Made by a program: the position numbers and the translations under genes
The notes under the pieces: generated by a model
Database searches by the model: none
Told to the model about the DNA's origin: nothing
Seen by the model: the letters and a program-made list of their open reading frames with translations, nothing else
Source: Kitasatospora sp. NBC_01246
GTDB taxonomy: Bacteria; Actinomycetota; Actinomycetes; Streptomycetales; Streptomycetaceae
Length of the DNA stretch: 64,000 nucleotides
Reading direction: 5' to 3'
NCBI RefSeq assembly: GCF_036226505.1
Contig: NZ_CP108484.1
Location: 1,736,001 to 1,800,000, forward strand
Shown: one piece after another, positions 1 to 64,000 of the stretch
Position numbering within the stretch: the first letter of the stretch is position 1
How the letters are laid out: every line of letters starts with the position of its first letter

Positions 1-149
1 CGGCCGGGCACCGGCGGCCCGGCGGGCGCGAGGGCGTGAAGTTCTCGCTACTGGCCGGCGGCGCCTACCCGGCCTTCGAGATGGCCAAGCTCTCGCACAT
101 CGCCAAGGGCACCCTCACCGGCTCGGCCCGCCGCCGGGCCTCGGCCTGA
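1..149 (+). CDS. C-terminal fragment of an unidentified protein
   Basis: An open frame enters from the left edge and ends at the TGA at 147-149. Only about 48 C-terminal residues are visible, including a stretch reading VKFSLLAGGAYPAFEMAKLS and ending in an Arg/Ala-rich tail. Codon use (G/C at third positions) is that of a real gene of this genome. I do not recognise the family from this tail. A 160-bp gap separates it from the next gene. Confidence 0.5.
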   Translation, partial: AGHRRPGGREGVKFSLLAGGAYPAFEMAKLSHIAKGTLTGSARRRASA

Positions 150-311
150 CCCGGACGGCATCCCGGCGGCAGGAGACCGGACGTCCGTCCGGCGGAGCCG
201 GCGTGCGGCCGACACTCCGTCGGCCGCACGCCGGGGTGGCCCGTACCGGGCGCGCCGTCCGGCTGGGATGATCGGCGGCGGTACGCCGAGCCCACCCCCG
301 GGAGGACCCAC

Positions 312-3206
312 GTGAGCCGACCGTCCGCCGCCCCCGGCGCCGACCTCGCCCGGGAGCTCGCCGCGACCCTGCGCGGCGACGTCCGCTTCGGCGCCGCCGA
401 GCGCACCGTCTACAGCCACGACGCGTCCAACTACCGCCACCTGCCGCTCGGCGTGGTCAAGCCGGCCGACCTCGACGACGTCCGGACGGCCGTCGCGCTC
501 TGCCGGCAGTACGGCGTACCGGTGGTGCCGCGCGGGGCCGGCACCAGCATCGGCGGGCAGGCGATCGGCCCGGGCGCGGTCGTCCTGGACTTCCGGCGCC
601 ACCTGGGCGCGGTGCACGGCGTGGACCCGGAACGCCGCACCGCCCGGGTCGAGCCGGGCGCCGTGCTGGACCACCTCCAGCGGGCCGCCCGCCCGCACGG
701 CCTGCGCTTCGGGCCGGACCCGTCCACGCACAGCCGGTGCACCCTCGGCGGCATGATCGGCAACGACTCCTGCGGCGCCCACTCCGTCCTCTGGGGGCGC
801 ACCTCCGACAACGTCGAGTCCCTCGACCTGCTGCTCGCCGACGGCACCGAACTCACCGTCGGCGGCCCGCTCGGGCCCGCCGAACGCACGGCGCTGCGCG
901 CCCTGCCCGGGCGCGCGGGCCGACTCCACCGCGACCTCCAGGACTTCACCGACCGCAACCTCGCCGTGATCCGCCAGGGCATGCCGGACCTGCCGCGCCG
1001 CACCTCCGGCTACCCGCTGGACGCCCTGCTCCCCGAACGCGGCCACCACCTCGCCCGGGCCCTCACCGGCACCGAGGGCACCTGCGCGCTGCTGCTCGGC
1101 GCCACCGTCCGACTGGTCGAGGACCCGCCCGCCCGCGCCCTGGTGGTGGCCGGCTACCCGGACGAGACGGCCGCCGCCGACGCGGTCCCCGCCCTGCTGC
1201 CGCTGCGCCCGCTGACCGTCGAGGGCATGGCCGCCGACCTGATCGCCGCGCTGCTCGCCGCCGGACCGCGGCCGCCCGCACTGGACCGGCTGCCCGAGGG
1301 CGCCTGCTGGCTCTTCCTGGAGACCGCCGGCGCGACCCCCGCCGAGGCCCTCGACGCGGCCCGGCGGCTCGCCGACGCCGTCCGCCGGGAGCGCTCCGCC
1401 ACCACCTCCGTCGTCACCGACCCCGGCGAGCAGCGCCAGCTCTGGGGCGTGCGCGAGGCCGGCGCGGGGATCGTCACCCGGCTGCCCGACGGCGGCGAGG
1501 CCTGGCCCGGCTGGGAGGACTCGGCCGTCCCGCCGGAGCGGCTCGGCGACTACCTGCGCGACCTGCGGGCGCTGCTGCGCCGCCACCACCTGCGCGGCGT
1601 CCCGTACGGGCACTTCGGCGAGGGCTGCGTCCACCTGCGGATCGACTTCCCGCTCACCGCGCCGCACGGGCCGGCGGTGTTCCGGGAGTTCCTGGAGCAG
1701 GCCGCCGACCTCGCGGTCTCGTACGGCGGTTCGCTCTCCGGTGAGCACGGCGACGGGCAGGCCCGCGCCGAGCTGCTGCCCCGGATGTACCCGCCCGGGA
1801 TCATCGCGCTCTTCGGCGAGTTCAAGCGGATCTGGGACGCCGACAACCTGCTCAACCCGGGTGCCCTGGTGGACCCGCGCCCGCTCGACGCCGACCTGCG
1901 GCTGGCCGGGCCGGTACGCGCGCTCCCGCTCGCCCTCCCGTACGCGCAGGACGACGGCAGCCTCGCCAAAGCCGTGCACCGCTGCGTCGGGGTGGCCAAG
2001 TGCGTGGACCCCGAGACCGGGGTGATGTGCCCGAGCTACATGGCCACCGGCGAGGAGCGCCACTCCACCCGGGGCCGCGCCCGGCTGCTCGCCGAGATGC
2101 TGCGCGGCGCGGAGGGCGCGATCCCGGACGGCTGGCGCTCACCGGAGGTCAGGGAGGCGCTGGACCTCTGCCTCGGCTGCAAGGGCTGCGCCGGCGACTG
2201 CCCGGTCCACGTCGACATGGCCACCTACCGGACCGAGTTCCTGTACCAGCACTACCGGCACCGCCCCAGGCCCCTGTCGCACTACTCGATGGGGTGGCTG
2301 CCGCTCTGGCTGCGGGCCGTCGCACTCGCCCCCGGCGCGGCCAACCTGATCGCCCGGTCCGCCGCCGCCGGCCCGCTGAAGCGGCTCGGCGGGGTGGACC
2401 GGCGCCGACCGGTCCCGGTGTTCCCGCCCGAGACCTTCACCCGCTGGTACCGCCGTCACCGCGCCACGCACCCGGCCCAGGCCGGCGCCCGCCCCGTCCT
2501 GCTCTGGCCGGACACCTTCTCCGACCACCTCCAGCCGAACGTGCTGCGCGCCGCCGTCGAGGTGCTCTCCCACCTGGGCTTCGACGTCCGGCTGCCGGAC
2601 GGCCCCGTCTGCTGCGGGCTCACCTGGTACTCCAGCGGCCAGCTGGGCACCGCCCGGCGGGTGATGCGACGCAGCCTGCGCGCGCTCGCCGCCACCGGGC
2701 TGCCCGCCGACACCCCGGTGGTCGGCCTGGACCCGAGCTGCACCGCCACCCTGCGCGAGGACCTGCCCCGGCTGCTCGGCGCCGACGGCCGCCCGCTCGC
2801 CGAACGGACGCGCACCTTCGCCGAGTTCATCGACCAGTACGCGCCGGACGCCCCGCTCCCCCGGCTCCCGCTGGACGCCGTCACCCAGACCCACTGCCAC
2901 CAGCACGCCGTCCTCGGCACCGCCGCCGACCGCCGGGTGGAGGCCCGCACCGGTCTGCGCAACCGCGTCCTCGACTCCGGCTGCTGCGGGCTGGCCGGCA
3001 GCTTCGGCTTCGAGCGGGGCCACTTCGAGGTGTCCGTGACGATCGCCGAACGCGTGCTGCTGCCCGAGCTGCGAGCGGCGGCCCCGGACACCGTCGTGCT
3101 GGCCGACGGCTTCAGCTGCCGCACGCAGATCGCCCACCTGGCCGAGGGCCGCCAGGCCCTCCACCTCGCCGAACTGCTGCAGCGGGGCCTCCGGGAGCAG
3201 CGCTGA
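312..3206 (+). CDS. FAD-binding and (Fe-S)-binding oxidoreductase (D-lactate/glycolate dehydrogenase type fusion)
   Basis: Protein of 964 residues, GTG start with GGAGG at 301-305. The N-terminal half is a PCMH-type FAD-binding domain (VVPRGAGTSIGGQAIGPG near residue 75, then GGMIGNDSCGAHS) followed by an FAD-linked oxidase C-terminal domain (PYGHFGEGCVHLRIDF). The C-terminal half is GlpC-like: a Cys-rich ferredoxin stretch ending VMCPSY, a classic CLGCKGCAGDCP cluster motif, and two CCG-type motifs (VCCGLTWYSSGQ, SGCCGLAGSFG). Such fusions oxidise 2-hydroxy acids, probably D-lactate or a relative, and pass electrons to the membrane quinone pool. The substrate cannot be read from sequence. 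It stands alone, convergent with the CBS gene 26 bp away. Confidence 0.9.
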   Translation: MSRPSAAPGADLARELAATLRGDVRFGAAERTVYSHDASNYRHLPLGVVKPADLDDVRTAVALCRQYGVPVVPRGAGTSIGGQAIGPGAVVLDFRRHLGAVHGVDPERRTARVEPGAVLDHLQRAARPHGLRFGPDPSTHSRCTLGGMIGNDSCGAHSVLWGRTSDNVESLDLLLADGTELTVGGPLGPAERTALRALPGRAGRLHRDLQDFTDRNLAVIRQGMPDLPRRTSGYPLDALLPERGHHLARALTGTEGTCALLLGATVRLVEDPPARALVVAGYPDETAAADAVPALLPLRPLTVEGMAADLIAALLAAGPRPPALDRLPEGACWLFLETAGATPAEALDAARRLADAVRRERSATTSVVTDPGEQRQLWGVREAGAGIVTRLPDGGEAWPGWEDSAVPPERLGDYLRDLRALLRRHHLRGVPYGHFGEGCVHLRIDFPLTAPHGPAVFREFLEQAADLAVSYGGSLSGEHGDGQARAELLPRMYPPGIIALFGEFKRIWDADNLLNPGALVDPRPLDADLRLAGPVRALPLALPYAQDDGSLAKAVHRCVGVAKCVDPETGVMCPSYMATGEERHSTRGRARLLAEMLRGAEGAIPDGWRSPEVREALDLCLGCKGCAGDCPVHVDMATYRTEFLYQHYRHRPRPLSHYSMGWLPLWLRAVALAPGAANLIARSAAAGPLKRLGGVDRRRPVPVFPPETFTRWYRRHRATHPAQAGARPVLLWPDTFSDHLQPNVLRAAVEVLSHLGFDVRLPDGPVCCGLTWYSSGQLGTARRVMRRSLRALAATGLPADTPVVGLDPSCTATLREDLPRLLGADGRPLAERTRTFAEFIDQYAPDAPLPRLPLDAVTQTHCHQHAVLGTAADRRVEARTGLRNRVLDSGCCGLAGSFGFERGHFEVSVTIAERVLLPELRAAAPDTVVLADGFSCRTQIAHLAEGRQALHLAELLQRGLREQR

Positions 3207-3232
3207 CCGCCCGGTGGGAGCGGCGCGCGACC

Positions 3233-3697
3233 CTAGACCGCCTGCGGCTCCTGCACCTCCGTCGACCGCGGCGGCTCCTCCGCGCAGACCGCCGAGACGA
3301 ACTCCGCCAGCCGGGCCTGCGGCAAGCCGCGCGCGATGTCCGCCTCGCTGATCATCCCGACCACCTCGTGCTCCGGGTGGTTGATCACCGGGAGCCGGCG
3401 CACCCGGTACTGCTCCATCATCCGCAGCACCTGCTCGGCGTCCTCGTCCGCCTCCACCGTCATCGGCCGGCCCTGGGCGATCTCGCCCGCCGTCACCTGT
3501 TCGGGGTCGCGGCCCTCGGCGACGCACTTCAGCACGATGTCGCGGTCGGTCACGATGCCGAGCAGCTTCTGCCGCTCACCGCAGATGGGCAACGCCCCGA
3601 CGTCGCGTTCCCGCATGATCCGGGCGGCGGAGGCGAGGGTCTCGTGCTCACCCACGCACGCCGCGCCCGGGTGCATGATGTCGCTGGCTCTGGTCAT
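3233..3697 (-). CDS. Two-CBS-domain protein
   Basis: 154 residues, ATG at 3697 preceded by GGAGG seven bases upstream. Two CBS motifs are visible: MTRASDIMHPGAACVGEHET through GIVTDRDIVL, and VRRLPVINHPEHEVVGMISE. CBS pairs usually bind adenosine nucleotides and act as energy or redox sensors. The start overlaps the stop of the SPFH gene by four bases (ATGA), so the two are translationally coupled and probably work together. A longer in-frame extension exists but is a shadow of the SPFH gene. Confidence 0.9.
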   Translation of the reverse strand: MTRASDIMHPGAACVGEHETLASAARIMRERDVGALPICGERQKLLGIVTDRDIVLKCVAEGRDPEQVTAGEIAQGRPMTVEADEDAEQVLRMMEQYRVRRLPVINHPEHEVVGMISEADIARGLPQARLAEFVSAVCAEEPPRSTEVQEPQAV

Positions 3698-4692
3698 GAT
3701 CGGCCTCCTGACGTGCCTGCCACTCCCGTCCCTCCATCGTGGTCCGGGCCCGGGGGCGCCGCCACCGGGCCCGGCGCGGGGTGGTCGGGGCCGTTCAGCC
3801 GGCCCACCGGCGACTGCTCCAGCACCTCCTCCAGCGGCGGCAGTTCGAGCTGCTCCACCTCCGGAAGCCGCGGCGGTTCGGCCGGTGGCGGCTCCGCGCC
3901 CGCCTGCTCGCCGCCGTCGCCCGCCGTCCTGCGGTTCACCTCCGCCGCGCTGTCCAGGAACCGCAGCAGCTCGACCGGGAACGGCAGCACCAGCGTCGAG
4001 TTCTTCTCCGCCGCCACCTCCACCACGGTCTGCAGCAGCCTCAGTTGGAGCGCCGCCGGAGTCGCGCTCATCACCGCCGCGGCCTCCGACAGCCGCGCCG
4101 AGGCCTGGTACTCGCCGTCCGCCGTGATGATCCTCGCCCGGCGCTCCCGCTCGGCCTCCGCCTGCCGGGACATCGAGCGCTTCATCGACTCCGGCAGGGC
4201 GACGTCCTTGATCTCGACCCGGTCGATCTCGATGCCCCAGCCCAGCGCCGGGCTGTCGATCATCAGCTCCAGTCCCTGGTTGATCGGCTCCCGGTTGGCC
4301 AGCAGGTCGTCCAGCTCGCTCTTGCCGATGATTGAGCGCAGCGAGGTCTGGGCGACCTGCGAGATGGCGAAGTTGTAGTCCTGCACGTTGACGGTCGCCT
4401 TCACCGGGTCCTCCACCCGGAAGTAGACGACCGCGTCCACCCGGACGGTCACGTTGTCGCGGGTGATGCCCTCCTGGGCGGGGATCGGCATCGTCACGAT
4501 CTGGACGTTCACCTTGCGCAGCCGGTCCGCCACCGGCATCAGCCGCACCAGCCCGGGGCCCTGCACCTGCTCGCGAACCCGGCCGAAGCGGAACACCACG
4601 CCCCGCTGGAACTGCTGCACGACCCGGACGCTCAGCCCGGCCCACACGGCCACCAGTACGACGGCCGCCAGCACCGCATCGAATATCAGCAT
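3694..4692 (-). CDS. SPFH/band 7 (slipin, stomatin-like) membrane protein
   Basis: 332 residues. One N-terminal membrane helix (residues 1-20) is followed by a complete SPFH domain: QQFQRGVVFRFGR, the VDAVVYFRVEDP strand motif, and the slipin-typical EIDRVEIKDVALPESMKRS region near residues 155-175. An Ala/Glu-rich coiled-coil segment follows, then a low-complexity Pro/Glu/Gly tail from about residue 265. Slipins oligomerise on the inner face of the membrane and organise microdomains. It is the first gene of a two-gene unit; its TGA overlaps the ATG of the CBS gene. The disordered tail is longer than in most slipins. Confidence 0.9.
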   Translation of the reverse strand: MLIFDAVLAAVVLVAVWAGLSVRVVQQFQRGVVFRFGRVREQVQGPGLVRLMPVADRLRKVNVQIVTMPIPAQEGITRDNVTVRVDAVVYFRVEDPVKATVNVQDYNFAISQVAQTSLRSIIGKSELDDLLANREPINQGLELMIDSPALGWGIEIDRVEIKDVALPESMKRSMSRQAEAERERRARIITADGEYQASARLSEAAAVMSATPAALQLRLLQTVVEVAAEKNSTLVLPFPVELLRFLDSAAEVNRRTAGDGGEQAGAEPPPAEPPRLPEVEQLELPPLEEVLEQSPVGRLNGPDHPAPGPVAAPPGPDHDGGTGVAGTSGGRS

Positions 4693-4851
4693 CGCGGTCT
4701 CCTCGCGCGCACCACCGCCCCGGCGGTCGCCGCCCCGGCCCGGCCGGGGGCCGCCAGAGCAGCCGATTCCACGCTACGCCTGCGGAGGCGCCGCCGGAAC
4801 GGGCCGCCCGTGGGCCGCCGACCGCCGGCCGCCGCGCCTAAGATCGTCCCC

Positions 4852-5667
4852 ATGTCCCAGCCCGCAGCCGACGGCCCGGCCACCGACCCCGAGGACCCGG
4901 GCCACCCCGTCGCGGCCGCCGCCCGCACGGCCACGGTCTCCGCGCTGGACGCCGTCGTCACCGGTTGCCGCGCCTGTCCCCGCCTGGTCGAGTGGCGCGA
5001 GGCGACGGCCCGCACCAAGCGCCGCGCCTACCTGGACTGGGACTACTGGGGCCGCCCGATCCCCGGCTTCGGCCCGCCCGACGCGCCGCTGGTCCTGGTC
5101 GGCCTCGCCCCCGCCGCGCACGGCGGCAACCGCACCGGCCGGATCTTCACCGGCGACCCGTCCGGCGACCTGCTCTACGCCACGCTCCACGCGCTCGGGC
5201 TGGCGAACCGCGCCGAGTCCGTCCGGCACGGGGACGGCCTGCGCCTGCACGGCGTCCGGATCACCGACCCGGTGCGCTGCGCGCCGCCCGACAACAAGCC
5301 GACCACCGCCGAACGGGACACCTGCCGCCCGTGGATCACCCGCGAGCTGGAGCTGCTGCGGCCGACCGTGCGGACCGTCGTGGCGCTCGGCGGCTTCGCC
5401 TGGCAGGCGCTGCTCCCGGCGGTCGCCGCCGCCGGCTGGCGGGTGCCCCGGCCCCGGCCGGTCTTCGGCCACGGCGCCCGGGTCGCCCTGCCGGCCGCCG
5501 ACGGCGGACCGCCGCTGGAGCTGTACGGGTGCTACCACGTCAGCCCGCGCAACACGAACACCGGCCGGCTGAGCACCGTCATGCTGCGCGAGCTGCTCCG
5601 CGAGGCCGCCCGTTCGGCCGGTCTGGACCCCCTCCCGGAGCGCCCGGTCGCCGGTGGGGAGCCGTAG
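4852..5667 (+). CDS. Uracil-DNA glycosylase, family 5 (UDGb) type
   Basis: 271 residues from ATG 4852. An in-frame GTG at 4810 would add 14 unlikely residues. The N-terminal Cys pair (GCRACPRL) and the later Cys residues (DPVRCAPPDNKP) fit a Fe-S cluster ligand set. The active-site loop GLAPAAHGGNRTGRIFTGD and the minor-groove loop (YHVSPRNTNTGR) are diagnostic of family 5 glycosylases, which remove uracil and some deaminated purines. The usual HPSPRN is here YHVSPRN, a form seen in actinobacterial family members as I recall. Function: base-excision repair in the cytoplasm. Its stop lies 15 bp from the convergent phzE stop. Confidence 0.9.
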   Translation: MSQPAADGPATDPEDPGHPVAAAARTATVSALDAVVTGCRACPRLVEWREATARTKRRAYLDWDYWGRPIPGFGPPDAPLVLVGLAPAAHGGNRTGRIFTGDPSGDLLYATLHALGLANRAESVRHGDGLRLHGVRITDPVRCAPPDNKPTTAERDTCRPWITRELELLRPTVRTVVALGGFAWQALLPAVAAAGWRVPRPRPVFGHGARVALPAADGGPPLELYGCYHVSPRNTNTGRLSTVMLRELLREAARSAGLDPLPERPVAGGEP

Positions 5668-5682
5668 CCGTCCGGCGGCCCC

Positions 5683-7629
5683 TCAGCCCGCCAGTACCTC
5701 GGTCAGCAGCCCGCCGACCAGCCGGACGCCGTCCTCGGTGAGGATCGACTCGGCGTGGAACTGCAGCGAGGCGAAGTGCGGGCCGCGCAGCGCGTGCACC
5801 TCGCCGGTGTCCGCGTCGCGGCTCACCTCGACCAGGCCGACGCCCTCGCACTCGACCTTGGCCTCGACGCTGCGGGCCGCGAAGGTGTTGTAGAAGCCCA
5901 CCCGCTCCCGGACGCCGAAGAGGTCGATCTCCCGCTGCACGCCCTGGTTCGGCGCCTCCCGGCGGACCAGCGGGAGGCCGAGCCGCAGGCCGAGCACCTG
6001 GTGGCTGAGGCAGACCGCGAAGAACGGCCGCCGCTCCCGGAGCAGCGTGTCGATCGTCGACCGCAGCCGCGCGATCTTGGGGTGGCCCGCGCCGCGCGGA
6101 TCTCCCGGGCCGGGGCCCATCACGACGAGGTCGTACCCGTCCGGCGCGTACGGCTCGTCGAACCGGCGGACCGTCACCGCGAGGCCGAGCGAGCGGAGCT
6201 GGTGGTCGATCATCGCGGTGAAGGTGTCCTCCGCGTCCACCACGAGCACCCGGCGACCGGTCAGGGCGGGCCTCGGCCGGGAGCGCGCGGACGCCGGTGC
6301 CAGCCAGAAGTCGGCGATGCCGGTGTTGCGCCGCTCCAGCGCGGCCCGGACGTCCGGGTGCGCGCCGTAGACGGCCGGGGCCTTGGCCGGGGCCCTGGCC
6401 GGGGTCAGGGCCGGGGTCGGCGCCGCCGGGCCGTCCGCCTGGAGGGCCGCGAGCAGGCCCGCCGCCTTCGCCCGGGTCTCGGCCACCTCCTGCTCGGGGT
6501 CGGAGTGGCGCACCAGGGTGGCACCCACCCCGATCCGGACCCGGCCCGCGTCGTCGATGTCGGCCGTGCGGATCAGGATCGACGAGTCCAGCGCGGGTCC
6601 GCCGTGCTCGTCGCGCCCGATCAGCGCGACCACCCCGCTGTAGTAGCCGCGCCCCTGCGGCTCGTACCGGCGGATGACCCGGCAGGCGCTCTCCAGCGGG
6701 CTGCCGGTGACGGTCGGGGCGAACAGCGTCTCGCGCAGGATCTCCCGCGGATCGCGGTCGGTGCGCCCCTCGATGAAGTACTCGGTGTGCGCCAGCCGCG
6801 CCATCTCCTTGAGGTACGGGCCCACCACCCGGCCGCCCTCCGCGCAGATCCGGGCCATCATCTTGAGTTCCTCGTCCACCACCATGTACAGCTCGTCGGC
6901 CTCCTTGCGGTCGGCCAGGAAGTCCATCACCCCGGGCAGGGTCGGGCCGGACTGCGGGTACCGGTAGGTGCCGCTGATCGGGTTCATCACGGCCTTGCCG
7001 CCGGCGAGGCTGAGGTGCCGCTCCGGGGTGGCGCCGACGAACGTACGGGCGCCGGTGTGCACGATGAAGGTCCAGTAGGCGCCCGACTCGCCCCGCACCA
7101 GCCGCCGGAAGAACGACAGCGCGCTGTGCGTGGTGTAGCCGGTGATGTCGGCGAGGAACGAGCGCTTGATGACGAAGTTCGCGCCCTCGCCCCGGCCGAT
7201 CTCGTCGCCGACGACCCTGCGCACCGTCCCGGCGTAGGTCTCGTCGTCCACGTCGAAGTGGCCGCCGGCCAGCGTGATCGGCACGTCCGGGAGCCGTCGC
7301 AGCACCTCGGCCAGCGGCAGCACGCCCTGGTCGGTGACGGTCATCGCGATCAGCGGCTCGCCGTCGTCGGCGCAGGCGTAGCCGCGCTCGGCGATCTGCC
7401 GGTAGGGGACGATCGCCAGCACCTCGTGACGGGCGTCCCCGGCGGCGGCCCCGGCGGGGACGGGGAGCTCGGCGAGCGTCCCCGGCGTCGACACCGTGCC
7501 GACCAGCACGTCCAGCGCGTCCGGCCCGGTCGACTCCGGGCGGTGGATGAGGGCGAAGGGCGGCGGCCGCAGCCCCAGGACGCGGTCCAGCAGGTCCACG
7601 GGGTAAGGCGCCGCCCCGGCCCCGGTCAT
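5683..7629 (-). CDS. phzE: PhzE-type 2-amino-2-desoxyisochorismate (ADIC) synthase
   Basis: 648 residues, close to the roughly 630 of PhzE. Residues 1-430 form a chorismate-utilising domain (TrpE/PabB fold: [62 protein letters not shown]). An Ala/Pro linker leads to a class-I glutamine amidotransferase with an intact triad: C540 (AVCLSHQ), H625 and E627 (QFHAES). It would aminate chorismate at C2 and, unlike anthranilate synthase, retain the enolpyruvyl group to give ADIC. Its ATG overlaps the phzD TGA (ATGA at 7626-7629). The amidotransferase end ([13 protein letters not shown]) looks complete. Anthranilate synthase is the alternative; the fusion order and adjacent PhzD favour ADIC synthase. 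Confidence 0.9.
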
Positions 7630-8300
7630 GCGCCGGCCTCCCCCGGGCCACCGGCCGCGACGGCGGCCGGCCGGAGCGCGGCGAGGACGTCGTCGGTGGT
7701 GACGACCACGGCGCAGCGCCGCGCCGCGTAGTCCAGGGCCAGCCGGTGGTACTCCTCGGAGAAGTCCGCGACGGCGTCCGCCACCAGGAACGGCTGGATG
7801 TCGTTGGTGAACGCCTCGACCGCGGAGATCAGCACCCCGACGTGCGCGTAGACGCCGCAGAGGACGAGCTGGTCGCGGCCCTGTTCGCGCATCCGGTCCA
7901 GCAGGCCGGAGCGGAAGAAGGCGCTGTACCGCCATTTGGTGAACACCCAGTCGGCCGGGGCCGGTTCGAGCGGCTCGACGACCTGCCGGTCGACCGGGTC
8001 GACCCGCATGCCCGGCCCCCAGAAGTCCTTCAACAGGCCGCGCTCCTCCTCGGTCATGCCACCGGGCTGGGCGGTGTAGGCGACCGGGACCCCCAGGGCG
8101 GCGCCGCGCTCGCGCAACCGGGCGGCGTTGCCGACCAGGTGGTCGCGGACGGCCGCGGGGAACGGCCGCAGGAAGTAGCGCTGCATGTCGTGCACGAGCA
8201 GCACCGCCCGGTCCGGGTCCACGGTCCACCGGGCGGTGTTGCCGGGCAGGTCGGCCGCGGTCGGCATCGGGTACGGCGCGATGGGGGGTATGCCCGCCAT
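7626..8300 (-). CDS. phzD: PhzD-type isochorismatase (forms DHHA from ADIC)
   Basis: 224 residues; ATG preceded by AGGAGAGG. The three catalytic residues known from Pseudomonas PhzD sit at the same numbers here: D38 (VHDMQRYF), Q78 (AQPGG) and K122 (FTKWRYSAF). The family motif [10 protein letters not shown] follows. It hydrolyses the vinyl ether of ADIC to trans-2,3-dihydro-3-hydroxyanthranilate (DHHA) and pyruvate. It is coupled to phzE by a 4-bp overlap and lies 230 bp downstream of the DAHP synthase. No aryl carrier domain is fused, so it is the stand-alone form rather than an EntB-type protein. Confidence 0.93.
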
Positions 8301-8312
8301 GGCCTTCCTCTC

Positions 8313-8340
8313 CTGGGTTCCTGGGTCTGGGTTCCTGGGT
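8313..8340. repeat. Two tandem copies of a 14-bp repeat upstream of phzD
   Basis: CTGGGTTCCTGGGT occurs twice head to tail (8313-8326, 8327-8340), directly upstream of the phzD ribosome binding site on the minus strand. It lies in the 230-bp gap between phzC and phzD. Function unknown; it could be replication slippage or affect leader structure. Confidence 0.6.
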
Positions 8341-8530
8341 CGAATAGCTGGTGGGGCTGGTGGGACCGAGCGCTGTCGGGCGGGAGCGGACGGGCCGCCG
8401 GGTGGGTGGCGCGGGCGGCCGCGCCGGTGGGCCGGTCCGGCGCCGCGGCCGCCGGGGGCGGTGGCGTCCGCTGTGCCGGACCGGGGCACGGTGGCGCCGC
8501 GGGTACGCGGCGCCGGGGCGGCGGGTGGGC

Positions 8531-9745
8531 TCAGCCCTGGGCCGCGGCGGCGCCCACCGGGGTCGACCGGCCGGTCAGCCACCAGGCCGAGACCACGGAG
8601 AGGGCCTGGCCCGGGTTGAGCCGGGGGTCGCAGAAGCTCGTGTACTTGGCCCCGACCTCGTCGATCCGGGCTTCGCTCTGGACGCATTCGGTCACGTCGT
8701 CGGGAGTGGTCTCCAGGTGGAGCCCGCCCGCCGTGCCGCCGGCGTTGCGGACGGCGTGCTGGAACTCCCGCACCTCGCGGGAGATCTCCCGCACGAACCG
8801 GGTCTTGAGGCCGTCCGGCGTGCTGACGGTGTTGCCGTGCATCGGGTCGGTGAGCCAGATCACCGGGTGGCCCGCGGCCTTCACCGCCTCGACGAGGACG
8901 GGCAGCCGCCCGGCCACCGCCTCGGCCCCCATCCGGGCGATCAGGGTGAGCCGGCCCGGCTCGCGCCGGGGGTCGAGCCGCTCGCACAGGGCCAGCAGGT
9001 CGTCGACCGCCATGGTGGGACCGACCTTGCAGGCCACCGGGTTCATCACCTCGGCTAGCAGGGTGACGTGGGCGCCGTCGACCTGCCTGGTCCGCTCGCC
9101 GATCCACGGCCAGTGGGTGGAGGCGAGCAGCAGCCGTCCCTCGTCGTCCCGGCGCAGCATGGGGACTTCGTAGTCGAGCAGCAGTGCCTCGTGGCTCGTC
9201 CAGACGGGCGTCCCGAGGGAGAGGGGCCCGCCGCGGCTGCGCCAGCCCAGGTGTCCCATGACGTCGTAGGCGGTCTGGTAGCCCGTCAGCAGTCTCAACG
9301 GGTCGGGGCGCCGCAGCTCCGGGTCGGGCTCCGGGCTGTTGACCATGTGCCCCCGGTAGACCGGCAGTTCGACGTTCCCGACCCGTTCGGTGGGGTGGGA
9401 GCGGGGCTTGGCGAACTGTCCGGCGATCCGGCCGGCGCGGATCACCGGCTTGCAGGTGTCCAGTTGGAGCGCGCCCGCGAGCAGGTCGAGCACGCCGACC
9501 TTGCGGGCCACGTAGCCGGGGGTGCACTCGGCCGGGTCCTCCGCGCAGTCGCCCGCCTGCACCACGTGGGCTTCGCCCGCGGCGACCCGGGCCAGCAGCG
9601 CGCGCAGGGTAGAGACGTCCTCCGCCTCGACCAGTGCGGGGCGGGTCGCCAGTTCCTTCCGCACCTGGCGGACCAGCGCGGTGTCCTCCCACGGTGGTTG
9701 CTGCAACGCGCTTTCCAGTCGGATATCGAGCAGAGTACTTTCCAC
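8531..9745 (-). CDS. phzC: Type II DAHP synthase (PhzC-like, pathway-dedicated)
   Basis: 404 residues from the GTG at 9745, which has GGAG six bases upstream and reads [11 protein letters not shown]. An upstream in-frame GTG at 9790 is less likely. Class II signatures are clear: metal-binding C67 in [53 protein letters not shown], and [12 protein letters not shown] with SFCDPRLN. It condenses phosphoenolpyruvate and erythrose-4-phosphate to start the shikimate pathway. The short length lacks the N-terminal regulatory extension of housekeeping actinobacterial enzymes, typical of copies that boost chorismate supply for a secondary pathway. It is the first gene of the minus-strand phzC-phzD-phzE unit, divergent from the SDR gene. 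Confidence 0.92.
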
Positions 9746-10276
9746 CGATTTCTCCAAATCGCGAACGGGCGATGGGCGCGGTCGCCCCACGGCCGAGCAG
9801 GCGAGCGTCGTGCGCGGCTGTCAACGGAGCCGGAATTCGAATCCACACAGGCCCGGGGGCGCGGTCGCCGCACCGTCGGCGGGACCGGGGAACTTCTCGT
9901 TCGTCCTGGGTGAACGTCGATGGAACACGAGGGCTGTGGGCGCAGAGGTCGGGCCGGACCGCCCCACCGCGACGGTGGGCGCCGAACCGTCGGCGGCCTC
10001 CGCCACCGTCCAAATCATGGAACAGAACGGAGTGCCGGCCAACGTTCGTCATCGCACTTCGTCAGGTGACCGGCACTTCGTCAGGTGACCGCTACTCCGT
10101 CAGGTGCCGAATAGTCCATCAGGTCGCTGCGGGCACGTAGCACCGCCGGCGGCCGCACCGGTTCGAGGGGGCTCCGAAGCCGGCTCGACGAACTGAATCG
10201 CCATCAAATCATCGTGACAGCGGGAGGACAGGCCGACCTGGTGACGTCCGGACGGGGGCCTGCGAGACTTCGGGCC
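9746..10276. promoter_or_regulatory. Divergent phzC/SDR intergenic region
   Basis: A 531-bp non-coding stretch separates the starts of phzC (minus) and the SDR gene (plus). Short frames here lack the G/C third-position bias of this genome. It contains the four-copy 19-bp repeat array described separately, about 310 bp from phzC and 150 bp from the SDR gene. I cannot pick a confident -10/-35 pair for either direction. Confidence 0.6.
10054..10129. repeat. Four tandem 19-bp repeats, candidate operator array
   Basis: GCACTTCGTCAGGTGACCG occurs exactly twice (10054-10072, 10073-10091), followed by two diverged copies (10092-10110, 10111-10129). All four keep a TCAGGT core, so the cores recur at exact 19-bp spacing. 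Nineteen base pairs is not the 11- or 22-bp spacing of typical SARP heptamer repeats. A related single copy, GTCAGGTCGGCC, lies at 21893-21904 in the CAR/MFS intergenic region. The position between two divergent biosynthetic genes suggests cooperative regulator binding. Confidence 0.7.
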
Positions 10277-11044
10277 ATGAACAGCGACCTCCTCTCCGGC
10301 AGAATCGTCCTCATCACCGGCGCGAGCAGCGGCATCGGCGCCGCGGCGGCCCACGTGTTCGCCCGGGAGGGCGCCACCGTGGTGCTCACCGCCCGCCGGG
10401 AAGAACGCCTGGCCGCACTGACCGCCGAACTACGCGAAAAGGGAGCCCGCGCCGCGTACGTGGTCGGCGACGTATCCGTCGCCCGAGATGCCGCGAGGGC
10501 GGTCGAGTTCGCCGTGGCCGAATACGGGCGGCTCGACTCGGCCTTCAACAATGCGGGGATCGGCGGCGACCGCACCCCGCTGCACCTGATGTCGGACGAC
10601 GTCTACGACACCGTCATGGACACCAATGTGCGCGGCGTCTTCAACTGCCTGCGGTACGAGATAACGGCGATGCTGGAACAATCCGGCGGGGGCACCATCG
10701 TCAACAACAGCAGTGTGGGCGGCCTGGTGTCGATCCCCGCCGCCGCCCCCTACATCGCCTCGAAGCACGCGGTCATCGGCTTCACCAGGGCCGCCGCCGA
10801 CGAGTACGCCAAGCAGGGCATCCGGGTGAACGCGGTCGCCCCCGGAACCACCCGAAGCGAGATCACGGCCGACTGGTTCGGCCGCAATCCCGGCCTGGAG
10901 GATCTGGCCAACTCGCTGACGCCACAGGGGCGTACGGCGGCTCCGGAGGAGATCGCGGAGGCGGCGGCCTGGCTGCTGAGCGACCGCTGCCCGTTCCTGA
11001 CCGGCACCGTCCTGCCGGTGGACGGCGGCTTCGTCAACCGGTGA
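10277..11044 (+). CDS. Short-chain dehydrogenase/reductase (DHHA dehydrogenase or butyrolactone-pathway ketoreductase)
   Basis: 255 residues from ATG 10277; a GTG at 10214 would add 21 implausible residues. A classical SDR: cofactor motif TGASSGIG at residues 14-21, NNAG, the active-site serine in NNSSVGG, and Y159/K163 in YIASK. The C-terminal end LTGTVLPVDGGFVNR is typical. The basic residues after the first strand (TARREER) suggest NADP(H), not proof. Two roles fit the neighbours. It faces phzC, so it may oxidise DHHA to 3-hydroxyanthranilate as in benzoxazole antibiotic pathways. It also sits beside the AfsA gene, where SDRs reduce the butyrolactone side-chain ketone (BarS1/JadW2 type). 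I cannot separate these by reading. Confidence 0.85.
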   Translation: MNSDLLSGRIVLITGASSGIGAAAAHVFAREGATVVLTARREERLAALTAELREKGARAAYVVGDVSVARDAARAVEFAVAEYGRLDSAFNNAGIGGDRTPLHLMSDDVYDTVMDTNVRGVFNCLRYEITAMLEQSGGGTIVNNSSVGGLVSIPAAAPYIASKHAVIGFTRAAADEYAKQGIRVNAVAPGTTRSEITADWFGRNPGLEDLANSLTPQGRTAAPEEIAEAAAWLLSDRCPFLTGTVLPVDGGFVNR

Positions 11045-11074
11045 GCCGCCCCCGGCCGCCCGGCGGTGGCACCG

Positions 11075-11977
11075 TCACCGCCGCAGACCGTTGAACTCGA
11101 CCCGGAAGGCCGGCTCCCCGCCCTGCGTGCCCGTGACCCGGACGGCGCACCGGGCGGGGTGGCCGGCCGGTGTCTCCTCCGCCTCGATCCAGCACGGCCG
11201 GTCGAACTCCACGTACCGCCGGAAGCTGGTGGCGACCCGCAGGGGCAGGAAGGACGACCGGCCCCGAAGGGCCTGCGCGGCCTGGGCCGCGGCCTCCAGC
11301 AGGGCCAGCCCCGGGACGTGGTCCACGGGGTGGTCGAAGAGCAGGTGGTTGTCGATGTCGTTGCGCAGCAGCCAGCGGTGCGGCCGGTCGCCCGGCGCGA
11401 GGGCGACGTCGGAGGCGCGCGGCCGGGCCACGAGGTCGGCGGCTATCGGCTCCGGTAACGGCCAGGCGCCCCAGCCGACCCCGAGGCCGTTTCCCCGCAC
11501 CCGCCGGTAGGCGGCGGGCGAGATCCAGCCGAACTCGGAGTCCGCCCGGGCCGCCACGACGCCGTCGCAGCGGATCAGGATGCCCATCCGCAGAGAGCTG
11601 ACGGGCCGTCGGTTCCGCACGGCGCCCGCCACGGTGACCCGTACGTCCAGCCTCGCGCTCCGGCCGCGTGGCACGCGGAAGTCCGGGTCGATCGTGTAGT
11701 CCAGGGTGCTCAACACGGTCTGATGGGTCAGCGGGACGCCGTACTCGGCGTGCGCGACGACCAGGCCGCTCTGCCGGATGGTCTGGGCGAGTATCCGCGG
11801 GTCGTACGGCAGGCCCACCTGCACGGCCGGCCACCGGACGCCGACCCCGAACTCGTCGGCCCCCAGCCGCTCCCAGCCGGTGACCAGGACGGACGTGCCC
11901 CGCCGCAGATGCGCGTAGGCGCCTACGAGAGCGGGCGAAGGAGTGGATGAACGTGGTGCGAGCGTGACGTCTTGCAA
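11075..11977 (-). CDS. AfsA-family gamma-butyrolactone biosynthesis protein
   Basis: 300 residues, starting at a TTG at 11977 with a G-rich Shine-Dalgarno (AAGGGGGGG) a few bases upstream. It has the two AfsA repeats (hotdog fold): the first includes HAEYGVPLTHQTVLSTLDY; the second has the hallmark DHVPGLALLEAAAQAA near residue 219, then a SFRRYVEFDRPCWIEAE segment. AfsA enzymes couple a beta-ketoacyl thioester to dihydroxyacetone phosphate, the first step to A-factor-type signals. It is divergent from the ArpA-like receptor, the usual arrangement, with a candidate receptor operator between them. Convergent with the SDR gene 30 bp away. Confidence 0.92.
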   Translation of the reverse strand: MQDVTLAPRSSTPSPALVGAYAHLRRGTSVLVTGWERLGADEFGVGVRWPAVQVGLPYDPRILAQTIRQSGLVVAHAEYGVPLTHQTVLSTLDYTIDPDFRVPRGRSARLDVRVTVAGAVRNRRPVSSLRMGILIRCDGVVAARADSEFGWISPAAYRRVRGNGLGVGWGAWPLPEPIAADLVARPRASDVALAPGDRPHRWLLRNDIDNHLLFDHPVDHVPGLALLEAAAQAAQALRGRSSFLPLRVATSFRRYVEFDRPCWIEAEETPAGHPARCAVRVTGTQGGEPAFRVEFNGLRR

Positions 11978-12028
11978 GGCCCCCCCTTGGTCTGACGGGT
12001 CGGCACAGCTCAGTGGACTGTGCTATTC

Positions 12029-12052
12029 AAGTACCGGCTCTCCGGTCGGTTT
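12029..12052. promoter_or_regulatory. ARE-like butyrolactone-receptor operator
   Basis: AAGTACCGG-CTCT-CCGGTCGGTTT is an imperfect palindrome with ACCGG/CCGGT half-sites. It resembles the autoregulatory element consensus bound by ArpA/ScbR-type receptors but has a spacer about one base shorter. It lies about 52 bp from the AfsA start and 59 bp from the receptor start, so one bound receptor could control both divergent genes. Confidence 0.5.
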
Positions 12053-12110
12053 CGAACCATGAGCAAGTCTAGTTCAAGCAATGGTAAAGAGAATGCAGTG
12101 GAGGCATAAA

Positions 12111-12764
12111 GTGTCAAGGCAGGAGCGCGCGATCCATACCCGCCGGCTGATCCTGGAGGCCGCGGCCGAGATGTTCAACGAGCTCGGGTACGACGCCACC
12201 ACCATCGGCGGCCTCATCGAGCGCATCCAACTCACCCGCGGTGGCCTCTACTTCCACTTCACCACCAAGGAGCAGCTCGCCCGCGGCGTGCTGGCCGAGG
12301 CGGTGACCATGGAGGGGCTGGCCCCGCAGGCCTTCAAGCTGCAGGAGTGGGTGGACCTCGCCCTGCTGCTCGCCCACCGGCTGCCCCGGGAGCCGATGCT
12401 GAGCGCCGCGATCCGGCTGTCCGTGGACGTCAAGTCGCGCGGCCTGTTCGGCACCCGCTGGCCCGACTGGATCGAGGTGGGGCAGGGACTGCTGACCGAG
12501 GCGAAGGAGCGCGGCGAACTGCTCGCGCACGTCGACCCGACCGAGACCGCCCGGCTGTTCGTGGGGGCGTGGACCGGGGTCCAGCTGATCACCGAGACCC
12601 TGCCGGAGCGGACCCTCTCCCAGGAGATCTCGAACCTGTTCGCACTCGTCCTCCCCAATGTCGCCAGCGCCGGCGTGCTGGCCAGGCTGGACTCCTCCCC
12701 CTACCGCGCGAAGCGCCTCCTGGAGGAGGCCGGCCAGGCCGGGGCGCCGTCCCCGGTCGACTGA
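12111..12764 (+). CDS. ArpA/ScbR-like gamma-butyrolactone receptor (TetR family)
   Basis: 217 residues from the GTG at 12111, chosen because GGAGG stands eight bases upstream and because VSRQERAIHTRR matches the conserved N-terminus of these receptors. ATGs at 12081 and 12093 would extend it. The helix-turn-helix covers about residues 10-55, with the family motif TRGGLYFHFTTKEQLARGVL. The ligand-binding part keeps SAAIRLSVDVKSRGLFGTRWPDWIEV, with tryptophans typical of true butyrolactone receptors. Expected role: repress AfsA, itself and cluster genes until the signal binds. Pseudo-receptor function cannot be excluded. Confidence 0.88.
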   Translation: MSRQERAIHTRRLILEAAAEMFNELGYDATTIGGLIERIQLTRGGLYFHFTTKEQLARGVLAEAVTMEGLAPQAFKLQEWVDLALLLAHRLPREPMLSAAIRLSVDVKSRGLFGTRWPDWIEVGQGLLTEAKERGELLAHVDPTETARLFVGAWTGVQLITETLPERTLSQEISNLFALVLPNVASAGVLARLDSSPYRAKRLLEEAGQAGAPSPVD

Positions 12765-12893
12765 CCGGCCGTCCGGACCACCGCCCGACCACCCTCGCCC
12801 CGGCGACCGTGCCGGCCGGCCGGCACGGAATTCGCACCTGCGATTCCCGTGTCCACGCGGCACGACGGGGCAGCCACCGTCCGCGCCGGCCTG

Positions 12894-12920
12894 TATAAAT
12901 GAGAACAGGACAGCAGTCCT
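12894..12920 (+). promoter_or_regulatory. TATAAAT box and inverted repeat upstream of the first IS701-like gene
   Basis: A TATAAAT at 12894-12900 stands out in this GC-rich DNA as a likely -10 element. Seven bases after it is an inverted repeat, AGGAC-AGCA-GTCCT (12907-12920). The start codon of the downstream gene is at 13007. A very similar element, CAGGAC-N4-GTCC, precedes the second paralog, suggesting both share a regulator. Confidence 0.5.
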
Positions 12921-13006
12921 CTTTTGGGAGTCCGACGCGGACGACGCCGATGCGGGGCGGCGGTCCGTCCGGTCGGCTGGGGTGGCGGACCACGGGGGGA
13001 TCAACC

Positions 13007-14164
13007 ATGCGACACCTGCACCGATCCGTCGGCGCGACGGACGGCGAACCGGCCGCCGACACGGCGCTCGACCCCGAGCTCAGCGCCCAGTTGTTCGGCT
13101 CGCTGCGGCGCAGCGGCCAGCGGCTCAAGGCCGAGCAGTACGTCCGCGGCCTGCTCGCGCTGGAGGGGCGCAAGACCCTGCGCGGCATCGCGGCGCAGTT
13201 CGACGGCGCCGCGGCGCAGCAGAGCGTCCACCACTTCATCAGCGCGTCGCCCTGGGACTGGATGCCGGTACGGCACGCCCTGGCCCGCGAGGTGCAGCGG
13301 GCCCTGGCACCGCAGGCCTGGGTGATCAGACCGATCCTGATACCCAAGGCCGGCTCCCATTCAGTCGGCATCGACCAGCAACTGCTGCCGCTCGGACGGA
13401 TCGTCAACGGCCAGCACGCGGTGGGGGCCTGGCTGGCCTCCGGACACTGCGCCGTCCCCGTCGACTGGCAGCTGCGGCTCTCCGACCGTTGGCTGACCGA
13501 TCCGCTGCGGCAACGGGCGAGCGTTCCCGCCGACGCCGCGGTCGCCACCATCGAGGACTGCGTCCGGGCCGCGGTGGCCGACATCCGGGAGATCGGCGGG
13601 GTGCTGCGCGGGCCGGTCGTGGTGGACGTCGGGGAGGTGGACGCCGTGGCGGTCGCCCGCCACCTGGCGGCCCTGGGCGTCGCGTTCGTGGTGCGGGTCG
13701 GCCCGCAGGCCCAGCTCTGGCTCGACCGGACCGAACTGCCCAGCTACAGCGGCCGGGAGCACACCGTGGGCGAGCTCGCCGAGTCGCTCCCTCGGCTGCG
13801 CCGGCAGGTGAATCCGGGCGACGGCCCGACGACCGCGGTGGCGATCCCGGTGGTGACCTCGCCGGCCCGCGGGGAGCGGATGCTGCTGCTCGGCGAGTGG
13901 CGGCCGGCCGGGCGCCCGCGCCGGCGGCTCTGGCTCACCAACGCCGACGCGCCCTCCGTCCTCACCGCGCTGCGGCTCACCCGCCTGCCGGGCGTCGTCC
14001 TGCGGGACTTCACCGCGATCTCCGAGCGAGTGGGGGTACGGGACTTCGGCGGGCGGTCGTTCCCGGGCTGGCACCGGCACATCACGCTGGCGTCGGTCGC
14101 CCACCTGATCGCCACCCTGGAGAACCGGCGGCCGCTACTGCCCGGCAGCCGGGCCGGACGCTGA
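13007..14164 (+). CDS. Domesticated IS701-type transposase-like protein, copy 1 (degenerate active site)
   Basis: 385 residues from ATG 13007 (GGGGGGA seven bases upstream); two ATGs further up lack a ribosome site. The fold signature of IS701-family DDE transposases is present: AEQYVRGLLALEGRKTLRGI, HHFISASPWDW, IPKAGSHSVG, and FGGRSFPGWHRHITLASVAH at the end. From memory, active members read DDTGFPKKG where this protein reads RPILIPKAG (residues 108-116), losing the first catalytic Asp. D207 (VVVDVGE) is kept. The position expected to hold the catalytic Glu is L332 (VVLRDF). No terminal inverted repeats or target duplications are seen. It is probably a fixed cellular gene, perhaps DNA-binding. 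It follows the ArpA-like receptor in the same direction. Confidence 0.8.
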   Translation: MRHLHRSVGATDGEPAADTALDPELSAQLFGSLRRSGQRLKAEQYVRGLLALEGRKTLRGIAAQFDGAAAQQSVHHFISASPWDWMPVRHALAREVQRALAPQAWVIRPILIPKAGSHSVGIDQQLLPLGRIVNGQHAVGAWLASGHCAVPVDWQLRLSDRWLTDPLRQRASVPADAAVATIEDCVRAAVADIREIGGVLRGPVVVDVGEVDAVAVARHLAALGVAFVVRVGPQAQLWLDRTELPSYSGREHTVGELAESLPRLRRQVNPGDGPTTAVAIPVVTSPARGERMLLLGEWRPAGRPRRRLWLTNADAPSVLTALRLTRLPGVVLRDFTAISERVGVRDFGGRSFPGWHRHITLASVAHLIATLENRRPLLPGSRAGR

Positions 14165-14184
14165 CCCACCGGCGCAGGCTTCAC

Positions 14185-14197
14185 AGGACTACTGTCC
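14185..14197. promoter_or_regulatory. Inverted repeat AGGAC-N4-GTCC upstream of the second IS701-like gene
   Basis: AGGAC-TACT-GTCC, preceded by C, matches the element before copy 1 (12907-12920). It lies 21 bp after the copy 1 stop codon. It is followed by TAATGT, a possible -10. It starts a 559-bp gap (14165-14723) that otherwise holds a small possible ORF and tandem repeats. Confidence 0.45.
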
Positions 14198-14317
14198 GGT
14201 AATGTGACACTCTCACTCCTCGTGCCATGGCATCGCCTCCGATCGCTCCTTACTGTCTGGAGCAGCGCACGAGCACGTTCACGACCGCCACGGGAGACCG
14301 AACAGGAGTGTGCACAC

Positions 14318-14431
14318 GTGGAGTTCACCTTCTTCGGACTTCCCTGGCGGCGCTTCGGCAGGGGCCCGGCACGGGCCGTGTCCGCAGGACAGGACGGTCG
14401 TCCGCTCAGCCGTTGTGCCTCCCGCCCCTGA
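14318..14431 (+). CDS. Possible 37-residue small ORF
   Basis: A GTG at 14318 has AGGAG nine bases upstream (14304-14308). It opens a 37-codon frame beginning MEFTFFGLPWRRFGRG and ending SRCASRP. It is basic and aromatic-rich with one Cys. It lies between the two IS701-like genes, downstream of the 14185 element. The ribosome site is the main support; no homolog is known to me. It could be a leader peptide or a chance frame. Confidence 0.3.
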   Translation: MEFTFFGLPWRRFGRGPARAVSAGQDGRPLSRCASRP

Positions 14432-14550
14432 TCGAGCGCGGACCGATCGGCTCCCGCACTGAGGACAGGGACGCCGCACCGCCAAGAAGCCGCTCCCCCA
14501 GTCGCGGCAGGGCCCGGCGACGGCCGGTCCCGCTTCCGACCCTCACCCCG

Positions 14551-14618
14551 ACCCGCGCCGCCCTGACCCGCGCCGACCCGCGCCGCCCTGACCCGCGCCG
14601 ACCCGCGCCGCCCCGACC
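14551..14618. repeat. 25-bp tandem repeat, about 2.7 copies
   Basis: A 25-bp GC-only-type unit beginning ACCCGCGCCGCCCTGACC runs 14551-14575 and 14576-14600, with a partial copy to 14618. A run of short CACCCGGC-type repeats follows near 14634-14660. It is non-coding spacer upstream of IS701-like copy 2, best explained by slippage. Its length could vary between strains. Confidence 0.6.
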
Positions 14619-14723
14619 GACGCTCCCGATCCACCCGGCCACCCGGCCACCCGGCCACCGCGAGGCCGACCCCGCCGCCGCCGTCCGGCGCCTCCCCCCG
14701 AACACCACGACCACGGAGACGAC

Positions 14724-16202
14724 TTGACCTCTCAGACGTTGGCACAGCGACGGCGCACCCAGGCTCCGGTCGGCGACAACGACCGGTCGAAGCCCTCCGC
14801 CCGCCCCCTGCGCCCCACCGGATTCCCCTCTTCCGTCCCGGCCCCCATTCCCGCCCCCATCCCGCCTGCGGCCGCCTCTCCGTGCCCGGCGCCGGCCGGT
14901 CCGCAGGGCTCCGCCTTCCCGGCCCGGCTCGCGCCCGAAGGGCCGTCCGTGGCCGCCGAGCCGTCCGGACCGGGCCCGGCCCGCCATCCCCGCACACCGT
15001 TCCCGCCCGGCGCCCACGACGTCCTGCTCACCGAGCTCTGCTCGATCCTGTTCACCTCGCTCTCCCGCAGCGACCAGTGCCGCAAGGGCATGCAGTACCT
15101 GCGCGGACTGCTGGAGACCGAGGGGCGCAAGTCGATCCGCAACATCGCGGCGCTGCTCGGCAAGCCGGCCTCGGAGCAGAACCTGCACCACTTCATCTGC
15201 AGTTCGACCTGGGACTGGATCCCCATCCGCCGGGCGCTGGCCCACTACCTGGCCGGCGCGGCGGCCCCCCAGGCGTGGGTGGTGCAGCCGATGATCATCC
15301 CCAAGACGGGGCAGCACTCGGTCGGCGTCGAACGGCACTTCTTCCCGACCCTCGGGCAGGTGCTGAACGCCCAGCACGCCATCGGCGTCTGGGCGGCCTC
15401 GGAGGAGCTGAGCACCCCGGTCAACTGGCGCCTGCACCTGCCCGAGGCCTGGCTCAAGGACGATCTGCGGCGCAGTCAGGTGTCGATCCCGGACGAGGCC
15501 GGGGTGGAGACCCTCGGCGAGTGCGTGACCGAGGCCTGCCTGGAGACCACCACGGGCTGGGGGCTGCCGGTCCGGCCCGTGGTGCTCGACATCGGTGAGT
15601 CACAGGCCATAACGATCTTCGGGAAGCTGCACGCCCACGGGGTGCCGCTGCTCGCCCGGGTCGGCGGCGACCTCCGGCTCTCCGTACTGGACCAGGCCCT
15701 GCCCGCCTCGGGGAGCAGGCCGCAGCCGGCCCTGCGCATCATGAGCCTGGCCAAGGACCTGCGCCGGCTCGTCCCCGGCCGGGAGCACGGCCGGGAGCAC
15801 GGTCCGCACACGGCCCCCCGGGCGGTACCGGCCGCCACCGTCCGGGTCGGCCTGCCCACGCCGTCCGCGCCGTCCGCACCGGGCACACCGACCGCACCGG
15901 GCACACCGGGCAATCCAGGCGCTCCGAGTGGTGAACTCCTGCTGCTGGGCATCGGTGAGGAGGGCGGGCACTGGCCCGCGGAGCTCTGGCTGACCAATCT
16001 GACCGCCGTGCCACCGGCCACCCTGGTCCGGCTCAGCCGGCTCACCGGAAAGGTCGACCGGGACTTCACGGAGATCGCGGACCGGGTGGGCATCCGCGAC
16101 TTCACCGGGCGCTCCTTCAGCGGCTGGCACCGCCACGTCACGCTGGCCTCGGCCGCCCACGCGGTCGTCGCCCTCGCCGACCGGCGCGAGCGGCCCGCCT
16201 GA
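14724..16202 (+). CDS. Domesticated IS701-type transposase-like protein, copy 2 (degenerate active site)
   Basis: 492 residues from a TTG at 14724 with GGAG six bases upstream; homology to copy 1 needs a start before about 15010, and no good ATG exists. The first 90 residues are Pro/Ala-rich and absent from copy 1. The core is clearly paralogous: GMQYLRGLLETEGRKSIRNI, HHFICSSTWDW, IPKTGQHSVG, FTGRSFSGWHRHVTLASAAH. Where active IS701 enzymes have DDTGFPKKG it reads QPMIIPKTG (Q188-P189), so the first Asp is gone; D289 (VVLDIGE) remains; the expected Glu aligns with D445. A Pro/Thr/Gly insert lies near residues 370-400. No inverted ends are visible. Likely immobile and recruited together with copy 1. 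Confidence 0.78.
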   Translation: MTSQTLAQRRRTQAPVGDNDRSKPSARPLRPTGFPSSVPAPIPAPIPPAAASPCPAPAGPQGSAFPARLAPEGPSVAAEPSGPGPARHPRTPFPPGAHDVLLTELCSILFTSLSRSDQCRKGMQYLRGLLETEGRKSIRNIAALLGKPASEQNLHHFICSSTWDWIPIRRALAHYLAGAAAPQAWVVQPMIIPKTGQHSVGVERHFFPTLGQVLNAQHAIGVWAASEELSTPVNWRLHLPEAWLKDDLRRSQVSIPDEAGVETLGECVTEACLETTTGWGLPVRPVVLDIGESQAITIFGKLHAHGVPLLARVGGDLRLSVLDQALPASGSRPQPALRIMSLAKDLRRLVPGREHGREHGPHTAPRAVPAATVRVGLPTPSAPSAPGTPTAPGTPGNPGAPSGELLLLGIGEEGGHWPAELWLTNLTAVPPATLVRLSRLTGKVDRDFTEIADRVGIRDFTGRSFSGWHRHVTLASAAHAVVALADRRERPA

Positions 16203-16214
16203 GCGAGCCACCAC

Positions 16215-16267
16215 CGGCCGGGGGCGGCCGGGCTGGGGAGCGGCGGGGGCGACGCCGGCCCCGGCCG
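16215..16267. terminator. Hairpin between convergent IS701-like copy 2 and the TetR gene
   Basis: Arms at 16215-16228 and 16254-16267 pair over 14 bp with one mismatch. It fills the gap between two convergent stop codons, so it could end transcription from both sides. Confidence 0.4.
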
Positions 16268-16981
16268 TCAGCAGCAGGACAGCGCGTCGCAGGGCTGCGC
16301 CGCCCGCCGCCCGCCGCCCTCGCCCCACTCCGCGCCGGCCGCCCGCTCGCCGCCCTCCGGCGGCTCCGCACAGCTGCCCTCCGGAACGATCCCGGCCCGC
16401 GCCTCCGCCGTCGCGAGCTGCGGCAGCATCAACCGCCAGAACGGCGTGACCGCCTGACGCGAGTGCCACTGGGGGTCGCGCCGCCCGAGCACCTCCAGCC
16501 CGGCGACGACAGCGGTGATCGCGGCCACGGCGTCGTCGAGCACGATGTCGGCGGCCAGGCTGCCCTGGGCCCTGGCCACGGTCAGCATCAGCTGGACCCA
16601 GTCCTGCCACTGCTGCCACAGGTCGGCACCGCCCGGCCAGGTGGCGTCGCTGCCGAGGCAGAACCCGGCCCGCAGCACCGCGTCGGTGGAGAGCCGCCGG
16701 GCCAGCAGGTGCGAGGTGTCGACGAGCAGCTGGAGCGGTACGGGGTGCCGCAGTGGAACGTTCCCGGTGATGTGCAGCAGGGTTTCCGCGGCGGCCGATT
16801 CGACCGCCTCGCCGAGCGCCCGCTTGTTCCCGAAGTGGAAATGCAGCGCACCGTGGCTGAGACCGGCCCGGACACAGATCTGGGTTATGGAGGATTCCGC
16901 GAATCCCGATCGGGCGAAGGTCTCCGCGGCAGAACGGATCAGTTCCTGCCGGGTGCGGACGGCACGATTCTGCTTGGCCAT
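16268..16981 (-). CDS. TetR-family regulator (butyrolactone receptor-like / pseudo-receptor candidate)
   Basis: 237 residues from ATG 16981. The N-terminal helix-turn-helix (RTRQELIRSAAETFARSGFAESSITQICVR read in two parts, then LSHGALHFHFGNKRALGEAV) resembles ArpA/ScbR relatives. The C-terminal domain has GSDATWPGGADLWQQWQDWV where receptors have the Trp-rich ligand pocket, and a low-complexity Gly/Glu tail ending DALSCC. Together with the receptor at 12111 it gives the common pair of one true receptor plus one pseudo-receptor that senses antibiotics or controls the pathway late. Which is which needs binding tests. It faces a 506-bp gap to the methyltransferase stop. Confidence 0.82.
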   Translation of the reverse strand: MAKQNRAVRTRQELIRSAAETFARSGFAESSITQICVRAGLSHGALHFHFGNKRALGEAVESAAAETLLHITGNVPLRHPVPLQLLVDTSHLLARRLSTDAVLRAGFCLGSDATWPGGADLWQQWQDWVQLMLTVARAQGSLAADIVLDDAVAAITAVVAGLEVLGRRDPQWHSRQAVTPFWRLMLPQLATAEARAGIVPEGSCAEPPEGGERAAGAEWGEGGGRRAAQPCDALSCC

Positions 16982-17487
16982 GGGAGCGCTCCGGAAATGG
17001 GGTGAGCGACGGGTGAAACGCACGGAAGCATGCCGCGGGGCGACAAGGGAGGCGTCGATTCCGGTAGCCGTCACGCGGCCCGGCCGGATCGTGCCCGACA
17101 GCACTCGCGCCGGGGTGGATCGCGCCCGGTCCGGATCGGCCTGGATCGGCACCCGGAGATTATCGCCGGGGCCGCCGCCCCCGGCCTGATCGGCATGCGC
17201 GCATTCACGCGCACCGGGTCGGATCCTATCACCCCCGCAACCCTCCATGTACAGAACGTAATGGTCCGGAGCGCTATCGCGGCTCGAATTGCTCGCCCTT
17301 TCGTTCGACCGCTCCGGCGGCCGCCCGGCATTCGCATGCCGCTGGAATATTCCGGCCCCCGGGCCACCCCGACCGGCCCCCGGCCGCATGCGAAACCGCC
17401 CGGAGGGCCGGCCCGACGAATGCGGGCCGGCCCTCCGGGCGACCGGGTGTACGGGTTGCGCCGCGGGCGGTGTGCGCGCTCCTGCGG
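16982..17487. other. Non-coding gap between the TetR gene and the methyltransferase
   Basis: No frame in this 506-bp stretch shows the codon bias of a gene. It must hold the promoter of the TetR gene at its left end. At its right end is the strong hairpin at 17400-17438. I found no clear ARE-like palindrome here. Confidence 0.5.
17400..17438 (-). terminator. Perfect 16-bp hairpin downstream of the methyltransferase
   Basis: Arms at 17400-17415 and 17423-17438 pair perfectly around a 7-base loop. It stands 50 bp beyond the methyltransferase stop on the minus strand and probably terminates the CAR-methyltransferase transcript. Confidence 0.75.
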
Positions 17488-18198
17488 TCAGCGTTCCAGC
17501 GGGCGGATCTCGAAGAGCTTGTAGGTGACGTCCACACCCGCCAGCTGCCGGTCGGCGCTGCCCAGCATCGTCAGCGAGCTCCCCGCCTCGGCGGCGAGCT
17601 GGGCGATCCGGGTGGCGTCACCGAAGCTGTTGAAGGTGACCAGGGCCCGGCCGCCGGGCAGCACCCGGTCGTGCACCTGGGCGAGGTAGCGGCCGAGGGC
17701 GCTGTAGCCGCGGTCGAAGATCGCCCACTCGACGTCCTGCTTGAACTCGAAGTCCTTCGGCGCCTCGAAGACGCTGCAGTTCCAGAAGACGGTGTCGAAG
17801 CGCTCCTCGGGGCCGAGCGCGTCGAACACGTCGCTGCGCAGCACCCGGACCCGGTCGGCGACGGCGTGCCGTGCGGCGTTGCGGGCGGCACTGTCGACCG
17901 CGGTGTCGGTGATGTCGGTGGCGGTCACCCGCGCACAGCCGTGCAGGGCCGCCCAGACCGCGGTGACGCCGGCCCCGCAGCCGATCTCCAGGAAGCTGCC
18001 ACCGGCCGGGTAGGGGATCGCGCCGGTGTACCACTCGGTGCCGGTGCCCGGCCGCGGCTCGTAGGTGCCGGGGATCAAGTCCCACTCCAGGCCGAGGAGT
18101 TCGAAGGTGGTCGGCTCGGTCTCGACCGGGCCCAGCTGCTCGACGAGACGGCGCCCGAGATCGTAGCGCTCCTCGAACTTCGCGGATGTCTGTTCCAT
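17488..18198 (-). CDS. Class I SAM-dependent methyltransferase
   Basis: 236 residues, ATG at 18198. SAM-binding motif I is FLEIGCGAG (residues 69-77), followed by an acidic TATDI and a SDVFD motif. Motif IV reads WNCSVFEAP (N140-C-S-V) where PrmC/MTS-type N-methyltransferases have (N/D)PP(Y/F), so the class resembles amino-methylating enzymes but the signature is degenerate. It lies 97 bp downstream of the carboxylic acid reductase on the same strand and likely shares its transcript. A tailoring role on the cluster product, N- or O-methylation of an aminohydroxybenzoate, is inferred only from context. Confidence 0.8.
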   Translation of the reverse strand: MEQTSAKFEERYDLGRRLVEQLGPVETEPTTFELLGLEWDLIPGTYEPRPGTGTEWYTGAIPYPAGGSFLEIGCGAGVTAVWAALHGCARVTATDITDTAVDSAARNAARHAVADRVRVLRSDVFDALGPEERFDTVFWNCSVFEAPKDFEFKQDVEWAIFDRGYSALGRYLAQVHDRVLPGGRALVTFNSFGDATRIAQLAAEAGSSLTMLGSADRQLAGVDVTYKLFEIRPLER

Positions 18199-18295
18199 GG
18201 TTCTCTGCTCCAGGGGTCGATGTCCGATGGGCGGTGGGTCGTTCGCGCGGCGGGCCGTCCGGCACCGCCGGGGGGTGCGGCGACGGCCGCGGGTC

Positions 18296-21200
18296 TCACC
18301 AGCCGAGGCGCTCGCCGAGCAGCTTCAGGTCGGCGGCGTACTTGGCGATGAAGGCGGGCGAGAGCTGCGGGATGTCCCGCGCCGGTCCGATCCCGGCGGC
18401 CCGGACGGCGGCCCGGAACCGGTCGGAGGGGATGACCGACCCGGGCACCGCCTCCTCCGGCCGCTTGAACGCGTGGACCAGCGGCAGCGCCGAGTGCTGT
18501 CGCTGCCCCTCGGGCAGGGCCCGCATCGCGGCCTCGAACCGGACGAACCAGTCGTCGTAGTCGGCCACCCGCTCGATCCGGTGCCCGGCCTCGACCAGCC
18601 AGTCCACGAAGCTGTCGAGCGACACCCCGTCGTCGTTCGGGTTGACCAGGCTGAAGGTCCGGTAGCCCTCGGTGCCCTGGCCGCCCAGGGCCACCACCGC
18701 GGCGGCGGTGAAGTCCACCGGCAGGCCGTCGTAGTGCGCCCGCCGGCGGTTCCCCCGGTCGTCGGTGCGGTAGAAGGAGTGCGGCGCGATGCCGGTGGCG
18801 ATCACGCTGAGCAGCAGCCGGGTGAACTGGTCCGGGACGTTCAGCTGCCCGGCGTAGCGGCTGTGCGCGAGGATCATGTTGGACCGGAACGTGGTGACCG
18901 GGAGTCCGCACCGGTCGTGCGCCTCGCGCAGCAGGACCTCGCCGGCCCACTTGCTGGTCGCGTAACCGCCCGCGTAGCCCTCGTCGGTCTGCTGCACCGG
19001 GAGGGCGGTCCTGACGTCCGAGTCCTCGTCCAGCGCCCCGCCGGCCCGGGAGGTGGCGACCGCCACGCTGGAGATGTAGGTGAAGGGCTTGATCCGGCCG
19101 GTGAGCCCCAGCCGGATCAGCTCGGCCGTGCCGACGACGTTCGCCTCGAACAGGTGGTGGTACGGGAGGACGTGGTTCACCAGGGCGCCGGCGTGGACGA
19201 TCACGTCCACCTCCTCGGAGAGCCGCTTCCAGGTCGTGTCGTCCAGGCCCAGCCGCGGCTCCGCGATGTCGCCCGCCAGGACTTCCAGGTGCCCGTCGGC
19301 CAGCTCCCGGTAGCGGCGCACCAGTTCGTCGTCGCCGCTGACGAAGGCCTCGTCGAGGCGCCCGCGGGCCGCGTCCGCGTCCCGCCCGCGCACCACGCAG
19401 ATCACCGTCCCGCCGACCGGGGCCAGCCGCTCCAGCCACTCCAGGCAGAGGAAGTGGCCGAGGTAGCCGCTCGCGCCGGTCAGCAGCACCGTCCGGGGCT
19501 CGCCCGAAGGCTGCGGCAGGGTCCGGGCGTCGGCGATGGTCCGGTCGTCGAGGAACTTGTCCAGCGTGAGGTCCCCGGCGCGGACCCGCGTGCCGTCCTC
19601 GCCGTGCACCGAGGCGAAGGTGACCCCCCGCAGGCCCGTCGCGCGCTTGGTCTCGATGTAGCCGGCCAGTTGACGCAGGTCGTAGGCGGGGCTGATGACG
19701 GTGTCGACGGGGACCCGTACGCCGAAGATGTCGTGGAGCAGGTTGGAGAAGGAGACGGCGGTCAGCGAGTCCCCGCCGATCTCCCGGAAGCGCGCGGCGG
19801 GGCCGACCTCGACGGTGGAGCCCGCGAGCAGCGCCCGGGTGGCCCGCTGGACCGTCTCCAGCACCGGCCGGTCGGCGCCCGTACGGCGCAGCTCCAGCAG
19901 CTCCCGGCTCTCCCGGGCGGCTATGTCGGCGTACAGCTCCTCCAGTTCGCGGCCGTAGCGTTCCTGGAGCCGGGGCCGCAGCAGCTTGCGGTGGTCCGAG
20001 AGCAGGCCGTTCGCCTGGTCGAAGGGCTCGGCCTCGATCAGGACGTCGCGCGGGATCTCGTAGGAGTTCAGTCCGGCCTCGCGGGCGATCTGCTGAAACG
20101 ATTCGCTCAGCAGCTGGCGGAGGTGTTCCCGGTCATCGCCGAACTGGTCGAGGGCGGCCGGCGTGGGCACGACCACGGCCAGCAGATAGGACCGCTCGCT
20201 GTTGCCGTACACGAAGATCTGCCGGACCAGCGGGCTCGCCGCGAACTCGGACTCCAGTCGCGCGGTCGCCACGAACTCGCCCTGGGAGAGCTTCAGCACG
20301 CTCTTGCGGCGGTCCAGGATGGTGAACCGGTCCGGCCCGAGCTCCGCGACGATGTCGCCGGTCCGGTAGTAGCCGTCCTCGTCGATGATCTCCGCCGACA
20401 GCTCGGGCTGCTTGTAGTAGCCGGGCACGACGGCCTCGGACTTCAGCAGCAACTCCCCCCGCGGGTGCGGTGAGTCGGTCCTGTAGTAGCCGAGTTCGGG
20501 CACGTCGGCCAGCTTGTAGTCGATCACCGGTGGGCGGAGCAGCTTGTCGTCGACGGAGACGGCGGCGGCCTCGGTGGAGCCGTAGATGATGGTCAGCTCG
20601 AAGCCCAGCAAGGCCTCGACGAAGACCCGTAGTTCGGCCGAGAGCGGGGCGGAGCCGCAGCTGGCCCAGGCGAGCCGGCCGCCCAGGAGGTTCTCCCGCA
20701 GCTCGGCCAGGACCTCGGCCTCGACCGCCCGCCGGTCGGCGCCGGCGAGCTCCCGCCGGTCCAGCTCGCTCTGGTACTTCTGGTAGAGCATCTCGCAGAC
20801 CCGTGGCACCAGCGACAGTTCGGTGGGCCGGACCAGTGCGATGTCCTCGAAGAAGGTCGACATGTCGCTGCTGGCCGTGAAGTAGCTGATCCCGCTGCGG
20901 GCGAGGGTGTTCTTCAGCGACGAGTGCCCGGCGACATGGCTCATCGGCATGTAGTTGATGTTGATCGCGAGGAGGTCGGAGAACAGCTTCGACCAGGCCC
21001 CGCCCCACATCGCGCTCAGCAGGGTGTCGGTGTACACCGCGCCCTTGGGCGTTCCGGTGCTGCCCGAGGTGTAGATCAGCATGGCCAGCGGGTCGTCGCC
21101 GTCCTCGGGGACGAACAACGGCGCGTCGGGCAGCGCGGATCCGCGGCCGACGACGTCCGCCAGGGTGTCGATCGCCACCTCGCGGCCGGCCTCTGCCAGG

Positions 21201-21709
21201 CGCTCGCGCGCGGCGGTGAACTTCTCGAACTGGTCGGTGACGTCCGGGTGGTAGTCGAAGACCACCAGCCGGCGGGCCGAGGGGTTAGCCAGCAGCAGTT
21301 CGACCGCGACGTGCAGCCGCTCGATGCTCGCCGCGACGACGAAGGGCTCGGTCTCCTCGACGATCGAGGCGAGTTGCGCCAGCGGGGCGCTGGTCTGCAG
21401 CGGGACGCTGACCACGCCGAGGTAGTTGCAGGCGAGGTCGACCACCGCGTAGTCGCCGCTGGCGAAGCCGAGCAGGGCGATCCGCTCGCCCGGTTCCAGC
21501 GGATGCTCCGGGTGCCGGTGCCATTCCGCGGCCACCGCGCGGACCCGCCCCCAGAGTTCGCTGTAACTGGTCGTTTCGTAGTGCGCCAGGAGGCGGAGCG
21601 AAACGCGGCCGGTGTCGGCGTCCCGCACGAACTCCTTCGCGCGTTCACCGATTGCGGGCCGGTCCGTGTGGCGCTGCATGACTTTTGCTAACGTTTGCGC
21701 AAGCCGCAT
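18296..21709 (-). CDS. Carboxylic acid reductase (adenylation-PCP-thioester reductase)
   Basis: 1137 residues from ATG 21709, chosen for its GGAG seven bases upstream; an ATG at 21724 lacks one. The three CAR domains are intact. Adenylation domain: [14 protein letters not shown] near residue 210 and YGSTEAAAV. Carrier domain: phosphopantetheine serine S648 in [10 protein letters not shown]. Reductase domain: TGASGYLG near residue 740 with catalytic Y916 and K920 in YATSK. CARs use ATP and NADPH to reduce an acid, often aromatic, to the aldehyde, and need a phosphopantetheinyl transferase from elsewhere. Length matches Nocardia/Mycobacterium CARs (about 1170). Next to DHHA-forming genes the likely substrate is a 3-hydroxyanthranilate-type acid, an inference. 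Confidence 0.93.
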
Positions 21710-21724
21710 TCTGGGTCTCCGCAT

Positions 21725-22252
21725 CGCATCGCCGGCAGACTGCCGTGGCTGTTATTCGAAGGACCGGTGCTGGTCGGCCTGCACGCCGACGACGGCACAC
21801 TCGTCTCCCGGACGCTCCGTCCATTGCTCCGAGTTCGTGCCCCGATGCTAACCAGAGCCGAACCGGGTTCCTGAACAAACGAACGACGATCTGTCAGGTC
21901 GGCCGTTTGCCGGGCCCCGTACGCCGAGTTCCCCCGGGCCCGCACAAAGTCCTTCGCCTGCGGTCTTGTTGCCGTCGGACCGGGTCGGCCGGCGGGAACT
22001 TCCGGCGCACCGCACCGCGGAGCGGGCGCATGCGACGCGGTCGAATGAGCCGACCGCGCGCCGCCGTCGATGACCGCCGTCCATGGCCGCCGACCGGGCC
22101 CGGAGAGCCGTAGTTGACACGCTTGCCGTGTTCGCCTTGCGCAGGTCTGGTTACTTAGGGCAGCATCAAGCTTATGCAATATAGCGCGTAGACAATTATC
22201 GCGGACGCGGGTTGAGCGCGCTCAAGATCATTCTAGTGGGAGGGATGTGCCC
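21725..22252. promoter_or_regulatory. Divergent CAR/MFS promoter region with palindromic operator
   Basis: A gene-free stretch between divergent CAR and MFS genes. The part next to the MFS gene (22110-22205) is unusually AT-rich for this genome and has TTGACA at 22114-22119. A perfect 14-bp palindrome TTGAGCGCGCTCAA (22212-22225) lies just before the MFS ribosome site, placed as a repressor operator would be. GTCAGGTCGGCC at 21893-21904 resembles the 10054-10129 repeat core. GAACCGGGTTC at 21860-21870 is a smaller palindrome. Confidence 0.55.
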
Positions 22253-23704
22253 ATGTCAGGCAGCTCGGCTCCGAGTGAACACCGGACGGGAGGCGACGCC
22301 TTGGCAGCACCCGAGGCGCCGTCCGAGACGGCAGCACCGGAGGTCCAGCAGGACTCCCTGCGCTGGTCGGCACGGTTATGGGTGTCGCTGCTGATCTTCA
22401 GCGGCGTGATCCTGCTCGACGGGCTCGACATCTCGATGATCGTGGTGACCATCCCCGAGATCCAGAACGAGCTCGGGATGACCGCGGCCACCGCCCAGTG
22501 GCTGGTCGGCGCCTACATCCTGGCCTTCGGCAGCTTCCTGCTGCTGGGCGGGCGGGTCGCCGACCTGTTCGGCCGACGCCGGGTGCTGGTGATCGCGATG
22601 GCCGCGTTCGCGGTCGTCTCGCTGTTCGGCGCGCTCGCCGACAGCTCGGTCCTGCTGATCGTCTCGCGCTTCGTCAAGGGCATGGCGGCGGGCTTCGCCG
22701 CCCCGGCCGCGATGTCGCTGCTGACCACGACGTTCCCCGAAGGGCCCCAGCGCAACAAGGCGTTCGGCATCTTCAACGTCTTCGAGGCGTCCGGCTACTC
22801 CTCCGGCCTGCTGGTCGGCGGCCTGCTCGCGGGCCTGAGCTGGCGGTCCATCTTCATCCTGCCGATCCCGCTCTCCGTGCTGCTGCTGATCGGCGCCCTG
22901 CGCTTCCTGCCGCCGGACCCGCCGCGCACCGAACGGCCGCGACTCGACATCGGCGGCGCCGCGACCCTGCTCGCCGGCACCCTCCTGCTGGTCTTCACCG
23001 TGGTCTCCGCCGCCGAGGCCGGCTGGGGCTCGGTGCGGACGATCGGCGGATTCGCCCTGTCGGCCGCCCTGTTGGCCGCCTTCCTGGTGATCGAGCGCAG
23101 CGTGAAGGAGCCGCTGATCCGGCTCGCCATCTTCCGCAACCGCAGCCTGGTGAGCGCCAACGTCAGCATCGCCCTGCTGTACGGCGGCGCGATGGGCTTC
23201 CAGTTCCTGCTCGCCCTCTACCTCCAGGACCTCCAGGGCTGGCGGCCGTGGCAGATGGCCCTGGTCCTGCTGCCGGCCGGCCTCATGGTGGTCATCATCG
23301 GTCCCAAGCTCGGCGCGCTGATGGAGCGGTTCGGCGTGACCAAGATCCTGATGGTCGGGCTGGTCGCCTTCCTCCCCTGCTACCTGCTGATGCTCTTCAT
23401 CGGCCCCGAACCCGACCTCTGGCGCGTGCTGTTGCCCGCCTCCGTACTGTGGGGCGTGGGCTTCGCGCTCAGCATCGCGACGCTCATGGTCGCGGGCACC
23501 AACGGCGTCGCGGACGAGGAGCAGGGGCTCGCCGCCGGGCTGCTCAACAGTTCGCTGCAGGTCGGCGGCGCCTTCGGCCTCGCCGTCGTGACCGCGGTCA
23601 TCATGCCCGGCACCGAGCTGTCGATGTTCTACCCCGGCCTCGCGGTCATCCTCGGCTTCGCCGTCCTCACGCTGATGGCGCAGTTGACCAACCGTCAGAA
23701 GTGA
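22253..23704 (+). CDS. MFS transporter, DHA2-like drug exporter
   Basis: 483 residues from ATG 22253 (GGGAGGG eight bases upstream; an in-frame GTG at 22247 is less likely). A hydrophilic N-terminus of about 40 residues precedes many membrane helices, consistent with the 14-helix family. The loop 2-3 motif A, GGRVADLFGRRRV, is clear near residue 100, and the first helix carries the LDGLDISMIVVTIPEI pattern typical of these proton antiporters. It is divergent from the CAR gene. Likely role: export of, or self-resistance to, the cluster product. The palindrome just upstream suggests tight control, perhaps by the TetR protein at 16268. Confidence 0.9.
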   Translation: MSGSSAPSEHRTGGDALAAPEAPSETAAPEVQQDSLRWSARLWVSLLIFSGVILLDGLDISMIVVTIPEIQNELGMTAATAQWLVGAYILAFGSFLLLGGRVADLFGRRRVLVIAMAAFAVVSLFGALADSSVLLIVSRFVKGMAAGFAAPAAMSLLTTTFPEGPQRNKAFGIFNVFEASGYSSGLLVGGLLAGLSWRSIFILPIPLSVLLLIGALRFLPPDPPRTERPRLDIGGAATLLAGTLLLVFTVVSAAEAGWGSVRTIGGFALSAALLAAFLVIERSVKEPLIRLAIFRNRSLVSANVSIALLYGGAMGFQFLLALYLQDLQGWRPWQMALVLLPAGLMVVIIGPKLGALMERFGVTKILMVGLVAFLPCYLLMLFIGPEPDLWRVLLPASVLWGVGFALSIATLMVAGTNGVADEEQGLAAGLLNSSLQVGGAFGLAVVTAVIMPGTELSMFYPGLAVILGFAVLTLMAQLTNRQK

Positions 23705-23708
23705 CCGA

Positions 23709-23748
23709 CCGGCGCGGCGGGCCGGAGCTCCGGTGACCGCCGCGCCGG
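23709..23748 (+). terminator. 12-bp hairpin after the MFS gene
   Basis: Arms at 23709-23720 and 23737-23748 pair perfectly; the loop itself can form a small GGAGCTCC hairpin. It begins a few bases after the MFS stop codon and marks the right end of the cluster. Confidence 0.6.
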
Positions 23749-23797
23749 ACGCTCCGGCCCCGACCGGACGGTCGACCGGTCGGTGAGGGGAACCCGG

Positions 23798-24145
23798 TCA
23801 AAGGAGGTTGCCCGGTCGGCGACGGGAACCCGGTCGAGCACCCGCTCCATAGCGGCCCGTCAGCCGAACCGCGCCGGCTCCCGGCCGGACGCCCGCGCCC
23901 ACACCGCCACCCGCTGGGCCGAGGGCCGCGCGCGCCACCTCCGCGGCCGCCAACTCCGGCCCGTACAGCACGCCGTACCCGAACACGTTGCCGGACCCGG
24001 CCGCCCGCTCCCGGAGCGCCGCCGCGGCCACCACCGCGTCCGGCCCGGCCGCCCGGACGGCGCCGTCCAGCCCGGCGAGCACCGCGGCCTGCACCCCGAT
24101 CCGGTGGAGCACCACCGCACCCGCGGTGGTTTCGTGTGCGGCCAT
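23798..24145 (-). CDS. Small hypothetical protein
   Basis: 115 residues, ATG at 24145 with a G-rich stretch upstream. Codon use matches local genes in the first 70 residues (MAAHETTAGAVVLHRIGVQ, then an Ala-rich helical region and GNVFGYGVLYGPELAA). The last 40 residues are Gly/Arg/Pro-rich. The stop codon falls in a 36-bp imperfect tandem duplication (GGGAACCCGGTC at 23788 and 23824), so the C-terminus may be frameshifted. I do not recognise a family. Confidence 0.45.
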   Translation of the reverse strand: MAAHETTAGAVVLHRIGVQAAVLAGLDGAVRAAGPDAVVAAAALRERAAGSGNVFGYGVLYGPELAAAEVARAALGPAGGGVGAGVRPGAGAVRLTGRYGAGARPGSRRRPGNLL

Positions 24146-24260
24146 GCGCGTTCACCCCCTCACGTCGGGGTCGGCGGGACGCCTTCCAGGCTGGCCCGCG
24201 GCCCCCGGACGGGCACGGGGCCCGGGCCCGTCCGGGGGGCGGGAACCGGCCGAACCGGAC

Positions 24261-24647
24261 TCAGGGCCTCAGTTGGACCGCCAGCGACATCGTGTAGCCG
24301 ACGAGCGCGGCGAAGAAGCAGACCGCGGTGGCGTGCCGCGCGGTGAAGGGCAGCCCGGACAGCGAGGGGAAGAGCAGGACGGCGGTGCCCGCGGCCAGGT
24401 CGGCGATGTAGAGGCCGCCGGGCGGGACCACCCCGGTGGAGCGGGCGGCCCAGCCGGTGGCCACCAGGAAGCCGGTGAGCAGGATGAACCCCGAGAGCAG
24501 CCCGGAGCCGATGCTGGCCAGGGCGGGGTGCGGCTCGGGCGGATCCTCGCCCTCGGGGAGGGCGGGGCGCAGCCGGTGGGCGACGGCGAGTGCGGTCATC
24601 GCGACCGTCACGGCCGCGACGGCGCTGAGCAGGGGGCCAGGGTTCAC
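24261..24647 (-). CDS. Small four-helix membrane protein
   Basis: 128 residues, GTG at 24647 with AGGAG six bases upstream. Four hydrophobic segments are visible: residues 5-25, 50-68, 80-95 and 105-122, separated by short loops. No catalytic motif is seen. Its GTG overlaps the TGA of the upstream Pro-rich gene by four bases (24644-24647), so the two are translationally coupled and probably interact in the membrane. No family recognised. Confidence 0.7.
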   Translation of the reverse strand: MNPGPLLSAVAAVTVAMTALAVAHRLRPALPEGEDPPEPHPALASIGSGLLSGFILLTGFLVATGWAARSTGVVPPGGLYIADLAAGTAVLLFPSLSGLPFTARHATAVCFFAALVGYTMSLAVQLRP

Positions 24648-25321
24648 CTGCGGCTCCTGGAGGTCGGGGGGTGGTGGCCGAGGACCGCGGCCAGCGCGGC
24701 CGGGACCAGCACGGCGAGGATCATGACGGTGGCCCAGACGGTCGGTTCGAGGGCGGGCGGCGCGGGCCCGCCGGCCGGGGGCGGGGGCGCGGCGACGACC
24801 GCGACCGTCGCGGACGGGCTCGGGGGCGGGGCGAGGACCGGAGCGGGAGGCGGGGCGGGAGCCGGGGTGGGAACCGGCCGCGGGGTCGGGGTGACGGTGG
24901 CCACGGTCGCCGGGGCGACCGCCGGGTGCTGCGCGGCGGCGGTCTCCGCGGCCGCCGGCCCGGGCACGGCGGACCGGGTCGGGGCGGGCGGCGTCGGGGC
25001 GGCCGACATCGGGACCGGCGGCACGGGCTGGGCGGATCCCGGAGCCGACGGCGCGGGCGAAGGTGTGGCCGAAGGCGGGTGCCCCGGTACCGGACAGTGG
25101 ATCGGCGGCAGGTGGCTGAACGGCGGCACGGGTGGCACGGGAAGCACCGGAGGCCAGAACGGTGGCGGGGAAGGGAGCGAAGGAGGCCAGGGCAGCGGAG
25201 CGGGCACGAGGGCGGGAGGGGCCGGCACCGGCGCCGACGGCCGGGGCGGCCCCTGCACCGGAGAGTGCGCCTCGGCGGCGGCGGGCGGACGCGGGTGCGC
25301 CGCGCCGGTGGCGTGGTCCAT
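24644..25321 (-). CDS. Proline-rich protein with a single C-terminal membrane helix
   Basis: 225 residues, ATG at 25321. About 185 residues are a disordered Pro/Ala/Val-rich sequence (PPSLPSPPPFWPPVLPVPPV and similar) with no N-terminal signal peptide. One hydrophobic helix follows near the C-terminus (WATVMILAVLVPAALAAVLG), ending in a short basic tail RSRR. This looks like a tail-anchored protein with its long disordered part in the cytoplasm, unless it is inserted the other way. Coupled by a 4-bp overlap to a four-helix membrane protein. Low complexity makes the call less certain, but the coupling and the helix support it. Confidence 0.6.
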   Translation of the reverse strand: MDHATGAAHPRPPAAAEAHSPVQGPPRPSAPVPAPPALVPAPLPWPPSLPSPPPFWPPVLPVPPVPPFSHLPPIHCPVPGHPPSATPSPAPSAPGSAQPVPPVPMSAAPTPPAPTRSAVPGPAAAETAAAQHPAVAPATVATVTPTPRPVPTPAPAPPPAPVLAPPPSPSATVAVVAAPPPPAGGPAPPALEPTVWATVMILAVLVPAALAAVLGHHPPTSRSRR

Positions 25322-25529
25322 CGCCCGATTGTCGGAGCGCCGCCCCCTCCGGCGGCAGCCCCTGACGCCCGCTCACCCCGGCTCCGGCGCCCAAACCCAT
25401 CCCACCGGTGAACCCACCACCCCCGTACCGCAAACGAACGACCGATGACGGTCCATCTGTTCGCCGGTCGCCGCTCACCCGCCGACGCACCCTCGTGCGG
25501 CGTGTAAGCGTCGTGGCATACTCCGGGGC

Positions 25530-26207
25530 ATGACGACTTCCACCCCTGCGACCAGGGCCCTGCGGGCCGCGGTGTTCACCGCGCTCGCCGTGCCGCTGTC
25601 CGCGCTGGGCCAGGTCGTCATCACCGGTCGTCCGCTGCCGCTCGCCCTGGTCGCCGCCGTGACCGTCATCGTCTTCCTGGTCGCGACCGCGCTGGCCGGC
25701 CGGGAGCGGCGGCTGCTGCACATCTCCGCCGTGCTGGTCCCGGTCGAGCTGCTGCTCAACACCACCTTCAACCTGGGCCAGGCCGGCTGCGGCCCGGTCC
25801 TGGGCGCCGGACACGCCCCCGCCCGCGGGATGAACCTGCTGGTCTGCGGCGGCGGTTCGGTGGACGGCTCGCTGTTCTCGGGGCCCCTGGGGCACACCGG
25901 GCCGGTCGCGCCCGCCGCCACCCAGCTGCTGGTCCTGCTGGCCCATCTGCTGGTCGCGCTGGCCGCCGCCGTCTGGCTGCGGCTGGGCGACGCCGCCCTG
26001 TCCGGTCTGGCCCGGGCGCTGCGCGCCCTGCGCCACGCGGTCGCGGCCCCGCTGCGGGCGCTGCTCCTGCTGCTGGCGCCGGTACCGCTGCGGCCGGTGC
26101 GGCGGGTGCCGCTGCCGGTCTCGGACCGCCCCCGGCCGCTCCGCGAGGCCGTGGTGCTCAGCCCGGCGCCGCGACGCGGTCCGCCGGCCTTCGCGCCTGC
26201 CTGCTGA
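25530..26207 (+). CDS. Hypothetical membrane protein
   Basis: 225 residues from ATG 25530. Hydrophobic segments occur at about residues 12-28, 36-54, 62-80 and 128-150. An extracytoplasmic-looking loop with Cys residues (AGCGPVLGAGHAP, LLVCGGGSVDG) lies between the third and fourth. The C-terminal 70 residues are Arg/Pro/Leu-rich. No recognised domain. The gene runs in the same direction as the DsbA-like and VKOR genes but is 214 bp away, and the paired cysteines would suit a substrate of that pair (inference). Confidence 0.65.
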   Translation: MTTSTPATRALRAAVFTALAVPLSALGQVVITGRPLPLALVAAVTVIVFLVATALAGRERRLLHISAVLVPVELLLNTTFNLGQAGCGPVLGAGHAPARGMNLLVCGGGSVDGSLFSGPLGHTGPVAPAATQLLVLLAHLLVALAAAVWLRLGDAALSGLARALRALRHAVAAPLRALLLLLAPVPLRPVRRVPLPVSDRPRPLREAVVLSPAPRRGPPAFAPAC

Positions 26208-26421
26208 CACCCCCGTCCGGCTTCACGCCGGTCCGTAGGGCTCCCGGCCCGCGGACCCCGCCGGCCGGGCCGGCCCCGGGCCACCGCCCGGCACTCGCAG
26301 GCAGCGCGCCGACTCCCGAGTCCACCGACCCGGCCCCCTCGTGCCCGCGGCCTTCCGTGCCGCGCCGAGGCGGCCACCCAGGAAGCGCATGTCGCGCGCC
26401 GTGTCCAGGAGTTGACCCATC

Positions 26422-27249
26422 ATGGCCCAGCCCACCGAACAGCCCGCCCGTAAGCAGTCCCAGCGCGTCAGCGCCCGCGAGCGGATCCAGGAGGCGCAGC
26501 TGCGCGAGCGCGCCGCCGCCAAGCGCCGGCAGCGGATCGTCGTCGGCGTCTCGATCGTCGCCGTCCTCGCCCTGGCCGGCGGTACCGCGCTGGCGATCAA
26601 CGCGGCGGGCGGCGACGACCCGTCCAGCGCGTCCGCCGCCGCCGACCCGACCGCGCTGGTCGTCCCGGCCAACACCACCGGCCCCGACGGCACCGTGATC
26701 GTGTACGGCAAGCCGGACGCCGCCCACACCCTCCAGGTGTTCGAGGACTTCCGCTGCCCGGTCTGCAAGAGCTTCGAGGCGACCAACGGCGACACCGTCA
26801 GGAAGCTGGCGGACGACGGCACCGTCAGGGTGGAGTACCACCTGGCGGCGTTCCTCGACAAGAACCTCGGCGGCAAGGGCTCGCGCACCGCGCTCGCAGC
26901 CGTCGGCGCGGCGCTCAACGAGGGCGTCGACAAGTTCAAGCAGTTCCACGACGTGCTGTACGCCAACCAGCCCGACGAGCGCGAGGACGGCTTCGGCGAC
27001 GTCAACCACCTGCTGGACCTGGCCGGCCAGGTGCCCGGTCTGAAGACGGACGCCTTCGTCAAGGCGGTGACCGACCGCACCTACGCCCCGTGGGCGAAGA
27101 AGGTCGCGGACGCCTTCAACGACAGCGGGGTGACGGGCACGCCGACGGTCAAGCTGGACGGCAAGCCGATCACCCTGTTCAGCGGGAACCGCGCCACCAC
27201 GCCGGAGCAGTTCACCGCCCAGGTGAAGCAGGCCGCGGGCTTGCAGTGA
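26422..27249 (+). CDS. DsbA-like membrane-anchored thiol oxidoreductase
   Basis: 275 residues, ATG 26422. A charged cytoplasmic N-terminus (ARERIQEAQLRERAAAKRRQ) precedes one membrane helix at residues 40-58, giving an extracytoplasmic thioredoxin fold. The active site is C112-P-V-C115 in EDFRCPVCKSFE, with the cis-proline loop TGTPTVKLDG near residue 236. DsbA-like proteins insert disulfides into exported proteins. The VKOR gene begins 64 bp downstream on the same strand and is the expected reoxidation partner. Confidence 0.92.
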   Translation: MAQPTEQPARKQSQRVSARERIQEAQLRERAAAKRRQRIVVGVSIVAVLALAGGTALAINAAGGDDPSSASAAADPTALVVPANTTGPDGTVIVYGKPDAAHTLQVFEDFRCPVCKSFEATNGDTVRKLADDGTVRVEYHLAAFLDKNLGGKGSRTALAAVGAALNEGVDKFKQFHDVLYANQPDEREDGFGDVNHLLDLAGQVPGLKTDAFVKAVTDRTYAPWAKKVADAFNDSGVTGTPTVKLDGKPITLFSGNRATTPEQFTAQVKQAAGLQ

Positions 27250-27313
27250 GCACCACCGGCCCGGCCGACCACCCGGCCGGGCCGGCCCTTCACACCCACC
27301 GGAGTGCTCCGCG

Positions 27314-27970
27314 ATGACCGCCCCGACTGCCGTGAACCCGCCCCGCTCCCGCTCCGCCGCCTCCCCGCCGCACGGCACGCCGATCGGCGCCGGCCGGGCG
27401 TTCGCCCTGTTCGTGTTCCTCGGCGGACTCCTCGGCCTCGCCGCCTCGGCCGTCCTCACCTTCGACAAGCTCCGCCTCCTGGAGAACCCGTCCTACGTCC
27501 CCAGTTGCAACATCAACCCGGTGATCAGCTGCGGGTCGGTGATGCGCACCGAGCAGGCGGAGGTCTTCGGCTTCCCGAACCCGCTGCTCGGCCTGGCCGC
27601 CTTCGGTGCCGTCGCCGCGGTCGGCGCCGGGCTGCTGGCCGGCGCCGCCTACCGGCGCTGGTTCTGGCTGGCCCTGCAGGCCGGCACCCTGGCCGGCGTG
27701 GTCTTCGTGCACTGGCTGATCGACCAGGCGCTGTACGACATCGGCGCGCTCTGCCCGTACTGCGTGGTGGTCTGGGCCACGGTGGTGCCGCTCTGCTGGT
27801 ACACCACGCTGCACAACCTGCGCTCCGGGGTGATACCCGTCGGTCCCCGGCTGCGACCGGTGGTCCGCGAGGCCGCCCGCTACCACTGGGCCCTGCCGGT
27901 GCTGTGGGCCGCGGTGATCGCCCTGCTGGTCCTCAACCGGTTCTGGTCCTACTGGAGCACCCTGCTCTGA
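27314..27970 (+). CDS. Vitamin K epoxide reductase (VKOR) family protein
   Basis: 218 residues from ATG 27314, GGAG nine bases upstream. It has four to five membrane helices. The loop cysteine pair C65/C73 (CNINPVISC) and the active-site C147-P-Y-C150 are both present, as in bacterial VKORs that reoxidise DsbA using menaquinone. With the preceding DsbA-like gene it forms a disulfide-bond relay. The RHS and LamG proteins next door are large exported proteins and could be clients, but core secreted proteins are equally likely. Confidence 0.93.
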   Translation: MTAPTAVNPPRSRSAASPPHGTPIGAGRAFALFVFLGGLLGLAASAVLTFDKLRLLENPSYVPSCNINPVISCGSVMRTEQAEVFGFPNPLLGLAAFGAVAAVGAGLLAGAAYRRWFWLALQAGTLAGVVFVHWLIDQALYDIGALCPYCVVVWATVVPLCWYTTLHNLRSGVIPVGPRLRPVVREAARYHWALPVLWAAVIALLVLNRFWSYWSTLL

Positions 27971-28002
27971 CGCCCCCCGGAGAACGCCCCCGCCCCGAGA
28001 AC

Positions 28003-28049
28003 GACGTCGGCCTCCAGGACCCGTGGGGGGTCCTGGAGGCCGACGTCGG
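28003..28049. terminator. 21-bp perfect hairpin between VKOR and the RHS immunity candidate
   Basis: Arms at 28003-28023 and 28029-28049 pair perfectly around a 5-base loop. It lies between convergent genes and can end both transcripts. The arm core (GACGTCGGCCTCC-purine-GGACC) is nearly identical to the hairpin at 40962-41004 on the other side of the RHS/LamG island. Confidence 0.85.
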
Positions 28050-28077
28050 GTACCGGCCCCCGGGCGGGGGACCGCGC

Positions 28078-28434
28078 TCAGGAGGCGCGGTGGAACCGCT
28101 GGGGAAGCGTCCCCTTGCGCCACAGCTGGTCGAGGCGCTCGAAGAAGCCGTCGGAATCGGCGGAGACCACGCGCCGCTCGTCCGCGGTCATCCGGGCGAA
28201 CGGGTCGTCGAACGCGAGCTTCTTCGGCTTGACGCCGACGGAGCTGCACATCCGGCGGCACGCGTGGCACCACGTCCGCCAGAACAGCACCGGGCGGCCC
28301 GCCCTGCTGCCCTCGTAGACGTAGCTGCGCACCGCGACCTTCCGGCAGACCGGGCACTCCTTCTCCGACTGGTCGTCGACGAAGTTCGGCTGGGTCGCCA
28401 GCTGACGGATCTCACTGTCGATGTAGGACTTCAT
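28078..28434 (-). CDS. Small Cys-rich protein, candidate immunity protein for the RHS toxin
   Basis: 118 residues, ATG 28434 with GGGAG seven bases upstream. Two zinc-knuckle-like Cys pairs are seen: ECPVCRK (about residue 27) and WCHACRRMC (about residue 55), followed by an acidic/basic helical C-terminus. It starts only 21 bp after the stop of the RHS gene on the same strand, the standard place for an immunity gene of a polymorphic toxin. No signal peptide, as expected for a cytoplasmic antidote. The immunity role is inferred from position only; I do not recognise the fold. Confidence 0.7.
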   Translation of the reverse strand: MKSYIDSEIRQLATQPNFVDDQSEKECPVCRKVAVRSYVYEGSRAGRPVLFWRTWCHACRRMCSSVGVKPKKLAFDDPFARMTADERRVVSADSDGFFERLDQLWRKGTLPQRFHRAS

Positions 28435-28455
28435 TCCGGTGCTCCCACTGCTCTC

Positions 28456-31400
28456 CTACTTCCTCCCCTTCGTCCGGCGGAGGTACTCGGCGTAGCGCTT
28501 GTCCGCGTAGGCCTCGGCCTGGGCCTCCATGTCGGGCAGGTGGCCGTTCTTGTGATGGTAGAGCTCGTGGAGGATCGTCCTGAGGGCCGTCTCCATGTCC
28601 CGCAGCCCCTCCGTACTGATCTCGATCAGCGGGAGCTTGTTCGGCCCGACGACGGCGACCCGCAGCGCGTTCCCGTTGCCCTTCCCGGTGAAGGGGCTGC
28701 TGCCGAGGGCGACGGAGTTGGGGTGCTCGATCTTCGGGACGTGGACGATGTCGTACCCCTTGACGCTCATCCCGGCCCGGCCGAGGGCGATCCGCACCGA
28801 CTTGATGCTGACGCCGGTCCGGGCCGCCGCCTCGGACCCCCCGCCGGTCGCGGCGGCCGAGGTGCCGCCTCCGCCCGGCGTGCCGCCGGTGCCGGTGGGC
28901 GTGTCTCCGGTCGCGGCGGGCTCCCCGCCGCCGCCGTCGCCGGAGCCCTTCCCGCCCTCGGGCGCCTTGTCGGCCTTGCCCCCGCCGCCGGGTTCGCCGG
29001 GCTCCTTGCCGGTGCCCGACTTCGGGTTGCTGGGGCCCTCCGTCTTCGGTGTGGTGGGCGCGGGTTCCGCCTGCGGGGCGGTCGTGGTCGGCAGGTCGCC
29101 GTCCACGAACTTCCGGACCGCGCTGATGAAGCCGTCGCCCTCCGACATCGCGAGCTTGATGGCCTTGGCGCTCTTGAAGCCCCAGATGGTGCCCTTGACG
29201 AGGCCGACGCCGTCGATGGCCAGCGAGCCGATGGTGCCGGTCCACTGACCGGCGACGTAGGCGGTGGAGCTGGAGTCGGTGTCGAACAGCTCGGCCAGCG
29301 GGTCGTCGTCGACGTAACCGGTGTGGCCCAGCTTGTACGGGGTGTCGTTCTCGTAGTCGAAGATCTCGTTGAAGACCTCGTTGTCCCCGTTGTAGCAGTC
29401 CGCGGCGGCGTTCCACCCGTCCGAGAGGGTGTTGACGCTCCACTGCCACGGGTCGCCGACGACGGAGTCGCCGACGCCGGTGAAGAAGCCCCCGATGTCG
29501 TCGAGGCTCCACCACAGACCGGTCGGGTCGCTGCCCGAGACCGGGTTGTTCGCGGCGTAGGTGTAGCCGCCCATCTGGTTGGGATCGCCGGCCTCGAAGA
29601 CCGGGTCCACCGACAGGAAGCGGCCGAGCACCGGGTCGTACTGGCGGGCGCCGAGGAGGTCCAGGCCGGTCGTCGGATCGGCCGGCTTGCCCAGGAAGCC
29701 GTGGTTGTCCGCCCAGGAGGCCGGGGCGGGACCGCGCTGGTTGCCGTACGGGTCGTAGGCCCGGCGGGTGATCGCCAGCGTCTTCGCGTCGACCTGGAGC
29801 TGGGCGGTGCCCTGCGGATTGGTCGGCTGGTAGCTGATGGTGCCGTTGCTCGCCCGGACGATGGTCGTGCCGTCGGGGCAGCTGTAGTACCGCAGGGCGC
29901 TGACGGCCTTGGTGGCCTTGTCGAGGGTGAGCTGCTCCGTGCCGCCGAACAGGTAGAGCGTGGTGCTGGTGGGCCCGCGCTGGAGGAGCAGCGCGCCGTC
30001 GGCGTCGTAGAGGTAGGTGGTCTCCTTCCCGTCGGTGGTGATGCCGGAGGTCGCGCCCTCGGCGTCGTAGCTGATGACCTGGTCGAGCGGCGCCGCTCCG
30101 GTACCGACCCGCCTGGTGGTGTTGCCCGCGTTGTCGTACGTCGGGGTGAGCGTGCTGGTGCCGGTCGTCGGGTTCGAGGTGACGATCCCGGTCGCCGCGT
30201 TCGGCCGGGTGGTCGGCGTCGCGCCGGCCACCGGGTAGCTGCTGGACTGCGTGGTGTCCTTGGCCGCGTTGCCGGTCACGTCGTGCTTGACCTGGAGCGT
30301 GCGGTCACCGAGCAGGTCGTACTGCCAGTCGGTCCAGTACGGGGCCGGGCCGCCGATGGTCGAGGGACCGGGCGTGCTGGTCTTGCAGGCGGCGAGCTGC
30401 CCGGCCGTCGGGCTGGTGATCCCCTTCGTGTCGGTCCAGGCGGTGGTCAGCCGGCGCAGTGCGTCGTAGCTGAAGCACTGGGTGTCGGTGACCCGGTCGG
30501 CACCGCCCGAGGACTGGGTCTCGGAGACGGTGGTGAGGTTGCCCACCTGGTCGTAGCCGTAGGTGGTGTCGGAGATCGGGTTGACGGTGTTGTTCTGCAG
30601 GGTGACCCGGTTGGTGGCCAGCCGGCCGGTGACCTGGTCGTAGGTCTGCGCGGTGCGCAGCTGCTTGGTCGGGGTGCCGATGGTGGTCTGCAGGACCTGG
30701 CCGAGCGGGCTGTAGCTGGTGGTGTTGACGTAGGGGGTGGTCGGCGAGCCCATGGAGACCAGGCCGCCCTGCAGGTTGTAGCCGAAGCCGACGGTCTCCT
30801 CGGCCAGACCGCCCGCGGCCCCGAAGGTCGTCGAGCCGAGCAGGCCGACGGTGTCGGTGTAGCTCGCGGCCGTGGTGTACGTGCCGGCGAGCTTGCCCTC
30901 GCCCACCGGGACGGTCACCGTGCTGCCGGTCGGCTGGTACGCGGTCGTGTACCCGTCGATCCGGGTGACGTAGGCGTCGCCGGCGCGGCCGTTGACGTAC
31001 CGCGTCGTGGCGTCGGGGTAGCCCTTGGCCTTGGCGTCGAAGCTCCACTCGGCGAGCAGCTTCGTCTGGTCGGTGGTGCTGGTCCCCGCGTACTTCGCGG
31101 TGGTGCGGCCCATGCCGTCGTAGACGTACGACAGCCACTGGCCCCGGCCGTCCCGCGCCCTGGCGAGCCGGCCGAGGTCGTCGTACTCCTTGACCGAGGT
31201 GCCGCTGTCGGGGTCGGTCTGCGACACCAGCTGACCGCGCAGGTCGTAGGTGTAGCTCCAGACGTTGCCGGCGGTGTCCTTGACCGACGCGACGTCGCCC
31301 CTGGCGTCGAAGGTGTAGCTGGTGGTGACGTCGGCGCTGCCGACGGCGCCGACGGGCCCGGTGGACCAGACGACCGCGTTGGACGCGTTGGACACCGCGA

Positions 31401-34400
31401 CCACGCCGTCGCCCCGGACCATGAGGTAGGCGCCGGTGGCACCGGTCGTGCCGCTCCTCCAGAGCCGCGCCGTCCTGGTCGCGTTCTGGACCACGAAGTC
31501 GCCGTCGGCCTGCATGACCGCCACGGCGCCCGGGTTGCCGGACGTGCCCGAGGACCAGAGCGTCCGGCCGTCGGCGAGCCCGGTCAGCACCAGGTTCCCG
31601 TCCGCCCGCATCGCCAGCCGGACGCTCTTGGACACCACCGACGTGCCCGAGGCGATCACCGTGCCGGCGGTCAGCTTCCGGTCGGGGGTGTCGTCGTGCA
31701 CGACGGTCGAGGTGGTGCGGCCGAGGCCGTCGGTGTAGGTCGTCGTGCGCGCCGCACCGACCGTGGTGTCGACGCGGTCGGCACCCGGGTAGGACGTGCC
31801 GGACTGCCACAGGGTGCTGGCGAACGAGACCTGCTGGACCGAGACCGGCCTGCCCTGTCCGTCGTAGGCGGTCCTGGTCACCGACGGGCCGGTGTTGTTG
31901 GTCTCCGCCCACATGCCGGTGCCCGCCTCGTGCGCGGCGTCGGTGTAGGGGGCGATGTTGGAGACGGCCCAGCCGTGCGAGTCGTAGAAGCTCGACGACA
32001 CGAGGCGCCCGGCGGAGTTGTCCGCGGTCGTGGTCTGGCTCTGCCGCGGCCTCAGCAGCCCGTCGTAGTAGGTGACGGACTTGTTGTACGAGCCGTTCTC
32101 GCGCAGGGTCTCGGTGGTGACGGCGGAGGGGTCCGGCTTGTCGCCGGCACCGTGCACGTCGTAGCCGAACTTGCGGTCGGGGCTCTGGGTCGCCTTGCTG
32201 CGGCCCGGCGTCCACACCTTGGTGCGGCGGCCGAGCGCGTCGAACTCGACGTCGGTGATCCGGCCGTTGACGTCGACGGCGTGCGTGACGGCGCCGCGCG
32301 CCACCGAGATCGTGCTGGTGGCCACCCAGCCCAACGGGTTCCTGGTCGACAGCGAGTCCGGGAGGACGCCGTCGGCCGGGAGGTAGGCGGTCGTGGTCGC
32401 GGCACCCACCGCGTCCACCGTCTTGGTGACGCGGCCGTACTTGTCGTACTCCAGCCCGCCGAGCGACTGGTAGGACGGCTGCCCGGGGGCGGTGTACGAC
32501 TTGATGGACTGGGTGCCGGTCACCAGGCCGAGCGAGCTGCCGTTGCGGCCGAGCACGCCGTAGGCGGCCGGGTCCGGCACTCCGGCGGCGCCGTCGTAGA
32601 AGAAGCGCTTGCCGTAGAGCGTGGTGGTCCCGCCGGGTGTGGTGCCGCACGGCCCGGCGACGGTGAGGACCTCGCTCGGGTAGATCAGCATCATCGGATT
32701 GGCGGCGGGTGCCGGGGCGTATTCGGTGGTGGTGCAGGTCTGCTGCCCCGAGGCCGCCAGGTCGCCCTTCTCGTCGACCTGGTGGACCCGGCCGAGGTCG
32801 TCCATGGTGGTCACGGTCTGCACGGTCCGCCACGAGCCGTCGGACAGCAGGCCCAGCGAACGGGCCGAGGTCGAACGGACCTGGTGGGCCTTCAGGTCGG
32901 GGAGCGTGGACAGCTTCGCGGGTGCGGGGTCCTCCGAGGTCCAGGCCGTCCGGGCGGCACTGGCGGTCTCGGCGACCGTCGGCGGGTCGGCCAGCGTCTT
33001 GGCGACGACGCTGCCGCCGGCCTTGGTGAAGGTCTGCGTCTCGTAGGGGGCACCGGCCGACCAGGGGTTGTCGGTGATCTCCTCGTTGAGCGAGTTCCGC
33101 ACCTTGACGGTGCGCCTGGTCCCGTCCGCCTTGTAGTCGCCGTCCATGCCCTGGAGGTAGGAGACGACGCTCTGGGTGATCGGGTCCGGGGCGGCGCCGG
33201 TGGTGGTGGTGACGGTGCGGTAGCCCCGGAACTGGTTCCAGGTGCGGTGCTGGTCGTCGGTCAGGTCGGAGTCGTCACGGTGCCAGGCGGCGCCGTCGCT
33301 GTAGGCGTAGTTGGTCACCTTGGCCGGCGAGCCGGCCTTGGTCCGGTCGCTGTCGGTGACCTGGGCGACCAGGGTCTTGTGGAACCAGTCCTCGATCGGG
33401 TCCTTCCCGCCGGGCGTCGTCCACCAGACCGGGTAGCAGGCCATGGTGTTGGCGTCGGCCGAGGCCGGCATGGTGTTCTTCTCGCGCGAGCACTCCGGCG
33501 CCCGGTAGGTGACCGCGACGGATTCGCCGGTCTCGGTCTGGATGCTGGAGACGCGCGGGTGGAACAGCGGCGGGGCGGCCGGAGAGAGGCCGTCGACCCG
33601 GTTGTCCATCTCGATGCCGGTGAAGGTGACCGGGTCGAGGGTGAGCGGGCCGCCGCCGCCGGCGGAGGTGTCCCGGCCGGTGTGGACGATCTCGGAGAGC
33701 CACATCACGGACTGCAGCGCGCCGGCGTTCGTCGGGTCCTGGGTCTTGCCGGTGACCGGGTCGTAGGTGCCGCCGGCATCGGAGAAGACCTGCTTCAGCT
33801 CGAAGCTGTCGACGTCCTGCCAGCCGGATCCGGTACGGACCTTGGTGTCCACCGACTTCAGCCGGAAGGTCGACCAGAAGGTCGGTCCGCCGGTGAGGCA
33901 GACCCCGTCGGTGTCGTCGTCCTCGACCTTGTTCTTGTCGGTGGCGAGGCAGGTCAGGTCGTACGGCGTGTCCGGCCAGTTGGTCGCGGTGTCCCGCGAC
34001 AGGTTGTCGAGGGTGCAGACGCTGTCGGAGGTCGTGCAGCGCTGCGCCGCGTTGAACACGACCTTGGCGGCGGGCTCGCGGCCGGCCTGCGCGTCCGTCA
34101 GCTGGTAGCCGTAGGAGATCTGGGTGAGGCGGCCGCCCCGGGTGTACTGGGTGAGGGTGCCGCCCTTGTCGTCCTTGGCGACCTGGCCGTAGCCCATGTT
34201 GTAGTAGTTGGACTCGGTCGACCAGTCGTAGCGCTGGACGTTGCCGTGCGGGTCCACGGCGAAGTCGAGGTTGAACCGGTAGCCGACCAGCTGGTCGCAC
34301 CGCGAGTCATTGCCGTCGGCGGAGTCGTGGCACGGGTCCTCCGCCTTCGGGTGGTAGACCGGCACGCCCCAGGCGCTGTTGGTCGCCGTGTCCGACGTGG

Positions 34401-35754
34401 TGCCCGGCGCGTGGTTCAGGCCCAGGTAGTACGCGGTGCCGTCGGTGGTGGTGACCTTGAAGTACTCACCCTGCCAGAGGCCGTTGGTGGCCCCGGTCAG
34501 CCGCTCGATCCTCGTGCCGTCGTCGTTCTGCAGCCGGTAGCCGCCCGAGGAGTCCCGGAGCAGCTCGCCGGTGTGCGAGCCGAGCGAGATCGTGGCGTTC
34601 CAGCCGCCCCAGCACTCGTCCCCGGAGTCCTCGATGCCCTGGTCCTTGCACGCCTTGTAGGAGCGCTCGATGAAGCCCGGGCTGTAGCCCCAGCCGTCAC
34701 CGATCCACGAGGACTGCGAGTTGCGGGCCGAGGTCTCGCCGTCCACCGACTGCGAGTCGTAGGCGAGGGTGACCGCGGGCGCGGCGCCGCCGAGCGACGG
34801 CGGCACGGTGATCGGGTAGGCGTAGGTGAACGCGCCGGAGGCGGAGGCCGTCCAGGCGCCCGAGGCGGACAGCGAGGTCGCCCCGTAGTCGCCCTGCGAG
34901 CCGCCGGAGCCGGCGACCGCCGCGACCGCCATGGTGGCGCCGGCCGAGCGCGCGGCCGACGACGCGGCGGCGAAGCCGCTCGTACCGGTCCGCACGTCGG
35001 AGGCGACCGCGACCGTACCCGACAGCGTCCGGGCCCGCGGGTCGTTGGTGAACTCGATCGGCGTCTGCCGGCGGCACTCCGCGCGCTGCGGCGTCGTCAG
35101 TGCACAGCCCGGCAGCGCGACCAGCCGCAGCCGGGAGGCCCAACCGCCGCCGTACGCCTGCTCGATGGAGCTGTAGTCGAGCGACACCGAGACGCCGCCC
35201 ACTCCCGGCCTGCCGTCACCGCGGGCCAGTCCGACCAGGAGCCCGTCGACGCCGGCGGCCTTGGCGCCGCTCCGGTCGGCCAGCCGGACCTCGACCGAGG
35301 AGAGCGGCGCGACCGGGGCGACCGGGGCGATCAGGCGCCCGGACCGCGGGCCGAGCGCCGAGGTCGGGACGGCGGACACCGAGACCGGGGTACCGCCCGC
35401 CTTCAGGCGCCCGGTGGCCGGCGAACCGCCGAGGTCGACGGTGGCGGTGGAGCCGCCGGGCCAGCGGGCCGCCTCCGGGGTGTGCGTCCGGAGCTCCCGG
35501 GCGCCCTTCGGAACGGCCGGCTTCGGGGCGGGGCGCGCCGCGCCCACCGGCCCCCCGGGCACCTTCGGTTGCTGGGGGAGCGGGTCGGCCGACCATATCT
35601 CGCCGGTGTAGCGGTAGGGGCCTACGAGGACGTCGGTGGCCACCGCCAGCGGCGTCGCCAGCGAGAACGCGGCAACCGTCGCCATCGCGACCGTCCCCCG
35701 TCTCGCCCATCCCCTCCCCCGGGCAGCACGAGACCATCGCACTTTCGCGCGCAT
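28456..35754 (-). CDS. Giant secreted RHS/YD-repeat polymorphic toxin with embedded bulb lectin and HExxH C-terminal tip
   Basis: 2432 residues, ATG 35754. A basic N-terminus and hydrophobic stretch (residues 23-40, ending AVA) form a signal peptide. Residues 50-300 are a beta-rich region of the SpvB/TcdB-like sort, with GGAAPAVTLAYDSQSVDG near residue 325. RHS/YD repeats run to the core domain (DPTTGLDLLGARQYDP, RFLSVDP, NNPVSGSDPTGL, about residues 2018-2078). Inside the repeats, about residues 1370-1460, are three bulb-lectin motifs (MRADGNLVL, MQADGDFVV, VRGDGVVAV). After the core come a hydrophobic pretoxin, a Pro/Gly/Thr linker, and a final domain with HELYH (2396-2400) and downstream acidic EAQAEAY, a zinc metallopeptidase signature. 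Expected role: contact-dependent competition. Confidence 0.9.
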   Translation of the reverse strand: MRAKVRWSRAARGRGWARRGTVAMATVAAFSLATPLAVATDVLVGPYRYTGEIWSADPLPQQPKVPGGPVGAARPAPKPAVPKGARELRTHTPEAARWPGGSTATVDLGGSPATGRLKAGGTPVSVSAVPTSALGPRSGRLIAPVAPVAPLSSVEVRLADRSGAKAAGVDGLLVGLARGDGRPGVGGVSVSLDYSSIEQAYGGGWASRLRLVALPGCALTTPQRAECRRQTPIEFTNDPRARTLSGTVAVASDVRTGTSGFAAASSAARSAGATMAVAAVAGSGGSQGDYGATSLSASGAWTASASGAFTYAYPITVPPSLGGAAPAVTLAYDSQSVDGETSARNSQSSWIGDGWGYSPGFIERSYKACKDQGIEDSGDECWGGWNATISLGSHTGELLRDSSGGYRLQNDDGTRIERLTGATNGLWQGEYFKVTTTDGTAYYLGLNHAPGTTSDTATNSAWGVPVYHPKAEDPCHDSADGNDSRCDQLVGYRFNLDFAVDPHGNVQRYDWSTESNYYNMGYGQVAKDDKGGTLTQYTRGGRLTQISYGYQLTDAQAGREPAAKVVFNAAQRCTTSDSVCTLDNLSRDTATNWPDTPYDLTCLATDKNKVEDDDTDGVCLTGGPTFWSTFRLKSVDTKVRTGSGWQDVDSFELKQVFSDAGGTYDPVTGKTQDPTNAGALQSVMWLSEIVHTGRDTSAGGGGPLTLDPVTFTGIEMDNRVDGLSPAAPPLFHPRVSSIQTETGESVAVTYRAPECSREKNTMPASADANTMACYPVWWTTPGGKDPIEDWFHKTLVAQVTDSDRTKAGSPAKVTNYAYSDGAAWHRDDSDLTDDQHRTWNQFRGYRTVTTTTGAAPDPITQSVVSYLQGMDGDYKADGTRRTVKVRNSLNEEITDNPWSAGAPYETQTFTKAGGSVVAKTLADPPTVAETASAARTAWTSEDPAPAKLSTLPDLKAHQVRSTSARSLGLLSDGSWRTVQTVTTMDDLGRVHQVDEKGDLAASGQQTCTTTEYAPAPAANPMMLIYPSEVLTVAGPCGTTPGGTTTLYGKRFFYDGAAGVPDPAAYGVLGRNGSSLGLVTGTQSIKSYTAPGQPSYQSLGGLEYDKYGRVTKTVDAVGAATTTAYLPADGVLPDSLSTRNPLGWVATSTISVARGAVTHAVDVNGRITDVEFDALGRRTKVWTPGRSKATQSPDRKFGYDVHGAGDKPDPSAVTTETLRENGSYNKSVTYYDGLLRPRQSQTTTADNSAGRLVSSSFYDSHGWAVSNIAPYTDAAHEAGTGMWAETNNTGPSVTRTAYDGQGRPVSVQQVSFASTLWQSGTSYPGADRVDTTVGAARTTTYTDGLGRTTSTVVHDDTPDRKLTAGTVIASGTSVVSKSVRLAMRADGNLVLTGLADGRTLWSSGTSGNPGAVAVMQADGDFVVQNATRTARLWRSGTTGATGAYLMVRGDGVVAVSNASNAVVWSTGPVGAVGSADVTTSYTFDARGDVASVKDTAGNVWSYTYDLRGQLVSQTDPDSGTSVKEYDDLGRLARARDGRGQWLSYVYDGMGRTTAKYAGTSTTDQTKLLAEWSFDAKAKGYPDATTRYVNGRAGDAYVTRIDGYTTAYQPTGSTVTVPVGEGKLAGTYTTAASYTDTVGLLGSTTFGAAGGLAEETVGFGYNLQGGLVSMGSPTTPYVNTTSYSPLGQVLQTTIGTPTKQLRTAQTYDQVTGRLATNRVTLQNNTVNPISDTTYGYDQVGNLTTVSETQSSGGADRVTDTQCFSYDALRRLTTAWTDTKGITSPTAGQLAACKTSTPGPSTIGGPAPYWTDWQYDLLGDRTLQVKHDVTGNAAKDTTQSSSYPVAGATPTTRPNAATGIVTSNPTTGTSTLTPTYDNAGNTTRRVGTGAAPLDQVISYDAEGATSGITTDGKETTYLYDADGALLLQRGPTSTTLYLFGGTEQLTLDKATKAVSALRYYSCPDGTTIVRASNGTISYQPTNPQGTAQLQVDAKTLAITRRAYDPYGNQRGPAPASWADNHGFLGKPADPTTGLDLLGARQYDPVLGRFLSVDPVFEAGDPNQMGGYTYAANNPVSGSDPTGLWWSLDDIGGFFTGVGDSVVGDPWQWSVNTLSDGWNAAADCYNGDNEVFNEIFDYENDTPYKLGHTGYVDDDPLAELFDTDSSSTAYVAGQWTGTIGSLAIDGVGLVKGTIWGFKSAKAIKLAMSEGDGFISAVRKFVDGDLPTTTAPQAEPAPTTPKTEGPSNPKSGTGKEPGEPGGGGKADKAPEGGKGSGDGGGGEPAATGDTPTGTGGTPGGGGTSAAATGGGSEAAARTGVSIKSVRIALGRAGMSVKGYDIVHVPKIEHPNSVALGSSPFTGKGNGNALRVAVVGPNKLPLIEISTEGLRDMETALRTILHELYHHKNGHLPDMEAQAEAYADKRYAEYLRRTKGRK

Positions 35755-36035
35755 CGTGAATCATCCCCCTATTAACAGTTTTGGACGGCCCCGGGGCTGA
35801 TGCACCATCACGCGATCCCGCCCCTGGCCAGGGCGAACCGTATTGCCACACACGCATCACCGGCAATACCCTTCCCCGGCAGTCACATCGCTCACAACAA
35901 TCACACCCGACCCAGGGGTTTCGACGGGTCAGGTGTCCGATGCCTGCGATGTGGCCAAATCCACTGCCCGCCAGGGGGGTTGTGAATCCCCCCGCGAAAC
36001 GGTCGCGGGCACCAGACACATTCGAAGGATCTTTC
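35755..36035. promoter_or_regulatory. Divergent RHS/LamG promoter region
   Basis: This 281-bp gap separates the starts of the two giant genes. It is locally AT-richer than its surroundings, with CCTATTAACAG at 35767-35777 near the RHS gene. It must drive both genes, suggesting co-regulation. I cannot assign a specific sigma factor. Confidence 0.5.
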
Positions 36036-39000
36036 GTGGGGGAAAACACCCGCGTCCCACGCGGTGGGACGCGATCGCCAGGACGTCGGCTCGCGCTGAC
36101 GGCGGCGCTCGCCGGCCTGATACTCGGCACCGCCGGCCCGGCCCTGGCCGATGACCGGCCCGCGGACCGGCCCGCCGTCTCCGACTCACCGATGAGGGCG
36201 GCCTCCGAACGCGCGAAGAAGGAGCGGAAGCCGGTCGCGGTCGAGGAGTTGACCTCCGAGACGACCCAGACGGTGGCCAACGCGGACGGCACCTTCACGC
36301 TGACCGACCACGTCCAGCCGGTCCGGGTGAAGCGCGACGGCTCCTGGTCGGCCGTGGACGCGACCCTGGGGAGGAACGGCGACGGCACCTTCTCGCCGAA
36401 GGCCACCCCGGCCGGGCTGGCCCTCTCCGGCGGCGGCTCCGGCCCGCTGGCCACGCTCACCGACGCCAAGGGCCGCCGGCTCTCCGTCACCTTCCCGGTC
36501 GCCCTGCCCGCTCCGGCCGTCACGGGTGACAGCGCGACCTACGGCAACGTCCTGCCCGGCGTCGACCTGCGGGTCATCGCCAACGACCAGGGCGGCCTGC
36601 GCGAGGTCCTGGTCGTCCACGACGCCACGGCCGCCGCCGACCCGGCGCTGAAGTCCCTGAAGCTCGCGGTCGCCACCAGCGACGGGCTGACCGTGGCCGC
36701 CGACGAGAACGGCTCCGTCACCGCGCGGACCACCGACGGGACGACGGCGTTCACCGCGCCGACCCCGGTCATGTGGGACTCGTCGACCACCGCCGGTACG
36801 GTCGCGGCGCGGCCCGCCCAGGCACCCGCCCCGGCGGCGCGCAAGGGCGAGCTCAGGTCGGCCCGCGTCGACGAGGCGCCGCCCGCCGCGCCCGCCCCCA
36901 CCCGCTCCACCGAACGCGAGCCCGGCACCGGCGCGCAGCTCAAGCGGATCGCCGTGACGGCCGAGCCCGGCGCACTGACCCTGGTACCCGACGCCGGGCT
37001 GCTGACCGGCCCGGACACCGTGTGGCCGCTGTACATCGACCCCTCGGTCAGCCCGGTGACCAACGGCACCAGCCACTACGCCACGGTCCGGGAGGGCTGC
37101 CCCGGCATCGTCGCCTACGACGAGCCGCAGGACAACGGCCAGGGCGCCGGCTACCAGCACTGGAACGACTGCCAGGGCCTGTACCGGTCCTTCTACCAGA
37201 TCGACACCAGCAACCTGACCGGTGACATGGTGGTCTCCCGGTCGGAGTTCCACATCACCGAGACCTACGGTGCGTCCTTCGACTGCAACCACACCGCGCC
37301 GGTGTCCCTGGCCACCGTCAGCGAGCTCGCGACCGACACCAAGTGGTCCAAGCAGCCCTGGGTGACCGGCGACGGGTGGCTCGGCGGCGCGCAGTACCCG
37401 AAGAGCTCCAACATCTCGAACCACTGCGGCAACCACGAGGCCGTGTTCAACGTCACCGGCCAGATGCAGAAGCTCGTCGGCCACAACTCCAACTGGACCG
37501 TCGGCATCTTCGGCAACGAGACCAAGTCGTCGGGCAACAACGACTTCATGCGGTTCAACACCAATCCGTACGTGGTCACGGTGTTCGACATCGCGCCCAA
37601 CGCCCCCGACATGATCAGCGTCAGTCCGCAGCCGCACAGCCCGGACAGCAACGGCTGCGACGGCGTGAACATCGGCTGGATCGGCAACTCCGGCACCACC
37701 GGCAGCGCCTCCAACATCACCCTGAACGCCCGGCTCTCCACCAAGATGAGCGGTGTCAACCTCCAGGCCATGGCGCACGTCTGGGACAACATGTCCAACG
37801 ACGGCGGTGGCAACCCGGCCAGCAAGTCCTGGCCGTGGAGCGCGTCGGTGAGCAACTGGGGCACCGTCTACGACAACGTCGGCTTCACCGTCGAGGACGG
37901 CCACCAGTACGGCTGGAACATGATCGCCAGCGACGGCACCCTGACCGGCCCCAGCTCCCCCTACTGCTACTTCAACGTCGACCTGACCCCGCCGAGCATC
38001 CCGACGGTCGCCGACAACGCGGCCTTCCCGCCGCTCGGCAGCGACCGGACGCCCACCGGCCACGCCGGCGCCACCGGGGCCAAGGTGCGGGTCACCGCCA
38101 ACGACCCGGTGCCGGGCGGCTGCACCCGCGGCAGCTGCGTCAGCAGCGGGATCGACCGGTTCGAGTACTCGCTGGACGCCAACATCCCCGGCGGCGGCCC
38201 GTCCGTCCCCGCCGTCCAGGCGGCCGGCGGCACCGCGACCGCGGACGTCCCGATCAGTGTGAGCAGCGCCCAGTGGGGCACCCACACGCTGTTCGTGCGC
38301 GCCGTCGACAAGGCCGGCAACACCCAGGGCACCGTCGCCCAGTACAGCTTCTTCGCCCCGTTCGACCCCAGCGCCAAGGTGGCCCCGGGCGACCTGAACG
38401 GCGACGGGGTCCCGGACCTCGCCGCCACCACGACCGCCGGCGACCTGGTGCGCGTCCCGGGTGGCGGCTCCACCGAGGACCTCGAAACCATCTCCACCCC
38501 GGCGACCAGCCCGGACGGCACCGGCTGGAACAACTACCTGGTCGCCCACCGCGGCACCCTCACCGCGGCCATGGCCGACGACCTGTTCGCCTATCAGAAG
38601 ACGACCCACAAGCTGTACCTGTACCAGAACGACGCCAACACGGCGGGCGGCACCACGGGCCACTTCACGCTGACCCAGAACGTCGTCCCCCTCAACAACT
38701 CCGCGGGCTGCCCCGCCAAGGGCTCGGACGGCACCTGGAACAAGGTCACCCAGATCCTGGCACCCGGCAAGCTCGCCCAGATGGCCGACGTACCGGACCT
38801 GGTGACGGTCGACAACGCGGAGCTCTGGTACTTCCCGGGTACCTACCAGGCGGGCTGCAACCTCGCCGCGGGCGTGAAGATCGGCACCGGTGACTGGTCC
38901 CGCACCACCCTGCTCGCACCGGGCACGGTGAACGGCGTCCCCACCCTGTGGGCCCGCGAGAACGCCACCGGCGCCGTCAGCAGCTTCCCGCTGACCTTCG

Positions 39001-40928
39001 ACGGCAACGGCGTCCCGACCACCCGGATCACCGCTCCGACCAGGGCCCCGCTGACCTCCGGCGTGCTCGACACCGCCGGTAAGAACATGTGCCTGGACAT
39101 CAACGGCTCGAACACCGCCAACGGCACACCGGCGCAGATGTACAGCTGCAACACCACCGACGCGCAGAGCGCCGCCCTCGGCACCGACAGCAGCGTCCAC
39201 CTGCTGGGCAAGTGCCTCGACGTGAGCCGCGGCGGCCTCGACAACGGCAGCCCGGTCCAGCTCTGGGACTGCAACGGCACCGGCGCCCAGAAGTGGGTCC
39301 CCGGTCCGTTCGCCGGCTCGCTGCTCAACCCGCAGTCCGGCCGGTGCCTGGCCGACCCCGCGGCGTCCAACACGCCCAGGACCCAGCTGATCCTCTGGGA
39401 CTGCCTGACCGACCACGCCGAGCAGGTCTGGGCCGCGACCACCACGGGCAAGGCCCTGCCGCCGGCCCAGCCGGTCCTCCCGACCGGCCTCGGCGACCGG
39501 CTGGCCCCGACCGTGGCCTCCCCCGGTGACGTCGACGGCGACGGCAACCCCGACCTGTACGGGACGTCCGCCACCGGCACCGTCACCCGGCTCCCGGGCG
39601 CCCGGACGCCGGCCGCCCAGGCGGCCGACCGCTGGAGGCTGACCGACACCACCGACAGCCGGCGGGCCAACGACCTGACCGTGGCCGGCGGAGCGGCCGT
39701 CGGCCCCGACGCCACCCGGGGCACGGTCCTGAACCTGCCCGGCGGCACCGGCTACGCGGTCAGTGCCAGCGGCTCCGTCGACACGCGCAAGAGCTACACC
39801 GTCTCCGCCTGGGTCAAGCCCGGCGACCTGGCCAACACCTCCGTGTTCGTCAGCCAGGGCGGCACCAACAACGTCGGCCTCCAGCTGTACTACTCCGCCT
39901 GGGCGCACGCCTTCGCGTTCGGCCGCAACGTCGACGACTCGGCCGTCGACACCTTCAACGCCGTCTACGGCCCGACCACCGGCGGCCTCAGCCCCAGGCT
40001 CAACACCTGGACCCACCTGACCGGGGTCTACGACGCCGGCACCAAGCAGCTCCAGCTCTTCGTCAACGGCGCCGCGGCCGGTGCCGCGGCCTACGCCGGC
40101 ACCGAGTGGAACGCCACCGGGCCGGTCCAGATCGGCCGGCGGGTCCTGGCCGGCGGGTACGCCCAGTACGCGACCGGCTCGGTCGGCGACGTCGTGATCG
40201 TCCCGTCCGCGCTGCCTGCCACCGCCGCCGCGGCGCTGGCCACCGACACCGCCCAGTTCGACGCCCCGGTGCTGCTCGGCGACGTCCACCGGCCCACCGA
40301 CCGGTGGAGGCTCACGAACTCCGCCGACGAGATCCGGCCGGCCAACAGCCTCACCGTCTCGGGCTCGGCCTCGTTCGTCAACGACACCACCCGCGGCACC
40401 GTCCTCGGCCTGTCCGGCGCCACCGACGCGCTGGCCACCACCGGCGGCCCGGTCGTCGACACCGCCAGGAGCTACTCCGTCTCGGCCTGGGCCTACCTGA
40501 CCGGGACGAACGACTACGCGACCGTGGCGGCCCAGTCGGGTACCAGCGTGAGCGCCTTCTACCTGCAGTACTCGAAGGCCTTCAACGCCTGGACGTTCGT
40601 CTCGCCGTCCGGCGACTCGACCGGACCGGCCTCCTACCCGGCCGCGTTCGCGAGCACGCCGCCGGCCCTCAACACCTGGACCCACCTGGTCGCCACCTAC
40701 GACGCGCCCGGCCAGACCATGAGCCTGTACGTCAACGGCAAGCTCGCGGCCACCGCCGTCAACTCCACTCCGTGGGCCTCCACCGGCCCCCTGACCATCG
40801 GCTCGGCCAAGAACGGGAACAGCTTCCCCGGCCGGATCAGCGACGTCCAGACCTGGACCAGCGCGCTCTCCCCGGCCGCCGTCGCCTCGCTCGACTCGGA
40901 GCAGCCCGTGCTGACCCAGCTCGTCTGA
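36036..40928 (+). CDS. Secreted multidomain protein with ricin-B lectin, FG-GAP and two LamG-like domains
   Basis: 1630 residues from GTG 36036 (GAAGGA six bases upstream), chosen because a signal peptide follows (RRLALTAALAGLILGTAGPA, cleavage after ALA near residue 38). An in-frame extension to 35781 is non-coding. Domain order: beta-rich N-terminal region; a wall/DNRLRE-like region with many Trp and Cys (about 330-530); FG-GAP motif GDLNGDGVPDL (~785); ricin-B trefoil with NMCLDING, KCLDVSRGG and RCLADPAAS (~1018-1145); second FG-GAP GDVDGDGNPDL (~1163); two LamG/ConA-like jellyrolls (~1200-1395 and ~1420-1620), each with SYTVSAWV or SYSVSAWA and NTWTHL. An adhesin-like surface or secreted carbohydrate-binding role is likely. 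Divergent from the RHS gene. Confidence 0.9.
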   Translation: MGENTRVPRGGTRSPGRRLALTAALAGLILGTAGPALADDRPADRPAVSDSPMRAASERAKKERKPVAVEELTSETTQTVANADGTFTLTDHVQPVRVKRDGSWSAVDATLGRNGDGTFSPKATPAGLALSGGGSGPLATLTDAKGRRLSVTFPVALPAPAVTGDSATYGNVLPGVDLRVIANDQGGLREVLVVHDATAAADPALKSLKLAVATSDGLTVAADENGSVTARTTDGTTAFTAPTPVMWDSSTTAGTVAARPAQAPAPAARKGELRSARVDEAPPAAPAPTRSTEREPGTGAQLKRIAVTAEPGALTLVPDAGLLTGPDTVWPLYIDPSVSPVTNGTSHYATVREGCPGIVAYDEPQDNGQGAGYQHWNDCQGLYRSFYQIDTSNLTGDMVVSRSEFHITETYGASFDCNHTAPVSLATVSELATDTKWSKQPWVTGDGWLGGAQYPKSSNISNHCGNHEAVFNVTGQMQKLVGHNSNWTVGIFGNETKSSGNNDFMRFNTNPYVVTVFDIAPNAPDMISVSPQPHSPDSNGCDGVNIGWIGNSGTTGSASNITLNARLSTKMSGVNLQAMAHVWDNMSNDGGGNPASKSWPWSASVSNWGTVYDNVGFTVEDGHQYGWNMIASDGTLTGPSSPYCYFNVDLTPPSIPTVADNAAFPPLGSDRTPTGHAGATGAKVRVTANDPVPGGCTRGSCVSSGIDRFEYSLDANIPGGGPSVPAVQAAGGTATADVPISVSSAQWGTHTLFVRAVDKAGNTQGTVAQYSFFAPFDPSAKVAPGDLNGDGVPDLAATTTAGDLVRVPGGGSTEDLETISTPATSPDGTGWNNYLVAHRGTLTAAMADDLFAYQKTTHKLYLYQNDANTAGGTTGHFTLTQNVVPLNNSAGCPAKGSDGTWNKVTQILAPGKLAQMADVPDLVTVDNAELWYFPGTYQAGCNLAAGVKIGTGDWSRTTLLAPGTVNGVPTLWARENATGAVSSFPLTFDGNGVPTTRITAPTRAPLTSGVLDTAGKNMCLDINGSNTANGTPAQMYSCNTTDAQSAALGTDSSVHLLGKCLDVSRGGLDNGSPVQLWDCNGTGAQKWVPGPFAGSLLNPQSGRCLADPAASNTPRTQLILWDCLTDHAEQVWAATTTGKALPPAQPVLPTGLGDRLAPTVASPGDVDGDGNPDLYGTSATGTVTRLPGARTPAAQAADRWRLTDTTDSRRANDLTVAGGAAVGPDATRGTVLNLPGGTGYAVSASGSVDTRKSYTVSAWVKPGDLANTSVFVSQGGTNNVGLQLYYSAWAHAFAFGRNVDDSAVDTFNAVYGPTTGGLSPRLNTWTHLTGVYDAGTKQLQLFVNGAAAGAAAYAGTEWNATGPVQIGRRVLAGGYAQYATGSVGDVVIVPSALPATAAAALATDTAQFDAPVLLGDVHRPTDRWRLTNSADEIRPANSLTVSGSASFVNDTTRGTVLGLSGATDALATTGGPVVDTARSYSVSAWAYLTGTNDYATVAAQSGTSVSAFYLQYSKAFNAWTFVSPSGDSTGPASYPAAFASTPPALNTWTHLVATYDAPGQTMSLYVNGKLAATAVNSTPWASTGPLTIGSAKNGNSFPGRISDVQTWTSALSPAAVASLDSEQPVLTQLV

Positions 40929-40961
40929 CCCAGCTCGTCCGACCCGCTGGGCCGGTCCATG

Positions 40962-41004
40962 ACGTCGGCCTCCGGGACCCGCCAACGGTCCCGGAGGCCG
41001 ACGT
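40962..41004. terminator. 18-bp hairpin between the LamG gene and the serine hydrolase
   Basis: Arms at 40962-40979 and 40987-41004 pair perfectly around a 7-base loop. It ends the plus-strand LamG gene and the minus-strand hydrolase gene. The arm sequence is almost the same as that of the 28003-28049 hairpin at the other end of the RHS/LamG island. Confidence 0.85.
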
Positions 41005-41031
41005 TGTGCTGTGTGGCGCCCCTGCGGACGG

Positions 41032-42138
41032 CTAGCCGAAGACCGCCCGGCGGAAGGCGTTGCGCAGGTCGGTGAGGGGCTGGGTCTCGCGGCTGTAGTG
41101 CACCTTGTTGGTGAGCAGCAGCGCCCAGCGGCCGAGCCGGCGGGAGACCCAGATCCCGGTGCCGGTGAAGCCGTAGTGGACGAAGGTGCCGTCGGCGGGG
41201 TCGGTGCCGGGGGCGCAGAGCCAGGACAGGCCGCGCGCGGGGGCGAGTCCGCCGGTCTGTTCGCGCAGCGACTCGGCGATCCAGGGTCCGGCCCAGGGCA
41301 GCGCGGCCGGCGGGTCGACCAGGGCGGTGAGGAAGCGTTCGAGGTCGCGGGCGGTGGAGAAGGCGCCCGCGTTGCCGCAGACGCCGCCGAGCAGCCGGGC
41401 CGAGGGGTCGTGCACCACCCCGCGCAGCGGGGCGCCGACGGCCCGGTCGTACTCGGTGGGTGCGGTGCGGGCGGCCGACGCCGGACCGAGCGGGCCGAAG
41501 CGGGTGTCGGTCATGCCGAGCGGGCGCCAGACCTGCCGTTCGGCGAGCGCGTCGAGCGGGGCGCCGGCCAGGTCCTCGACCAGGTGGCCCAGCAGCACGG
41601 CGGCACGGTCGGTGTACTCGACGGCGGTGCCGGGCGGGCGGTGCAGCGGGGCGGCGACGACGCCGGCCCGGATCGCCGCCCGGTCCCGGCCGTAGCGCTG
41701 CTCGAACTCCGTGCGCAGCGGCAGTCCCGCCGTGTGGGCGAGGAGTTGACGGGCCGTCACGCGCCCCGTCGGCTGCCCCGCGGCCGGCGGCCAGTAGTCG
41801 CCGAGCGGGCGGTCGAGCGGGAGCCGGCCGGCCTGCCGGAGCGCGCCCGCACACGGCCAGAGGGCGACGATCTTCGTGAGGCTGGCGAGGTCGAAGAGCG
41901 TGTCGGGCCCCATCTCCAGCCCCTCGTACGGGCCTTGGCCGAGCACCCCGACGGAGCCCCGGCCCCGCCCGCCGGCGGCGTCGCCGACGGCCCAGACGCC
42001 GCCCGTGCCGACCCGGCGCAGCCCCGCCTCCACCAATCGCTCCAACTCGCCACCGGGGGCGCCGAGCACGGCCGGCGGGTCGGGGGCCGCGGCCCGTACC
42101 GGCTGCTCGTCCACGCCTGCCCCCGCCCGCTCGGCCAC
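41032..42138 (-). CDS. Serine hydrolase, beta-lactamase/penicillin-binding class C family
   Basis: 368 residues, GTG at 42138. The catalytic SxxK is SLTK in FDLASLTKIVALWP (about residue 87). The second motif region reads VEYTDRAAVLLG, where the tyrosine is kept but the usual Asn of YxN is Asp. No signal peptide, so it probably acts in the cytoplasm as an esterase or D-amino-acid peptidase-like enzyme rather than as a secreted beta-lactamase. Substrate unknown. It is followed by two minus-strand genes upstream but separated from them by about 34 bp, so it may be the last gene of that run. Confidence 0.85.
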   Translation of the reverse strand: MAERAGAGVDEQPVRAAAPDPPAVLGAPGGELERLVEAGLRRVGTGGVWAVGDAAGGRGRGSVGVLGQGPYEGLEMGPDTLFDLASLTKIVALWPCAGALRQAGRLPLDRPLGDYWPPAAGQPTGRVTARQLLAHTAGLPLRTEFEQRYGRDRAAIRAGVVAAPLHRPPGTAVEYTDRAAVLLGHLVEDLAGAPLDALAERQVWRPLGMTDTRFGPLGPASAARTAPTEYDRAVGAPLRGVVHDPSARLLGGVCGNAGAFSTARDLERFLTALVDPPAALPWAGPWIAESLREQTGGLAPARGLSWLCAPGTDPADGTFVHYGFTGTGIWVSRRLGRWALLLTNKVHYSRETQPLTDLRNAFRRAVFG

Positions 42139-42172
42139 CGGTCCGCCCGGAGCCTACCCAGCGGGCGGGCGG

Positions 42173-42712
42173 TCAGACGGCGGGCACGCCGCCGAACTCC
42201 TTGCCGAGGCAGATGCTCTGCGGGTGGTCGCGGTAGATGCCGAACTTCTGGATCGGGTCGTAGCCCTCGGATCCGTAGAGCGCGACCGCCTCGGGCTGCT
42301 CGGTCCCGGTCTCCAGCACGAACCTGGTCCGGCCGGCCTCGGCGGCGGTCTGCTCCAGGCGGCGCAGCACCGTCCGCGCGAGGCCGCGCCCGCGGGCCCG
42401 GGGGACGACGAACATCCGCTTCAGCTCGGCGTCGCCGTCGCGCAGGCCGTGCGGGCCGGCCTGCTTGGCGCGCCAGCCGCCGCAGGCCACCGGCCGGCCG
42501 TCGAGGTAGGCGATCAGGAACAGACCGGCCGGCGCCTCGAAGTCGTCGGGGTGCAGCTCGGTGAGGTCGCCCTCGCCGTAGCGGCGGACGTACTCCTCCT
42601 GCACCTCCGCCGAGAGGCGCTGGGCGTCCGGGTGGCCGTAGCCGGTGACGCGGATCTCGATGATGTCGCCCTTGCCGTCCCGCAGCTCGGCGGTCCCCGT
42701 GATGCTCTCCAT
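42173..42712 (-). CDS. GNAT-family N-acetyltransferase
   Basis: 179 residues from ATG 42712. No Shine-Dalgarno precedes it, so a slightly shorter start is possible. The acetyl-CoA loop is RGRGLARTVLRRLEQTAAEA with the preceding strand LKRMFVVP, and the C-terminal part has VALYGSEGYDPIQKFG. It transfers acetyl from acetyl-CoA to an unknown amine. The downstream hydrolase gene is 34 bp away and the upstream ankyrin gene stop 24 bp away, a likely three-gene unit. Confidence 0.88.
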   Translation of the reverse strand: MESITGTAELRDGKGDIIEIRVTGYGHPDAQRLSAEVQEEYVRRYGEGDLTELHPDDFEAPAGLFLIAYLDGRPVACGGWRAKQAGPHGLRDGDAELKRMFVVPRARGRGLARTVLRRLEQTAAEAGRTRFVLETGTEQPEAVALYGSEGYDPIQKFGIYRDHPQSICLGKEFGGVPAV

Positions 42713-42736
42713 GGTTGAAAAGCCTACGACCTCGGG

Positions 42737-43153
42737 TCAGCGGCCCTCGAACCGGGCGACCAGCTCCTCCTTGCCGAACATCCGGGCGGTGTCGACGGCG
42801 GACGGCGTACCGGCCGTCGGGTCGGCGCCGCCCGCCAGCAGGGCGGTCAGCACGTCCTCGGCGCCCTTGAAGACGGCGCCGGCCAGCGGGGTCTGGCCGC
42901 GGTCGTTGGCCCGGTTCGGGTCGGCGCCGCGCGCCACCAGGGCGGTGACGGTGGCGGCGTGCCCGTGGTACGCGGCGAGCATCAGCAGGGTGTCGCCGCG
43001 GTCGTTGGTCAGGTTGGCGGGCGCGCCGGCGTCGACGTAGGCGGCGAGGGTGTCGGTGTCACCGGCCCGGGCCGCGTCGAAGAGCTTCCCGGCCAGCTCG
43101 ATCACCTCGGAGTCCGGGGCGTCGGCGGGCTGCTGGCTGGCGGCGTCGGTCAT
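42737..43153 (-). CDS. Ankyrin-repeat protein
   Basis: 138 residues, ATG at 43153 with AGGAGAGG six bases upstream. Three to four ankyrin repeats: DTDTLAAYVDAGAPANLTND, RGDTLLMLAAYHGHAATVTA, RGADPNRANDRGQTPLAGAV, and a last AEDVLTALLAGGADPTAG. A cytoplasmic protein-binding adaptor; the partner is not evident. First gene of the minus-strand run. Confidence 0.9.
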   Translation of the reverse strand: MTDAASQQPADAPDSEVIELAGKLFDAARAGDTDTLAAYVDAGAPANLTNDRGDTLLMLAAYHGHAATVTALVARGADPNRANDRGQTPLAGAVFKGAEDVLTALLAGGADPTAGTPSAVDTARMFGKEELVARFEGR

Positions 43154-43582
43154 GGCGGGCCTCTCCTGGGCGTTCTCGGGCACCCCGGGCCTCGCCCGGG
43201 AGCTTCTCGGTCTGTCGGTCGCGCGTACCGCACCGTAGCGGCCCGGCGCGCGGACGATCCAGCGCGCGTCCGGACTTCGGACGCCGGCCGGACCGCGGCA
43301 TTCCCCCGCACGACACACGGGCGGGAAGGTTTCGCCGCCGTTCGAGCGAACTTCCCGGCCCCCTCGGTGCCTTCCCGGCCACCCGCCGGGAATGCCTCGC
43401 CGCGCCGGTACACGGGGCCGCCGGGCCCCGTTCCGGGCGGTTCGCATACCTCCCCCCGGCGCCCATCCGGGTATTGGCCGAGAAGACCACCCATTTGCAC
43501 CGTTCCATCATCTATTACTTTTTGTCACGATTAAGGCACATTCCGTGACACTGTCCCTGTCCCCCTCCCCGAGGAGCAGAGC
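43154..43582. promoter_or_regulatory. Ankyrin/smeA divergent region with a WhiA-type GACAC motif
   Basis: This 429-bp gap has no gene. Near smeA it becomes AT-rich (TTACTTTTTGTCACGATTAA around 43515-43534). A GACAC motif (43547-43551), the core sequence bound by the sporulation regulator WhiA, lies 32 bp before the smeA start. WhiA control is plausible because smeA is a sporulation gene, but the pentamer alone is weak evidence. Confidence 0.4.
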
Positions 43583-43777
43583 GTGATCCTCTCGATTTCC
43601 GGCATCGTCCTGTTCGGCACCATCGCCTTTCTCTTCTTCCGCAGGGACGGACTAAAGGTCTCCCACGCGATCGTCTGCGCCCTGCTCGGCTTCTACATCG
43701 CCGGCTCCTCGATCGCTCCGAGCATCACCGCGGGCGGCGCCAGCCTGGCCAGCCTGCTCGGCGGCCTCAAGTTCTAG
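43583..43777 (+). CDS. smeA: SmeA-like small sporulation membrane protein
   Basis: 64 residues, GTG at 43583 with GAGGAG upstream. Two membrane helices (residues 2-19 and 28-50) are joined by a short basic loop (FFRRDGLKVSH). Length, topology and the following FtsK-like gene match SmeA of S. coelicolor, a small membrane protein that brings SffA to sporulation septa. The sffA homolog starts 116 bp downstream. Confidence 0.8.
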   Translation: MILSISGIVLFGTIAFLFFRRDGLKVSHAIVCALLGFYIAGSSIAPSITAGGASLASLLGGLKF

Positions 43778-43796
43778 CGCGGCCACTCCCCCGTAC

Positions 43797-43830
43797 GGGC
43801 CCGGGCGCGGATCCCACCGCCCCCGGGCCC
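43797..43830 (+). terminator. Possible hairpin between smeA and sffA
   Basis: GGGCCCGGG (43797-43805) pairs with CCCGGGCCC (43822-43830) over a 16-base loop, just after the smeA stop. It could be a partial terminator that sets the smeA:sffA ratio while allowing read-through. Confidence 0.4.
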
Positions 43831-43892
43831 CGTCGTACACCCGACGCCGACCCCCTGAACCCGACCGTCCCACTCGCCCGGGGAGCCAAGGA

Positions 43893-45515
43893 ATGCCGCT
43901 CAACCGCCACTTCAGCAAGGGCCGCGACCTCGCCCGCACGGCCGGCGACCACGCCTCCGACATGTTCGCGCCGCTGACCGTCATCGGGCGCGGGATGCGC
44001 CACCACGTCGCCTGGGCCAAGAGCCGCTGGCAGGCGACCCCGAAGGACCGGCGCGGACCGACGGTCTTCCTGGTCGCCGCCATGCTGCTCGGCATCTACC
44101 TGCTGCCGCACGGGCTGCTGTTCGCCCTGGTGGCCCTGATGGCCAGCGCCGCCTGGAACGGCCGCTCCCCCAAGGCCGCGGCGGGGCCGCCCGAGCCGGA
44201 CGTCGTCGACGTCAAGCTCGCCGCCCTGTACGCCGCGCTGACCCCGTACCTGGCCTCACCGGACGACCTCAGCCCGCTCTACCACCACGAGGGCGGCTAC
44301 AAGGACGTCTTCGGCTCCTGGGAGTTCGACGCCGAGGGGCGGCTCTCCCGGCTGGAGCTGGTCTACCCGGCCTACTTCACCGACACCGAGCCCGCCGCCC
44401 GGGCCCGGATCGAGCAGGTCGTCCAGGGCAAGGCCGGCCGCGCCCGGGAGTACCGCTTCGACTGGGACGAGGAGTCCAACCGGCTGCGGATCGCCGCCCT
44501 GGCCCCGCTGCCCACGGACATCGCGGCCCAGCGCTTCGTGACCACCCCCGGCGAGATCGTGCTGGGCTTCACCGACGAGGCCGGCAGCGCCCGGACCATC
44601 CCGGTGGGCCAGGGCGGCGCCGTCACCCAGCAGCCGCCGGTGGTCTGGCGCACCGGTCCCCGCTCGGGCGAGCCGCACCTGCTGGCGCTCGGCGTGACCG
44701 GCTACGGCACCTCCAGCCTGATCCGGTCGATCGCGCTCCAGGCGCTGCCCCACGGCGACCTGGTGGTGATCGACGGCGCCGGCACCGGCGAGCACGCCTG
44801 CCTGGTCAGCCGGCCCGGCGTGCACACCGTGGAGACCAGCCTGCACGGCGCGCTGGCCGCGCTGGAGTGGGTCGCCCGGGAGACCGAGCGCCGGTTGACC
44901 GCGTTGAACGCCGCCCGGCACGCGGGGGCGGCCGCGCCCGAGGACGTCACCCGGCCGCTCTGGCTGCTGCTCGACCACCCGACCGAGCTGAGCGAGCTGG
45001 CCCACGCCGAGGGCCGGCCGGACCCGCAGGACCTGCTGGAGCTCCCGCTGCGGCACGGCCGGGCCGCCCGGGTCACCGTCGTGTTCGCCGACGACATCGA
45101 GGCCCGGGACCGGATCACCCCGACCGTGCGGGCCACCACCCGGGCCCGTGTCCTGCTCGGCCCGACCGGCCCCGAGGAGTCCTACGGCACGCTCGGCGCG
45201 CCGCTGGACATCGTGCCCGCCGCGCACGCCCCGGCCGGCCGCGGCTACGCCCGGATCGGCACCGGCACACCGGTCCGCCTCCAGGTGCCGGCCACCGTCG
45301 ACCCGCTGGACGAGGAGGCCCCGGCCCAGCTGCGCGAGGCGGTGATCGCCCTGCTCCCGCACCGCGACACCCGGACCGAGGCGGCCGCTCCGGTCGACGT
45401 CCCGCCGCGCCCGGCCGGCCCGCCGCCGGTACCGGTGGCCGAGCCGGTCCAGCAGCCGCAGGCGGTCGACCTGGGCAAGGAGCACGCGCCCCTGCGGTTC
45501 CGTCCACTGGCCTGA
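43893..45515 (+). CDS. sffA: SffA-like SpoIIIE/FtsK-family DNA translocase-like protein
   Basis: 540 residues, ATG 43893. Two membrane helices lie at about residues 50-88. The P-loop region reads GVTGYGTSSLIRSIALQALP near residue 268: the fold motif is kept but the Walker A lysine is replaced (TSS instead of GKS). The Walker B-like strand is PLWLLLDHPTE. Homologous by layout and context to SffA of S. coelicolor, which acts with SmeA in chromosome segregation or septation during sporulation. The altered Walker A suggests weak or no ATP hydrolysis. A Pro-rich tail follows residue 500. Confidence 0.82.
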   Translation: MPLNRHFSKGRDLARTAGDHASDMFAPLTVIGRGMRHHVAWAKSRWQATPKDRRGPTVFLVAAMLLGIYLLPHGLLFALVALMASAAWNGRSPKAAAGPPEPDVVDVKLAALYAALTPYLASPDDLSPLYHHEGGYKDVFGSWEFDAEGRLSRLELVYPAYFTDTEPAARARIEQVVQGKAGRAREYRFDWDEESNRLRIAALAPLPTDIAAQRFVTTPGEIVLGFTDEAGSARTIPVGQGGAVTQQPPVVWRTGPRSGEPHLLALGVTGYGTSSLIRSIALQALPHGDLVVIDGAGTGEHACLVSRPGVHTVETSLHGALAALEWVARETERRLTALNAARHAGAAAPEDVTRPLWLLLDHPTELSELAHAEGRPDPQDLLELPLRHGRAARVTVVFADDIEARDRITPTVRATTRARVLLGPTGPEESYGTLGAPLDIVPAAHAPAGRGYARIGTGTPVRLQVPATVDPLDEEAPAQLREAVIALLPHRDTRTEAAAPVDVPPRPAGPPPVPVAEPVQQPQAVDLGKEHAPLRFRPLA

Positions 45516-45706
45516 AAGGGGCCCGCCGGGGCGGGGCGACGTAGGGCGGCGGATCCCGTCCCGGTACGCTCGTGGTGGAAAGGCCGACCGATCACCAGAT
45601 GTGAAATAGCTGACACCTGGGGTGATATCCACGGCCAGATGTGACAAATCGGGCGCCGGTGGGTACAAACAGGGGCGGCACGACAGACGACGCATGTCCC
45701 GGGACG

Positions 45707-45732
45707 GGAATCTTCGTCGGAAGCCGAGCGTT
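45707..45732 (+). promoter_or_regulatory. Sigma-R promoter of rbpA
   Basis: GGAAT at 45707-45711 and GTT at 45730-45732 are separated by exactly 18 bases, the consensus for the disulfide-stress sigma factor SigR. It lies 64 bp before the rbpA start. rbpA is a known SigR target in S. coelicolor, so expression should rise under thiol oxidation. Confidence 0.88.
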
Positions 45733-45795
45733 GACCGAACGACGAAGAACAGCGACCACTAGTCCTGTGGGCCATAAGCCCGGGAGGCACGATTC

Positions 45796-46170
45796 ATGAG
45801 CGAGCGAGCTCTCCGCGGCACGCGACTCGGGGCCACTAGCTACGAGACCGACCGTGGTATCGATCTGGCTCCCCGCCAGACCGTCGAGTACGCATGTCAG
45901 AACGGACACCGATTCGAGGTTCCTTTCTCGGTCGAGGCGGAGATCCCCTCGGCCTGGGAATGCCGCTTCTGCGGCCAGGAGGCAGTACTCCTCGACGGTG
46001 ACGAGCCTGAGGAGAAGAAGACCAAGCCCACGCGTACCCATTGGGACATGCTGATGGAGCGCCGCACGCGCGAGGAGCTGGAGGAGGTGCTGGCCGAGCG
46101 GCTGGCCGTACTCCGCTCCGGAGGGATGAACCTCGCGGTACACCCGCGGGACACCCGCAAGAGCGCCTGA
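45796..46170 (+). CDS. rbpA: RNA polymerase-binding protein RbpA
   Basis: 124 residues, ATG at 45796 with GGAGG upstream. The zinc-binding residues C34, H38, C56 and C59 are all present (EYACQNGH, ECRFC), as in S. coelicolor RbpA. The basic linker (EEKKTKPTRTHWDMLMERR) and the C-terminal sigma-interaction helix (REELEEVLAERLAVLR) are complete. RbpA binds the principal sigma factor HrdB and stabilises the open complex. Preceded by a perfect sigma-R promoter and followed by a terminator. Confidence 0.96.
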   Translation: MSERALRGTRLGATSYETDRGIDLAPRQTVEYACQNGHRFEVPFSVEAEIPSAWECRFCGQEAVLLDGDEPEEKKTKPTRTHWDMLMERRTREELEEVLAERLAVLRSGGMNLAVHPRDTRKSA

Positions 46171-46201
46171 CCCGTTTCCCGCCCCGGCGGGAGCACGCGA
46201 A

Positions 46202-46230
46202 AAGGGACCCTGGCCCCCAGGGTCCCTTTC
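46202..46230. terminator. Intrinsic terminator after rbpA
   Basis: AAAGGGACCCTGG (46202-46214) and CCAGGGTCCCTTT (46218-46230) pair perfectly around a 3-base loop. The A and T runs at the ends make it bidirectional, serving rbpA and the convergent fxsA. Confidence 0.9.
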
Positions 46231-46297
46231 GCATGTCCGGGTCCTTCGACGGCGGCCGCCCCGGGCGCTGATGCCCCGGGGCGGCCGCCGTCGCCGG

Positions 46298-46885
46298 TCA
46301 GCCCTTCAGCGGCGGACGGTAGGTGGTGTCCGGGCCCTGCGGGCCGGCGCCCGGCTCGACCACCTCGCCCTGGATCACCTTGCCGTCCGGGCGGTGGATG
46401 CGCAGCTGCTCCTGCAGCCGCACCGCGTCCGCGAGCGGATCGGCCCCGAGGCCGGCGGTGCTGCGCAGCGCCTTGTCCGCGAAGCGGCGCCCGGCGGCCC
46501 GCCAGAGCGCCCGGGTCGGCGGGAGGAGCAGGGTCAGCGCGAGCGCGTCCGAGAGGAAGCCCGGCAGCATCAGCAGCAGGCCGGCCAGCACGGTGAGGCT
46601 GGTGCCGGTCTGCGGCTGCTGCGACTTCGGGTCCCGGCTCTGGTCGATCGCCGCGGACAGCGCCTTCAGCCCCGCGCGCTTGATCAGCGAACCGCCGATC
46701 AAGGCCCCGGCGATCAGCAGCAGCACGACGGTCAGGCCGCCCAGCCACGAGCCCACCTGGACCAGCAGCCAGATCTCCAGCACCAGCCAGGCGGTGACCA
46801 CCAACGGCAGCACCCGGCGGAGCTTTCCGCGCCGGGCCTGAGGGGCAGGGGTAGCTTGCTGGGTCACGGTACGAATCCACTCCAT
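46298..46885 (-). CDS. fxsA: FxsA-family membrane protein
   Basis: 195 residues from ATG 46885. A GTG at 46867 (VTQQATPAPQ) is an alternative start, with GGAG 12 bases away. Membrane helices at about residues 27-45, 48-66 and 95-120 carry the FxsA pattern: LEIWLLVQVGSWLGG, then GLLLMLPGFLSDALALTLL. Function is poorly defined; FxsA relieves phage F exclusion in E. coli. A soluble C-terminus of about 60 residues follows. Convergent with rbpA; the gene order rbpA-fxsA-lnt is conserved in streptomycetes as I recall. Confidence 0.88.
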   Translation of the reverse strand: MEWIRTVTQQATPAPQARRGKLRRVLPLVVTAWLVLEIWLLVQVGSWLGGLTVVLLLIAGALIGGSLIKRAGLKALSAAIDQSRDPKSQQPQTGTSLTVLAGLLLMLPGFLSDALALTLLLPPTRALWRAAGRRFADKALRSTAGLGADPLADAVRLQEQLRIHRPDGKVIQGEVVEPGAGPQGPDTTYRPPLKG

Positions 46886-47012
46886 AGCGGTGCTCTGCGC
46901 GCCGCACGGGAGATCCGGGCCGGCTACGGCACCACCTGGTCCAACGACCAGCCGCCGGCCGGTGTTCCACCGCCGCCCGGGCCGACGGGCCCGCCGACCG
47001 GCCGCGCCGGGG

Positions 47013-48656
47013 TCAGGAGGCCGCCGGGCCGGAGGGCTCGGAGGCGGCCGGGCGGGTCACCCGGCGGCGGCCGATCAGCAGGGCCGCGCCGCAGGCCAGC
47101 AGGCCCGCGACGGCCAGCGTCCACTCGGGCGCGACGCCCACCCGGTCCGCCACCGTGGTGCCGTCGCGCAGCGGGACGACGGCGGACAGCTCGGCGGCGG
47201 TCAGCTCCTCGGTGCGCTGCTGCACCGAGCCGTCGGGGGCGATCACCGCGCTGATCCCGCTGGTGGCGGCGATCAGCACGGCCCGGCCGTGCTCGACGGC
47301 ACGCAGCCGGGACATCGCGAGCTGCTGCTCGGGCTGGCCGGTCTTCGCGTAGGTCGCGTTGTTGGTCTGGACGACGAGCACCCGGGCGCCCTTGTCCACG
47401 GTGTCGCGGACGATCTCGTCGTACGCCACCTCGAAGCAGATGACGTCGCCGATCTTCGCCGGGCCCAGCTGCATGACGCCGTTGTGGTCGCCGGGGTAGA
47501 AGTCGCGGGCGACCCGCTGCAGCCGGGTGATCACCTTCATCAGCTGGTCGCGGAACGGCACGTACTCGCCGAACGGGACGGGGTGCTGCTTGGTGTAGGA
47601 GGCGCCCGGACCGGTCTTCGGGTCCCAGACGATGCCCTCGTTCTGGACGTGCCGCTCGTCCGGCCCGTCCACCAGGGTGCCGACCAGGGTGGGTACGCCG
47701 ACCGCCTTCACGGCGTCGTCGATGCGCCGGTAGGCCAGCGGGTCGCTGAACGGGTCGAGGTCGGAGGAGTTCTCCGGCCAGATCACCACGTCCGGCTTCT
47801 CCACCCGGCCGGCCTCGATGTCGGCGGCGAGCTTCTCGGTGGCGGCGGCGTGGTTGTTCAGCACCATCATCGGCCGGCCGAGGAAGTCCATCCCCGGGTT
47901 GGGCACGTTGCCCTGGATCAGGGCGACCTTGACGGTGTCGGCGGGCGCGGTGGGCACCGGGACCAGATAACCGGCCAGCAGGGCCGCGACGGCGCCCAGC
48001 GCGGCCAGCGCGGCGGCCCGGGGCGCCCGGCGGGGCCCGCGCAGCCGCAGCGCCGCCCAGGCCAGCAGGGCGCCGGCCAGCGCGACGGCGAAGGTCACCA
48101 GCGGGGCGCCGCCGATCGCGGCGAGCGGGGTGAACGGGGTGGCGGTGTTGGCGAACGCGAGGCGGCCCCAGGGGAAGCCGCCGAGCGGCAGCCGGTCACG
48201 GGCCCACTCCTGGGTGATCCAGAGGCAGGCCGCCCAGAGCGGCCAGCCGGGCAGCCGGGAGGTGAGCGCCAGGCCGGAGCCGAGGGCCGCCAGGAAGAGC
48301 GCCTCGATCACCGAGAGGCCGACGGTGGCGTCCCAGCCGACCACCCGCAGCCAGCTGAGCAGCAGCAGGAAGAACGGCAGCCCGAAGGCGAAGCCCGTCC
48401 AGGCGGCCTGCCGGACGGTGCGGCCGAGGGTGAGCAGCGAGAGCGCGGCGACGCCCACCAGTGAGAGCGGCCAGAGGTCGAACGGCGGGAAGGCCAGCGC
48501 GAGGAGCAGCCCGGCGAGGACGGCCAGGCCGGTGCGGGGCAGTCCGGCGCGCACCTTGGCGACGGCGCGGGCGGCCCGGCCGGGGGCGGGGGCGTCGGAC
48601 GTCACGGACGCCTCGGGGAGGGCGTCCGACCGCTCCTGTGTGACGTGGAGTGCCAC
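47013..48656 (-). CDS. lnt: Apolipoprotein N-acyltransferase
   Basis: 547 residues, GTG at 48656. An N-terminal block of membrane helices (FPPFDLWPLSLVGVAAL and following) leads into a nitrilase-like domain. The likely catalytic residues are visible: Glu in VIWPENSSDLD, Lys of the KQHPVPFGEYVPFR region, and Cys in IGDVICFEVAYDE. It adds the third acyl chain to lipoproteins at the outer face of the membrane. Streptomycetes have two Lnt paralogs, so this may be one of a pair. A last membrane helix (residues ~510-528) closes the protein. Confidence 0.92.
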   Translation of the reverse strand: MALHVTQERSDALPEASVTSDAPAPGRAARAVAKVRAGLPRTGLAVLAGLLLALAFPPFDLWPLSLVGVAALSLLTLGRTVRQAAWTGFAFGLPFFLLLLSWLRVVGWDATVGLSVIEALFLAALGSGLALTSRLPGWPLWAACLWITQEWARDRLPLGGFPWGRLAFANTATPFTPLAAIGGAPLVTFAVALAGALLAWAALRLRGPRRAPRAAALAALGAVAALLAGYLVPVPTAPADTVKVALIQGNVPNPGMDFLGRPMMVLNNHAAATEKLAADIEAGRVEKPDVVIWPENSSDLDPFSDPLAYRRIDDAVKAVGVPTLVGTLVDGPDERHVQNEGIVWDPKTGPGASYTKQHPVPFGEYVPFRDQLMKVITRLQRVARDFYPGDHNGVMQLGPAKIGDVICFEVAYDEIVRDTVDKGARVLVVQTNNATYAKTGQPEQQLAMSRLRAVEHGRAVLIAATSGISAVIAPDGSVQQRTEELTAAELSAVVPLRDGTTVADRVGVAPEWTLAVAGLLACGAALLIGRRRVTRPAASEPSGPAAS

Positions 48657-48826
48657 CGGCGCACCATCTTCCTGGTCGGGCTGTCCGCGCTTGGCTGTCC
48701 GTTGGCGCGTTCTTCACCGCCCGTTGAGTTCGGACGCTGTGCGAAAGACGGTACCCCGGAACCGGCCCCGCGCGTGAGGCCGGGTGGCCCGCCGAGCAGC
48801 GGGTTCCCGGCCCTGGTGGGGCGGTG

Positions 48827-49282
48827 TCAGCGCGGGCTGTAGCGGACCGTGCGCAGCGGCCAGTCGGCGGCGAGCCAGGCGGCCACCGCGCGGTACAACG
48901 GGGCGTCCAGCTCGGCGCGGTCGGCGCGGACCCAGGAGCTGACCGTCGTGGTGGCCGGGTCCTCGTGGTCCGGGTAGATGTACACGCAGCCGACGACGTC
49001 ACCGCCGGGGTTCGCCAGCACGGTGTAGGTGAAGCCGCGGCGGTGCTCGAAGTCGGCGGCGTGCCGGCGCAGGTCGGCCAGGTTGCGCTCCGGCGTCATG
49101 CCCTCGGCGGGCGGCCAGCTGCCGGTCCAGCCCGGGGTGGCGTGGATGTGGTCGATGCTCGACGTCCAGGCCGCGAGGTCGGAGTCGTTGTGCTGCTCGC
49201 CGAGGGGCTCCAGGCGGAACCCCTCGGCGGCGAGGGTGCGGGGGACGACGAAGCCGGCGGGTACCAGCGGATGATCACTCAT
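48827..49282 (-). CDS. GNAT-like N-acetyltransferase
   Basis: 151 residues from ATG 49282 (MSDHPLVPAGFVV); a TTG nine bases upstream is an alternative. The fold is suggested by FRLEPLGEQHNDSDLAAWTS, FTYTVLANPGGDVVGCVYIYP and a SSWVRADRAELDAPLY segment. The classical Q/RxxGxG/A loop is not evident, so it is an atypical or inactive member. Isolated between lnt and an amidohydrolase gene. Confidence 0.7.
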   Translation of the reverse strand: MSDHPLVPAGFVVPRTLAAEGFRLEPLGEQHNDSDLAAWTSSIDHIHATPGWTGSWPPAEGMTPERNLADLRRHAADFEHRRGFTYTVLANPGGDVVGCVYIYPDHEDPATTTVSSWVRADRAELDAPLYRAVAAWLAADWPLRTVRYSPR

Positions 49283-49325
49283 GCCGGTCAACCTACGCAG
49301 CGCGGGCCGCCCCGGTCACCCGGAC

Positions 49326-50990
49326 CTACCGCGGGGCCGCCCGCTCCGCCACCGCCCGGTGGACGGTCCGGCCCCGGACCACGGTGCGCAGGCAGACCGG
49401 CAGCGGACGGCCCGGGGTGAGGTCGGGCAGCCCGGGGGTGCCGGAGCGCGGGTCGGTGGACCAGCCGGCCACCCGGGAGTCGGGGGCCTGGACCACGAGC
49501 TCGTCGGCGGCCCAGACCGCGTAGCTGGCGATCGCGCCGGGGACGAGCACGCCGTCCTGGTCGCGGCCGATCGCCCGCCAGCCGCCCCGGGTGTGGGCGG
49601 TGAAGGCGGCGCGGGCCGAGATCCGGTGGTCGAGGGTCCGGTGGAAGGCCGCCGCACGGACGGTGCCCCAGGGATCGAGCGGGGTGACCGGGGCGTCCGA
49701 GCCGAAGGCCAGCGGGACGCCGGCCCGCAGCAGCGCGGCGAACGGGTTGAGCGCGGCGGCGCGCTCGGCGCCGAGCCGCTGGACGTACATGCCGTCCGGG
49801 CCGCCCCAGGCGGCGTCGAAGGCGGGCTGCACGGAGGCGGTGAGGCCGAGTTCGGCGAAGGCCGCGACGGACGCCCCGTCCAGTGCCTCGGCGTGCTCCA
49901 CGCGGTGGCGCAGCGCCCTGACGCGGTCGGCGCCGACCCGCTCGCCGGCCGCCCGGACGCCGGCGAGGACGGCGCCCACGGCGGCGTCGCCGATGGCGTG
50001 GAAGCCGGCCTGCAGCCCGGCCTCGGTGCAGGCGGCGACGTGGTCGGCGACCTGCTCGGCGCTCAGGTAGGAGGTGCCGGTGTGGTCGGCGTCGGCGTAG
50101 GGGCTGTGCAGGCAGGCGGTGTGCGAGCCGATCGCGCCGTCGACGAAGAGGTCGCCGCCGGCGCCCACCGCGCCGAGCCGGCGGGCCGTCTCGACGCCGC
50201 CCAGCTCGCCCCAGTAGCCGAACACCTCGGGCCCCTCGCCGTCGGCGGCGAGGTCCAGCAGCGCGGCGAGGTCCTGCTCCGAGGAGATCTCCGGGCCGGC
50301 GCACTCGTGCAGCGCGCCGATGCCGAGCTCGGCGGCCCGGGCCAGCGTCGCGCGCTGGGCACGCCGGCGCTGCTCGGGGGTGAGGTGCGCGAGCGCGGTC
50401 CGGCGCACGGCGTGGTGGGCGTCGCGGGTGAGCGGGCCGTCGGCGGAGAAGCCGGGCCGGTCGGCGAGGCCGGCGGTGAGCGCGCGCAGCGCGGTGGTGG
50501 CCAGCGCGGAGTGCACGTCGGTGCGGGAGAGGTAGAGCGCGGCGCCGCCGGCGGCCGCGTCCAGCTCGGCGAGCGTCGGCGGTCGGCCCTCGGGCCAGCC
50601 GGTCTCGTCCCAGCCGTGCCCGATGAGCACGCCGCCCGGCTCGGGGCGGTCGGCCGCGAAGGCGGCGAGGGCCTCCAGCGCGGCGGCGAGCGAGGGCAGG
50701 CCGGTGAGGTCCAGACCGGTGAGCGCCAGACCGGTGGCGGTGGCGTGCACGTGGGCGTCGACGAAGGCGGGGGTGACCAGGGCGCCGTCGAGCTCGACGA
50801 TCTCGTCCGCGGCGTCGGCGTACGCCTCGGCCGCGCCGTCGCTGCCGACCCAGGCGACGTGCTCGCCCTCGACGAGCATCGCGGTGGCGAAGGGGTCGGC
50901 GGGGCTGTAGACGGCGCCGCCGCGCAGCAGGACGGTTCGTGGGCCCCTCTGGCCCGAGGGCGGGCCGGGAGGGAGGGTGCGTTCGGTCAT
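49326..50990 (-). CDS. Amidohydrolase, YtcJ-like family
   Basis: 554 residues, ATG at 50990. The metal-dependent barrel signatures are in order: PAFVDAHVHATATG near residue 77, LFVDGAIGSHTACL near 280, GFHAIGDAAVG near 325, RHRVEHAE near 355, and FGSDAPVTPLDPW near 440. Members hydrolyse N-acyl or formamide-type bonds, but the substrate here is unknown. Next to an Lrp/AsnC regulator transcribed from the same strand, 32 bp upstream, so it may be regulated by an amino acid. Confidence 0.88.
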   Translation of the reverse strand: MTERTLPPGPPSGQRGPRTVLLRGGAVYSPADPFATAMLVEGEHVAWVGSDGAAEAYADAADEIVELDGALVTPAFVDAHVHATATGLALTGLDLTGLPSLAAALEALAAFAADRPEPGGVLIGHGWDETGWPEGRPPTLAELDAAAGGAALYLSRTDVHSALATTALRALTAGLADRPGFSADGPLTRDAHHAVRRTALAHLTPEQRRRAQRATLARAAELGIGALHECAGPEISSEQDLAALLDLAADGEGPEVFGYWGELGGVETARRLGAVGAGGDLFVDGAIGSHTACLHSPYADADHTGTSYLSAEQVADHVAACTEAGLQAGFHAIGDAAVGAVLAGVRAAGERVGADRVRALRHRVEHAEALDGASVAAFAELGLTASVQPAFDAAWGGPDGMYVQRLGAERAAALNPFAALLRAGVPLAFGSDAPVTPLDPWGTVRAAAFHRTLDHRISARAAFTAHTRGGWRAIGRDQDGVLVPGAIASYAVWAADELVVQAPDSRVAGWSTDPRSGTPGLPDLTPGRPLPVCLRTVVRGRTVHRAVAERAAPR

Positions 50991-51021
50991 GACGCCAAGT
51001 CTGCACCTCCCGGAGGGGCGG

Positions 51022-51462
51022 TCAGAGCTTCGGGGGCCTCGCCTCGTAGGGCGTCGAGAGCACGACGGTGGTGCGGGTGGAGACGCCGGCCGCGCTGCGG
51101 ATCCGGGCCAGCAGGTCCTCCAGGTCGCCGGGGGCGCCGACGCGGACCTTGAGGATGTAGTTCTCGTCCCCGGCGACGCTGTGGCAGGCCTCGATCTCGG
51201 GCAGCCCGGCGAGCCTCTCCGGGGTGTCGTCCGGGGCGCTGGGGTCGAAGGGCTTGACCGAGATGAAGGCGGTCAGCGCCAGCTCGACCGCGTCGGGGTC
51301 GACGATGGCGGTGTAGCCGCGGATCACACCGCGCTGCTCCAGACGGCGCACCCGCTGGTGCACCGCCGAGGTGGACAGGCCGGTGGCCTTGCCCAGGTCC
51401 GTGTAGCTCATCCGGCCGTCCTCCAGGAGCAGCTGAACGATGCGTTGGTCGAGATCCTCCAC
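51022..51462 (-). CDS. Lrp/AsnC-family transcriptional regulator
   Basis: 146 residues from the GTG at 51462 (VEDLDQRIVQLLLEDGR), the usual N-terminus for this family. An extension to 51516 is less likely. The helix-turn-helix is MSYTDLGKATGLSTSAVHQR. The ligand-binding RAM domain follows (VELALTAFISVKP, GLPEIEACHSVAGDENYILK). It likely senses an amino acid and controls itself or the adjacent amidohydrolase. Confidence 0.92.
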   Translation of the reverse strand: MEDLDQRIVQLLLEDGRMSYTDLGKATGLSTSAVHQRVRRLEQRGVIRGYTAIVDPDAVELALTAFISVKPFDPSAPDDTPERLAGLPEIEACHSVAGDENYILKVRVGAPGDLEDLLARIRSAAGVSTRTTVVLSTPYEARPPKL

Positions 51463-51583
51463 AAGGCGCAAACCTACCCGGTCGGGGGCGCGCGCGGCGC
51501 CACAGCGGGCGCGCACGGTGTCACTCGCGGCCGCGCCGGGTGCCGGGCGGGCACATGCCGGGCGAATGTGGCGAAGGACACAC

Positions 51584-51605
51584 CCGGTGCATCACAGTGC
51601 ACCGG
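51584..51605. promoter_or_regulatory. Inverted repeat upstream of the 51692 gene
   Basis: CCGGTGCA (51584-51591) and TGCACCGG (51598-51605) are separated by six bases. It lies between the Lrp gene and the next gene and could be the Lrp operator or a small RNA hairpin. Confidence 0.45.
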
Positions 51606-51691
51606 CCTGCAGGATTATGAGTCCGCGTCGGCGGGAAGTGCTGGTTGTGGCCCCGGGCGACCACGCCGGGCCCGATCCGAGGGGGATCACC

Positions 51692-52144
51692 ATGCGTGCA
51701 ACTGACCGGCACTCGCTGAGCGCCGACGACACCCACGATATGACCGGCCGCGAGGATCTCGCGGTCCCCCACGAGCCGTCGGCGGGGGTCGATCCGGGCG
51801 AGGGCGAGACCTGGGACATCGTCCGGGTGCACTGCCCGGAGTGCCGCCGTCCGATCGCCCTGGTGGGCGACGAGGAGCGGCTGCCGCAGCACGCCGTGCT
51901 GCCGACCGCCTGGCACCCCTTCTCGCCCGCGCTCTGCCCGGGCTCGGGAGCGCCGACGGACGACCTGGCGGAGGTGGAGTCGGCGGAGGACGCCGGGACC
52001 GCCGGTCTGGAGGCGCTGCTCGCCCTCCCGTCCGAACTCGACTGGCGCACCCAGCCGTTCTCCCACGCCGTGGCGCACCGCCCGGTGCGGACGGCGCCCG
52101 CGCCGGCCATCCCGCAGCAGCGCAGCCGGCTCGTCCGGCACTGA
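51692..52144 (+). CDS. Conserved hypothetical protein with a CxxC motif
   Basis: 150 residues, ATG 51692 with GAGGGGGA seven bases upstream. An acidic N-terminus is followed by WDIVRVHCPECRRPIALVGD, a single CxxC that may be half of a zinc site; one more Cys occurs later (LCPGSGAPTDD). The C-terminal half is Pro/Ala-rich and basic at the end. No known family; the codon use is good. It faces the acyl-CoA dehydrogenase gene across a shared terminator. Confidence 0.75.
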   Translation: MRATDRHSLSADDTHDMTGREDLAVPHEPSAGVDPGEGETWDIVRVHCPECRRPIALVGDEERLPQHAVLPTAWHPFSPALCPGSGAPTDDLAEVESAEDAGTAGLEALLALPSELDWRTQPFSHAVAHRPVRTAPAPAIPQQRSRLVRH

Positions 52145-52214
52145 CGGCCGCTCCCGTCCCGGGGGTTGACCGGCCGTCAGCCGACGGCCGGTCCCGACCA
52201 CCGGGGCGGGAGAC

Positions 52215-52257
52215 GCCTCCGGGCGCCACTCCGCACCCTGGAGTGACGCCCGGAGGC
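52215..52257. terminator. 18-bp hairpin between convergent genes
   Basis: Arms at 52215-52232 and 52240-52257 pair with one mismatch, which is a G-U wobble in the minus-strand transcript. It separates the 51692 gene from the acyl-CoA dehydrogenase. Confidence 0.7.
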
Positions 52258-52271
52258 CGTTTCGGGGGCCG

Positions 52272-53435
52272 TCAGCCGGAGGTGAGGTGGCGGCCGATCA
52301 CCAGGCGCTGGATCTGGTTGGTGCCCTCGACGATCTGCAGCACCTTGGCCTCGCGCATGTAGCGCTCGGCCGGGAAGTCCTGGGTGTAGCCGTAGCCGCC
52401 GAGGACCTGGACGGCGTCGGTGGTGACCCGCATCGCCGCGTCGGTGCAGAACAGCTTGGCCATCGCCGCCTGCTTGGAGAACGGCCGGCCGGCGTCGCGC
52501 AGCCGGGCGGCGGCCAGGTAGAGCGAGCGCCCGGCCTCGATCTGGGTGGCCATGTCCGCGAGCATGAAGGACAGGCCCTGGAACTCGGCGATCGGCCGGC
52601 CGAACTGGCGGCGGGTACCGGCGTACTCGACCGCGAGGTCGAGCGCGGCCTGGGCGACGCCGATCGCGCAGGCGGCGATGCCGAGCCGGCCGGAGTCCAG
52701 GGCGGCGAGCGCGATCTGGAAGCCCTGGCCCTCGCTGCCGATCAGCCGGCCGCGCTCGACCCGGGCGCCGTCGAAGTGCAGCTGCGCGGTCGGCGAGGAC
52801 CGCATGCCCATCTTGTGCTCCGGCGGCGCGGCCGACAGACCGGCCACCCCGGCGGGCACCAGCAGGCAGCTGATGCCGCGCGCGCCCGGCTCGCCGGTGC
52901 GCACCAGGGCGCTGTAGAAGTCGGCCTCCCCGCCGTGGGTGATCCACGCCTTGGTGCCGCTGACCACGTACTCCTCGCCGTCCAGGTCGGCGCGGGTGCG
53001 CAGCGCGGCGGCGTCCGAGCCGGACTGCGGCTCGGAGAGGCAGTAGGCGCCGAGCTGCTCACCGGAGAGCATGCCGGGCAGCCAGGCGGCGCGCTGCTCG
53101 TCGCTGCCGAAACCGGCCAGGGCGTGGCAGGAGAGGGTGTGCACGCTGACCCCGAGGCCGACCGCCAGCCAGCCGCCCGCGAGCTCCTCCAGGACCTGGA
53201 GGTAGACCTCGTAGGGCTGGTCGCCGCCGCCGTACTTCTCCTCGTAGGGGAGGGAGAGCAGACCGGCCTCGCCGAGGGTGCGGAACACCTCGCGCGGGAA
53301 GCGGCCGGCGGCCTCGTCCTCCGCCGCGCGCGGCTGGATCTCGCGCTGGACCAGCTCCCGGGTGAGGCTCAGCAGTTCGCGGGCCTCGTCGGTCGGCAGC
53401 TGGCGTTCCACGGCGTTCGCTGGGGACGGGGTCAT
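52272..53435 (-). CDS. Acyl-CoA dehydrogenase
   Basis: 387 residues, ATG at 53435, AGGAGG about 12 bases upstream. All family signatures are present: N-terminal alpha domain, GAYCLSEPQSGSDAAALRT (FAD-binding signature 1), the KAWITHGGEADFY strand, and QFGRPIAEFQGLSFMLADMA. The catalytic base region is LQIVEGTNQIQRLVIGRHL with the glutamate of EGTNQ, typical of short/branched-chain enzymes. It catalyses alpha,beta-dehydrogenation of acyl-CoA in fatty or branched-chain catabolism. The palindrome GTGAACGGCCGTTCAC upstream may be its operator. Confidence 0.93.
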   Translation of the reverse strand: MTPSPANAVERQLPTDEARELLSLTRELVQREIQPRAAEDEAAGRFPREVFRTLGEAGLLSLPYEEKYGGGDQPYEVYLQVLEELAGGWLAVGLGVSVHTLSCHALAGFGSDEQRAAWLPGMLSGEQLGAYCLSEPQSGSDAAALRTRADLDGEEYVVSGTKAWITHGGEADFYSALVRTGEPGARGISCLLVPAGVAGLSAAPPEHKMGMRSSPTAQLHFDGARVERGRLIGSEGQGFQIALAALDSGRLGIAACAIGVAQAALDLAVEYAGTRRQFGRPIAEFQGLSFMLADMATQIEAGRSLYLAAARLRDAGRPFSKQAAMAKLFCTDAAMRVTTDAVQVLGGYGYTQDFPAERYMREAKVLQIVEGTNQIQRLVIGRHLTSG

Positions 53436-53528
53436 GGCGGCTGGTCGCCTCCTCGTTCGGGCACCGGGCCCTGGTGTGGCGGGCCCGACGCGGGTGTGGC
53501 ACGTCGGGCCGACCGGCACCGGGTTACG

Positions 53529-53544
53529 GTGAACGGCCGTTCAC
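53529..53544. promoter_or_regulatory. Perfect 16-bp palindrome between acyl-CoA dehydrogenase and uridine kinase-like gene
   Basis: GTGAACGGCCGTTCAC is a perfect palindrome about 95 bp before the acyl-CoA dehydrogenase start and 100 bp before the kinase-like gene. The form is typical of a TetR-family operator, the usual class of repressors of fatty-acid and branched-chain catabolic genes. No such regulator is encoded next to it. Confidence 0.6.
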
Positions 53545-53644
53545 ATGCGTGGCGAAGTGAGTATGCCCGATCCCGGCGCTGCCGTCACGACCTGCACGGA
53601 ATCACTGTCCGTCCTGGCGTACGGGCCCCCGTAGGGTTGCCGAT

Positions 53645-54346
53645 GTGGCCTCTTCCGAAACGTCCAGCACCCCTTCCGGCGCCCCGCCGGCCGCCCCCGC
53701 GGCCGGCGGGGCGCCGGACGCGCCCGGCCGGCCCGGATCGCCCGCCGCGGCCGAGGGCCTCCCCGACCTCGCCGGCCTCGCCGCCGGGCTGCGCGCGCTG
53801 GCACCCTCCTGCGGCCCGGTCCGGCTGGTCGCGGTGGACGGGCACGCCGGCTCCGGCAAGACCACCTTCACCGGCCGGCTGGCCGCCGCGCTCGGGGGTG
53901 CGCCGGTGGTCCACCTGGACGACCTGGCCACCCATGCCGAGCCCTTCGGCTGGACGGAGCGGTTGCGCACCCAGGTGCTCGACCCGCTGGCCGCCGGCCG
54001 GGACGCGGCGTACCGGGTGTACGACTGGACGCTGGGGCGCTTCGCCGGCACCGCGGTGGTGCCGCTCGCCCCGGTGGTGCTGATCGAGGGCGTCGGCGCC
54101 GGCCGGCGGGCGGTCCGGCCCCGGCTGGCGCGGCTGATCTGGATGGAGCTGGCCGCCGAGGACGCCCGGCGGCGCGGGGAGGAGCGGGACGGTCCGGCCC
54201 TGGCGGAGTTCTGGGCGGGCTGGGCGCGGGCGGAGTCGGCGCACTTCGCCGCCGACCCCAGCCGCCCGTACGCGGCAACCGTCGTCGACGGAGTGACCGG
54301 GCGGATCGCACCGAGCACCGTCGGTGAACCTTCAACAAGCCCTTGA
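53645..54346 (+). CDS. P-loop uridine kinase-like protein
   Basis: 233 residues, GTG at 53645. The first 55 residues are a Pro/Ala/Gly-rich tail. The core starts at VRLVAVDGHAGSGKTTFTGR, with a Walker A GHAGSGKT, then VVHLDDLATH with the acidic pair used by uridine-kinase-type enzymes, and VVLIEGVGAGRRA. It phosphorylates a nucleoside or related small molecule; substrate not clear. Terminates next to a promoter for the EccA-like gene. Confidence 0.82.
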   Translation: MASSETSSTPSGAPPAAPAAGGAPDAPGRPGSPAAAEGLPDLAGLAAGLRALAPSCGPVRLVAVDGHAGSGKTTFTGRLAAALGGAPVVHLDDLATHAEPFGWTERLRTQVLDPLAAGRDAAYRVYDWTLGRFAGTAVVPLAPVVLIEGVGAGRRAVRPRLARLIWMELAAEDARRRGEERDGPALAEFWAGWARAESAHFAADPSRPYAATVVDGVTGRIAPSTVGEPSTSP

Positions 54347-54406
54347 CCTGCGGTGTCACCAGGACTTAGGTTCTCCTCAGTTGCCGAGGTTGTTGATCGC
54401 GCAACA
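54343..54406 (+). promoter_or_regulatory. Promoter and inverted repeat upstream of the EccA-like gene
   Basis: TTGACC (54343-54348) and TAGGTT (54367-54372) are separated by 18 bases, a good vegetative-type promoter overlapping the kinase stop codon. TGTTG-ATCGCG-CAACA (54391-54406) follows about 20 bp after the -10, where a repressor or leader hairpin could act. A 5'-untranslated region of roughly 310 bp would result, and I see no other feature in it. Confidence 0.5.
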
Positions 54407-54690
54407 TCGGACTCGGCATCCCCGGCTTGTTCCCCCGTGAGCCGGGGGTGCCGTCCCCCTCCCGCCGCCCGGACCCCGCCCGACCGGGGCCGAGGCCCGG
54501 CCGGATCGCACCGGCGCCCAATCCCCGCGCGCGCGATCGTATTTGACTCCGCACGGCACTCTTCCGGATCAGCGCCGCGCCGGTACGATTCCTGGAGGCG
54601 CATATGCGCCCCGGGGGCTATCGACGACCGGCCGGCTTCTCCGCACCTCGAATGGCCGACCGAGCCCCAGGCACACCGCGGGGGGCGTGA

Positions 54691-56865
54691 GTGACGACGG
54701 TGGACAGTTCCGACGGCAACAACACGGGCGGCCCGGCTCCGAACCGGCTCGCCGACCGCGCCTGGCTGCGTGCCATGGACGCCTACACGGCGGGCGCGTA
54801 CGCCCGCGCGGAGGAGGAGTTCCGCGCGGCCGTGCGGCTCGATCCGGGGATGGCCGACGCCTGGCTCGGCCTGCACGCCCTGCGCAGCGACACCTCCGGG
54901 GCGCTGCTCGCGATGTACCGCCACCGGACGCGGTTCGGCGAGCAGCGCCGGCTCCACCGGCGCCCGCTCAGTTCCTGGTACTGGCTGGGCTGGTGGGTGC
55001 AGCCCGTCCTGGAGGACAGCCGCGACCTGGCGCTCGCGCACGCCTCGCACTGGCTGGACGGCCGCCATCTCGCCGAACTGGACAGGGCGTTGGAGCAGTG
55101 CCCGGTCCCGGAGGAGGACCCGTCCGCGCGCTTCCTGCACGCGTGCCGGTCCTACCTCCTCAAGGACTGGGAACAGCTGATCCGGGACACCGACCGGCTG
55201 CTGGACGACCAGCTGCTGGGCATCGAGGCCGGGCTCTTCGCGGGCATGGCGCGGGTCCGGCTGGACATGTGCGCCCAGGCGCAGGCCCCGCTCGCCGCCT
55301 CGCTGGCCCGCTGCCGCTCCGAGCAGCCGCAGCGCAAGGAGCTGCGGTACTGGCTCGCCCGGGCCTACGAGGGCGCCGGGCGCAGCGCCGCCGCGCTGCC
55401 GCTCTACCGGGCGGTGCACCGGGCCGATCCGGCCTTCATGGACACCGCGACCCGGCTCGCCGCGATCTCCGCCGAGGACGGCGTGGTCGACGCGCTGCTG
55501 GACGCGGTGGGCGGCCTCGGCCGTGAGGGCGGGAAGCCCTCGGGCGGCGACGAGGCGTTCGACGCGCTGTCGCTGGGCCTGGACACGGTGGGCGCCGAGG
55601 AGGCCGGGCTGGACGACGCGGCGCTGGAGGCCTCGGGGTGCGAGGCCCCGGGCCTCGAAGCCGCCGGGTACCCGGGCGAGGCCTACCCCGGTGAGGCCCT
55701 CTCCGGCGAGACCTACCCCGGTGAGCCCTACCAGGCCGCGCCCTGTTCCGGCGAGCCGTACCGGACCGAGCCCGGCCAGAGCGAGGCGTACCCCGCCGGG
55801 GCCTTCCCGGCCGGGACCGGTGGGCCGGGCGCGCAGGAGCCGCCGGGGGCGGGCGCGGCCACCGACCGGGAGGCCGGACCGGCGCTGCCCGCCGGTGAGC
55901 GCTCCGGCGCGCCGCTGCCCCCCGCCGGCTCCGGGCCCGCCGTGCCGGTCCGCGGCGAGGCGCCGCCCAGACCCGCGGGCGGCCACCCGGCCGCCGGACG
56001 CGACGGCGACGAGCGGGAGCTGGACGCGGCGCTGGCCGAACTCTCCCGGATGGTCGGCCTGGAGCCGGTCAAGCGCCAGGTCCGGGCGCTCTCCGCGCAG
56101 TTGCGGATGTCCCGGCTGCGGGCGGCGCAGGGCCTGCCGGTGCAGCCGCCCAAGCGCCACTTCGTCTTCTCCGGCCCCTCCGGTACCGGCAAGACCACCG
56201 TGGCGCGCATCCTCGGGCGGGTCTTCCACGCCCTCGGGCTGCTCTCGGGGGACCACCTGGTGGAGGCCCAGCGGGCCGACCTGGTGGGCGAGTTCCTCGG
56301 CCAGACGGCCGTCAAGGCGAATGAGCTGATCGACTCCGCGCTGGACGGCGTGCTCTTCATCGACGAGGCCTACAGCCTCTCCAACTCCGGCTACAGCAAG
56401 GGCGACGCCTACGGAGACGAGGCGCTGCAGGTGCTGCTGAAGCGGGCCGAGGACAACCGCGACCGGCTGGTGGTGATCCTGGCCGGCTACCCGGAGGGCA
56501 TGAACCGGCTGCTCGCCACCAACCCCGGCCTCAACTCCCGCTTCACCACCCGGGTCGACTTCCCCAGCTACCGCCCCGGCGAACTCACCGCGATCGGCGC
56601 CGCGCTGGCCGACCGGGACGGCGACGGCTGGGACGAGGACGCCGCCGAGGAACTGGCCAGCATCTGCATCCACGTGGTCCGCGAGGGATGGATCGACGAC
56701 CTGGGCAACGGACGGTTCATCCGCACCCTGTACGAGAAGTCCTGCGCCTACCGGGACCTGCGGCTCTCGATGCTGCGCGAGCCGCCCGGGCGCGAGGACC
56801 TGGCGACCCTGCGGCTGCCGGACCTCGTGCAGGCGTACGGCGAGCTGATCGACGGCCGGGGCTGA
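54691..56865 (+). CDS. CbxX/CfqX-type AAA ATPase, EccA-like
   Basis: 724 residues, GTG at 54691 with a run of G five bases upstream. The N-terminal 275 residues are TPR-like helical repeats (AYTAGAYARAEEEFRAAVRL is the first). A linker of about 130 residues with PGE/YPGE repeats (residues 322-370) follows. The C-terminal AAA domain has Walker A GPSGTGKT (495-502), Walker B LFIDEAYSL with D558, and a CbxX-typical end (RFTTRVDFPSYRPGEL). This is the layout of EccA, the cytoplasmic ATPase of type VII secretion, but no ESX membrane genes or WXG100 pair are nearby, so it is an orphan. Confidence 0.88.
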   Translation: MTTVDSSDGNNTGGPAPNRLADRAWLRAMDAYTAGAYARAEEEFRAAVRLDPGMADAWLGLHALRSDTSGALLAMYRHRTRFGEQRRLHRRPLSSWYWLGWWVQPVLEDSRDLALAHASHWLDGRHLAELDRALEQCPVPEEDPSARFLHACRSYLLKDWEQLIRDTDRLLDDQLLGIEAGLFAGMARVRLDMCAQAQAPLAASLARCRSEQPQRKELRYWLARAYEGAGRSAAALPLYRAVHRADPAFMDTATRLAAISAEDGVVDALLDAVGGLGREGGKPSGGDEAFDALSLGLDTVGAEEAGLDDAALEASGCEAPGLEAAGYPGEAYPGEALSGETYPGEPYQAAPCSGEPYRTEPGQSEAYPAGAFPAGTGGPGAQEPPGAGAATDREAGPALPAGERSGAPLPPAGSGPAVPVRGEAPPRPAGGHPAAGRDGDERELDAALAELSRMVGLEPVKRQVRALSAQLRMSRLRAAQGLPVQPPKRHFVFSGPSGTGKTTVARILGRVFHALGLLSGDHLVEAQRADLVGEFLGQTAVKANELIDSALDGVLFIDEAYSLSNSGYSKGDAYGDEALQVLLKRAEDNRDRLVVILAGYPEGMNRLLATNPGLNSRFTTRVDFPSYRPGELTAIGAALADRDGDGWDEDAAEELASICIHVVREGWIDDLGNGRFIRTLYEKSCAYRDLRLSMLREPPGREDLATLRLPDLVQAYGELIDGRG

Positions 56866-56889
56866 GCCGGCGGAGCGGGTCCGCCGGCT
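56865..56889. terminator. Bidirectional hairpin between EccA-like and epimerase genes
   Basis: AGCCGGCGGA (56865-56874) and TCCGCCGGCT (56880-56889) pair perfectly. It sits in the 31-bp gap between convergent stop codons. Confidence 0.65.
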
Positions 56890-56896
56890 CCGCCGC

Positions 56897-57880
56897 TCAG
56901 CTCCCGAGCACCTTCGCCTCCCGCTCCGCGTCCAGGCCGACCACCGGCCGGTCCGGGCGTTGCGGGGCGGTGCCGCCGATGGACCGCAGCCAGGCCCAGG
57001 TGTCGGCGACCGTCTCCGCGACCGGGCGGCAGCGCAGCCCGGCGGCGACCGCCTTGGCCACGTCGGAGCCGTGCACGGTGTCGTGCAGCTCGCCCGGCGG
57101 GACCCAGACCGGCAGGTCGCTCCACGGTTCGATGCCGGCCGCCAGGATCCGGTCGGGCTCCGTCCAGCGCAGCTCCGCGTCCGAGCCGGTGGCCCGGACG
57201 CAGGCCTCCAGCAGCTCGCCCATGGTGGCGTGCCCCCGCGGGCTGACCAGGTCGTACGCACCGCCGTGGCCGGCCACCAGGGCGTCCAGGGTCCAGACCG
57301 CGATGTCCCGGGCGTCGATGTACTGCACCGGCAGGTCGCGCGGGCCGGGGGCGAGCACCGGGCCGCCGCGGGCGATCCGGCCCAGCCACCAGGGCAGCCG
57401 GCCGATGTTCTCGTACGGACCGATGATCAGCCCGGCCCGGGCCAGCAGCGCCCGGTCGCCGAAGGCGTCCAGCAGCGCCAGCTCGCCGCCGCGCTTGGCC
57501 TGCGGGTAGGCGACCTCGCCGGCGTCCGGCGAGCCCTCGACCAGCGCGGCGCTCTCGTCCGCCCCGGCCGGGGTCGGGTACGCGTACACCGACCGGCTCG
57601 ACACGTAGGCGTAGCGGCCGACCCGGCCGGCCAGCAGGCGGGCGCTGTCGCGCACCGCCGAGGGCGCGCCGGACCAGGTGTCCACCACCGCGTCCCACTC
57701 CCCCTCGGCCAGCGCGGCCAGGCCGTCCTCGGCCCGCCGGTCGCCGTGCAGCGCCCGCACACCGGCCGGCGGCGCGTGCGTCCCCCGGTGGAAGACCGTC
57801 ACCTCCCACCCGCGCTCCAGCGCCTCCTCGGTCACGGCCCGACCGACGAACTCCGTCCCACCCAGCAGCAGCAGTCTCAT
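56897..57880 (-). CDS. NAD-dependent epimerase/dehydratase-like reductase
   Basis: 327 residues from ATG 57880 (MRLLLLGGTEFVGRAVTEEA), where the Rossmann motif GGTEFVG starts at residue 7. A longer frame starts at 57925 but would displace the fold from the N-terminus. It belongs to the extended or atypical SDR group; the YxxxK is relaxed to YPQAK (residues 139-143). The C-terminal half (RLPWWLGRIARGGPVLAPG) is typical of the family that includes isoflavone-reductase-like enzymes. Substrate unknown. A stand-alone gene. Confidence 0.85.
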   Translation of the reverse strand: MRLLLLGGTEFVGRAVTEEALERGWEVTVFHRGTHAPPAGVRALHGDRRAEDGLAALAEGEWDAVVDTWSGAPSAVRDSARLLAGRVGRYAYVSSRSVYAYPTPAGADESAALVEGSPDAGEVAYPQAKRGGELALLDAFGDRALLARAGLIIGPYENIGRLPWWLGRIARGGPVLAPGPRDLPVQYIDARDIAVWTLDALVAGHGGAYDLVSPRGHATMGELLEACVRATGSDAELRWTEPDRILAAGIEPWSDLPVWVPPGELHDTVHGSDVAKAVAAGLRCRPVAETVADTWAWLRSIGGTAPQRPDRPVVGLDAEREAKVLGS

Positions 57881-57989
57881 ACCGACCACCCTGCCGAGCG
57901 GACGGCGTTCTGGGAACGGCCGCATGCTCAGAGCAGAATCGCCCAGAGCGGAACCTCGCGGCCCGGGGGGCGGCCGCCGGGACGGGCCG

Positions 57990-59033
57990 TCAGGCGGCGG
58001 AGCGGTGGTCCGGGTCGTGCACCTCGCCGACCAGCTCCTCCACCACGTCCTCCAGCGTCACCACGCCGAGCGTGCGCCCGTCCTGGTCGACCACCGCCGC
58101 CAGGTGGCAGGCGGCCCGGCGCATCGCGCCGAGCGCGTCGTCCAGCGGGAGCGTGCCGCGCACCACGGTGATCGGGCGCCAGAGGCGGGCCGGCACCGGC
58201 GCCGCCTGGTCGTCGACGTCCAGGATGTCCTTGAGGTGCAGGTAGCCCAGGTAGCCGGCGGCCGGGTCGCCCTCGGTGACCGGGAAGCGCGAGAAGCCGG
58301 TGCGCAGCGCCAGCTCCTCGACCTGGGCGGCGGTCACCTTGGTGTCCACGGTGACGAGCTGCTCGGGCTTGAGCAGCACCTCGGTGACCGGGCGGCGGCC
58401 CAGCTCCAGGGCGTCCTCCAGACGCTCCTGGCGGCCCTCGTCGAGCAGGCCGGCGTCCCGGGAGTCGACCAGCAGGTACATCAGCTGCTCGGTGGTGAAG
58501 ACCGACTCGACCTCGTCCTTGGACTCGACCTTGAACAGCCTCAGCACGGCGTTGGCGAAGGCGTTCAGGAAGAAGATCACCGGCGCGAGCCAGCGGGCCA
58601 GCCGGTCCAGCGGCGGGCCGAGCCGGAGCGCGGCCTTCTCCGGCCCCGCCAGCGCGAGGTTCTTCGGCACCATCTCGCCCATCACCATGTGCAGGAAGAC
58701 CACCACGGCCAGCGAGATCCCGTAGGAGAGCGGGTGCATCAGGCCGGCCGGCACGCCGAGGGCGTGGAACGGGCCCTCCAGCAGGTGGGCGATGGTCGGC
58801 TCGGCGAGCGCGCCCAGGCCCAGCGAGCAGACGGTGATGCCGAGCTGGGCGGCGGCGAGCATGGCGGAGACGTTGGAGAGCGCGTGCAGCACGGTGCGGG
58901 CGCGCTTGTCGCCCGCCTCGGCGAGCGGTTCGATCTGGCTGCGCCGGACGGAGACCACCGCGAACTCGGCGCCGACGAAGAACGCGTTGCCCAGCAGGAG
59001 CAGGACGGCGAGGGCCAGTTGGAGCACGGTCAT
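57990..59033 (-). CDS. CNNM/CBS-domain transporter-like (hemolysin C family), second gene
   Basis: 347 residues, ATG at 59033. A CNNM (DUF21) domain with about three membrane helices occupies the first 190 residues (LLLGNAFFVGAEFAVVSVRR; GMLMHPLSYG region), followed by two CBS motifs (MYLLVDSRDAGLLDEGR, VTEGDPAAGYLGYLHLKD) and VVTLEDVVEELVGEV. There is no long C-terminal CorC/HlyC domain after the last CBS motif. The start overlaps the stop of the paralog upstream by four bases (ATGA), so they are coupled. Such proteins may help cation, perhaps magnesium, export. Confidence 0.9.
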   Translation of the reverse strand: MTVLQLALAVLLLLGNAFFVGAEFAVVSVRRSQIEPLAEAGDKRARTVLHALSNVSAMLAAAQLGITVCSLGLGALAEPTIAHLLEGPFHALGVPAGLMHPLSYGISLAVVVFLHMVMGEMVPKNLALAGPEKAALRLGPPLDRLARWLAPVIFFLNAFANAVLRLFKVESKDEVESVFTTEQLMYLLVDSRDAGLLDEGRQERLEDALELGRRPVTEVLLKPEQLVTVDTKVTAAQVEELALRTGFSRFPVTEGDPAAGYLGYLHLKDILDVDDQAAPVPARLWRPITVVRGTLPLDDALGAMRRAACHLAAVVDQDGRTLGVVTLEDVVEELVGEVHDPDHRSAA

Positions 59034-60373
59034 CGGGCGCCGCCCTCGTCGTCACCGGGGCGCGGGCGCCCGCTCGTGCGCTCCACCCGCACCCGGCTGG
59101 TGCGGTGGCGGTCCACGGCCTCGACGGTGAACCGCCAGCCGGGCAGCTCGGCCTGCTCGCCCGGGACGGGCAGCCGGCCGAGGAGGTCAGAGACCAGGCC
59201 GGCCAGGGTCTCGTAGGGGCCGTCGGGCACGTGCAGGCCGATCGACTCCAGGTGGTCGATCCGGGCCCGGCCGTCGGCGGCCCAGACCGGCAGCCCGTGC
59301 AACGGCGGCAGCGGGATCAGTTCGGGGGTGTCGGCGGGGTCGTGCTCGTCCTGCACCTCGCCGACCAGCTCCTCGACGATGTCCTCGACGGTGACCACGC
59401 CGGCGGTGCCGCCGTACTCGTCGACCACGATGGCCATCGGCTGGAGCCGGCGCAGCTGGTCCAGCAGGCGCTCGGCGGGGAGCGTCTCGGGCACCAGCAG
59501 CGGCGGCACCGCCAGATCGCCGACCCTGACCAGAGCGCGCCGGGCGGGCGGCACCGCGAGGGCGTCCTTGAGCGTGACGGTGCCGGTGACCTCGTCCAGG
59601 CTGTCGGTGTAGACCGGGAAGCGGGAGAGGCCGGTGGCCCGGGTGAGGTTGAGCACGTCGGCGGCGCTGGCGTCGCGCTGGAGGGCGGCGACGTCGATCC
59701 GCGGCGTCATCACCGACTCGGCGGTGAGGTCGCCGAGGCCGAGGGTGCGCACGAACAGGGTGGCGGACTCCTCGTCCATCACCCCGGCCCGGGCCGAGTG
59801 CCGGGCGAGTGAGCCCAGCTCGGCGGGGGTCCGGGCCTGGCCCAGCTCCTCCTGCGGCTCGACGCCGAGGGCGCGGACGGTGCGGTCCGCCGAGCCGTTC
59901 AGGAAGCTGATCAGCGGGCGGCAGGCGTGCGAGAAGGCCATGTGCGGGGCGGCCACCGAGCGGGCCACCTGGAGCGGCCGGGAGATCGCCCAGTTCTTCG
60001 GGACGAGCTCGCCGATCACCATCTGCACCACGGTGGCCAGCAGCATGCCGACGATCACCGCGACGCCCCGGGCGGCCCCGTCGGGCAGGCCGACGGTGGT
60101 GAACACCGGCTTCAGCAGGACGGAGAGGGCCGGCTCGGCGAGCATGCCGACCACCAGCGAGGTGACGGTGATGCCGAGCTGCGCGCCGGAGAGTTCGAAC
60201 GAGAGGTGCCGCACGGCGCGGACGACCCGGGCTGACCGGGCGTCGCCGGCTTCGGCGGAGCGCTCCACCGCACCCCGCTCCACGGTCACGAAGGCGAACT
60301 CGGCGGCCACGAACAGGCCGTTGGCGAGGATCAGCAGGAACGCCGCGAACAGCAGCAGCCAGGCGGTGATCAC
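59030..60373 (-). CDS. CNNM/CBS-domain transporter-like (hemolysin C family), first gene
   Basis: 447 residues, GTG at 60373. Membrane region with about four helices (LFAAFLLILANGLFVAAEFA first), then two CBS motifs (RIDVAALQRD, PLLVPETLPAERLLDQLRRL; AIVVDEYGGTAGVVTVEDI), and a C-terminal CorC_HlyC domain (residues 350-430, EAVDRHRTSRVRVE). It starts the two-gene unit and is longer than its downstream paralog because it keeps the C-terminal domain. The two gene products probably form a heteromer. Confidence 0.9.
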   Translation of the reverse strand: MITAWLLLFAAFLLILANGLFVAAEFAFVTVERGAVERSAEAGDARSARVVRAVRHLSFELSGAQLGITVTSLVVGMLAEPALSVLLKPVFTTVGLPDGAARGVAVIVGMLLATVVQMVIGELVPKNWAISRPLQVARSVAAPHMAFSHACRPLISFLNGSADRTVRALGVEPQEELGQARTPAELGSLARHSARAGVMDEESATLFVRTLGLGDLTAESVMTPRIDVAALQRDASAADVLNLTRATGLSRFPVYTDSLDEVTGTVTLKDALAVPPARRALVRVGDLAVPPLLVPETLPAERLLDQLRRLQPMAIVVDEYGGTAGVVTVEDIVEELVGEVQDEHDPADTPELIPLPPLHGLPVWAADGRARIDHLESIGLHVPDGPYETLAGLVSDLLGRLPVPGEQAELPGWRFTVEAVDRHRTSRVRVERTSGRPRPGDDEGGAR

Positions 60374-60669
60374 AGTGCCGCCTGCCTTCCGATACCGGGA
60401 AGCCGGGCGGCGCGGGTACTACCGGACGGATCGTCCATGGACGGGGGGAGTCACTCCTCAAGTCGTTTCCGCGCAGGGCCCGCTGTCGGGCGGCGCCGGT
60501 CAAATGGCATGGCTTTGCCCTGCTTTTTACCAGCGTAGACGATACCCGTGCGACTGTCGGCCCCCCGTTCGGACCCGCCAGGGGGCGGCGCCGGGCGGAC
60601 AGGGGTCGGCCCGGGCGGCGTAGGGGGCGGGTAGGGGGCGGGCGAGCCGGGGGTGGTCGGGGCGGCGGA

Positions 60670-61104
60670 TCAGCGGCCGCGGCGCTCGACCAGGTCGCGC
60701 AGCGCCCGGGCGTCCGCGATCGCCTGCGCCTTGCCGAGCCCGGACTGGATGCCGACCACGGCCAGCGAGGTGCCGTCGGCCAGGTCGAGGGTCGCCCACG
60801 GGTCCCCCTGGCGGAAGTTGACCCGGACGATCTCCGCCCAGGCCAGCCGGCGGCGGCGGACGAAGTTCACCACGGTGATGCCCTCGGTGTCGGCGCTCAC
60901 CCGGGGCCGGGCCAGCATGAGGCCGACGCCGGCGAACAGCACGCCGCTGAGCACCATCATGAGCCGGTCGTTGAACTGCCAGCTCGCCGGGAGCGCGAGG
61001 GCGATCGCGACGAACATCACGACCAGCAGCACGCAGACCGGCAGCAGCACGGCCCGGGTGCGGCGCGGGGCCCAGGTGACGGGGAACTCGGCGGGGCTGG
61101 TCAC
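60670..61104 (-). CDS. PH-domain membrane protein
   Basis: 144 residues from GTG 61104, with CGGAG seven bases upstream. A longer frame to 61200 covers the hisG terminator and is wrong. Two membrane helices lie at about residues 18-36 and 45-62, followed by a bacterial PH-like domain (DTEGITVVNFVRRRRLAWAE, WATLDLADGTSLAVVG). Function unknown. Such genes are common beside core genes of actinomycetes. Confidence 0.82.
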   Translation of the reverse strand: MTSPAEFPVTWAPRRTRAVLLPVCVLLVVMFVAIALALPASWQFNDRLMMVLSGVLFAGVGLMLARPRVSADTEGITVVNFVRRRRLAWAEIVRVNFRQGDPWATLDLADGTSLAVVGIQSGLGKAQAIADARALRDLVERRGR

Positions 61105-61167
61105 GTGCGGTCTCCGGGGGGTCCAGGCGGGGCGGCACCGGCGGCCGGGTGCCGGCCGTCGACGAAA

Positions 61168-61197
61168 GGGCGGGGGCGCCGACCGGCGCCCCCGCCC
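61168..61197 (-). terminator. Terminator after hisG
   Basis: GGGCGGGGGCGCC (61168-61180) and GGCGCCCCCGCCC (61185-61197) pair perfectly around a 4-base loop, 43 bp after the hisG stop. Confidence 0.85.
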
Positions 61198-61240
61198 CAT
61201 TGAACCGCTGTTTAACTCCGCTGCTTCACGCGCGGGGGTG

Positions 61241-62089
61241 TCAGAGGCGGCAGGCGTGGATGTTCGTCACCAGGATGGCCCGGGCGCCGATGCCCCACAG
61301 GTCGTCCATGATCCGCTGGGCCTCCTTGCGGAGCACCATCGAACGGACGGCCACCCAGCCCTCGGTGTGCAGCGGGGAGACGGTCGGCGACTCCAGGCCG
61401 GGGGTCAGCGCGACGGCGGCGCCCACGTTCTCGGCACGGATGTCGTAGTCCATCAGGACGTAGCGACGGGCCACCAGCACGCCCTGGAGGCGGCGCAGGA
61501 ACTGGTCGACGCCCGCGTCCTCCCCCGCGCCCTTCGGGCGGATCACCACGGCGTCCGAGACCAGGATCGGCTCGCCGAAGACCTCCAGCCCGGCGTTGCG
61601 CAGGCTGGTGCCGGTCTCCACCACGTCGGCGATCACATCGGCCACGCCCAGCTGCACCGCGGTCTCGACCGCGCCGTCCAGCTTGGTCACGGTGGCCTTG
61701 ACCCCGTGGTCGGCCAGGTGCTGCTCGACCAGACCGGTGTACGAGGTGGCGATCCGCAGCCCCTCCAGGCCCTGCACGTCCTTCACGTCCACGCCCTCCG
61801 GGCGGGCGAAGCGGAAGGTGGAGCCGCCGAACCCGAGGGCCAGCACCTCCTCGGCGTTGGAGTGCGAGTCCAGCAGCAGGTCGCGGCCGGTGATGCCGAC
61901 GTCCAGCCGGCCGGAGCCGACGTACACCGCGATGTCGCGCGGGCGCAGGAAGAAGAACTCGACCTCGTTGTTCGGGTCGACGAGCACGAGCTCCTTGGGG
62001 TCCTTGCGCTGGCGGTAGCCGGCCTCATGGAGCATCTCCGCCGCGGGACCCGAGAGCGAACCCTTGTTGGGGACGGCGATGCGCAGCAT
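61241..62089 (-). CDS. hisG: ATP phosphoribosyltransferase (long form)
   Basis: 282 residues, ATG 62089. N-terminal MLRIAVPNKGSLSGPA, the PRPP/ATP-binding part DVGITGRDLLLDSH, and TGTSLRNAGLEVF. The C-terminal ACT-like regulatory domain (PTVSPLHTEGWVAVRSMVL, ILVTNIHACRL) identifies the long, hexameric, histidine-inhibited form, so HisZ is not needed. It catalyses the first step of histidine synthesis. hisE starts 50 bp upstream on the same strand. Confidence 0.97.
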   Translation of the reverse strand: MLRIAVPNKGSLSGPAAEMLHEAGYRQRKDPKELVLVDPNNEVEFFFLRPRDIAVYVGSGRLDVGITGRDLLLDSHSNAEEVLALGFGGSTFRFARPEGVDVKDVQGLEGLRIATSYTGLVEQHLADHGVKATVTKLDGAVETAVQLGVADVIADVVETGTSLRNAGLEVFGEPILVSDAVVIRPKGAGEDAGVDQFLRRLQGVLVARRYVLMDYDIRAENVGAAVALTPGLESPTVSPLHTEGWVAVRSMVLRKEAQRIMDDLWGIGARAILVTNIHACRL

Positions 62090-62139
62090 GGAAGTCGGTT
62101 CCTTACCTGGTGGGGGTGGGGTGTGCTGTTCGGACCGGT

Positions 62140-62412
62140 TCAGAGGTACTTGTAGACGTCGTCGAGCGTCAGCCCACGGGCGACCATCATCACCTGAAGG
62201 TGGTACAGGAGCTGGGAGATCTCCTCGGCGGTCTGCTCGTCCGACTGGAACTCGGCGGCCATCCAGACCTCGGCGGCCTCCTCGACGACCTTCTTGCCGA
62301 TCGCATGGACGCCCTGCTGGACGAGCTGCGCGGTACGGGAGGACGAGGGGTCGCCGGTGGCGGCCTTCTGCTGGAGCTCGGTGAAGAGCTCCTCGAATGT
62401 CTTCGAAACCAT
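62140..62412 (-). CDS. hisE: Phosphoribosyl-ATP diphosphatase
   Basis: 90 residues, ATG at 62412. An all-alpha MazG-like fold: [55 protein letters not shown]. Second step of histidine synthesis. It stands alone from HisI, normal for actinomycetes. It is preceded by a hairpin 40 bp upstream that ends the rib operon, so it needs a promoter in that short gap or read-through. Confidence 0.97.
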
Positions 62413-62452
62413 GATGGACTCACCTTACGGCGTGCGGGCTTACAGGCGGTAA

Positions 62453-62502
62453 ACGGTCCCGGACCGTGGACAGTCCGGTGGACGTCCACGGTCCGGGACC
62501 GT
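62453..62502 (-). terminator. 19-bp hairpin between ribH and hisE
   Basis: Arms at 62453-62471 and 62484-62502 pair perfectly around a 12-base loop that can itself form AGTCC-GGT-GGAC. It ends the rib operon 21 bp after the ribH stop and sits 41 bp before the hisE start. Confidence 0.85.
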
Positions 62503-62522
62503 GCCGTTGGTCGGTGGGCGCG

Positions 62523-62996
62523 TCAGGCGAGCGACTTGAGGACGGCGGCGGTGGCGACGGCCGCCGTGACGGCCTCGTGCCCCTTGTCCTCGGAGGAGCC
62601 GGGCAGGCCCGCGCGGTCCACCGCCTGCTGCTCGTTGTCGCAGGTCAGGACGCCGAAGCCGATCGGGACGCCGGTGTCGACGCTGACCTGGGTGAGGCCG
62701 GCGGTGGCGGCCTGGCAGACGTAGTCGAAGTGCGGGGTGCCGCCGCGGATGACCACGCCGAGCGCGATCACCGCGTCGTAGCCGCGGTCGGCGAGGCGCT
62801 TGGCGGCGACCGGCAGTTCGAAGGTGCCGGGCACCCGCAGCACGGTCGGCTCGTCGATGCCGAGCTCCTTGAGGGCGCGGTGGGCGCCGTCCAGCAGGCC
62901 GTTCATCACCTGCTCGTGCCACTGGGCCGCGATCACGGCGACCTTGAGGCCGGCGGCGTTGTCGATGGTCAGCTCGGGGGCTCCGTGGCCGCTCAT
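62523..62996 (-). CDS. ribH: 6,7-dimethyl-8-ribityllumazine synthase
   Basis: 157 residues, ATG at 62996. Lumazine synthase motifs are in order: [56 protein letters not shown], and the C-terminal [20 protein letters not shown]. It joins the ribA product-derived pyrimidine with dihydroxybutanone phosphate. ribBA ends 38 bp upstream on the same strand. Confidence 0.97.
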
Positions 62997-63033
62997 GTGC
63001 TGTTCCTCTTTCGGGGGTCGTGACGGGGGTGCT

Positions 63034-64000
63034 TCAGGAGCCGAGACCGGGCAGGTCGTGGCCCATCCGGTCGCGCTTGGTCCGCAGGTATCGCAGGTTG
63101 TGCTCGCCCGCCGGGGTCTCGACCGGCTCGCGGCCCTTGACCTTCAGGCCGTGCTCGGTGAGCGCGGCGAGCTTCTCGGGGTTGTTGGTGAGCAGGGTGA
63201 GCGAGCGGACGCCGAGGTCGCCGAGCATCTGGGCGCCGATGCTGTAGTCGCGGGCGTCGGCGGGCAGGCCGAGGTCCAGGTTGGCGTCGACGGTGTCGCG
63301 GCCCTGCTCCTGGAGCTCGTAGGCGCGCAGCTTGTGGGCGAGGCCGATGCCCCGGCCCTCGTGGCCGCGCAGGTAGAGGACGACGCCCCGGCCGGCCTCG
63401 GTCACCCTGCGAAGCGAGGCCTCCAGCTGCGGGCCGCAGTCGCAGCGCAGCGAGCCGAACACGTCACCGGTGAGGCACTCGGAGTGGACCCGCACCAGCA
63501 CGTCCTCGCCGTCGGGGAGGCGGCCGTCGGCGTCCAGGCCGCCGGCCACCAGGGCGAGGTGCTCGACGCCGTCGATGGTGCCGCGGTAGCCGACGGCGGT
63601 GAACTCCCCGTACGCGGTGGGCAGCGCGGTGACGGCGGCCCGGTCCACGTGGAGTTCGGTGCGGCGGCGGTAGGCGATCAGGTCCTCGATGGAGATGATC
63701 GCCAGGCCGTGCTCGCGGGCGAAGGCGACCAGCTCGGGCAGCCGGGCCATCGTGCCGTCGTCGTTGACCACCTCGGCGATGGCGCCGGCCGGTGCCAGCC
63801 CGGCCAGCCGGGCCAGGTCGACGGCGGCCTCGGTGTGGCCGGGGCGCACGAGCACGCCGCCCTCGACGGCCCGCAGCGGGAAGACGTGCCCGGGGCGGGT
63901 GAGGTCGCCGGGCTCCGTCCCGGTGGAGGAGAGCAGCCGGACGGTCCGCGCGCGGTCGGCGGCCGAGATGCCGGTGTCGACCCCGTCGCGGGCGTCGACC
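63034..64000 (-). CDS. ribBA: Bifunctional GTP cyclohydrolase II / 3,4-dihydroxy-2-butanone-4-phosphate synthase (5' end outside window)
   Basis: The frame runs to the right edge, so the N-terminus is missing. The visible N-terminal part is the end of the DHBP synthase domain ([35 protein letters not shown]-type region). From about 63610 leftward the GTP cyclohydrolase II domain begins: [21 protein letters not shown] holds the zinc cysteines, followed by [19 protein letters not shown] and the C-terminal [19 protein letters not shown]. It supplies both precursors to RibH in riboflavin synthesis. Confidence 0.96.

Follow-up and report, generated by a model that had tools for sequence, protein, structure and literature searches.

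A conserved pair of catalytically degenerate IS701-like proteins in a butyrolactone-linked gene cluster, probably domesticated and likely regulatory

The window, the whole 64-kb stretch of DNA that was analysed, contains two adjacent genes for IS701-like proteins, here called P1 and P2. The pair sits between an ScbR-like receptor gene and a second ScbR-like gene, beside ScbA. The features are as follows (window coordinates, strand, assignment).

5683..7650, minus strand: PhzE-like ADIC/anthranilate synthase (Chorismate_bind and GATase; start approximate, longest open reading frame to 8229)
7626..8300, minus strand: PhzD-like isochorismatase (PF00857, 132 bits)
8531..9790, minus strand: PhzC-like class II DAHP synthase (PF01474, 421 bits)
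10214..11044, plus strand: SDR oxidoreductase (profile matches)
11075..11977, minus strand: ScbA/AfsA-like gamma-butyrolactone synthase (NF041195, 287.8 bits)
12081..12764, plus strand: ScbR-like gamma-butyrolactone receptor (NF041196, 192.9 bits)
13007..14164, plus strand: P1, degenerate IS701-like protein (385 aa from ATG 13007; R108-P109-I110 in place of DDT, second Asp kept as D207, L332 in place of E)
14724..16202, plus strand: P2, degenerate IS701-like protein (at most 492 aa from TTG 14724; Q-P-M in place of DDT, second Asp kept as D289, D445 in place of E)
16268..16981, minus strand: second ScbR-like receptor, possible pseudo-receptor (NF041196, 160.8 bits, just above the cut-off of 150)
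17488..18198, minus strand: SAM methyltransferase (profile match)
18296..21724, minus strand: carboxylic acid reductase, CAR (NF041592, 1749 bits)

The original prediction for this DNA described a butyrolactone regulatory locus. ScbA and ScbR are present as this implies, but the locus is not only regulatory, being a whole biosynthetic cluster. By analogy with established pathways we infer that it would make 3-hydroxyanthranilate-type products via dihydrohydroxyanthranilate, as in the limazepines (PMC5958127).

Both P1 (276.3 bits) and P2 (294.1 bits) are well matched by the IS701 transposase model (NCBIfam NF033540, cut-off 150) and both exceed the cut-off of Pfam DDE_5. The true start of P2 is uncertain, its first ~95 residues being Pro/Ala-rich and unaligned. 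The two proteins are 42-43% identical to one another and only 27-32% identical to the intact IS701 transposase of the same genome (L005), which was the alignment reference for the catalytic sites. In this protein the sites read VDDTGFPK...VADAAYG...RWRIEHDYRELK, the first lying in the motif AVDDTGFPK; the aligned sites are VIRPILIPK, VVDVGEV and L332 in P1 and VVQPMIIPK, VLDIGES and D445 in P2. Taking the EDT motif of Tn5 as a guide, we place the catalytic first aspartate at the second D of DDT, which aligns with P109 of P1. The DDE triad is intact in neither protein, reading P109/D207/L332 in P1 and Pro/D289/D445 in P2. The substitutions named by the original prediction (loss of DDT, retention of D207 and D289, L332 or D445 at the third position) are correct in this alignment, and an intact triad, which would have spoken against it, was not found.

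Four IS701 relatives are encoded in the 8.93-Mb genome, namely the intact one, P1, P2 and a third degenerate paralog, and none of the others is a copy of P1 or P2. Of the 101 genomes in a family-level search, 75 gave matches to P1, and many of these matches were canonical. When P1, P2 and the third paralog were aligned and the alignment was used to scan 84,980 species genomes, 80 loci were returned, in Streptomyces and Kitasatospora and more rarely in Kutzneria, Longimycelium, Kibdelosporangium, Microtetraspora, Microbispora, Micromonospora and Sphaerimonospora; no phage record was found to encode a relative of P1. Together with same-genus and plasmid loci, these gave 169 distinct proteins for alignment. 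The resulting tree is split, with a support of 0.98, into 27 proteins on the canonical side and 142 degenerate ones. The canonical controls are few and all from one genus, and include an element with seven copies in genome G065.

In none of the 142 degenerate proteins sampled is the triad intact: each lacks the first aspartate or has a break elsewhere in the triad. Most have R-P-M or similar at the DDT position, and the third position may be D, E, A, R, G or another residue. Among 150 degenerates of the first pass the second aspartate is kept in 132, and both D2 and E3 in about 38. Two of the 142 (L158 and L189) carry an aspartate as the first catalytic residue and lack the glutamate, and a few relatives contain an internal stop. 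With the root placed among the canonical proteins, all degenerates fall into a single clade, whose node has a support of only 0.67. With at least 142 sampled members, the degenerate family spans several actinomycete families. The tandem pair of the original prediction is real, but it is also part of a large family and its paralogs are ancient: the last node shared by P1 and P2 takes in 107 of the sequences in the tree, on which ground a recent tandem duplication was rejected.

Canonical copies from the same genus end in 20-bp repeats such as CTAGTAGTGCTTTGTTAGGT; 16 of the 27 have a best inverted 20-mer match of 18-20 in their flanks, compared with 15 and 16 for P1 and P2, the level seen on shuffling. 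No terminal inverted repeats were found around P1, P2 or the pair, only GC-rich matches at chance level, and across the flanks of the 142 degenerate genes the distribution of inverted matches is that of shuffled flanks, with no repeats even as remnants. The IS701 end consensus lies near 13/27 canonical but 0/142 degenerate genes and is absent throughout the 64-kb window. The block around P1 and P2 aligns with the block of the relatives and, without recognisable ends, there is no element boundary at which to seek a target duplication. While the neighbours of canonical copies differ from copy to copy, most degenerate genes have common neighbourhoods. The absence of inverted ends noted from the window alone is borne out by these searches, and neither recoverable terminal repeats nor scattered, unlinked copies in related genomes, either of which would have told against the original prediction, came to light; these are not scattered IS copies.

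The same pair, which the original prediction suggested seeking beside AfsA/ArpA genes elsewhere, is kept in five other streptomycete species: S. lushanensis (L011), S. ruber (L012), S. lanatus (L013), S. pacificus (L014) and Streptomyces sp. DH37 (L016). In four of the five ScbA lies just upstream of the pair. Between the window and S. lushanensis, P1 has a dN/dS of 0.29 and P2 one of 0.30 by the Nei-Gojobori method (crude at high G+C), comparable with 0.21 for ScbR and 0.24 for CAR in the same comparison, in which SDR has 0.14 and ScbA 0.52. For the closest pairs within the family the values are below 0.5, with a maximum of 0.70. The ratio of about 0.3 for both genes, a check that had likewise been proposed, indicates purifying selection.

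The AlphaFold2 model of P1 (pLDDT 89.2, pTM 0.89) was compared with solved structures. Sequence searches against these gave no credible relative; the fold search gave one. The best match is Tn5 transposase with end DNA (Foldseek E 8.5e-11), and P1 superposes on it (1muh) with a Z of 23.9 and an rmsd of 4.3 Å over 336 residues, spanning residues 16-384 and taking in the N-terminal DNA-binding domain. The next match is the Tn5 inhibitor (1b7e, Z 16.2). The structure prediction, also among the checks first proposed, therefore gives a Tn5-type transposase fold over the full length of P1. In a comparison of column conservation, for which only 11 distinct canonical sequences were available, the N-terminal domain has 2.70 bits per column in the degenerates versus 2.80 in the canonical proteins, while the region of the second aspartate is relaxed (1.98 versus 2.67 bits). 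The N-terminal net charge is +4.9 in degenerate and +2.1 in canonical proteins.

To look at linkage we counted genes within 9 kb of the 142 degenerate and 27 canonical genes, and also by clusters at 60% identity (n=45). A butyrolactone receptor lies near 35/142 degenerates (11/45 clusters), AfsA near 31/142, a PucR-like regulator near 40/142 and a SARP near 31/142, each compared with 0/27 canonical genes. Any of the regulators (butyrolactone receptor, SARP or PucR-like) is found near 87/142 degenerates (21/45 clusters) and again near none of the 27. Biosynthetic clusters are rich in regulators anyway, which inflates these counts. In the same-genus subset, picked only by similarity to P1, receptors lie near 14/50 degenerate versus 0/26 canonical genes (p=0.0016). 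Chorismate-pathway genes are near 64/142 degenerates versus 1/27 canonical genes. The third degenerate paralog of the genome (L009) adjoins an ScbA-ScbR pair, and in another genome (L149) a second tandem pair, made up of different lineages, lies beside ScbA-ScbR. On an S. exfoliatus plasmid the NCBI annotation gives the order transposase-SARP-ScbR-ScbA, and in two other plasmid clusters, also by NCBI annotation, 'transposase' genes overlap fabI or maltokinase genes by 4 bp. A subfamily with the motif FDEVVFPKNG is found in glycogen/NDP-sugar operons without these regulators, so cluster regulation may not be the function in every branch.

Three conserved elements lie in the stretch of the window from ScbA to P2 (no strand assigned).

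12030..12053: ScbA-ScbR intergenic element, AGTACCGG...TCGGTTTC; conserved, related to the P1 operator, candidate autoregulatory element
12902..12925: palindromic operator upstream of P1, consensus GAAACAGGACnnnnGTCCTGTTTC; kept in 6/6 P1 loci, putative, no binding data
14180..14203: operator upstream of P2, CAACAGGACTACCGTCCGGTAAC; conserved, putative, no binding data

The P1 palindrome is directly preceded by a TATAAA box (12894-12899), an order kept in 6/6 loci, and is the top site in each locus when scored with a matrix built from the other five. With the P1-operator matrix the P2 site is next best in the window, L012, L013 and L014 and lower-ranked in L011 and L016; in L017, which is without P1, the site upstream of P2 ranks best. 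A -35-like TTGACA directly follows the P2 operator in several relatives. Exact matches to AGGACTRCTGTCC occur only twice in the 8.93-Mb genome, at the P1 and P2 operators. Both palindromes resemble the ScbA-ScbR intergenic element, which the matrix also picks out in L011, L012 and L016. These conserved elements would be consistent with a butyrolactone receptor controlling P1 and P2, an inference for which there are no ScbR binding data. The operators mark P1 and P2 as regulated genes, not as regulators. A search of the upstream regions of all family members found the motif only in the ScbR-P1-P2 subclade, so no family-wide target site is known.

On the sequence evidence it is well supported that P1 and P2 are domesticated transposases that have lost cleavage, given the clade-wide loss of the catalytic site, the lost ends, the selection, the position beside butyrolactone genes and the conserved operators. 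The selection for a cellular role put forward in the original prediction is upheld on much the same grounds, to which pair synteny and a regulator linkage absent in canonical genes can be added; its suggestion that the role is possibly regulatory remains an inference. We think it reasonably likely that they act as cluster-situated DNA-binding regulators under butyrolactone control, though no binding, expression or mutant data are available for this. In such a mechanism the proteins would no longer cleave DNA and would retain the Tn5-like fold with its N-terminal DNA-binding domain. ScbR, and perhaps also the second receptor, would bind the related palindromes and repress P1 and P2 until butyrolactone accumulates and lifts the repression. 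P1 and P2 may then bind, as homo- or heterodimers, the promoters of the DAHP synthase/isochorismatase/ADIC synthase/carboxylic acid reductase cluster and so set its transcription. Whether the whole family is an unrecognised class of bacterial transcription factor, derived once from an IS701 transposase, widespread in actinomycetes and forming a further butyrolactone- and SARP-linked layer in the control of secondary metabolism, we regard as evenly balanced; such a class would have stayed hidden because databases call its members transposases.

The main rival is a domesticated but non-regulatory role in the cluster, as an RNase-H-fold assembly factor, a nucleic-acid-binding cofactor or an unrecognised pathway enzyme. 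The 4-bp overlaps with biosynthetic genes in some clusters, the wide retention of the second aspartate and the frequent chorismate-pathway neighbours would all fit this, but the degenerate genes are linked to regulators no less strongly and it is the N-terminal DNA-binding domain that is constrained as in active transposases, and we consider such a role unlikely. P1 and P2 might instead inhibit active IS701 elements by blocking transposon ends or dimerising with the active transposase, in the manner of the Tn5 inhibitor, whose fold P1 is predicted to share. That inhibitor is a product shortened at its N-terminus and acts on the element from which it comes. Although an intact IS701 copy is present in the same genome, P1 and P2 have only 27-32% identity to its transposase, no end-like sequence occurs in the window and the linkage to antibiotic clusters would be left unexplained, so that this seems quite improbable. 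Unlike the Tn5 inhibitor, P1 and P2 are each encoded by a gene of their own and have a complete N-terminal domain, and P1 is only 11-14% identical to the Tn5 proteins that its model resembles from the DNA-binding domain to the C-terminus.

That the genes are pseudogenes, decaying remnants of IS701 insertions lying in a biosynthetic cluster by chance, could account for the missing catalytic residues and ends and for the internal stops in a few relatives. It is largely refuted by selection and synteny, the pair and its promoters being kept in five other species at a dN/dS of about 0.3, and it fits poorly with frames that stay open despite clade-wide catalytic loss and with the lack of even remnant repeats; we hold it to be very improbable. 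Continued mobility in trans, with the active site of another transposase moving the cluster, is barely credible, since even though such clusters also occur on linear plasmids there are no ends around P1 and P2 or anywhere in the window.

The favoured regulatory reading can be set beside known systems. P1 and P2 are homologous to IS701-family transposases (NF033540/PF13546) over their whole length, with the same N- and C-terminal motifs, and differ in the broken DDE triad, the absence of terminal inverted repeats and their occurrence as single copies in conserved clusters. With the butyrolactone-island regulators, the ScbR pseudo-receptors and SARPs, they share the position in the cluster and apparently related operators, though not the protein fold, which is unrelated. 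In plants FHY3/FAR1 are transcription factors derived from Mutator-like transposases (PMC13306707). The likeness, that a transposase lineage has been put to new use as a DNA-binding protein, is an analogy in principle only, as the lineage there is Mutator-like and not IS701 and the function has been demonstrated, which is not so for P1 and P2.

Because automatic annotation names them IS701 transposases, these proteins are taken for mobile DNA and discarded in cluster mining. Should they be regulators, an unused switch, open to overexpression or deletion, is present in many silent antibiotic clusters, and the family would clearly exemplify in bacteria the domestication of transposases for gene control, a process familiar from eukaryotes and seldom demonstrated in bacteria; the broken family and its intact relatives are both available for comparison. 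Searches of the open-licence PMC literature for transposase-like Streptomyces regulators, domesticated transposases with butyrolactone receptors and cluster tables gave no description of the family, though one may exist elsewhere. The passages available on the paulomycin, marfuraquinocin, limazepine, scleric acid, endophenazine and lomofungin clusters mention no such gene. In the part of the S. kebangsaanensis report available (PMC5712208), gene_3265, near phenazine genes, is listed as a 'Transposase' of 1101 nt, with an anthranilate synthase in the same cluster table and no role assigned to it; it possibly belongs to the degenerate IS701-like family.

A second tandem pair of degenerate transposase genes, independent of the P1-P2 pair in the window, is present at L149, one of the sampled loci of relatives, and one match from the genome of L149 carries an in-frame TGA.

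L149:8368-11245, tandem pair of degenerate genes adjoining ScbA-ScbR

A GAF-PucR regulator gene and a degenerate transposase gene constitute a recurring two-gene module. The two are convergent at approximately 40 loci.

L018:11206-13251 and relatives, convergent GAF-PucR regulator and degenerate transposase genes

Members of a further subfamily (L046, L048, L053, L054, L057 and L074) adjoin genes for DXP synthase, LytB and polyprenyl synthase, with a LuxR-type regulator also alongside, and these neighbours suggest that the subfamily is located in terpenoid clusters. The motif FDEVVFPKNG marks another degenerate subfamily (L187, L188, L192, L194 and L195; genes at ~9-11 kb of the loci), whose conserved neighbourhood contains NTP-transferase and GlgX genes and one epimerase-like gene, and no cluster regulators. 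This subfamily may serve another role.

Other features of the window are as follows.

14540-14660, stretch separating P1 from P2, with short tandem repeats rich in G+C (GACCCGCGCCG)
26422-27970, VKOR gene adjoining a DsbA-like thioredoxin gene
28456-35754, protein of 2432 aa with matches to RHS repeat and DUF6443
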